Below, piece after piece: positions 1 through 27,603 of a stretch of DNA of 27,603 nt. The notes under the pieces were generated by a model that was given only the letters and a program-made list of their open reading frames with translations, ran no database searches and was not told the DNA's origin. Made by a program: the position numbers and the translations under genes. Numbering within the stretch: the first letter of the stretch is position 1; every line of letters begins with the position of its first letter. The DNA is from a virus: positions 1 through 27,603 of the IMG/VR virus record IMGVR_UViG_3300033156_000794; one strand, written 5' to 3'.

Positions 1-567
1 ATATGGATTGTCTATTGAGCTAAAATTTATCACAGTATAATTAGGGTCGCCTTTCTTCCAGTGCAAATAGAATTCATGGTACAGCCAATTTAAGCCGTAT
101 GGTGTCGTTGTGAGCAATGCCCTGCCCTCTTTCATGCCGAGCCTTGCTTGGATTGCTACCCAGGCCATGTACTTCATCTGGCCGGCCTCATCAAGACATG
201 CTGCTCTGTATTGACCAGCCTCCAGTGACTCTGGCCTGTCAGCAGTACCAAACCATATCTTGCCGCCTGTCGGCAATAGATAAACATTATAGCTTGGTTT
301 ATATTCCCCCTCTAAATCTGTATCTCTGTACGCATCTCTGATTATAGGCACGGTTGCCCTAGTAAGCATCTTATAGGTGGGAGCTGCGACGATAAACTCA
401 TCTTTCGGATACTTCTCTATCTCAGCAAACAGCCACCATGGTATAGTCCAGCTCTTACCACCACCAGTACCACCTATTAAGCCAATAAACCTGCTCTTGC
501 TTCTCAAGGCCGCTGCCTGATGGGGAAGCAGGTGGATTTCTTTATATCTAACTCTTTGAGTTTGCAT
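1..567 (-). CDS. terL: Terminase large subunit (TerL), N-terminal 189 residues, cut by the window edge
   Basis: DNA-packaging motor ATPase, which drives phage DNA into the procapsid with TerS and the portal. Reading from the ATG at 567 on the minus strand, the frame stays open to base 1. It shows a Walker A loop GGTGGGKSW near residue 40, an Ile-Val-Ala-Ala-Pro-Thr-Tyr segment, a Walker B strand ending CLDEAG near residue 128, and the coupling motif LLTTTPYG near residue 155. These are the ATPase motifs of the large terminase in the expected order and spacing. The C-terminal nuclease domain lies outside the window. The start overlaps the end of terS by 20 bases, as expected for a terS-terL pair. 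Motifs are seen directly; the function follows from the family. Confidence 0.95.
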   Translation of the reverse strand, partial: MQTQRVRYKEIHLLPHQAAALRSKSRFIGLIGGTGGGKSWTIPWWLFAEIEKYPKDEFIVAAPTYKMLTRATVPIIRDAYRDTDLEGEYKPSYNVYLLPTGGKIWFGTADRPESLEAGQYRAACLDEAGQMKYMAWVAIQARLGMKEGRALLTTTPYGLNWLYHEFYLHWKKGDPNYTVINFSSIDNPY

Positions 568-958
568 TGTTATTATTGTTATTTTTATAGTCTTCAAGTA
601 CCAGCCTGACAGGCTTTTTCTCATCTCCAGTATGTAGCAGCTCTTGACGGTCTGTCATTCCAAGCCAGTTCTTTGCTAAGAATATCTGGACTGATGCATT
701 ATGCCTTTTTGTTGCATTCTCAAACATAGCCTTCATTAAACTAACATTTCTGTCTGCTTTGCCCTTTTTTAATGCAGCTAATAACTGAGGGTGTTTTTTC
801 TTCCAGTTCTTGAATGTGTTGGGATGAATGTGAAAGAACCATGCGATATCTTCTTCATTAACACCAAGAGTAGCCAGCTTTCTAGTTTCTTCTATGTACT
901 CTTCTTTGAATACCGATGGTCTACCACTTTTGTTTGTCTTTAGCTTATTGTTATTCAT
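548..958 (-). CDS. terS: Terminase small subunit (TerS)
   Basis: Protein of 136 residues that recognises phage DNA for packaging and hands it to TerL. An N-terminal helix-turn-helix-like region is visible (GRPSVFKEEY, then LGVNEEDIAWFF and HPNTFKNWKKKHPQ, residues 12-58), the usual pattern of phage TerS proteins. The middle segment ending FLAKNWLGMTDRQE is also typical. The tail contains six Asn in a row encoded by an AAT/AAC microsatellite (about 565-585), a possible slippage site. The start is supported by GAGG six bases upstream. It lies directly before terL and overlaps it by 20 bases. Assignment rests on motif and position. Confidence 0.88.
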   Translation of the reverse strand: MNNNKLKTNKSGRPSVFKEEYIEETRKLATLGVNEEDIAWFFHIHPNTFKNWKKKHPQLLAALKKGKADRNVSLMKAMFENATKRHNASVQIFLAKNWLGMTDRQELLHTGDEKKPVRLVLEDYKNNNNNNANSKS

Positions 959-970
959 AATTATCCTCTT

Positions 971-1038
971 ACTTAGTATATAGCTATATATCTATATTGT
1001 TAAGCTCTATGAATAGAGACTTAGTCTTATGACTTAGT
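971..1038. repeat. ACTTAGT repeats and TATATAGCTATATA palindrome before terS
   Basis: ACTTAGT occurs at 971-977, 1019-1025 and 1032-1038. TATATAGCTATATA (977-990) is a perfect 14-base palindrome, and CTCTA-(4)-TAGAG (1005-1018) a small hairpin. The cluster lies between the ParB-like gene and terS, where a packaging or regulatory site could be. Confidence 0.55.
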
Positions 1039-1495
1039 ACTCTCCCTCTTTCCATTTGAATCCACACTTAGGACAGACTATATATTCATTGTTCTCGTTG
1101 CTGTTTTTTTCTTCACCATCTAAGTCGGGCCCGAAGTCCTCAATAATGCTTTTGAGATTAACCGGCTCTTTTAGGTCTATATCAAACTCTTCAAGCTCAA
1201 TCTCAAGAGAGAGTTCAATCTTCTCTTTCTCGTTCTCAGGAAAGTTTAGACTTATCCATACCTCTCTCTCTTCAGGCCACTTCAATATATGTTTCATCGC
1301 CTGCCAACGCATGTTGCCGCCGCCAGTGATATAGAAAGAGCCTTCCTTCCAGCATGTGAGAGTCTGAAACAAGCCTTTTTCTTTGATGCTTTTCGCAAGC
1401 CTCTCCAGCCTCTCTTTCTTAATATTTCTGGGATTCTTATCCCATGGCTTAATTTGTCCAAACTTCACCTTTCTAAATTCCGGTTGCTTTAGCAT
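1034..1495 (-). CDS. ParB/sulfiredoxin-like domain protein with C-terminal Cys pair
   Basis: 153 residues. Residues 8-100 match the ParB-like nuclease/Srx fold: IKPWDKNPRNIK (15-26), then a Ser-Ile-Lys helix and ITGGGNMRWQAMK (56-68), the equivalent of the GGxxR nucleotide-binding motif. In many phages this domain is fused to a DNA methylase. Here the methylase is missing and the protein ends in a short CPKCGFKW knuckle (141-148), only half of a zinc ribbon. It sits just upstream of terS, where ParB-like proteins are common in phages. A role in DNA recognition, genome partition or packaging is inference. Confidence 0.72.
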   Translation of the reverse strand: MLKQPEFRKVKFGQIKPWDKNPRNIKKERLERLAKSIKEKGLFQTLTCWKEGSFYITGGGNMRWQAMKHILKWPEEREVWISLNFPENEKEKIELSLEIELEEFDIDLKEPVNLKSIIEDFGPDLDGEEKNSNENNEYIVCPKCGFKWKEGEY

Positions 1496-1508
1496 CTTTT
1501 AGTTACCC

Positions 1509-1829
1509 TTATGACTTTTTCGCTGCCTTCACAACTTCAAGGATGTCCCTTCTGTTCTCGTTAATGCCTTTCTCAAACCTTCTTGTCGTTTGACGGCAGT
1601 TGTTCTTGATACCCTTAACTTCAGTACTAAGTTGAGCCATGTTGATATTCAAGTTATCGACTTTCGTATCAATGTTTTTTGTTAGTACTTTGACTTCTTC
1701 TAGAGATGCACCATTTTTCTTTTGGCTTCTGTTCCTCTTTCTCTCTTTTAGAGCTGAATTGATAATTGCCGATAAGTTAATAACAACTAAACCAATAAGT
1801 CCATAGAAAGTTGTCGGTTCATAGGTCAT
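1509..1829 (-). CDS. Small membrane protein with coiled-coil tail
   Basis: 106 residues. One membrane segment is predicted at residues 7-27 (FYGLIGLVVINLSAI), followed by a basic stop-transfer stretch (KERKRNRSQKK) and a long heptad-like helix with Leu, Ile and Val spacing (residues 42-100). It lies two bases after the lipoprotein-like gene and close to endolysin and holin, so a lysis-related role (spanin- or XhlA-like) is possible, but no family motif is recognised. Topology is seen in the sequence; function is inference. Confidence 0.65.
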   Translation of the reverse strand: MTYEPTTFYGLIGLVVINLSAIINSALKERKRNRSQKKNGASLEEVKVLTKNIDTKVDNLNINMAQLSTEVKGIKNNCRQTTRRFEKGINENRRDILEVVKAAKKS

Positions 1830-1830
1830 G

Positions 1831-2103
1831 TTAATCCTCCTCTTTGCATTTTTCTAGCTCTCTTCTAAGCCTTATTATCTCAAGTTTTAAATCTTCTACC
1901 CACAGGATAAATGCTTCATTTACGAGTACGTTGCCATCGTCTGTAACTGCGATGATTTTTACATCTTCACTAGGATACAGCACATCCCTCACAGGATAAA
2001 GTGACGGCTCATAATGACAGCTATTTGTTAAGAATGAGATGACGCAAAGCATCAATATCACGCTTAGCAACAGCTTTCCGGATTTTCTTCTTTTTCCTTG
2101 CAT
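1831..2103 (-). CDS. Lipoprotein-like or membrane-anchored lysis-region protein
   Basis: 90 residues. The basic N-terminus (QGKRRKSGK) is followed by a hydrophobic segment (LLLSVILMLCVISFL, residues 11-25) and NSC at 27-29, an imperfect lipobox-like position. The mature part has a Tyr-Pro-rich segment (LYPVRDVLYPSEDV) and a charged C-terminal helix (LKLEIIRLRRELEKCKEED). Proteins of this shape, with a Cys after the signal and a VNEAF..W..DLK pattern, are common beside phage endolysins. A spanin-type role would fit but is not proven. Its first 83 bases overlap the preceding 53-codon gene in another frame. Confidence 0.65.
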   Translation of the reverse strand: MQGKRRKSGKLLLSVILMLCVISFLTNSCHYEPSLYPVRDVLYPSEDVKIIAVTDDGNVLVNEAFILWVEDLKLEIIRLRRELEKCKEED

Positions 2104-2182
2104 TTTTCTCTTTTCTGTAGATTGATACGAGCTTTTTACTCAACTTGAGCAGCTCTAAAAGAAACTTAATCGTATCTTTCAT
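2021..2182 (-). CDS. Small basic protein overlapping the lipoprotein-like gene
   Basis: 53 residues from the ATG at 2182, which overlaps the endolysin stop as ATGA. It has an amphipathic N-terminal helix (MKDTIKFLLELLKLSKKLV) and then a very basic stretch (KNARKKKKIRKAVAKRD). Its last 83 bases share DNA with the next gene in a different frame. The ATGA coupling makes it likely to be translated. The function is unknown; the nested arrangement recalls lysis cassettes such as Rz/Rz1, but the protein lacks a clear membrane anchor. Confidence 0.6.
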   Translation of the reverse strand: MKDTIKFLLELLKLSKKLVSIYRKEKNARKKKKIRKAVAKRDIDALRHLILNK

Positions 2183-2631
2183 TTGAGTAAACTTAGAAAC
2201 GGGTCAATGATTTTGAAGTTCTCACCACGATATTTTAGCGGCCGCATCTTGACAAAAGCATTCTGTCTGATGGCATCTTTCAACGACTTGACAGAAGAGC
2301 CACCACCCGACGCACCGATAACCAATGAGTCATCAATTAGCATCTCAACATGAACAGCCCGCCCATCTCTAAACCAGAAGACAAGACAGCCCGCATAGGG
2401 CTTTTCTACTTTGTAATCAATGAATTTCAGATATAGGTCGTGGGCAGTTGAATCAAAATTATGCTCTTCAAGCCCGACGGATTGCAGCACTTCATGGATG
2501 AGTCCCGAGCAGTTTAAGCCGGCCAATACATCATCGCCTCCCCATAAATAGGGAACGCCCAGCCAATGCCAGAGATATTTGATAGCTTTTTTTCTAAGAT
2601 TCTCTATGATTGTTGGTTCTGTGGGAGACAT
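2179..2631 (-). CDS. NlpC/P60-type peptidoglycan hydrolase (endolysin)
   Basis: 150 residues, a single catalytic domain and no signal peptide. Motifs are YLWGGDD (28-34), the catalytic Cys in LNCSGLI (Cys41), GCLVFWF (81-87, the GDLVFF equivalent) and the His of AVHVEMLID (His94). These are the landmarks of the NlpC/P60 cysteine peptidases, which cut peptide stems of peptidoglycan. It lies a few hundred bases downstream of a holin-like gene, the normal place for an endolysin. The third polar residue of the triad is not certain from the sequence. The ATG at 2631 has only a weak ribosome site. Confidence 0.85.
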   Translation of the reverse strand: MSPTEPTIIENLRKKAIKYLWHWLGVPYLWGGDDVLAGLNCSGLIHEVLQSVGLEEHNFDSTAHDLYLKFIDYKVEKPYAGCLVFWFRDGRAVHVEMLIDDSLVIGASGGGSSVKSLKDAIRQNAFVKMRPLKYRGENFKIIDPFLSLLK

Positions 2632-2683
2632 CGGCCTAAGAGTAAAATACTAGGCCAATGGTATATTTGTCAAGCAAGTTTCG

Positions 2684-2914
2684 TCATAGATGCTTGTATG
2701 TTTTTCTCTTTCTCTCTATTGTCACTTTATGAACCTCAGCATCGCAAGTCTCACAGTTATGCTTTCTTTTGCATAGCTTTATTCTCTTTCTGGCCTCATG
2801 TTCAGTCAATGGCAACCAGCTCTTATGATGCCACTCCCCCCAAACATAAAGCTTTCTGATATCAATATCGCCCATTGCTGAACAGCTAATTGCATAGAAT
2901 TTTATCTTTGCCAT
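2684..2914 (-). CDS. Small Cys- and Lys-rich protein
   Basis: 76 residues, unrecognised. It contains CKRKHNCETCDAEVHK (residues 48-63), a Cys/His cluster that could bind zinc, and a basic C-terminus. The N-terminus (MAKIKFYAISCSAMG) starts inside the end of the preceding gene, overlapping it by 29 bases. Gene order and overlap suggest it is real. No function can be assigned. Confidence 0.55.
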   Translation of the reverse strand: MAKIKFYAISCSAMGDIDIRKLYVWGEWHHKSWLPLTEHEARKRIKLCKRKHNCETCDAEVHKVTIERKRKTYKHL

Positions 2915-3074
2915 TGTTCCTCTTCATAATATCTCTAATATCTAGCAAAACCTCTAAAAGTAATTTTTGGTTTTCAATAATATCAATAAAAAAATATATA
3001 CCTCTATCACTTATGCCTTCTTCAGTCTTTTGAGAGCTATGGAATTCCTTTTCAATGGTTTTTCGATTTCTCAT
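2886..3074 (-). CDS. Small hypothetical protein
   Basis: 62 residues, unrecognised. Charged N-terminus (MRNRKTIEKEFHSSQKTEEG), then an amphipathic helix (IDIIENQKLLLEVLLDIRDIM). The start has a purine-rich ribosome site (AGGGAGAAGAA) directly upstream. It lies between the holin-like gene and the Cys-rich gene in the lysis region. Confidence 0.55.
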   Translation of the reverse strand: MRNRKTIEKEFHSSQKTEEGISDRGIYFFIDIIENQKLLLEVLLDIRDIMKRNNGKDKILCN

Positions 3075-3116
3075 TTCTTCTCCCTAGTCCCACCCCTAAC
3101 CCATACTTCCAGTTGC

Positions 3117-3386
3117 TCATTCTCTCTTTCTGACAGAATTCAAGACTTTCTTAGCACCGTTTGCTAGAGCCCAGGCTGCTACTGCCACTAAGAACACATT
3201 AAAGTTTAGGCCGTAGCCTGTCTTGAGAGCTGCGTAAATAGCTACGCCGAGAGCAACGAAAAATGACAATAATACTGAGTACCAGCCACGCCAGTTCTCG
3301 TCTGAGATATTGAACCAGTTCTTAATCCAGCTCTTTACTGTCTGAGTCAGAGCAATGACTAGTGCAACGATTGCTTCAAGTCCCAT
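3117..3386 (-). CDS. Holin-like membrane protein
   Basis: 89 residues from the ATG at 3386, chosen because AGGAGG lies eight bases upstream; an in-frame GTG at 3395 would touch that site. Hydrophobic stretches occur at residues 1-14 (MGLEAIVALVIALT), 37-55 (WYSVLLSFFVALGVAIYAA) and 62-80 (LNFNVFLVAVAAWALANGA), with a basic C-terminus (KKVLNSVRKRE). Size, membrane pattern and charged tail are those of phage holins, which form lesions in the inner membrane and release the endolysin. The NlpC/P60 gene lies downstream in the same operon. Assignment rests on topology and context. Confidence 0.7.
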   Translation of the reverse strand: MGLEAIVALVIALTQTVKSWIKNWFNISDENWRGWYSVLLSFFVALGVAIYAALKTGYGLNFNVFLVAVAAWALANGAKKVLNSVRKRE

Positions 3387-3404
3387 GTGTCTCACCTCCT
3401 TTCT

Positions 3405-3566
3405 TTATTCTTTCGATGCAATAGTTTTCGGCTTATCATAACGTAGCAATTCTGTTAAAATTTCAATCAATTCAATTACAGTCTCACAAAAAATTGTCTG
3501 ATTTTTTATTTTATTATGAAGTAACCAGCCGTTATCTATCTGTATTATTTCAAATATTATCTTCAT
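3405..3566 (-). CDS. Small hypothetical protein before the holin
   Basis: 53 residues from the ATG at 3566, ending 18 bases before the holin start. Unrecognised, with an amphipathic, Ile-rich sequence (MKIIFEIIQIDNGWLLHNK, later TVIELIEILTELLRYDK). It overlaps the preceding 41-codon gene by 17 bases, and a purine-rich GGAAAAGAGAA lies before the start. It fills a stretch that would otherwise be empty. Confidence 0.55.
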   Translation of the reverse strand: MKIIFEIIQIDNGWLLHNKIKNQTIFCETVIELIEILTELLRYDKPKTIASKE

Positions 3567-3675
3567 TTTCTCTTTTCCTTCTCAATTTTATGCTCATATC
3601 ATCTTCCATCTTGGCTATACAGAGCCATGTCCAAGCTATGAGAAATAATAGGCTAAGTGCGACTAAAATTTTCAT
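3550..3675 (-). CDS. Small single-pass membrane protein
   Basis: 41 residues. A membrane segment fills residues 2-21 (KILVALSLLFLIAWTWLCIA), followed by a charged tail (KMEDDMSIKLRRKRENED). It overlaps the upstream gene by 23 bases and the downstream gene by 17. The strong membrane segment and the overlaps argue for translation. The function is unknown; accessory holin or lysis regulator is possible. Confidence 0.55.
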   Translation of the reverse strand: MKILVALSLLFLIAWTWLCIAKMEDDMSIKLRRKRENEDNI

Positions 3676-4033
3676 TTTTCTTCTTCGATGGTCGTACCCA
3701 CTTAACCATCATTGTGCCCTGGGGCCAGGAATCAAGATGAGTAGGCACAATCTCCCCATCCCCTAGGTCAGGAGCGCTACATATTAAGGGAAGAGGAACT
3801 TTTTTCCCTATTTCGACCTTTTCAATGATAATATCCTCACCTCCATATTGTGCAAAAAAAACTGCATCCTTTTTCCTCTTAAAAACTAATGGGTGGTAGC
3901 CTTTTTTCCTTAGCCATCGTGGAGCAAGGTTCTTGACGCCTCTTTCATACCTAATTAGAGCTCTTCCGTAAACAACTATACTGACCAATCCTCCAGAGTA
4001 GCCCTTTTTGAATACTTTCCATGCTGTTCGCAT
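3653..4033 (-). CDS. Hypothetical protein, 126 residues
   Basis: Unrecognised. The start is placed at the ATG at 4033 because the preceding gene stops there as TGATG and AGGAGG lies just upstream; the TTG at 4051 is less likely. The N-terminus is basic (RTAWKVFKKGYSGG), the middle has KNLAPRWLRKKGYHPLVFKRKKDA, and the C-terminus ends in a Pro-rich, basic tail (VRPSKKKNENFSRT). No membrane segment is seen. It lies between two membrane-protein genes. Confidence 0.6.
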   Translation of the reverse strand: MRTAWKVFKKGYSGGLVSIVVYGRALIRYERGVKNLAPRWLRKKGYHPLVFKRKKDAVFFAQYGGEDIIIEKVEIGKKVPLPLICSAPDLGDGEIVPTHLDSWPQGTMMVKWVRPSKKKNENFSRT

Positions 4034-4284
4034 CACTCCTCCTTTGGCCAAATATCCTCTAGGTCTTGCTGATATATCCTAATAGCTCTTTCCAGTGCTT
4101 CTAGCTTCTCTTTCTCAAGCTGGTTGATTCTTTCTTCAACCTGCTTATTCTCTTTCTGAAGTTCACTGTACCAAAAATTAGACCCATGGTATGCTCCTAT
4201 GAAGCCAACAATTAAGCCTATGAAAAAACCTACAGCCAGCATCAAGAGTGCTAAGCCCGTCTTGCTAAATCTTTCTACAGCCAT
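4033..4284 (-). CDS. Membrane-anchored coiled-coil protein
   Basis: 83 residues. One membrane segment (residues 9-32, GLALLMLAVGFFIGLIVGF) is followed by a charged helix with heptad spacing (residues 41-78, QKENKQVEERINQLEKEKLE). The shape resembles an inner-membrane spanin or another lysis accessory, but no conserved motif decides it. AAGGAAC six bases before the ATG serves as the ribosome site. It overlaps the preceding 53-codon gene by ten bases. Confidence 0.62.
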   Translation of the reverse strand: MAVERFSKTGLALLMLAVGFFIGLIVGFIGAYHGSNFWYSELQKENKQVEERINQLEKEKLEALERAIRIYQQDLEDIWPKEE

Positions 4285-4436
4285 AGCGTGTTCCTTGGTC
4301 GCCTGGATTCAAATAGCTTTGCAATGAGCACAAGCGGCAAGAACAGTATCAGAACAGCCGTAAAAACAACAAATGCAATAATACAAGCTATAGTTTTGAA
4401 TATAAAGCAAAGAATGTTTATTATTTTTTCAACCAT
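4275..4436 (-). CDS. Small hydrophobic membrane protein
   Basis: 53 residues from the ATG at 4436, overlapping the nuclease gene stop by 16 bases and the next gene start by 10. Residues 5-42 are almost wholly hydrophobic (IINILCFIFKTIACIIAFVV, then FTAVLILFLPLVLIAKLF), enough for one long or two short membrane spans. The tail is basic (ESRRPRN). It is likely inserted in the inner membrane. The function is unknown; holin-like activity is conceivable. Confidence 0.58.
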   Translation of the reverse strand: MVEKIINILCFIFKTIACIIAFVVFTAVLILFLPLVLIAKLFESRRPRNTLWL

Positions 4437-4825
4437 TCGCACCTCCTGCTCTTCTTTAAATTAATTTTAAGTTTGTTGTCTATAATTTTAGCTATAAGGA
4501 AAAATTCGCCTTTCCCATAAGCAAAAGTATCTACCCTGTTGTTCGCTCTCTTTATCCAGAGCATCGGCATGTCACTCTCAGTCCATGGCACTTTGTCGAA
4601 CTTCTCTTTTACTGGCTTGAGCGCTGGTCGTGGAGTGGCTTTAGCTTGAATCCAGAGTGTTGTACCTCCTTTTTTTGCTATGAGGTCTATACAGCCCAGG
4701 ATATCTCTCTGAGATTTGAACCTACCGCCAATCTCTTCATTGTGTACAAGCCAGCCTCTAGCTTCAAGCCATTCCTGAATCCAGCGTTGAAAGGCTGTTG
4801 CTTTTCTTCTGTTTGTTGTAGTCAT
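4421..4825 (-). CDS. Small PD-(D/E)XK nuclease-like protein
   Basis: 134 residues. The order of elements matches a small restriction-like nuclease fold: N-terminal helix (FQRWIQEWLEARGW, 12-25), GGRFKSQRDILGCIDLIAKK (33-52) with Asp41 and Asp47, and the strand LWIQAKA (57-63) giving a QxK variant of the (D/E)xK motif. Small phage enzymes of this kind include VRR-NUC and Holliday-junction resolvase-like proteins. It could resolve branched DNA before packaging. The exact family is not certain, and the Gln in place of Glu/Asp deserves checking. Confidence 0.65.
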   Translation of the reverse strand: MTTTNRRKATAFQRWIQEWLEARGWLVHNEEIGGRFKSQRDILGCIDLIAKKGGTTLWIQAKATPRPALKPVKEKFDKVPWTESDMPMLWIKRANNRVDTFAYGKGEFFLIAKIIDNKLKINLKKSRRCEWLKK

Positions 4826-4834
4826 TTTCTCTCT

Positions 4835-4969
4835 CTAACAAATAAATCGAAAGAAGTTTCTGCCTGCATAATATGCCTTGACCGCTAGTAAAAATTTTTT
4901 AACATCTTTATCCCAAGCTAAATAATAAACTGTAAGTGGAATCCTAAAAAGTATAATTCTATTGCTCAT
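4835..4969 (-). CDS. Tiny basic hypothetical protein
   Basis: 44 residues from the ATG at 4969, with AGAGGGG five bases upstream. Aromatic and basic sequence (IILFRIPLTVYYLAWDKDVK, then YYAGRNFFRFIC). No known family. It fills the gap between two conserved phage genes in the same direction and has its own ribosome site. Confidence 0.5.
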   Translation of the reverse strand: MSNRIILFRIPLTVYYLAWDKDVKKFLLAVKAYYAGRNFFRFIC

Positions 4970-4996
4970 TTCCCCTCTTTAACACCGCATGAGCCT

Positions 4997-5239
4997 TTAG
5001 TCTATGGTTCTATAATCTAAATTATCAATTCTTGCTACGATTTCATTAATTAATTGCTCAGTCGTGGCACAACCAAGGTGAGGTTCATACATATGTCCAA
5101 CTAAAATCTTGGCAAACTCTTCTGCTAATTCAGCATCCATTTCTTTATTTGAGGTTTTTTTACCACACCAAGCCTTAACAGCTTCCTGTCTTGCAAATAC
5201 CATACGTCTTTCATATTCTTTTTTTTCTAAATTTTTCAT
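4997..5239 (-). CDS. Conserved phage hypothetical protein
   Basis: 80 residues. The sequence WCGKKTSNKEMDAELAEEFA followed by HLGCATTEQLINEIVARIDN and ending in DLDYRT-like residues resembles a small acidic protein seen in many tailed phages from metagenomes. Its biochemical role is unknown to me. It overlaps the preceding gene by four bases (ATGA). Confidence 0.62.
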   Translation of the reverse strand: MKNLEKKEYERRMVFARQEAVKAWCGKKTSNKEMDAELAEEFAKILVGHMYEPHLGCATTEQLINEIVARIDNLDYRTID

Positions 5240-5421
5240 TTTTCCTCCTTATATGGACAATCTTCTGGATTGCCACAGGATTGTGATAATAAACCTTCTG
5301 GATTAAACCAAAAGCATTTATCGCACTCTGGATGATCTTGAAAAAACATATACAGATCAAGCTCTTCTTCAGATGCTGCATAATCAGCTTTGTGGATACG
5401 ATACTCATCTAGTTCAGTCAT
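5236..5421 (-). CDS. Small acidic Cys-rich protein
   Basis: 61 residues. A Cys cluster is visible: ECDKCFWFNPEGLLSQSC followed by EDCPYKEEK. The four Cys are arranged as CxxC...C...C, a possible zinc knuckle. The acidic N-terminal half is ADYAASEEELDLYMFFQ. It overlaps the genes on both sides by four bases. Function unknown. Confidence 0.6.
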   Translation of the reverse strand: MTELDEYRIHKADYAASEEELDLYMFFQDHPECDKCFWFNPEGLLSQSCGNPEDCPYKEEK

Positions 5422-5726
5422 TTCTCCCCCTTTATCTTCAAGCCAGCCTCTTTAAGCATTTGTTTTAAATCTTCTTTTGACGGATTAACATAATAATCAT
5501 CATTCCATCGTTGCCTAACTTTAATTTTTAATTTATCAATCCATTTTTCAATAAACTCTTCATCCACCCCTGGCTGATTTTCTATTAGCTGACGGATTTG
5601 TTGGTAGGCTTGTTCATCATCATCATGCCAATTACGAAAATCCCTTCTTTTAGTATGCCCGTGTTGTACAGCCCACCTCCAATCCTTTAGCTTTTCCAAG
5701 AGTACATTCTTACCTTGCTCTTTCAT
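5418..5726 (-). CDS. Charged hypothetical protein
   Basis: 102 residues, unrecognised. It is very rich in Trp, Asp, Lys and Arg (KLKDWRWAVQHGHTKRRDF, RNWHDDDEQAYQQIRQLI), and the C-terminal helix reads SKEDLKQMLKEAGLKIKGEK. GGAGG lies seven bases before the ATG at 5726. No membrane segment or signal is seen. A soluble DNA- or protein-binding factor is possible, but nothing decides it. Confidence 0.62.
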   Translation of the reverse strand: MKEQGKNVLLEKLKDWRWAVQHGHTKRRDFRNWHDDDEQAYQQIRQLIENQPGVDEEFIEKWIDKLKIKVRQRWNDDYYVNPSKEDLKQMLKEAGLKIKGEK

Positions 5727-5892
5727 TGCTTTCCTCCATTAATTTATAAGCCTCTTTAAGTGAACGGCACTTTAGATATTTCCTCATGTGCGGCTTATGA
5801 TATTTAATCCATTCTTTCACAATCAGCTTGTCAATATCCGGAAAAAATATTTCCGCTCCACATTCACAAACAAAATGATTCAGCTTTTTCAT
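5710..5892 (-). CDS. Small protein with N-terminal CxC motif
   Basis: 60 residues. FVCECGAEIFF (7-17) holds a CxC pair, and His53-type residues and CRSLKEA follow (residue 42 on). AGGAGG lies seven bases upstream of the ATG. It overlaps the tiny upstream gene by 29 bases and the downstream gene by 17. A metal site is possible; otherwise unknown. Confidence 0.58.
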   Translation of the reverse strand: MKKLNHFVCECGAEIFFPDIDKLIVKEWIKYHKPHMRKYLKCRSLKEAYKLMEESNERAR

Positions 5893-6022
5893 TGTTTTCC
5901 TCCTCTTCTATCTGCCCGATTCTCTCTGCTATTTTGCTGGATGTCCATTCAAAGCCAAGTTTATCGCCTCCATTCTTTAACCATATCATGGCTATTAATT
6001 CGATTAATTCTTCATCGCTCAT
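5864..6022 (-). CDS. Small acidic hypothetical protein
   Basis: 52 residues from the ATG at 6022, with GGAGG seven bases upstream. The N-terminal helix (MSDEELIELIAMIWLKNGGD) is followed by FEWTSSKIAERIGQIEEEE. Overlaps of 11 bases upstream and 29 bases downstream fit the dense layout. It covers bases otherwise unassigned. Function unknown. Confidence 0.58.
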   Translation of the reverse strand: MSDEELIELIAMIWLKNGGDKLGFEWTSSKIAERIGQIEEEENNEKAESFCL

Positions 6023-6164
6023 TACTTTCCTCCTTTTCATCTGGCAAATCTATGACCTCACATAATTTTTTACATTCAGAGCAATAATGAAACCAATATC
6101 TTCCATCACCAATTTTAATGGGCTTCTCTACTGTTTTAGCTTCATGACACCTTGAGACCTTCAT
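6012..6164 (-). CDS. Small Cys/His-rich protein
   Basis: 50 residues. The ATG at 6164 is preferred over the upstream start at 6236 because GGAGG precedes it and it overlaps the previous stop as ATGA. HYCSECKKLCEV gives a CxxC plus Cys cluster, and SRCHEAK adds Cys and His near the N-terminus, so a small zinc ribbon is likely. The tail is acidic (LPDEKEESNER). No function known. Confidence 0.6.
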   Translation of the reverse strand: MKVSRCHEAKTVEKPIKIGDGRYWFHYCSECKKLCEVIDLPDEKEESNER

Positions 6165-6481
6165 ATCTCCTCCTTTGGTAGCAGACTCTTGAGAAAATCC
6201 AGCTCTTTCTGAGCAAGCTCTTTGCAGGTGGGACAATAGACTCTCATCTTCTTTTTATCTACGTGTTTAATTATATGGTGGTTTACCCAGTCATTATAAG
6301 GAGTTTTAATACAGCCAAAACGATTAGTCTTCTCATTAACTGGACAACCCTGACATCCTTCATCAAAAAATAATTCACATAAAGGACAATTATCTACTCC
6401 CTCGTCAACACCCGTCCCTTCAACAATCTTTTCCCATTTCTTAATCGACCCTTTGAGTGCTTTTAAGGTTTTAGCGTCCAT
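6161..6481 (-). CDS. Zinc-ribbon-like phage protein, 106 residues
   Basis: Ten Cys or His residues are arranged as NCPLCELFF, GCQGCPV, FGCIKTPYNDW, NHHIIKH and YCPTCKE. The CPLC...C..CPV...GC..TPY..W pattern recurs in many phage early proteins of unknown function and probably binds one or two zinc ions. The first 20 residues form a Lys-rich helix and the C-terminus another (AQKELDFLKSLL). It overlaps the genes on both sides. The pattern is seen; the role is unknown. Confidence 0.68.
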   Translation of the reverse strand: MDAKTLKALKGSIKKWEKIVEGTGVDEGVDNCPLCELFFDEGCQGCPVNEKTNRFGCIKTPYNDWVNHHIIKHVDKKKMRVYCPTCKELAQKELDFLKSLLPKEEI

Positions 6482-6683
6482 TATCAGCCTCTCTTTTCAA
6501 TGCTCTTTTCAGCTCATCAATCTTGTTTTGCTTTCTTCTCACAGCATCCGAGAGCTTGCGCTTTTCCTCTTTCAGTGATATCAGCTCATTTTCAATGTCA
6601 CTGAACTTCGCACCAAAAAGGATTGAAGTGCCAAATATACCAAAGATAAAACCTAAGATAAAAATAATAATTTTAATAAACAT
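6471..6683 (-). CDS. Membrane-anchored coiled-coil protein
   Basis: 70 residues. The N-terminal membrane segment (MFIKIIIFILGFIFGIFG, 1-18) is followed by a long charged coiled coil (ENELISLKEEKRKLSDAVRR, KQNKIDELKRALK). AGGAGG lies five bases before the ATG at 6683. It directly follows the sulfotransferase gene. Function unknown. Confidence 0.62.
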   Translation of the reverse strand: MFIKIIIFILGFIFGIFGTSILFGAKFSDIENELISLKEEKRKLSDAVRRKQNKIDELKRALKREADNGR

Positions 6684-6692
6684 ATAAACCTC

Positions 6693-7385
6693 CTATTCCC
6701 AATCTATTCCAAAGTGGTTATAAAGCTCTGCATTAGGCCGCCGATAATATTCAGTAAGAAAGTCAATAACTTCCCTATCAGGCTTTGGATAAGATTCTTT
6801 CTTTATCGGATTCTTCTTCTTTGGGTCATAATACAGAATTTTTCTTACTCTCTCAGACATATTGAGGAAGTGGTTAAGAATGAAATTAACTACGTCCTCA
6901 GGCATCTCAAAAAATGTTTCTGCTTTAATGATAAAAAAACTTATTCTCCCAAAAAGACTAACCCAATGTTTTAAATACTCTATATATCGGCCTCTTTTCA
7001 ATAGTTCAGAGTCCGGATTGAACAGCTCTGATTTTGGTATCTTGTCTCTCCAGTACCAATAGTTCGACCATGCTCTCTCAACAGGATTTCTTAATAGAAC
7101 AATAAACTTATGGCTTGATTCAGGCAAATCTCTCTTGATTCGTATTGGTGCTGCGAATGAATACAGATAACCTGGTGTCGTATCAAAGCTTATCTTAGCT
7201 TTATCAGGTGTAAAGAATGTCTCATAATACCTAAGCCCCTTTTGATAATTATAATCCATATCAAAAAAATGTATTTCTTTCTTCTTGGCTGGTGCTATTG
7301 ATTTCGCTTGATTAAGTGTTTCTCTGAGTGAGTTAGTGCCTGAGCGACTAGCACCGATTATGAAAAACTTAGGCAGCCCATTCAT
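6693..7385 (-). CDS. PAPS-dependent sulfotransferase
   Basis: 230 residues. Residues 7-20 (FFIIGASRSGTNSL) are the 5'-phosphosulfate-binding loop. KEIHFFD (36-42) matches the conserved region after it in heparan-sulfate-type sulfotransferases. TTPGYLY (69-75) follows, and LLRNPVERAWSNYW (97-110) is the 3'-phosphate-binding segment with the conserved Arg and Ser. Enzymes of this family transfer sulfate from PAPS to sugars or other acceptors. The start codon overlaps the upstream YopX-like stop as ATGA. A phage copy is unusual; it might modify host envelope glycans or a virion glycan, which is inference. The length fits a minimal catalytic domain, and all key segments are intact. Confidence 0.88.
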   Translation of the reverse strand: MNGLPKFFIIGASRSGTNSLRETLNQAKSIAPAKKKEIHFFDMDYNYQKGLRYYETFFTPDKAKISFDTTPGYLYSFAAPIRIKRDLPESSHKFIVLLRNPVERAWSNYWYWRDKIPKSELFNPDSELLKRGRYIEYLKHWVSLFGRISFFIIKAETFFEMPEDVVNFILNHFLNMSERVRKILYYDPKKKNPIKKESYPKPDREVIDFLTEYYRRPNAELYNHFGIDWE

Positions 7386-7879
7386 TGTTTCCTCTTTTTA
7401 TTCTGTTTAGATAAAATCTTCTTCATTAAATCCCTCACTGCTACAATTTCCTTCGGAGCTGTAATAAAAATATCTTCCGGATAAATCCGTAGCCACCATT
7501 TACAGACATCATAAATATTTCCGATAACTTCACAAGAGGAATTTATCTCTAACATCCTAGATGAAAGGTCAATATAGAAAGAGCCCGGCTTATAAGCTAC
7601 CTGTGCAATCGCTTCTATAAATTCAACTGGTGAAATGCTGCCCTCTTCTTTAAGCTCAATTGGCACTTTTACAATGTCTCCCTCGTATATCTCCTTGCCG
7701 TTTCTGTCTATTATGCCCGTGCATTGCATGAGTATCACATCCTCGGCTTCCACCATCATCTCTCCGAATTCTGTCCACCAGGGCATTCCTGTTTTTATGT
7801 CTATAACAATTCCCTGTGGGTCTTCCCATTTTTTCTTTTTTTTATTCCAAGCTCTGAATTTAAACCGAGAATTTTTCAT
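7382..7879 (-). CDS. YopX-family protein
   Basis: 165 residues. The N-terminus FKFRAWNKKKKKWEDP, then LMQCTGIIDRNGKEIYEGDI, and later CEVIGNIYDV are the signature segments of the YopX family, found widely in phages and mobile elements. Its biochemical role is unknown. AGGGAG lies before the ATG. The C-terminal about 35 residues (EIVAVRDLMKKILSKQNKK) extend beyond the usual domain. It is translationally coupled to the downstream sulfotransferase. Confidence 0.88.
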   Translation of the reverse strand: MKNSRFKFRAWNKKKKKWEDPQGIVIDIKTGMPWWTEFGEMMVEAEDVILMQCTGIIDRNGKEIYEGDIVKVPIELKEEGSISPVEFIEAIAQVAYKPGSFYIDLSSRMLEINSSCEVIGNIYDVCKWWLRIYPEDIFITAPKEIVAVRDLMKKILSKQNKKRKQ

Positions 7880-7892
7880 ACTTTCTCCCTAT

Positions 7893-8060
7893 TTATTCTT
7901 TCTCACTCAAAACATCTATAGCATCTTTCAACTCTTCAATCTCATCATCTCTGTCTTCTTTTGTATCATTAATATTCCAGTCGACTTGATGGTACTGCAA
8001 ATTTTGTAAGAATCTCAATCTCAAAAGAAGTTGTCTTATAGCTCTTTTGAATCTTCTCAT
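7893..8060 (-). CDS. Small helical hypothetical protein
   Basis: 55 residues from the ATG at 8060, overlapping the previous stop as ATGA. The N-terminal half is very basic (MRRFKRAIRQLLLRLRFLQN) and the C-terminal half very acidic (NDTKEDRDDEIEELKDAID), a strongly dipolar protein. GGAG lies before the start. Function unknown. Confidence 0.58.
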   Translation of the reverse strand: MRRFKRAIRQLLLRLRFLQNLQYHQVDWNINDTKEDRDDEIEELKDAIDVLSEKE

Positions 8061-8383
8061 TTGCTTTCTTTCTCATATAATTCAAAAGCAGCTTCAATCA
8101 TTTTTTCTCCAATATCATCAGCTTTTTTTAAGATTTCTACCTCTTTCTTTTGAATTCTTTTAAAACCCTCTACAACAAATAACAGCATCGCTGTCAGTTC
8201 TTCAATCCCAGGAAGCCTTTTGGGTAGCTCTTCATCAATATTAAGCAGGTTCAACACAAACAACCCGCCCGAATAATAGCCCAAGCAATATGAACGAAAG
8301 TCTGGTGTCTGACTTCCACAAATCTTTGTTGCTGAAAGCGTCCAGGCTAAAAGCTCTAATTCTTTCTTTGATAGCTTTTTCAT
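8057..8383 (-). CDS. Hypothetical helical protein
   Basis: 108 residues, unrecognised. It is mostly helical, with a Cys/Gly/Tyr-rich middle (SYCLGYYSGGLFVLNLLNID) and a charged C-terminal helix (FKRIQKKEVEILKKADDIGE). AGGAGG lies seven bases before the ATG. It follows the helicase gene and could be an accessory replication factor, but only position supports that. Confidence 0.6.
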   Translation of the reverse strand: MKKLSKKELELLAWTLSATKICGSQTPDFRSYCLGYYSGGLFVLNLLNIDEELPKRLPGIEELTAMLLFVVEGFKRIQKKEVEILKKADDIGEKMIEAAFELYEKESK

Positions 8384-8397
8384 AATAACCTCCTTTT

Positions 8398-9591
8398 TTA
8401 GCTGAAATATTCGTTAAGCTCATGCTCAAGCTCAATAATCCTTCCAGAGTTTTCATCAAATCTTGCAACCAATGGAAACGGCCCCCCTCTTTTATTTTTC
8501 AATAGCTTCATACAGATTTTTCCCTTCGACAGCTCTTCTATCTGTCCGCTCTCACGTGCCATAGAAATTGAAACAGCCTCCCAGCCGCCTTCACCTTTTC
8601 TCGAGATCTGGACAGCTAGAAAGATAACAACCGACTGGTTTTTGGCAAACTCTTTTAGCTCTCGTATCTTTCTTGTAGTCTTTTCGTATTGGCTGCCTGC
8701 CTTTTCTTCTTTCAAAAGCTGAAGAAAGTCGATGAATACAATTTTAAGCTTATCTCTTTTTGTCAACTGCTCTATTTCAGATACAGAGTACACCTTACCA
8801 TAAAGATTCACTCTCTCATACCGTCTCAACAGCTCTTGAAAGTTAATATTTGCTTCCTTCAGCTCATCCTGAATGTCCCATCGGCTCTTTCCAAAGAATA
8901 TTTGTGCTATTCTTTCAAAAATCGCAGGCTTCGCCATCTCCAAAGAAAAGAACCCAATCCTCTCATCATCCATTAAGTTCCCAACAAGATGCTCCATTAT
9001 ATTCAGCATTAAAAAAGTCTTAGCTGTGTAGGTTCTACCAAAGATAGACACAATTTCACCATAACTAAATGAGCCTATAAGCCTATCAAATGAAGGAAGA
9101 CCCAATGTTATATTTGTTTTCTCTTTGTTCTTCCATTCTAGAAATTCCTTATAAGCAACCTCAAACTTTTTATCTTCTTCAAGTGTTTCTGTGATTTTAG
9201 CTTCATTAATGATTTGCTGTATTTTCTCAAAGTCCACATCCGGAAGCTTAGCCTGTCTTTCAACTTCAGCCAAAAGCTTCTTTTTTGTTCTGACTGTCTT
9301 TATAAGTCTTATTTTTTCTTTTATGTAAGCCGCCACACCAGAAGGATAAACACCCTTCAGGGTATCAAGGAGTGAAGCCAAATAACTCTCTCTTATCCGA
9401 CCTCTGCTCAAATCAAATACTGTTGCCCAGTCTATTATTGAGCGGTTTTCATATAACCCTTTTAGTATTCTATACAACTCTTTACTCTCAGCACTTTGAA
9501 AAAAGTCTTTGTCACAATTATCGATAACCAAGATAATATTCTCCGGCCATTCAATGACAGCCGCTAAAATCGCTTTCTCAGTTTCTATCAT
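8398..9591 (-). CDS. dnaB: DnaB-like replicative helicase with altered Walker A
   Basis: 397 residues. The N-terminal helical domain (1-130, starting IETEKAILAAVIEWP) and the RecA-like core (160-390) match DnaB, which unwinds the fork as a hexamer. Motifs are LGLPSFDRLIG (163-173), FGRTYTAKTFL (184-194) at the Walker A position, FFSLEMAK (214-221), KIVFIDFLQLL (283-293, Walker B) and FLAVQISRKGEGG (324-336). The P-loop reads GxxxxAKT, with Ala190 in place of the usual second Gly, but Lys191 and Thr192 are present. It overlaps the initiator stop by four bases. It is shorter than cellular DnaB, as is normal for phages. Confidence 0.88.
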   Translation of the reverse strand: MIETEKAILAAVIEWPENIILVIDNCDKDFFQSAESKELYRILKGLYENRSIIDWATVFDLSRGRIRESYLASLLDTLKGVYPSGVAAYIKEKIRLIKTVRTKKKLLAEVERQAKLPDVDFEKIQQIINEAKITETLEEDKKFEVAYKEFLEWKNKEKTNITLGLPSFDRLIGSFSYGEIVSIFGRTYTAKTFLMLNIMEHLVGNLMDDERIGFFSLEMAKPAIFERIAQIFFGKSRWDIQDELKEANINFQELLRRYERVNLYGKVYSVSEIEQLTKRDKLKIVFIDFLQLLKEEKAGSQYEKTTRKIRELKEFAKNQSVVIFLAVQISRKGEGGWEAVSISMARESGQIEELSKGKICMKLLKNKRGGPFPLVARFDENSGRIIELEHELNEYFS

Positions 9592-10349
9592 TTTTGCTTC
9601 TTGTTTTTTGACTCTATTTTCTCTAAGAGCTCATCAAATTCTTTTTGTGTTGGATTTACCTTCTGTTTAAGATAGTCTCTCCATCTCTCTTTTCTTAGAA
9701 AAGTAGCTGGATGTTTTATGTAACTTTCTTCAATTTTTTTATTTTTTACTTCTTCATGATAATTTCTAGCACAAATAATAACCTGTTCTTGCTCACCTTT
9801 TTTTAGTTTATTAAATACATCAAAAGCCACTCTCTTTTCTTTCTTTCTTGGATACTCCTGCCAAAATTTCTCAAAAAGTAGGGGATATATATTATCTTTA
9901 CTTAACTTATCTTTACTTAACTTAGAGACAACCGATGGTTTACCATTGACAACCAGTGGTTTACCAGTGGTATCCATTTTTCCATCTGACCCCTGTAAAA
10001 AAGGCAAAAATCGCTTTGGTTTGGGAAATTCTGCTCTTCTTTTTCTATCAGGTCTAAATTTCTGATGCTCTTCAAACTTTGTAATTTCGAGGTATTTTTC
10101 GCTATCCTCCTCGTAAATTCGTATAAGACCCACCTTAAAAAGCTCTTCAAGTCTCCGTTTTACAATAGCATGCGTGATTTTTCGACGTGGATAGACGACT
10201 CCTCTTAAAATTTTAGGGTCGGCATGATACCGACCGTAATCATCAGTCATCACAAGTAATCTGTAGTATAAATTTTCAGCACCCTCAGACACAGAATTTA
10301 TCTTTTTACTTAAAATAATAACCCTATCTAACATCCTTCCCCTAGCCAT
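9588..10349 (-). CDS. Phage replication initiator-like protein (winged helix plus DnaT/DnaD-like C-terminus)
   Basis: 253 residues. The N-terminal region (1-100: GAENLYYRLLVMTDDYGRYH, RRLEELFKVGLIRIYEED) is a winged-helix-like DNA-binding domain. After a low-complexity linker (about 118-150) comes FWQEYPRKKEKRVAFDVFNK and later YIKHPATFLRKERWRDYL, the C-terminal pattern typical of phage replication proteins that load DnaB. The next gene is the DnaB-like helicase, which supports the role. The linker is encoded by tandem and near-palindromic repeats (9892-9971) that may form the origin. The C-terminus is Lys-rich. Confidence 0.82.
   Translation of the reverse strand: MARGRMLDRVIILSKKINSVSEGAENLYYRLLVMTDDYGRYHADPKILRGVVYPRRKITHAIVKRRLEELFKVGLIRIYEEDSEKYLEITKFEEHQKFRPDRKRRAEFPKPKRFLPFLQGSDGKMDTTGKPLVVNGKPSVVSKLSKDKLSKDNIYPLLFEKFWQEYPRKKEKRVAFDVFNKLKKGEQEQVIICARNYHEEVKNKKIEESYIKHPATFLRKERWRDYLKQKVNPTQKEFDELLEKIESKNKKQK
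9892..9971. repeat. Repeat cluster inside the initiator gene, candidate replication origin
   Basis: TTATCTTTACTTAAC occurs twice in perfect tandem (9892-9906 and 9907-9921). TGGTTTACCA, a near-palindrome, occurs twice 21 bases apart (9936-9945 and 9957-9966), the second flanked by direct copies of ACCAGTGGT (9952-9960 and 9963-9971). The repeats fall exactly in the unstructured linker between the two domains of the initiator. In lambda and relatives the origin iterons lie inside the initiator gene. Repeats are seen; the origin role is inference. Confidence 0.5.
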
Positions 10350-10351
10350 TT

Positions 10352-10798
10352 TTATATTCCTTCAAATTCTAATTCAAAATTAAGAAACTTTATTAATTTA
10401 TCCCTATCAACAAACTTAATTTTTTTAGATATTAAACACTCTATTTCTGTTTTATTATCATAAGGATATTTTCCTCTTACTAAAAAAATATCAAATTTAT
10501 AATCTATAAAATAAGGCTTTGGTACTTTATTTAAAAAAATAAATACTTTTGGCAAAAAATCCCGAAACAATGCTTTTTGTCCTTTTTTCATAGACTCATT
10601 TATATTTTTAGATTCAATTAAGCGCAGCCTCTTAAGACGAACCTTCTGAATTATTAAATCTATATTTATAGCTGTCATTTTATGACTGCAATTTTTGTCA
10701 ATAAACTTATTTAAAGCTGAACCATAATATTTAAGCTCATTTTCGTTTTTATACCATTTTTCCTCTGGTACATGATCAAGTAAGCTTAGTTGATTCAT
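10352..10798 (-). CDS. Putative PD-(D/E)XK endonuclease-like protein
   Basis: 148 residues. INIDLIIQKVRLKRLRLIESK (44-64) reads as the core of a small PD-(D/E)XK fold, with Asp47, Glu62 and Lys64 in the places of the catalytic D and ExK; NESMKKGQK follows. The first 30 residues are charged and the C-terminus is Lys/Phe-rich. It overlaps the methyltransferase gene by 23 bases, so the two are likely translated together. A phage modification/nuclease pair or a nicking enzyme for replication is possible. No clear family name can be given. Confidence 0.55.
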   Translation of the reverse strand: MNQLSLLDHVPEEKWYKNENELKYYGSALNKFIDKNCSHKMTAINIDLIIQKVRLKRLRLIESKNINESMKKGQKALFRDFLPKVFIFLNKVPKPYFIDYKFDIFLVRGKYPYDNKTEIECLISKKIKFVDRDKLIKFLNFELEFEGI

Positions 10799-11774
10799 AT
10801 TCTTTTAACCTTTTTTCCATAGTTTTAATATTTTCTTCTCTATCATCTATTGCTAAAACTCTTCTTTTTAATTTATGACAAGCAACTGGTAATGTTCCGC
10901 TTCCTGCGAATGGGTCTAAAATTAAATCATTTGGCTTGGTAAAGTTTTTTATGAGAACCTTAATCTCATCCTCTGCTTGCTGCCATGGATGTCCTTCTTT
11001 TTCTCTACCAGTTCCTTCAATTACGTCTTCAATTTGATTGTTTATTCTTTTAAATGGTTCTTTTTGATATATCAGAATCGGTTTATAACTACAAAAAATA
11101 TTTCTTGGATTTATTAATTGTTTAACTCCAGTATGTAATATTATAAATTGCCAGTAATAAATGAGGTTCTTATCAAATATTTTAAGCACTTCATTTAGAT
11201 TTAAAATTCCACTATAAGTGATTAGAAAACCACTGGGCTTTAATACTTTCTTTGCAATCAGAGATAAATCTTTCCAATCTTTTAGATATTCTTTAGAATA
11301 TGGGGGGTCTGTTATTATCGCATCAATGGAGCCTGGGAGGATTTTTTTGGATTGAGTCTGGAATTTTCCTTTCCAAATTTCAACAGTTTCAGGTAGTGGA
11401 AGACTATCAAATTCTTTTTCTTTTAACTTATTTTCATCATCTATTTTCTGCTTTTTTTCTGTTTTTTCTAATTTTCTTATCAAAAAAACTGCTGAATCTA
11501 TTGAAGTTACAGCCAAATCGGAATTCGAATTCCGATTTAATATTTTATGTCTTTTGTAAATATATGTATATTTTCGAGCCTGCCTTTCTCCAAAATCTAA
11601 ATTTTTATTAATCCAATCTATCCACTCACCATGTTTTAATTTAGCTTTTTCTTGAATCAATAACTCACCTATTCTTATTCCCTTATTCAAAGCATCATAA
11701 AACCCTTGCTGAATCTCTTTATGTAACCGATTGATTTCATAAATGTTATTTCTAACAATCTCAGCTTTACTCAT
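10776..11774 (-). CDS. DUF3102-DNA methyltransferase fusion (N6-adenine or N4-cytosine type)
   Basis: 332 residues. Residues 10-80 (IYEINRLHKEIQQGFYDALN, GEWIDWINKNLDFGERQARKY) match DUF3102, a helical DNA-binding-like domain of phage and plasmid proteins. Residues 130-330 form an amino-methyltransferase with motif IV TDPPYS (155-160) before motif I DPFAGSGT (287-294), the beta-class order, and HPWQQ (262-266) before motif I. Probably it methylates A-N6 or C-N4 in a target sequence and protects phage DNA. The linker (80-87) is encoded by a perfect 24-base palindrome. AAGGAG lies seven bases before the ATG, just after the terminator-like end of a structured leader. Confidence 0.86.
   Translation of the reverse strand: MSKAEIVRNNIYEINRLHKEIQQGFYDALNKGIRIGELLIQEKAKLKHGEWIDWINKNLDFGERQARKYTYIYKRHKILNRNSNSDLAVTSIDSAVFLIRKLEKTEKKQKIDDENKLKEKEFDSLPLPETVEIWKGKFQTQSKKILPGSIDAIITDPPYSKEYLKDWKDLSLIAKKVLKPSGFLITYSGILNLNEVLKIFDKNLIYYWQFIILHTGVKQLINPRNIFCSYKPILIYQKEPFKRINNQIEDVIEGTGREKEGHPWQQAEDEIKVLIKNFTKPNDLILDPFAGSGTLPVACHKLKRRVLAIDDREENIKTMEKRLKEYESTKLT
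11515..11538. repeat. Perfect 24-base palindrome inside the methyltransferase gene
   Basis: Bases 11515-11538 read AAATCGGAATTC followed by its exact reverse complement, giving two GAATTC sites eight bases apart. It encodes the NRNSNSDL linker between the DUF3102 and methyltransferase domains. A palindrome of this length by chance in coding DNA is rare. It could be a protein-binding site, a recombination scar or a cruciform. Confidence 0.8.
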
Positions 11775-11889
11775 CTATAGGCTCCTTATTAATAAAAAGA
11801 AGCCCCAGCACAACCTTTACTCGGCAAGGTAAAATGGGTATCTCTGAATAGAGATAGATTGTGTCTGGGGCTTTGTTTTCAATATTCAT
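11767..11889 (-). CDS. Possible 40-residue leader peptide or small protein
   Basis: An ATG at 11889, with AAGGA four bases upstream, opens 40 codons ending at 11767, overlapping the methyltransferase start by eight bases. The N-terminus (MNIENKAPDTIYLYSE) resembles starts of small phage proteins with a KAPxTIYL pattern. The rest is hydrophobic and basic (CRVKVVLGLLFINKEP). The frame runs through both inverted repeats and the terminator-like hairpin, so its translation would alter their folding. It could be a regulatory leader peptide or a real small protein. Confidence 0.45.
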   Translation of the reverse strand: MNIENKAPDTIYLYSEIPILPCRVKVVLGLLFINKEPIDE

Positions 11890-11911
11890 TTTTCCTTGCC
11901 GAGTTTGTCAT
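11790..11911 (-). promoter_or_regulatory. Structured RNA leader with two interleaved long stems
   Basis: Reading the minus strand from the predicted start near 11911: arm B' (11903-11887, CTCGGCAAGGAAAAATG) pairs with B (11836-11820) over 17 positions with one mismatch. Arm A' (11873-11859) pairs with A (11813-11800) over 14 pairs with one bulged A. A small perfect 7-pair hairpin (11856-11839) sits between. The order B'-A'-hairpin-B-A is interleaved, so both stems together would make an H-type pseudoknot. The second stem is followed by CTTTTTATT, as in an intrinsic terminator, 20 bases before the methyltransferase start. Pairing is seen directly; attenuation is inference. Confidence 0.6.
11793..11873 (-). 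terminator. Terminator-like hairpin in the methyltransferase leader
   Basis: Stem AAGCCCCAGACACAA (11873-11859) with TTGTGCTGGGGCTT (11813-11800), then CTTTTTATT. The stem is strong and G/C-rich at its base, but the loop (about 45 bases) is long and holds another hairpin and arm B. It may act conditionally. Confidence 0.5.
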
Positions 11912-11917
11912 ACCTCA

Positions 11918-11947
11918 ATTATAAAAAACTGAATTGCGCTTTGTCAA
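11918..11947 (-). promoter_or_regulatory. Sigma-70-type promoter for the replication/modification operon
   Basis: On the minus strand, TTGACA (11947-11942), an 18-base spacer and TATAAT (11923-11918), both hexamers perfect. The expected start is near 11911, directly before the structured leader and the methyltransferase gene. Confidence 0.8.
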
Positions 11948-11956
11948 GAACTTTTT

Positions 11957-12029
11957 TTATAAGAGAGAGCCACCAGCCTGAAAGCAAAAGGAGGAACAAA
12001 GGGAGGATCGACTGACAGCTCTCTCATAA
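11957..12029 (-). repeat. Inverted repeat with CCTCC-rich loop after the Cys-rich gene
   Basis: Arms 12029-12018 (TTATGAGAGAGC) and 11970-11957 (GCTCTCTCTTATAA) pair over 12 bases with a two-base bulge. The 47-base loop carries CCTCC twice on the minus strand (GATCCTCCCTTTG, TTCCTCCTTTTG), matching the anti-Shine-Dalgarno core. No T-run follows the stem, so it is not a plain terminator. It lies just after a gene stop and before the next promoter. Confidence 0.55.
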
Positions 12030-12033
12030 GCTT

Positions 12034-12240
12034 CTATGTCTTAATCTTGATTTTGTGCGGCGGTATCTTGATCTTGTGCGGTATTGAACCAATATTTATC
12101 CTGCAATGTTCAAGTTCTCCTCTTATACCATTCATCTGCATTGCAATTTCCTTAAATGAACACCTCTCTAAATCCTTCAACCAGAGAGCACAATCCTCAC
12201 AACACAATGCATCTTTTGTAAATGGACAAAGATTTCTCAT
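12034..12240 (-). CDS. Small Cys-rich protein
   Basis: 68 residues. The ATG at 12240 is chosen because GGAGG precedes it and it overlaps the previous stop as ATGA. CPFTKDALCCEDCALWLKDL then RCSF gives five Cys in a CxnCCxxC...C arrangement seen in small phage proteins and probably binding zinc. The C-terminus repeats PHKIKI twice, from a short DNA duplication near 12040-12080. Function unknown. Confidence 0.62.
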   Translation of the reverse strand: MRNLCPFTKDALCCEDCALWLKDLERCSFKEIAMQMNGIRGELEHCRINIGSIPHKIKIPPHKIKIKT

Positions 12241-12695
12241 TGTTTTCCTCCAATACCCAAGCATTCATCACTGACAACAGCCCTCCTTACCGTCTCAGTT
12301 TTCCATTCAATCTTGCAGTTTGGCATGAGCTTCGGATGGTAGACGATAACTTCAATTTCAACGAATCTTGATTCTTCTCTAAGAAAATCATAAGCCTTTA
12401 AAAATATCAGCTTGCCTTCATCATTAACATGGGCAAATCTCTCCAATTTTAAACCAGGAAAAGCCGACTCAATTAACTTACAAACCAGCTTGAACTCACC
12501 TGAATCAACCTCTTTTTTATTTCTTACATCCCCTTTCCAGATTGATAGATTGAAGCCTACATCATTGATATCAATATTCCAACCCATAGGAAGAGCACAT
12601 TCAATTTTGTCAGCAATCTCTTTACAAAGCTCAATTCTCTTTAGATACATATCATATCTTTCTTTAGCTCTTTTTTTAGCTTCTGCATAATTCAT
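12237..12695 (-). CDS. Hypothetical protein between the nuclease and Cys-rich genes
   Basis: 152 residues, unrecognised. The N-terminal helix is NYAEAKKRAKERYDMYLKRI. It then has GWNIDINDVGFNLSIWKGDV and a beta-rich second half (EFKLVCKLIESAFP, FVEIEVIVYHPKL, CKIEWKTETV). GGAGGTGAGTC precedes the start, and ATGA overlaps couple it on both sides. It is probably part of the recombination operon by position; the function is not visible. Confidence 0.62.
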   Translation of the reverse strand: MNYAEAKKRAKERYDMYLKRIELCKEIADKIECALPMGWNIDINDVGFNLSIWKGDVRNKKEVDSGEFKLVCKLIESAFPGLKLERFAHVNDEGKLIFLKAYDFLREESRFVEIEVIVYHPKLMPNCKIEWKTETVRRAVVSDECLGIGGKQ

Positions 12696-13681
12696 GACTC
12701 ACCTCCAAGCTTTTTAATAACAGTCCTAAATGCTTCTCTCTTCTGAGCGAACTCTTTTTTCACATCATCCGGTACTTTGTAAAATGTAGTTTCATATCTT
12801 TTTGATTCAATGAGAAAATCACCGACTACAGCATTCTTGCCTCTGAACATAGTCTTGATTTCTTTGTCAATAGCCTGATACTCTTCAGCGGCAGTCTTCA
12901 ACTCTTCTCTTCTCTGAAGCTTCTCGACTAAATCTTCATCTGAGATGATATCAAAGCCTTCGCCAAAGTCTTTGTCTGGGAAGCAATGGGTAAGAGCGAA
13001 ATCGCATGATGTACAGATGTCTTTGTACTGAGGTTCAGGTATTACGCCTTTCTCTGCATTTATATTTGCTCTTTCTGCTCTCTTGAGCAGCTCTTCAGCA
13101 TAGTCATAATCAAGGTTCATAACCCAAAACAAAAACCTGCCGCTCACCTTGTCATAGAAAATCCAGAGCCCATATTCAACACCTTTCTGAAGCATATAGA
13201 TCATCAACTGAGCCGGATACATTCTCACCCAGTGATACTTTGATTTTGTTAGCGGTATGCCTTGAGTCTTATGCTGAACGATTGACCTGAACACATTCGG
13301 TGAGCACGCCTTGTGCTCTGCTGGGATCTCAATCTTCTTTCCATCCATAGTGATCCAGGCAATACCATCAGTCCTACCAGAGATTCGATACTTATGCCAT
13401 CTATAATACTGAGCAGCAGGCTGAATCGGCAGTCCAGCTTGGTTCAAGAAAGTAAGATTCGGCAGCTCGACAACGTTACCAGTCCTGAAGAGCTGCTTCT
13501 TGTCAGGCGTCAGTCTTGGTCTGAGCTCACCTTTTAGCCTGCAAAGAGCATGATATGTATCACAATCAACACCCAAGTCAGAGGCTCTATTTGTATCTCT
13601 ACTGACAGAGTCGGTGATTTCAGAAAGTATGTGTTTCTGCAGTTTTTCCTCAAGCATAGATTCTATTTTCTCAATATTCAT
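12692..13681 (-). CDS. Cas4/RecB-like Fe-S nuclease (PD-(D/E)XK superfamily)
   Basis: 329 residues. Core motifs are ISGRTDGIAW (100-109, Asp105), IPAEHKAC (119-126, Glu122-x-Lys124) and YPAQLMIYML (155-164, a QxxxY motif), the active-site set of the RecB/AddB/Cas4 nucleases. Cys47 (YHALC) together with Cys223, Cys226 and Cys233 (DICTSCDFALTHC) are placed as the four 4Fe-4S ligands of Cas4 and AddB. Such phage enzymes usually process DNA ends for recombination. The upstream gene is a putative annealing protein, overlapping by four bases, which fits an exonuclease-annealase pair. The C-terminal 90 residues form a charged helix region. Confidence 0.8.
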   Translation of the reverse strand: MNIEKIESMLEEKLQKHILSEITDSVSRDTNRASDLGVDCDTYHALCRLKGELRPRLTPDKKQLFRTGNVVELPNLTFLNQAGLPIQPAAQYYRWHKYRISGRTDGIAWITMDGKKIEIPAEHKACSPNVFRSIVQHKTQGIPLTKSKYHWVRMYPAQLMIYMLQKGVEYGLWIFYDKVSGRFLFWVMNLDYDYAEELLKRAERANINAEKGVIPEPQYKDICTSCDFALTHCFPDKDFGEGFDIISDEDLVEKLQRREELKTAAEEYQAIDKEIKTMFRGKNAVVGDFLIESKRYETTFYKVPDDVKKEFAQKREAFRTVIKKLGGES

Positions 13682-14559
13682 TGCTTCTCCTCACTTCCTT
13701 CAAAAGCTTTACCAAAATAATCTTCATACTCTTTGACTGCTCTACCATAGGTTGCATCAATCCACTTGTCGCTCTTCAAATCCTCAAGCTTCTCTGCTTT
13801 GAATGTCTTCTTGCCTACGGTGAAGCTGCTGAATTTAGTGAGCTTCGAAAGAGCTTCTTTCTCATCACCTGCAACTAACTCAAGACAGATGTCCCAAAGC
13901 TTGTTTCTTCTTTTCAATGCTTCCTCCGACAGCTTTCTCTCTTCTTTTCTTTTGCCAGCCCTGAACTTTACTCTTGCAATCTTCCCGATTTCAATCCCCG
14001 CTGCCTTCAGCTCATCCTCAGTGATATTGACAAGCCCAGCAAGCCGTTTGATAAGCCGGTTGTAGAGATTCGTCACGGCTTTTTTTCTAATCATGTTCAT
14101 GTCAACATCTTCAATCGGCAGCAGCTTTCCGTTTACAGTGCCGAAAAACTTGTCTCTCTGGCTGCACGTGCCGATGTCTTCAACATAGCGATTCAGCTTT
14201 TTTGAGAGCGCTTGGCCATGAGCAACGAACTGATAATAGCGGCCTTTCTTGTCCTCATGCCATTCAAGCTTTGGTGTCTCTGACTTGATATGAATCCCCC
14301 AGGCTATAGCAATCTTTTCAGCTCCTGAGTCCATGAGGTAGAGAGAGGCATCCTGAAAGAGCCAGTCTTTGTAGTTGGTAAGGGACAAAGATAAGGTTCT
14401 CACCTTCTTGAAGAACTGAATGTTTTGCTCTACTTGCTCAATCTGCTGGGTAATGTTGATAATGCTTTCTTCTTCCGGTACAGAGACAGCCGGCATCTCA
14501 CCTTCACCATTGAGCTGCTGCAGCTCTTGACTTTTTTGATTCTTTTCATTATCTTTCAA
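13678..14559 (-). CDS. Putative single-strand annealing recombinase
   Basis: 293 residues, TTG start at 14559 with AGGAGG five bases upstream. After an acidic, Gln-rich N-terminus come YKDWLFQDASLYLMDSGAEK (63-82), a beta-rich middle (YYQFVAHGQALSKKL) and EDIGTCSQRDKFFG (127-140). Then DMNMIRKKAVTNLYNRLIKR (153-172) and LVNITEDELKAAGI follow. This pattern of a damaged-sugar-like beta core followed by K-A-x-T-N-x-x-x-R and a LGL/ITEEEL segment recurs in phage Rad52/Sak/RecT-like recombination proteins. Its partner gene is a Cas4-like nuclease. The assignment to a specific annealase family is uncertain; context carries much of the weight. Confidence 0.6.
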   Translation of the reverse strand: MKDNEKNQKSQELQQLNGEGEMPAVSVPEEESIINITQQIEQVEQNIQFFKKVRTLSLSLTNYKDWLFQDASLYLMDSGAEKIAIAWGIHIKSETPKLEWHEDKKGRYYQFVAHGQALSKKLNRYVEDIGTCSQRDKFFGTVNGKLLPIEDVDMNMIRKKAVTNLYNRLIKRLAGLVNITEDELKAAGIEIGKIARVKFRAGKRKEERKLSEEALKRRNKLWDICLELVAGDEKEALSKLTKFSSFTVGKKTFKAEKLEDLKSDKWIDATYGRAVKEYEDYFGKAFEGSEEKQ

Positions 14560-14573
14560 AGTAACCTCCTTTT

Positions 14574-14621
14574 GCCCTGCATAACTCCTAAAGAAATACT
14601 AAGGCAGGGCTTTATTTTTTT
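14574..14621 (+). terminator. Hairpin with T-run between GIY-YIG and annealase genes
   Basis: GCCCTGC (14574-14580) and GCAGGGC (14604-14610) form a perfect 7-pair stem with a 23-base loop, followed on the plus strand by TTTATTTTTTT (14611-14621). This looks like an intrinsic terminator in the plus direction, where no gene is known. On the minus strand it sits just before the ribosome site of the annealase gene, so it may instead shape that leader. Confidence 0.4.
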
Positions 14622-15031
14622 AATTTCATCTTTCTAAGTTTCTGATAATATTTATTATTTAGTAAAGACTTATTGTATCTAATTGCATTTCTTGAAACAA
14701 TAAATTTATTATTTTTGGGTCTAATTCGGTGTATTAATTCCTTTTCTTTAAATTCTGCAAGTTCCCGATTGTTAAATCTTTTTATTTTTATTTTAGTTAT
14801 AACTTCATCATATTGTTTAAGGTGCTGCAATACCCTTTTTCCTATATTAGATGAAACGCCGATATAAAATATTTCATCATGAGAATAAAGGGCGTAAAGA
14901 CCAACAACACAAATATTTTCTAATATTATTTCATCCTTAGGGATTAATAACCATTTATTAAAGGGAATTAGCTCATTGATTTTTCTTCTAATTTCTTCTG
15001 AATATTCTTTTAGTTGATTATAAATTTCCAT
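14612..15031 (-). CDS. GIY-YIG endonuclease
   Basis: 139 residues. GLYALY (44-49) and FYIGVSSNIGKRVLQHL (55-71) are the GIY and YIG strands plus the catalytic Arg region (Arg66). Glu98 in FKEKELIHRIRPKNNKF and the following Asn complete the motif set. An N-terminal 40-residue helical extension precedes the domain. Free-standing enzymes of this type occur in phages as homing or recombination nucleases. It sits between the XRE regulator and the annealase gene and is followed by a hairpin. Confidence 0.83.
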   Translation of the reverse strand: MEIYNQLKEYSEEIRRKINELIPFNKWLLIPKDEIILENICVVGLYALYSHDEIFYIGVSSNIGKRVLQHLKQYDEVITKIKIKRFNNRELAEFKEKELIHRIRPKNNKFIVSRNAIRYNKSLLNNKYYQKLRKMKLKK

Positions 15032-15034
15032 TTA

Positions 15035-15328
15035 TTAACTTCCTAATCTATTCAATTTTTCATTGAGCTTATCAATCTCTTTTTTAATCTTTAATATTTC
15101 CGCCTCATCTGGCTTAATCAATCCAAGAAGTCGGCCTACAATAATCGCATTATCATCAGAAGGTTCAACAATACCTTTTTCCCAATTTAATAGAGTTCGA
15201 TACGTAATGCCGCATTCTTTAGCAATGCTATACTTCTTCAAACCTTTGCTGATTAACAGCTTTTTGAAATTAGAGCCTTTTAAACGGCTTTTTAGGAGCT
15301 TTAAGTCTGCACCATTTATATCAAGCAT
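15035..15328 (-). CDS. XRE-type helix-turn-helix regulator
   Basis: 97 residues. YSIAKECGITYRTLLNWEKG (33-52) is a Cro/CI-type helix-turn-helix, followed by IVGRLLGLIKPDE and a C-terminal coiled coil (ILKIKKEIDKLNEKLNRLG, 78-96) that probably dimerises it. GGAGG lies six bases before the ATG. The promoter in front contains a symmetric element over its -10 box, so autoregulation is likely. It heads the recombination operon. Confidence 0.8.
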   Translation of the reverse strand: MLDINGADLKLLKSRLKGSNFKKLLISKGLKKYSIAKECGITYRTLLNWEKGIVEPSDDNAIIVGRLLGLIKPDEAEILKIKKEIDKLNEKLNRLGS

Positions 15329-15371
15329 TTTTACCTCCTAGCTTCGGTTTTTATATATGTTTCATACTCTA

Positions 15372-15407
15372 TAATAGATATTATCAGAAACTATTGTGCC
15401 TTGTCAA
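15372..15407 (-). promoter_or_regulatory. Promoter of the XRE regulator with overlapping symmetric element
   Basis: On the minus strand, TTGACA (15407-15402), an 18-base spacer and TAATAT (15383-15378). TAATAGATATTA (15372-15383) is symmetric around its centre (TAATA, two bases, TATTA) and overlaps the -10 box. GTTTC and GAAAC elements lie on either side. The arrangement suits repressor binding by the gene's own product, which is inference. Confidence 0.65.
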
Positions 15408-15445
15408 GAAAGATTTTCAATTAATTAACTTAAATTTAAGGATCT

Positions 15446-15640
15446 TCACCCAACATCTTCAAGACTAACTTTATTGAGCTTATTAAGATATCCTTTTAAT
15501 ATCGTTCTTACTAGTGAGCTCTTGCTGCGGTCTGTCTTTTTAGCCAGCTCATTCAGCTGCTGATCGTACTCAGGCTCAATCTCGAAGTTAACTATAACCT
15601 TGCCCCGGGATGTTAATCTTTTTTGGTTTCCAGTTCTCAT
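15446..15640 (-). CDS. Ribbon-helix-helix DNA-binding regulator
   Basis: 64 residues from the ATG at 15640, chosen because AGGAGG lies six bases upstream; a longer frame reaches 15688 but would start upstream of the transcription start. KVIVNFEIEPEYDQQLNELA (14-33) gives the ribbon and first helix, and DRSKSSLVRTILKGYL the second helix of a MetJ/Arc/CopG-type fold. Such proteins bind short repeated operators as dimers or tetramers. Its promoter shares a 16-base box with the divergent plus-strand promoter, making this protein the obvious candidate to bind both. Confidence 0.78.
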   Translation of the reverse strand: MRTGNQKRLTSRGKVIVNFEIEPEYDQQLNELAKKTDRSKSSLVRTILKGYLNKLNKVSLEDVG

Positions 15641-15650
15641 GTTTAACCTC

Positions 15651-15666
15651 CTCACTAATAATATAA
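15651..15666 (-). promoter_or_regulatory. Copy 1 of the shared 16-base box (regulator side)
   Basis: Minus-strand TTATATTATTAGTGAG, identical to the copy at 15828-15843 on the plus strand. It covers the -10 hexamer and the expected transcription start of the ribbon-helix-helix gene. Confidence 0.7.
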
Positions 15667-15688
15667 TGAAAGTTATTTCAAAAGTCAA
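15660..15688 (-). promoter_or_regulatory. Promoter of the ribbon-helix-helix regulator
   Basis: Minus-strand TTGACT (15688-15683), a 17-base spacer and TATATT (15665-15660), just upstream of the AGGAGG of the regulator gene. Confidence 0.72.
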
Positions 15689-15805
15689 GAAATTATTTTA
15701 ATAAAAAAGCATTTCTTAGAAGGTTAGTCAAAAAGGTTAAGCAAGTCACCCCAAAAGATGATATAAATTTCACCCCTTATTTCTTTAAATATTTTTAATT
15801 TTTAC

Positions 15806-15834
15806 TTGACAAACAAGGTTGAAAGGCTTATATT
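15806..15834 (+). promoter_or_regulatory. Promoter of the plus-strand operon
   Basis: TTGACA (15806-15811), a 17-base spacer and TATATT (15829-15834), preceded by an AT-rich tract (15777-15805) that may act as an UP element. The expected start is near 15841. In the region before it, AGGTTA (15721, 15734) and TCACCCC (15746, 15770) each occur twice. Confidence 0.78.
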
Positions 15835-15843
15835 ATTAGTGAG
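15828..15843 (+). promoter_or_regulatory. Copy 2 of the shared 16-base box (operon side)
   Basis: TTATATTATTAGTGAG, identical to the minus-strand copy at 15651-15666, again covering the -10 and the transcription start. The two copies face away from each other. Confidence 0.7.
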
Positions 15844-15867
15844 ATGAGAAAACAAAAGGAGGAAGAA

Positions 15868-16266
15868 ATGAAAGCTCAAGAATTAGACTTTGAAGACTTT
15901 GTGGCTGCTAGCCAGTTAGGGCGTGTTCATGCCTATGGTACAAGTTGGTGGTATGATACCGCCTCTAAACTTTGGTGGTGTGACGATCCACAAAAGACGG
16001 GTATATATTGTGGAGTAAAATTTAAACAATTAGACAATCCACAATTTATGAAGGCAATTGGTTTAAAAAGAGAAGAGGAAGGAATGAGATATCTAAAAGT
16101 ATATTTAGGAGGTCAGGAACTTTACATTTGGCCGTTACCTTTAGATGAAGAAGAAAAAAGAATGGTAAAAACATTTATTCAAAAAAATCTATGCCCAAAA
16201 TATCATTTTGAGTCTCATTATAGCTTTAAGGTAGTTGATGAGAAGAGTCCAGGATTTTTTAAATAA
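15868..16266 (+). CDS. First gene of the plus-strand operon, unrecognised
   Basis: 132 residues from the ATG at 15868, chosen because AGGAGG lies six bases upstream and the promoter start leaves no leader for the ATG at 15844. The protein is rich in Trp and Tyr in its first half (GTSWWYDTASKLWWCDD), with CGVKFKQLDNPQF and later LYIWPLPLDEEEKRMV. No membrane segment or known motif. As the first gene of a separately promoted early-type operon, it could be a host-takeover or anti-defence protein, which is inference. Confidence 0.72.
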   Translation: MKAQELDFEDFVAASQLGRVHAYGTSWWYDTASKLWWCDDPQKTGIYCGVKFKQLDNPQFMKAIGLKREEEGMRYLKVYLGGQELYIWPLPLDEEEKRMVKTFIQKNLCPKYHFESHYSFKVVDEKSPGFFK

Positions 16267-16278
16267 AGGGAGGAGAGA

Positions 16279-16650
16279 ATGAGCCTTCAGTTAAGCGGCA
16301 AAAAAGTAAACAGGGGAAAAGAAATAATGATTAGAGAAGATGCCTATTATCCTGGTCGACGTGATGAAAGATGGACGGAACAATTTGTAGGCTCAGAAAT
16401 CACAAGAGAAGTAATATCAATATATCATTGTTCAGATTTTCCAATAGATGAATTCAAGAGACAAAAAATTTGCTGTTGGTATTTTTTCCCAACTAAAATA
16501 AATGAAAATATATATGGAGAGCCAGAACATGTATATGAAATTGTTCTTCCCCCTTCCACTAGAATTGAGTTTTATGGGAATGGAACGGAAGTAAGAATAG
16601 ATTTAGATAACCCTAAGATTAGAATATATGAATTACAAATAAAGGAATAG
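16279..16650 (+). CDS. Second gene of the plus-strand operon, possible ADP-ribosyltransferase-like fold
   Basis: 123 residues. GGAGGAGAG precedes the ATG. VISIYHCSDFPIDEFKRQ (46-63), then CCWYFFPTKI, IYGEPEHVYEIVLPPSTRIE (79-98) and EVRIDLDNP are beta-rich. The YHCSD...YFF...YG...VYEV pattern loosely recalls small phage proteins with an ART-like fold (a YHGT-type loop, then a strand ending in Phe/Tyr). The similarity is only suggestive, and no catalytic Glu can be fixed. Otherwise unrecognised. Confidence 0.68.
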   Translation: MSLQLSGKKVNRGKEIMIREDAYYPGRRDERWTEQFVGSEITREVISIYHCSDFPIDEFKRQKICCWYFFPTKINENIYGEPEHVYEIVLPPSTRIEFYGNGTEVRIDLDNPKIRIYELQIKE

Positions 16651-16662
16651 AAGGAGGAAAGA

Positions 16663-16866
16663 ATGAGGGAAGATTTTTTAGGGCTTATTCAAGGATATTA
16701 TTGGCATGTCCGAATGAGTAATGGAGCAAGATTTAGCATCTGGACGCCATATGATCTAACAAGAAAAGAGGCAAAGAAAAAACTATTAAAGAGTGCTAAT
16801 GGTGATTATATTGAGGTTTACAAAAGCCAAGACATAAAATCAATATGGCGGACAAGAAAAATATAA
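16663..16866 (+). CDS. Third gene of the plus-strand operon, small protein
   Basis: 67 residues, unrecognised. AAGGAGG lies before the ATG. The first half is aromatic (LGLIQGYYWHVRMSNGARFS), followed by a basic helix (LTRKEAKKKLLKSANGDYIE) and a basic end (SIWRTRKI). No membrane segment. Confidence 0.66.
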   Translation: MREDFLGLIQGYYWHVRMSNGARFSIWTPYDLTRKEAKKKLLKSANGDYIEVYKSQDIKSIWRTRKI

Positions 16867-16876
16867 GGAGCTAAAA

Positions 16877-17227
16877 ATGAGCTGGAGAAAACATAAAAGC
16901 CATAGAGCTGAAACCATAGCAGTCAAAAAAGCTCTAGCAGAAGCTGGTATCAAGGCATCTGTTAGACATGACACAGGCACTGCGTGGGCATGGTTAGAAA
17001 TTAATATCGGGCCAGATAAAAGGAAACACCAGAAAGTAAAAGATGGCTATGTGGTAGAGATGACATTAGAAGAAGCAGCCAAGCAGCCATATTATTTACC
17101 ATGTGTCGCTGGCTGCAAAGCTTGTGAAGAGGCAAGAAAGCTAAGAAGAAAAGTTCTTGATATAGCCAAGAAAGTAACCGGCCGTCATGGTGAATATGAT
17201 GGTAAGATCGACATTATATCTCAATGA
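16877..17227 (+). CDS. Fourth gene of the plus-strand operon, DNA-associated domain-like protein
   Basis: 116 residues. ETIAVKKALAEAGIKASVRH (12-31) followed by DTGTAWAWLEINIG, and VTGRHGEYDGKIDI (100-113), are reminiscent of the small polyvalent-protein-associated domain (LPD29-like) found in phage and plasmid proteins. CVAGCKAC (76-83) adds three Cys. AAGGAGC precedes the ATG. A DNA-related or anti-restriction role would be speculation. Confidence 0.68.
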   Translation: MSWRKHKSHRAETIAVKKALAEAGIKASVRHDTGTAWAWLEINIGPDKRKHQKVKDGYVVEMTLEEAAKQPYYLPCVAGCKACEEARKLRRKVLDIAKKVTGRHGEYDGKIDIISQ

Positions 17228-17251
17228 TTATAATTTCAAAGGGAGGATTTC

Positions 17252-17494
17252 ATGAATAATTTTCATTATGGTTTAAGGTATGTCCTGGATCATTCAGAAA
17301 AAGAGATTCAGGATACAGTTAAAATGCTTGCAAAGAGAAATAGGGTGGCTAGAGAAGAAGTATTGGAAAAGGCAAGCATGCAAAAGCTGAAAAGGCAGCT
17401 AAGAAAAGAGCTAAATACAGCATTCGGCAAAGCTATTGAAAAAGAGCTTGGCCGTAGATTTAATCGGCTTTACAGGCTTAGAATGAAATCATAA
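17252..17494 (+). CDS. Fifth gene of the plus-strand operon, basic helical protein
   Basis: 80 residues, unrecognised. Almost wholly helical and very basic (MLAKRNRVAREEVLEKASMQ, KLKRQLRKELNTAFGKAIEK), ending GRRFNRLYRLRMKS. Nucleic-acid binding is plausible from charge. GGGAGG precedes the ATG. Confidence 0.66.
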   Translation: MNNFHYGLRYVLDHSEKEIQDTVKMLAKRNRVAREEVLEKASMQKLKRQLRKELNTAFGKAIEKELGRRFNRLYRLRMKS

Positions 17495-17506
17495 AGGAGA
17501 CTATTA

Positions 17507-17671
17507 ATGAAAAAAGATATCTTCAAACGTGATGGCAAAAGCTATATATTCGTTGGTTTTTTTGGTATGAAATCAAAAATCTATGGTAGAGGCAAAGAGA
17601 GGATTCTTGTTGAGGATGATAGAGTATTGGTACATTACTCAGATCCAAAAGCCAGAAGAGTTAATATTTAG
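17507..17671 (+). CDS. Sixth gene of the plus-strand operon, small basic protein
   Basis: 54 residues from the ATG at 17507, with AAGGAGA seven bases upstream. Sequence MKKDIFKRDGKSYIFVGFFG, then GRGKERILVEDDRVLVHYSD and ARRVNI. It is a short beta-rich protein without a known family. Its stop overlaps the stop of the convergent minus-strand gene by four bases (17668-17671), leaving no room for an intergenic terminator. Confidence 0.62.
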   Translation: MKKDIFKRDGKSYIFVGFFGMKSKIYGRGKERILVEDDRVLVHYSDPKARRVNI

Positions 17672-18699
17672 CTTTTTTCATACTTTGATAAGACTTCTGA
17701 AGCTATTTCCAAATACTTATAGTAAGGATTTCCTTCTGCATCTTCACAATTATCTGAGCCAAAACCTAGTGTACGAAAACCATAGTAACAGACAAGAGAA
17801 GCACCATGCTCAATTGATTTTTCAAAAATAAATTTAACTCCTGATAATCCTAACTCTCTTCTATCAAAAAACTCATTCCTTCCTATAGGCTTTTTATAAC
17901 TCTTATAATCAAGAATTGAGTCATTGTCCTCATGAGCAGGATACGGCCAGTGTCTGTGTACTTGAATAATGCTGACAATATCATACAGCCCTTTTTTCTT
18001 GGCATAATCCGCATATTTCTCACCGCCAGCACCAAAAGCACCACCAGAGACAATGAGACCTTGATTTCTGAGATTCTTAGCAATGCTGATTGCTCTATCA
18101 ACATCGTCTTCCGCATAGAGCTCGTTCCAACATTCGTAGATTATATTTTTCAAATCTTTCGTCACTTCAATAGTCGCTTCTATATTGCCTAAATCTCTAA
18201 CACTGTCTCTCAAGGTCAGCTCAACGATAACACTTTTCTCATACATTCTTTCACAGAAACTTCTCACCAGGCTTGGAATGTTGCAAATGTCCGTCCTCAG
18301 ATAATTCAGACCGTATTTGTGAAATTCTCTCTCAGCCCAGGTTAAACCATAGTCTTGACCGCACCGCTTCCATGCATAGCCCTCTTGTCCTGTTTCAAGA
18401 CAAAGAGCTTCTCGTCTCCATACACCAACACCTAAAAACTGCTCTCTCCCACCGTCTAGAAAATAGAGTTTATCATCCTGGATTGTAAGCCTAGGTGGAT
18501 CTGGTTCATTTATCTGCTCTCTTATAGCATCGGTTAGCTGCTCAATCCTTTCTGCTCTCTGGCTTATCTTCTCTAGCCTTTTATCGGTCATGGGTTTATT
18601 CTTATTGTCCTGATTTCTTATCCTATCAGAAAAGGTTTTAATTCTCTGGGTATTAGAATCAATATATTCAAGATTTTTTAGTATAACTTTCTTATCCAT
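17668..18699 (-). CDS. Tail-associated clan GH-A-like glycoside hydrolase
   Basis: 343 residues from the ATG at 18699 (TGATG overlap with the fibre stop). Residues 1-65 form a charged coiled coil. From 75 on a TIM-barrel pattern follows: YFLDGGREQFLGVGVWR (79-95), GLNYLRTDI, VIVELTLRD, IIYECWNEL (186-194) with the Asn-Glu acid/base pair of GH5-like enzymes (Glu193), VHRHW (247-251), KPIGRNEFFD (270-279) with a candidate nucleophile (Glu276), and LVCYYGFRTLGFGSD. The order NE, HxH, E fits clan GH-A. It probably cleaves a host surface polysaccharide while attached to the tail. The last gene of the tail operon. Confidence 0.7.
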   Translation of the reverse strand: MDKKVILKNLEYIDSNTQRIKTFSDRIRNQDNKNKPMTDKRLEKISQRAERIEQLTDAIREQINEPDPPRLTIQDDKLYFLDGGREQFLGVGVWRREALCLETGQEGYAWKRCGQDYGLTWAEREFHKYGLNYLRTDICNIPSLVRSFCERMYEKSVIVELTLRDSVRDLGNIEATIEVTKDLKNIIYECWNELYAEDDVDRAISIAKNLRNQGLIVSGGAFGAGGEKYADYAKKKGLYDIVSIIQVHRHWPYPAHEDNDSILDYKSYKKPIGRNEFFDRRELGLSGVKFIFEKSIEHGASLVCYYGFRTLGFGSDNCEDAEGNPYYKYLEIASEVLSKYEKS

Positions 18700-20525
18700 C
18701 AACTCGTCACTTGAACGGCATGATATCTAAACTCATCGACGTCAAAAGATGCTGCTCCAGAGGCTACAATTTCAAAGCAATAATCTCCATCTTCATCAAG
18801 CGGCTGCCATCCGGTCATCCTGTTTGATTTATCATTGGCCTTGCCGGATGGGTCATTATAATATACCCATTGAGCCGCCGCACTCTTACTTAGCTTCAAC
18901 AAGGTGTCATTATTTTGAGAAGCTGAATCATGGACTTCAGAGGTCACGACTATTGACTTCGCACCTTTCGGCAGCATTGCATCTGTATCAGCTTCAAGAT
19001 TGATAGTTGTCGGGCCCTGTGAGCCTTGCCCGGTATAGCTTTCTAACTGATTGCTTGTTATAGCTTTCTCCAACCAGATAACTTCATTGTCTCTGAACTG
19101 ATAATTGCCTTCCCCTATTATAGCAGAAAGTACCGTCATTGGCTGGGAGATATAGACGATTGTTGAACCATCAATGTTGGGAGCTGCTTTGAATTTCAAA
19201 GCAAACGGGATTCCTTCTGTAGAAATAGCTCCAAAAGTATGTGGAAATTCTAGCCATTCCCATCCACCTCCGCCAGTATGCTCAATACCAGTAGCAATCC
19301 AACCATCCTGATAAAAATAAAGCTCAACATGACTCGCCGTTGAAGTTTTTACCCAAACCCCCTCACAAACTGTCCTTGAATCAAATTGTTTATAAAACTC
19401 TTCCTTTGTACTCTTCCCCCCATCATTCCAATATAAATATTTATTCGCTGCCGTTGGAACTACTTTTAAAGCATAAAAAGAACCACCCTTTGTATTTACT
19501 CCAGAATGTTCTCGATATAAATCAAGCTCAATAGATTTTACCCACCCATCAGGAGCATGAGTTGCCTCTGTACAACATGGTGTTATTTCGTAGCAAGAGA
19601 AATTACGAACCTGAAAATTATTACCGCCGCCAGCTAGCCAGCCGACAATCCCAACCTTTGAGTTATCACTGCTTTGGGTTGCTTCAAATGTCCAAGATAC
19701 TTTAGTCCAATTTGCACCAGTTGTTTTTCTAGGTTCAATGACAGACATGCCTAAAGAATCATGATAATAGGCATTGACTTCAACCCCTGCTTCAGTACCA
19801 TCTTTGATTTCGCACTCGACCTTATAAATTTTGCCTTCTTCAAATTCAACATTAGCAATATAAATTATTTGAGACATTGCCGTCCTTACTATCTCATAAT
19901 GGTCAACGTTGAAATTAAGATTGCAATCTATAGTATTCCAGTCTGCTGTATCGTCGTTGTTCATCGGGTCATTAGCAACTCCTATTGTTTTGTCCCCATC
20001 TACCGTCAGCATATTAGCGCCGCCCACTGAGCCATCTACATTTTCGTTGTCTTGGAATGTTCCAGTCACTGCTCCAAGCTCAATAGAGCCTGCTGCATTG
20101 CCGCCGCCCCAAGTGCCTCCAGTCACTGTGACAGAGATGACTTTTCCTACAGCTCCAGAGGTTGCTCCTGTGAGCGTCTCTCCAACTTGTGGCTCTACTG
20201 AGCCAGAGTCAAAGTTAAGAGTGCCGAGTCCTTTGTTTGTATCACTCTGTGACCAGACTCCGAAGCCTGAATTGATTAAGAGATTTATACCTCTCTCTTT
20301 CGGTACAACTTCTGAATCGAGCAGATACCAAGAACCAGAATGCCTGTAATAGATTCTACCATCGTCACTATCAACTGCAATCATGCCGTCCTGAGCTTGA
20401 GTCAGATTCGTTCTCGGGTCTGACATGTACCAGTTGTTTTTGAGGTAGTTGATTAATGTATCGCAGAAAGCTTCATAGCCTTCGTAATCAGCACCTTTGA
20501 GTAGGTCATCTCTTGATGCTGCCAT
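18699..20525 (-). CDS. Tail fibre or receptor-binding protein with carbohydrate-binding-like modules
   Basis: 608 residues. An N-terminal tail-binding region (1-75) is followed by INLLINSGFGVWSQSD (80-95), a hallmark opening of fibre beta-sandwich modules. A Gly/Thr-rich domain with VGETLTGATSGAVGKVISVT (about 114-133) and two CBM-like sandwiches follow (about 185-320 and 330-490, with WTKVSWTFEATQSSDN and GVWVKTSTASHVELYFYQDG). The C-terminal domain (about 490-608) ends DVDEFRYHAVQVTS. Probably it binds host glycans next to the GH-like enzyme encoded directly downstream. AGGAGGAGG precedes the ATG. Confidence 0.8.
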   Translation of the reverse strand: MAASRDDLLKGADYEGYEAFCDTLINYLKNNWYMSDPRTNLTQAQDGMIAVDSDDGRIYYRHSGSWYLLDSEVVPKERGINLLINSGFGVWSQSDTNKGLGTLNFDSGSVEPQVGETLTGATSGAVGKVISVTVTGGTWGGGNAAGSIELGAVTGTFQDNENVDGSVGGANMLTVDGDKTIGVANDPMNNDDTADWNTIDCNLNFNVDHYEIVRTAMSQIIYIANVEFEEGKIYKVECEIKDGTEAGVEVNAYYHDSLGMSVIEPRKTTGANWTKVSWTFEATQSSDNSKVGIVGWLAGGGNNFQVRNFSCYEITPCCTEATHAPDGWVKSIELDLYREHSGVNTKGGSFYALKVVPTAANKYLYWNDGGKSTKEEFYKQFDSRTVCEGVWVKTSTASHVELYFYQDGWIATGIEHTGGGGWEWLEFPHTFGAISTEGIPFALKFKAAPNIDGSTIVYISQPMTVLSAIIGEGNYQFRDNEVIWLEKAITSNQLESYTGQGSQGPTTINLEADTDAMLPKGAKSIVVTSEVHDSASQNNDTLLKLSKSAAAQWVYYNDPSGKANDKSNRMTGWQPLDEDGDYCFEIVASGAASFDVDEFRYHAVQVTS

Positions 20526-20537
20526 CGTAGCCTCCTC

Positions 20538-23264
20538 CTATTGACATTTGCATATTTTCTTCAACGGGTCACCGCCCGGAAGCGATTCATCGTCACAGCT
20601 TCCGATATAACCAAAAACCTTCATCCATTGAGAAGCGTTCTCGTAATTGTGCTCCAATTCAGAACACCGCCCAATGATAAAGCATTGACCAACCAGCCAC
20701 TGCAAGTCCGATGCTTTCACTCCGATTGTCATATTTTGAAAATCGTATGTCAAGCTTGTTACATAGTAATAATGCTGCTCTTCTCCTTGTCCTGTGGGAC
20801 TCAGTCCAAATGTATCCTGAAGTATGAAGGTATCAAAAATCTCAAGCTCATCAATGAAATCAATCGGCAGTGTAAAGCTGACAACTCTATTGCCGTATGC
20901 CAAACGCTGCAAATCTTCACCTGCTCTGAGTATTGCAAAGTCTTCACAGGATACACACGGGTACTCCCAAGTCTCATAGTTCTCAATCTCACTCTCAAAA
21001 TCGGTTATGGAAGCATCTGACTCAAACTCTCTAGCACCGCCATAAACACCAGCAGCCGGATAGAAATCCCAACAGACTTTGATTCTATTCACTGCATCTC
21101 TAAGATTGAACTCAATCGTTGGTGCTTCAATACAATCTGTCTGAGCAATGATTGTTTTGTCGGTGTCAAATGTTGTGAGGTCTTTTCTCCCGAAATGAAG
21201 CTTGCCTTCTCTATCAGGCCATATCTTGATTCCGAAGCTGAAGAGCAGTTTTTGAAGCACTGAAGAAGCATCCTCCAGCTCTGTGAGCGCTAACTTACCG
21301 CATTCATCCCAGCCATTGTCTTCAAACAAGTCAGCAACATCGTCTAAAGAATCTGTATCAATATAATCTATCGGCACTTCAGCAAGATAAACCAGAAAGA
21401 AGCCAAGAACATAAGCAGGATTCTGCACATACCCATTGCTTGAGTTCCAAGCTGCCAGGCTATAACCCTCAGCATTATATGTTATTTTTTTATCGCCTTG
21501 ACTAGAATTGAATGTAATGAATGTCCTACCTTCAGCATCATTTGAAACTGTATAATTTGCAGGATTGACAAGTACGTTATCAGAATAGACTTGAAGCACA
21601 GAGTTCAATGGATGAGCGGCTGCGATGTACTTATTGGCTGTGGTATCAATACAGAGCGCCTCAATAGCTCCGAGGTTCTCACCTGTAGTCAGGCTGTGAA
21701 GCCCTAGCACTTCAGGGATTGCTTTGCCCACAGCGTTCTCATGAGCATTTGGCCACTCTTCAGTTGTTACAATATAGAACGGCATCTTCTTTCTCAAGTA
21801 CTTCTGAGTAATATCCTTCAGAGTGGCTTTGAATGTCGGCCCGGATAAAACATAATCATCTACGATACCCTGAAAATATCTTTCTTTCCAGCCATGCGGT
21901 TCATCTGTCCAGCCGAAATATAATTTAACCGGCTGGTTCTTGCAGTAGCCCTGAGCTAAAAGTTTTTGAAACTCTGAGTCATTGCTTGCCAGCTCAACAT
22001 CTAAATCAGAAACTTGGAACATACCAGTAAAGTCATCAATAGAGCGTGTAACTGATGCAGCGCTTAGGATGCGCCCCTCATAGAATCTGTCAGTTGCCCT
22101 CAGATCAATCGGTGCGTAGTACTTCCAGACCAGTTCCCCAGCTATTTTCCAAGCCCATTCCCAAGTGAAATAAGGTGCTTTTGATTCAGCTTCACCGACG
22201 ATTATCGTGAACATACCATAAGCATTATCCACGCCAGGGCTCATCTTACCTGTCTCATCTGTGAAAAATTCACCAGCATAGCTCTCTACATCTCCGACGT
22301 CAGGAACACCTATCTTGACCAGTTTAATTTTATAAGTGCCTTTCTTCATGGCAGGCATTGATGGAATTGTTATCTGTGTATCGGAGTCGACTGAAAAATC
22401 GCCACCAATTAAGGTGAGCTCATAATCGCCCTGGCCTTCCTGGCCTTCAAATATTATTTTTTCTACATCCGAATCCCATGTTTTAGGCTGATTGTCAGAA
22501 CAGCGTTCAGTGCTGTTTAGCTCTGCATCACTTTGGTCAAATCCAAGGCCAGTAAGGATTAGCTCATCTCCTCCATTTTCTGAAAATCTTAGCCTTGAGA
22601 GAGAATTAACTACTGGATTGAAATAATTTACAGTGATTTTTGTTGCCGTAAAACTGCATTTGAAAAATTCGCCATTGCCAAATGGATAAGATATATTATA
22701 GTTCCAAATATTAAACGCAAGGCCCAGCCTAAAGATATATTCTTGTTTATTATTGCTTACCGCATACGCTAAAAAAGCCGGCCACCAGATTGTTGTTTTA
22801 TAGGGAAAATCTGCCACATTGATATCAAGATAATCGCTTGGAGAGCCAGCATGCCAGGGAGAATAGTCATCCCACGGATTCACTCCATCATAATATTTTC
22901 CTGTGACTTTATCTGTATCCCATTGTTTTGGGGAGGATAAATGCTGAATGTTTTTGCCATATAGTTTGAAGCTTCCTACTCCGGCTGAGTTGTCTATAAG
23001 ATTAAGCTCGATATCAACGCCCACATCTACAATCTCATCGGCACTTGATACAAGCTCAAAATCGTTGGTAGCGATGATTATCGGATACCAATACCAGTAC
23101 TTAGGGCTAGCCCCATCATTGCCACCGCCGGCTATTCCTTCTTCTATATGGTCATCAGTCCAACGGTCGATAGGAGCATAGTAAGGGGGGCCGACTAAAT
23201 TATCAGAATTTTGAGCAAGAGTCCTGACTATGATTGCAGTCCATTCTCTATGTGGTAAAGTCAT
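20538..23264 (-). CDS. Large tail-tip or baseplate hub protein with IPT/TIG-like domain
   Basis: 908 residues. The first 200 residues are a beta-rich discoidin-like region. Then comes ELILTGLGFDQSD... QITIPSMPAMKKGTYKIKLV (about 235-320), matching the IPT/TIG immunoglobulin-like fold. The second half (about 385-900) contains RSIDDFTGMFQVSDLDVELA, AVGKAIPEVLGLH and LLFSFGIKIWPDREGKLHFG, the pattern of long siphovirus tail-tip proteins. It lies between the distal tail-like protein and the fibre and likely forms the hub that carries both. Confidence 0.75.
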   Translation of the reverse strand: MTLPHREWTAIIVRTLAQNSDNLVGPPYYAPIDRWTDDHIEEGIAGGGNDGASPKYWYWYPIIIATNDFELVSSADEIVDVGVDIELNLIDNSAGVGSFKLYGKNIQHLSSPKQWDTDKVTGKYYDGVNPWDDYSPWHAGSPSDYLDINVADFPYKTTIWWPAFLAYAVSNNKQEYIFRLGLAFNIWNYNISYPFGNGEFFKCSFTATKITVNYFNPVVNSLSRLRFSENGGDELILTGLGFDQSDAELNSTERCSDNQPKTWDSDVEKIIFEGQEGQGDYELTLIGGDFSVDSDTQITIPSMPAMKKGTYKIKLVKIGVPDVGDVESYAGEFFTDETGKMSPGVDNAYGMFTIIVGEAESKAPYFTWEWAWKIAGELVWKYYAPIDLRATDRFYEGRILSAASVTRSIDDFTGMFQVSDLDVELASNDSEFQKLLAQGYCKNQPVKLYFGWTDEPHGWKERYFQGIVDDYVLSGPTFKATLKDITQKYLRKKMPFYIVTTEEWPNAHENAVGKAIPEVLGLHSLTTGENLGAIEALCIDTTANKYIAAAHPLNSVLQVYSDNVLVNPANYTVSNDAEGRTFITFNSSQGDKKITYNAEGYSLAAWNSSNGYVQNPAYVLGFFLVYLAEVPIDYIDTDSLDDVADLFEDNGWDECGKLALTELEDASSVLQKLLFSFGIKIWPDREGKLHFGRKDLTTFDTDKTIIAQTDCIEAPTIEFNLRDAVNRIKVCWDFYPAAGVYGGAREFESDASITDFESEIENYETWEYPCVSCEDFAILRAGEDLQRLAYGNRVVSFTLPIDFIDELEIFDTFILQDTFGLSPTGQGEEQHYYYVTSLTYDFQNMTIGVKASDLQWLVGQCFIIGRCSELEHNYENASQWMKVFGYIGSCDDESLPGGDPLKKICKCQ

Positions 23265-23265
23265 T

Positions 23266-24129
23266 TTAACCTAAAAGCCTTACTCCTCTAGTTAGCGTCC
23301 TCAATTCTATCTTCCAATCGTAGAGCTCACCGCATGTGCCCTTTGCAATCTGAGTGCCAAAGCCAGACATATTTGTCATGTAAACATAATAACAAAATTT
23401 ATAATGGTCATCTGGGATGAATATGAATTTACCATTTGCTCTTTTGACATTACTCAGAAACTTTCTCATTTCACTGACCTGAGCTGGATTATTAATGTTT
23501 TTAATGACAATACTGAATTCTTCTGCTTCTGAATAGTAATTTGACCAGATTTGACCATAGTATGTTGTCCGAGTGCCTTCAAAGAAAATCGGGCCGTCTG
23601 AACGGCCAGGTTGCAGTCTTGCATTGCTGAACGACTGAAGATTACCCAAGAACAGCTCACCGATTTCTATATAACCATCATCGTTATCAGCATCAATTAT
23701 CTCAAGTAGCCAATATTGATGAGAACCGCAGTCGAATCTTTTGCATAAATTCGGGAAGTCTTCAACCAGTCTGTTCTTCAGGTTGACTTCACAAGCCGGC
23801 CCGCCTGAGCCTACAGACCACCAGTCACAAGCTCCTGATTGACCTGGACATCTAGCATCACAAGGCTTGAGCTTCAGTTCATCCCCTACATCAGATAATA
23901 AAAGATTATGATTGAAAATGCCTATAAAATCGGGTGAAACATCAGTACCAAAATCAATACAAATCCACTCTGGTATAGCTCCCGATGTTGTACCGATACC
24001 GGTGAATCTGAATGGCTTCGATGGTTTTACATTATATAGATTCTCAAGAACATAGAGGTCATCCTCAGAGCTTGAATATAAATCAACTTCAGAGTTAATC
24101 AAGTTATTAATTGCATACCTTATTGCCAT
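23266..24129 (-). CDS. Distal tail-like protein with discoidin-like N-terminus
   Basis: 287 residues. The N-terminal part (TGIGTTSGAIPEWICIDFGT, DFIGIFNHNLLL) and IEIGELFLGN (155-164) form a beta-sandwich typical of siphovirus tail proteins downstream of the tape measure. The second half (EEFSIVIKNINNPAQVSEMR, KFIFIPDDHYKFCYYVYM) resembles the C-terminal part of such tail proteins. Nine Cys occur in the middle (CDARCPGQSGACDWW). It starts one base into the tape-measure stop (TAATG) with GGAG upstream. The role as the distal tail ring is inferred from position. Confidence 0.72.
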   Translation of the reverse strand: MAIRYAINNLINSEVDLYSSSEDDLYVLENLYNVKPSKPFRFTGIGTTSGAIPEWICIDFGTDVSPDFIGIFNHNLLLSDVGDELKLKPCDARCPGQSGACDWWSVGSGGPACEVNLKNRLVEDFPNLCKRFDCGSHQYWLLEIIDADNDDGYIEIGELFLGNLQSFSNARLQPGRSDGPIFFEGTRTTYYGQIWSNYYSEAEEFSIVIKNINNPAQVSEMRKFLSNVKRANGKFIFIPDDHYKFCYYVYMTNMSGFGTQIAKGTCGELYDWKIELRTLTRGVRLLG

Positions 24130-26207
24130 TATGCCACTCCCAAAGCTCTTCTGAATTTTCTCTTCATTTCTGAAGCATTAACATCAAGAGCTTTCACAAT
24201 CTCAGGTATCAATTTTTGTCTTGTAAACTCTCGGTCAGAAATAATCGTACCAGTGATTACGACTTCATTATTAATTGTAATTTCTTGATGCGCTGCTCTA
24301 GCCGGTGCTGACATCAATCTATTGAGCTGAGCTGCTGGTAGTACAAATTCAGGTGCAGACGGAGTACCATGAGTCATTACAAGCTGCGGCTCTGTGAGGA
24401 CAGCACCATACTGAGCGCTAATTGCTCTATCTCTCAAACCTCTAATTGCATCAGCGATCGGTGCAAATGCTGGTCTAACCGCACTATCAAAATCTTCTTT
24501 TAGATGACCGATAGAAGAAGAGAGTCTATCCGTCATTGATTCTATTACTTGGGAAGCAGTCATATTCACATAAATTGTACCTTTGCTAGTCAAAGCATTT
24601 AGGATGCTGTTCAAACCATCTACGATAGATTTACTTATATTCTCTAGATGTGACGGAAGAGCCTTTATTTCAGCATCAATTGATTTCAGCCTTTCTCTAG
24701 CACCTTCAGCAAAACGGCTAGTCAAAAGCGTGTTCTGCTTGATGTCTCGAAACTGTTCTATCATGTGCAGTATTTTGGCATGAAAGAAGCCGACAAGCTG
24801 ATTCAGGATATTCTGAGAGTTTTCCCAAATAATCTTGAGCCAGTAGGTTACATCTGAGGCTTTCTTACCAGCCCCACCAAGCAAACCGCCAATGCCTGCT
24901 AATAGGCCACCTACTGCTTTTCCTATGCCTCCAACTATGTCTGAGATTGCACCAAAGACTGCATCTGAGACTTTGCCTATATTTTGAATTGCACCAATCA
25001 CAACTTCAGAGGCTGCCTTCCAAGCGTCTTGTACAGTCTTTGAGATATTCTTGAAGCCAATCATTTTACCTACAAGAAGACCTATGCCTACCGGACCCGC
25101 TATTTTTGCTATATTAGAAAGAAATCCTTTGCTCATTCCCTCGGCTGAACCTACAACTCCACTTGCCGCATCTGAGGCCGCTTGAGCTGCACCTCCTACT
25201 GCATCTTTCGTTTTGCCAAAGATACCAGAAATAAAATCACCTACGCCACTGAATACGCTTTTAATATTACCAAGAAGCCCCTCTCCCCCCGAGATTATTT
25301 TATCTATGAATCCTATTGTCCATTTAGAAATCATCTGGGCTATAATTGTAAAGAATTGCTCTTTTACAGTTCCCCAGATACTACCCACTACATCAGAAAA
25401 TGACCTTGCTCCAGATAGCATATCCTTGAGACCCATTGTCCAAGCATCTTTAATACGCTGCGATACTTCGGTAAATTTTGATTCAGTCTTTGGTATCTCT
25501 TCAAATACAGTGTCTTTGAATTCACCAACACTTTTTGTTGCCGGTGGCATCATATCGGCTGCAATACTTCCAAAGTCTCTAGCCTTTGGAACTAGTGCAT
25601 CAAACTGCTGACCGAGTATTGCAAGCTGACCACCCATGATGACGACTTCATCTGTAGCAGCAGCCAGCCTTGTCTCTAGCTCTTGAACTGCTTTATTATA
25701 CTCTTCCTGGGTGATTTCGCCTGACTCTAGTTTTTCCTGCAGCAGTGAGAAGGCTGATTTCAGATACTCAGTCTCTTGCTTCGCTTGGGAGACGGTCTTG
25801 ATGCCGAAGTCCTCAAGCACCTTTCCCCATGTTGTAGTTGCACCTGAGAGCTGCTCAATCTCTTCTCTTGCTTTTGTGACCGCTGCCGTATAATCCTCCT
25901 CAGAGATTTTCCCATCTTTGAGTGCGGTATCCAGGTCAGCTATTATATTAGTAAGCTCTTCAACTCTTTCTTGTTTCTGTTGAAGTGTCTGGATTCCAGT
26001 CTCTTTGAGATAATCTATCCATGTCTGCTGTTTATCTTTCAGTTGCTCCATTGATGGGAGAATGTTATCAATGGATATCTTATAATCTTCTAACTTTAGC
26101 AAGTGCTTCTTGTAGTGCTTGGCCTTCTCTTCCTTTTTTGATAGCCATACCAAGAGCAGCGGCATTGCCCTTATAAGCTTCTTTGAGTTTATTAAACTCT
26201 TTCTCAC
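24129..26207 (-). CDS. Tape measure protein, C-terminal part in a shifted frame
   Basis: 692 residues as listed from the first ATG in this frame, but residues 1 to about 35 are probably not natural, since the upstream frame continues the tape measure to 26080. The downstream part is typical tape measure: long helices (QERVEELTNIIADLDTALKD), then a hydrophobic/Gly-rich region (GLLGNIKSVFSGVGDFISGI, AQAASDAASGVVGSAEG, IAGPVGIGLLVGKMIGF, about 300-450), and a C-terminal SAQYGAVLTEPQLVMTHGTP segment. The tape measure sets tail length and passes into the host membrane at injection. It joins 26080-27315 if one base is lost near 26134. Confidence 0.8.
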   Translation of the reverse strand: MRKSLINSKKLIRAMPLLLVWLSKKEEKAKHYKKHLLKLEDYKISIDNILPSMEQLKDKQQTWIDYLKETGIQTLQQKQERVEELTNIIADLDTALKDGKISEEDYTAAVTKAREEIEQLSGATTTWGKVLEDFGIKTVSQAKQETEYLKSAFSLLQEKLESGEITQEEYNKAVQELETRLAAATDEVVIMGGQLAILGQQFDALVPKARDFGSIAADMMPPATKSVGEFKDTVFEEIPKTESKFTEVSQRIKDAWTMGLKDMLSGARSFSDVVGSIWGTVKEQFFTIIAQMISKWTIGFIDKIISGGEGLLGNIKSVFSGVGDFISGIFGKTKDAVGGAAQAASDAASGVVGSAEGMSKGFLSNIAKIAGPVGIGLLVGKMIGFKNISKTVQDAWKAASEVVIGAIQNIGKVSDAVFGAISDIVGGIGKAVGGLLAGIGGLLGGAGKKASDVTYWLKIIWENSQNILNQLVGFFHAKILHMIEQFRDIKQNTLLTSRFAEGARERLKSIDAEIKALPSHLENISKSIVDGLNSILNALTSKGTIYVNMTASQVIESMTDRLSSSIGHLKEDFDSAVRPAFAPIADAIRGLRDRAISAQYGAVLTEPQLVMTHGTPSAPEFVLPAAQLNRLMSAPARAAHQEITINNEVVITGTIISDREFTRQKLIPEIVKALDVNASEMKRKFRRALGVA

Positions 26208-27315
26208 TCATACCAATAGTATCGGCAGCCTTTTTTATTTTCCCCATCAATCGGGCATTGATTTCTTCATATCTTTTTGATGCTTCTTCTGCTTTTTTCT
26301 GAGCATCTTTGACTTTCATATAACCGATAGCAAGAGCCCCGAGAGCTGCTGTAAGAATACCGACTGGACCAGTCATTGCAATTACAGCAGTCTTCATCAT
26401 TGCTAAACCAGCCACCAGCTTTGGCAGGATAATCAGCATCGGCCCGAGCACAGTCATCAAGCCGCCAAGCACTGCAACAACTTTTGTAATTGTAGATGCT
26501 AAGAATGGATTGGCTTTCATCCAGTCAGATATTTTTGATATTACACCAGAGAGACCTTCAACAAATTTCGATAATACAGGAACAATGTTCTCTGCAATTG
26601 CAATTGTCAAACCCTGCATCGCACCCTTGAGCGTCGCTTGAGCATCTGCAAGCCGTGCAGCCTTGTTAGCCGCTTCTTGGTCATATACCATACCAAGCTC
26701 TCTAGCTTTCTCTCTCAATGCTTCCATGCCGTCGACGCCCTGAGCAAATAACGGGAGAAGCTTCGTACCAGCTCGGCCGAATATGTCTTGAGCTGTAGCT
26801 GCTCTGATTGTCGGGTCTTCTACAGATGCAATAGCTCTTGCAAGAATCTCAAACTGCTGTTCTGGATGCAAGCCTTGAAGTTCTTTGTAGTTGACGCCGA
26901 TTCTCTCAAATGCTCTCTGATATGTCGTCATGCCTTCAGATGCGTCGACAATAGTTTTCTGCATCTTCTTTACAGCCTTCTCAAGCGAAGTGAGATCTGC
27001 ACCACTTATTTGAGCAGCATATCTCAGTTCTGAAAGAGTCTCTGTAGCAAAACCAGTCCGGAGCGCCATCTTGTGGACTTCATCACCAGCCTTGACATAG
27101 CTCTTGACCATCATGCCGAGAGTGCCGACAATAGCACCACCAGCAATGGTCATTGCTTTGCCAACGCCTGCAAATTTGCTGCTCATTCTTGAAGCACTGC
27201 CAGCAAGCGTCTTCTCGTCGCTCTTGACTTTATCGACAGACTGCTGCCATTGAGTGCGGTCAAGAATCATCTTGCCGACTATAGCACCGGCAAGAAAGCC
27301 GCCGAATCCGTTCAT
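26080..27315 (-). CDS. Tape measure protein, N-terminal part
   Basis: 411 residues. The N-terminus (FGGFLAGAIVGKMILDRTQW, VDKVKSDEKTLAGSASRMSS, FAGVGKAMTIAGGAIVGTLG) and LRTGFATETLSELRYAAQIS followed by FGRAGTKLLPLFAQG are hallmarks of the TP901-type tape measure family. Two or three hydrophobic segments follow at 285-350. The frame ends ALAKVRRL at 26080 while the downstream frame continues the protein, so the gene is broken by one base. Joined, it would be about 1061 residues, predicting a tail of roughly 150-160 nm by the usual 0.15 nm per residue rule. Confidence 0.85.
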   Translation of the reverse strand: MNGFGGFLAGAIVGKMILDRTQWQQSVDKVKSDEKTLAGSASRMSSKFAGVGKAMTIAGGAIVGTLGMMVKSYVKAGDEVHKMALRTGFATETLSELRYAAQISGADLTSLEKAVKKMQKTIVDASEGMTTYQRAFERIGVNYKELQGLHPEQQFEILARAIASVEDPTIRAATAQDIFGRAGTKLLPLFAQGVDGMEALREKARELGMVYDQEAANKAARLADAQATLKGAMQGLTIAIAENIVPVLSKFVEGLSGVISKISDWMKANPFLASTITKVVAVLGGLMTVLGPMLIILPKLVAGLAMMKTAVIAMTGPVGILTAALGALAIGYMKVKDAQKKAEEASKRYEEINARLMGKIKKAADTIGMSEKEFNKLKEAYKGNAAALGMAIKKGREGQALQEALAKVRRL

Positions 27316-27318
27316 TGA

Positions 27319-27582
27319 TTAGTCCTCTTCCTCTGAGTCTAACATTTTCATCTGAAACTCAAGCCTTGTCATCTCGTCTCTGAATTCAGTGCCTGTACTC
27401 ATAGCAAGACGACAAGCATAATTGAGCCAATACCGCTGTCTGAGATGTTTTCTTTTTGCTTCCTTCAGCCAGAAATTCAAGTCTCTTATATCAAGACCAT
27501 AGAGCTGTTCACCCGGGAACTGGCCCGGAAACTCACTTGCTATTACTGCTAGGTTTTGTCTCCAGGCCTTGTCGAGTTTTTT
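27319..27582 (-). CDS. Tail assembly chaperone, -1 frameshift extension (partial)
   Basis: Reading from the slippery heptamer A AAA AAC (27582-27576) in the -1 frame gives 85 codons (KLDKAWRQNLAVIASEFPG, EQLYGLDIRDLNFWLKEAK, ending LDSEEED) that stop six bases before the tape measure start. Upstream in this frame there is a TGA, so the extension can only be made by slippage from the zero frame. This is the gpG/gpGT arrangement found just upstream of tape measures in siphoviruses. The first part of the fusion protein lies outside the window. Confidence 0.8.
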   Translation of the reverse strand, partial: KKLDKAWRQNLAVIASEFPGQFPGEQLYGLDIRDLNFWLKEAKRKHLRQRYWLNYACRLAMSTGTEFRDEMTRLEFQMKMLDSEEED

Positions 27583-27603
27583 TCTTCAACAGTTAGCTCT
27601 CTC
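27549..27603 (-). CDS. Tail assembly chaperone, zero-frame end (partial)
   Basis: Zero-frame codons at the right edge read RELTVEEKNSTRPGDKT and stop at 27549, shortly after the slippery site. This is the C-terminus of the short chaperone (gpG-like), which binds the tape measure before tube assembly. Most of the gene is outside the window. Confidence 0.72.
   Translation of the reverse strand, partial: RELTVEEKNSTRPGDKT
27576..27582 (-). promoter_or_regulatory. Slippery site for -1 ribosomal frameshifting
   Basis: Minus-strand A AAA AAC in the zero frame (GAA GAA AAA AAC), the canonical X XXY YYZ heptamer, leading into an open -1 frame of 85 codons. The position before the tape measure matches lambda-type tail chaperones. 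Confidence 0.8.

Follow-up and report, generated by a model that had tools for sequence, protein, structure and literature searches.

We describe a cassette of six small genes, P1 to P6, at the junction between the tail and replication genes of a probably strictly lytic phage, and we somewhat favor its interpretation as a host-directed accessory operon that is expressed early and serves in either takeover or antidefense. The window, i.e., the whole stretch of 27,603 bases analyzed here (IMG/VR virus record IMGVR_UViG_3300033156_000794, labeled G000 in comparisons), is a tailed-phage fragment and kin of phages from hot seafloor sediment. The comparison set of five phages is completed by IMGVR 3300033141_004106 (G001), 3300021492_000030 (G002), 3300033149_007244 (G003), and 3300033149_003707 (G004). 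The arrangement of the cassette is of a known kind, and its proteins are new.

Six opposing genes between the tail and replication regions

Read on its minus strand, the window has the tape measure and the tail genes first, then a tail-end protein (17668-18702, minus strand), a RecT-like protein (13678-14559, minus strand), and an exonuclease-like protein (12692-13681, minus strand), followed by a DnaB-type helicase, the lysis genes, and the terminase; gene names in the window were assigned by eye from the sequence, except where a family hit is stated. The cassette (15868-17671, plus strand) has the tail-end gene at one end and the replication side of the window at the other. It had been claimed in an earlier note to be the sole plus-strand operon, and this is indeed the case: there are 37 minus-strand calls, every other credible gene in the 27.6 kb lies on the minus strand, and the two further plus-strand calls have negative codon scores. 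G002 (48.9 kb) has 72 calls on one strand, with the other strand credible only for four cassette genes.

Several other genes of these phages deserve mention. The tail-end protein has a glycosidase-like look and no match in named phages; its N terminus differs in G003 and G002 and is common to the window and the divergent G004, which suggests mosaic exchange among the phages. G002 and G003 carry extra glycosyltransferase-like genes among their tail or head genes. A sulfotransferase-like protein, recognized by eye (window 6693-7385, starting IIGASRSGTNSL), has counterparts in G001, G002, and G003. A full-consensus sigma-70 promoter (TTGACA-18-TATAAT, 12/12) is found at 11918-11947 on the minus strand, upstream of methyltransferase and helicase genes, and G004 has three consecutive methyltransferase-like genes at 18470-21414, each of them kin to the window gene at 10776-11774. 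For the terminase large subunit (window 1-624), the nearest named phages are of the Thermus phage P23-45 type (~39% over 72 residues). Its closest relative lies on a probably misbinned contig of 13.9 kb in the Pacearchaeota metagenome-assembled genome (MAG) Meg22, which comes from a Guaymas Basin core (PMC10290634), and the next is in a Peptococcaceae MAG (48%). Many proteins of a phage contig in a Guaymas Basin Pacearchaeota MAG (L057; JAFCFJ010000013.1) are 85 to 99% identical to those of the window; the contig is probably misbinned but is still a host hint.

The six plus-strand open reading frames (ORFs) of the cassette are spaced by gaps of 10 to 24 nt, and strong Shine-Dalgarno sites, which the earlier note had emphasized, are found ahead of them. 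Their in-frame codon scores, trained on genes other than the six, range from 0.18 to 0.27 versus 0.06 to 0.28 for held-out real genes, with 10 of 10 spurious plus-strand ORFs scoring negative. The dN/dS ratio is 0.05 to 0.19 for residues 1 to 71 of P1 and for P3, P4, and P5, and looser (0.14 to 0.42, where computable) for P6; by this measure, the conserved cassette genes are under purifying selection. Since P2 has no relative with which a dN/dS value could be obtained, the case for it consists of its codon score and ribosome site. We conclude that P1 to P6 are six real genes.

The earlier note had described the cassette proteins as small and without clear families, and our searches bear this out. 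Comparison of P1 to P6 with Pfam, PHROGs, NCBIfam, and PADLOC yielded nothing exceeding chance, as did the search of plasmids with P4. The PDB sequence search with P4 and P2, the protein search of named phages with P1 to P5, the DNA search of named phages with 14000-18700, and the Rfam and tRNA scans recovered no match. P4 and P2 had no relative in 299 genomes of one phylum, a search that had no positive control. Two family labels from the earlier note received no support. The LPD29 profile (PF18847) found no match in any of the five phages, even at an E value of 10, and P4 aligned with one LPD29 protein at a probability of 0.6%; likewise, ART-PolyVal (PF18760) was without a match in the window at an E value of 10. 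In the structure check, the single-sequence model of P2 had a pLDDT of 33, which is too low for judging an ART fold or catalytic triad, and that of P4 had a pLDDT of 56. A weak resemblance of the latter model to PII or ferredoxin-like folds (Z ≤ 3.8) was given no weight.

The control region and the divergent regulator

The cassette is preceded by a sigma-70-type promoter, TTGACA-17-TATATT (15806-15834, plus strand), with 11 of 12 consensus bases, which is the top plus-strand match within 9000-27603. Across the window, G001, G002, and G003, 79% of its positions are invariant versus 43% of those in the spacer (15689-15760) and 9% of the first 33 coding bases. The strong promoter of its own that the earlier note had ascribed to the operon is thus confirmed as a feature conserved across four phages, and a conserved strong promoter region stands ahead of unrelated genes, as in antidefense operons. 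The regulator placed by the same note within the operon is instead its neighbor: a DNA-binding protein does adjoin the cassette, but the Arc-like ribbon-helix-helix (RHH) gene (64 aa; 15446-15640, minus strand) lies outside it and is transcribed divergently, and a regulator inside the operon was accordingly rejected. The RHH protein matches RHH_1 with 23.8 bits (Pfam cutoff, 20.5) as well as Arc/CopG PHROGs, and its gene has a dN/dS ratio of 0.02 to 0.07 in four phages. Its own promoter, TTGACT-17-TATATT (15660-15688, minus strand), is invariant at 69% of positions in the four phages.

A 15-bp element, TATATTATTAGTGAG, occurs free of mismatches at both window promoters (15651-15665, minus strand, at the RHH promoter and 15829-15843, plus strand, at the cassette promoter), where it covers the -10 and start regions; elsewhere it is found with three mismatches at best, and the pair is imperfect in the relatives. 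We infer that it is a candidate operator to which the RHH protein might bind. This regulator resembles the Arc/CopG-type phage repressors in its matches to RHH_1 and Arc-like PHROGs and differs from the characterized ones in that its operator and target genes are predicted.

The divergent promoters, the RHH protein, and a Cro/C1-type helix-turn-helix (HTH) protein at 15035-15328 in the window together resemble a genetic switch, which raises the idea of a cassette belonging to a lysogeny or lysogeny-like switch and expressed, under the control of the RHH and HTH proteins, in the resident state. We consider this very improbable. Gene content varies on that side of the RHH gene which faces the replication genes: the relatives have other genes in place of the HTH gene of the window, with a small CxxC protein there in G001, G003, and G002. 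Moreover, P5 has no relative in bacterial or archaeal genomes, and a search for tyrosine integrases with PF00589 recovered none in any of the five records. Two of these records look circular: the two contig ends of G002 meet within the RecT-like gene, which is then two residues short relative to the window, and G004 has a 114-bp end repeat. As no tyrosine integrase was found, we set lysogeny aside as unlikely for this phage.

An independent promoter next to tail genes might also be expected of moron-like or virion-associated genes that are expressed late, for instance, those for injected or exclusion proteins. Such a role appears improbable, if less so than a switch, because the cassette lies on the strand opposite to all virion genes, its proteins match no virion family, and the gene transcribed divergently from it encodes a replication-side regulator.

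Variable first positions and the core behind them

Comparison of the genes behind the promoter showed that the first position or positions are swapped between phages, whereas P5 and P6, and P4 in three of the phages, stay. The order P1-P2-P3-P4-P5-P6 of the window corresponds to new97-P1short-Zn87-P4-P5-P6-Zn50 in G001, metallohydrolase-P3-P4-P5-P6 in G003, and new159-41aa-P5-P6 in G002. G004 lacks an opposing unit, and P5 is there co-oriented with the other genes. The slot accordingly holds P1 and P2 in the window, a TIGR04338/SprT-like metallohydrolase in G003, and a zinc finger-like protein and other ORFans in G001 and G002. Judging from its HEXXH motif, a TIGR04338 match (E value, 4.8e-11; 42.8 bits against a model cutoff of 90), and a weak SprT-like match, the slot protein of G003 is a zincin-type metallohydrolase. 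A scan of IMG/VR with the promoter pattern returned 34 contigs, among which only G002 and G003 carry related genes in number.

P1 (15868-16266, plus strand; 132 aa) matches over its first 71 aa a short stand-alone gene in G001, which stops just before a Shine-Dalgarno-ATG; the window has lost that stop, so that P1 runs on, and the Shine-Dalgarno-ATG remains internal to it at 16084. P1 therefore appears to have arisen from two small genes by fusion, the remainder after residue 71 being the second. P2 (16279-16650, plus strand; 123 aa) is found only in the window among the five phages and belongs to no family. The leader GAGAAAACAAAAGGAGG is found ahead of two different genes, P1 of the window and P3 of G003, and the slot gene of G003 is preceded by a near copy of it. 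The simplest account of these observations is an exchange at near-identical Shine-Dalgarno leaders, by which slot genes would be swapped through recombination, perhaps performed by the neighboring RecT-like protein and exonuclease.

P1 and P2 are not basic, whereas P3 to P6, with pI values of 9.6 to 10.5, constitute a mostly conserved basic core behind the swappable slot. P3 (16663-16866, plus strand; 67 aa; pI 9.9) has a counterpart of 94% identity in G003 and is missing in G001, G002, and G004; P4 (16877-17227, plus strand; 116 aa; pI 9.6) is retained in G001 and G003; P5 (17252-17494, plus strand; 80 aa; pI 10.5) is retained in all four relatives; and P6 (17507-17671, plus strand; 54 aa; pI 10.1) is retained in G001, G002, and G003. 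Their basic nature, the purifying selection on the core genes, and the location of P5 next to exonuclease and ATPase genes in G004 would all be in keeping with nucleic acid-binding proteins that assist the phage in replication, recombination, or transcription, in which case the genes of the slot would be passengers. We nonetheless regard such helpers as an unlikely explanation: the core proteins match no DNA-binding family, and P3, P4, and P6 are missing in G004, as are P3 and P4 in G002. As both of these phages look complete and lack several core genes, most of the core is dispensable.

At the other end of the cassette, P6 and the tail-end gene converge with a 4-bp overlap, and a scan recovered no terminator at this junction in the window. 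Early and late transcription might interfere with each other there.

Relationship to known host-directed modules

The combination of a conserved promoter, a swapped slot, and a mostly conserved core fits host-interaction genes, and the interpretation of the cassette as a host-directed operon is plausible in light of its anatomy and by analogy with two characterized systems. The takeover module of the Bacillus phage SPO1 comprises 26 mostly small genes with high-expression promoters and ribosome sites, is expressed early, and includes several growth inhibitors (PMC6873191). The cassette is likewise a cluster of small genes (products of 54 to 132 aa) with a strong promoter and ribosome sites; however, it has 6 genes, against the 26 with demonstrated early expression, several of them demonstrated growth inhibitors, in SPO1. 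In archaeal viruses, searches guided by conserved regulatory sequences yielded an anti-CRISPR and an antitoxin protein, and in SIRV2 and the SSV T6 operon, a conserved strong promoter precedes varied small genes of unknown families, with a DNA-binding regulator nearby (PMC11065993). All three features recur in the cassette, with the differences that the archaeal virus genes have TATA/BRE promoters, a winged HTH regulator in the case of Aca8, and some proven functions, whereas the cassette has a sigma-70-type promoter and an RHH protein. A more limited likeness is seen to polyvalent phage proteins, in which, alongside ART and LPD29 domains, a zincin-type metallohydrolase (MPTase) is common (PMC5512222), as in one slot protein of G003; unlike those large, single, injected proteins, the cassette encodes small separate proteins, and the LPD29 and ART-PolyVal profiles are without a match.

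In the control region, sigma-70-type promoters face both ways, toward the RHH gene on the replication side and toward the cassette. On the basis of the above parallels, we suggest that the host RNA polymerase would transcribe the cassette shortly after the phage DNA has entered. Host machinery or defenses might then be the targets of the variable first proteins and of the small basic proteins of the core. Later, the RHH protein could repress both promoters via the shared TATATTATTAGTGAG element, and converging late tail transcription, with no recognizable terminator between, may help silence the cassette. Several considerations weigh against this scenario: slot turnover occurs in neutral or moron genes too, the core is well conserved, which is less typical of arms-race proteins, the relatives have the 15-bp element in imperfect form, and the comparison covers just five phages.

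A more specific and distinctly more tentative proposal is that the slot is reserved as a docking site for antidefense genes, with the promoter, the RHH protein, and the basic core of P4 to P6 forming a platform and counterdefense proteins of unknown families being exchanged at the first positions. If this were true, the control region could serve as a search key for finding inhibitors of unknown defenses in uncultured hosts. More generally, a promoter-marked swap site beside a mostly conserved core provides a comparative handle on phage proteins without an assigned function, and the cassette adds several new protein families for which there is evidence of selection.
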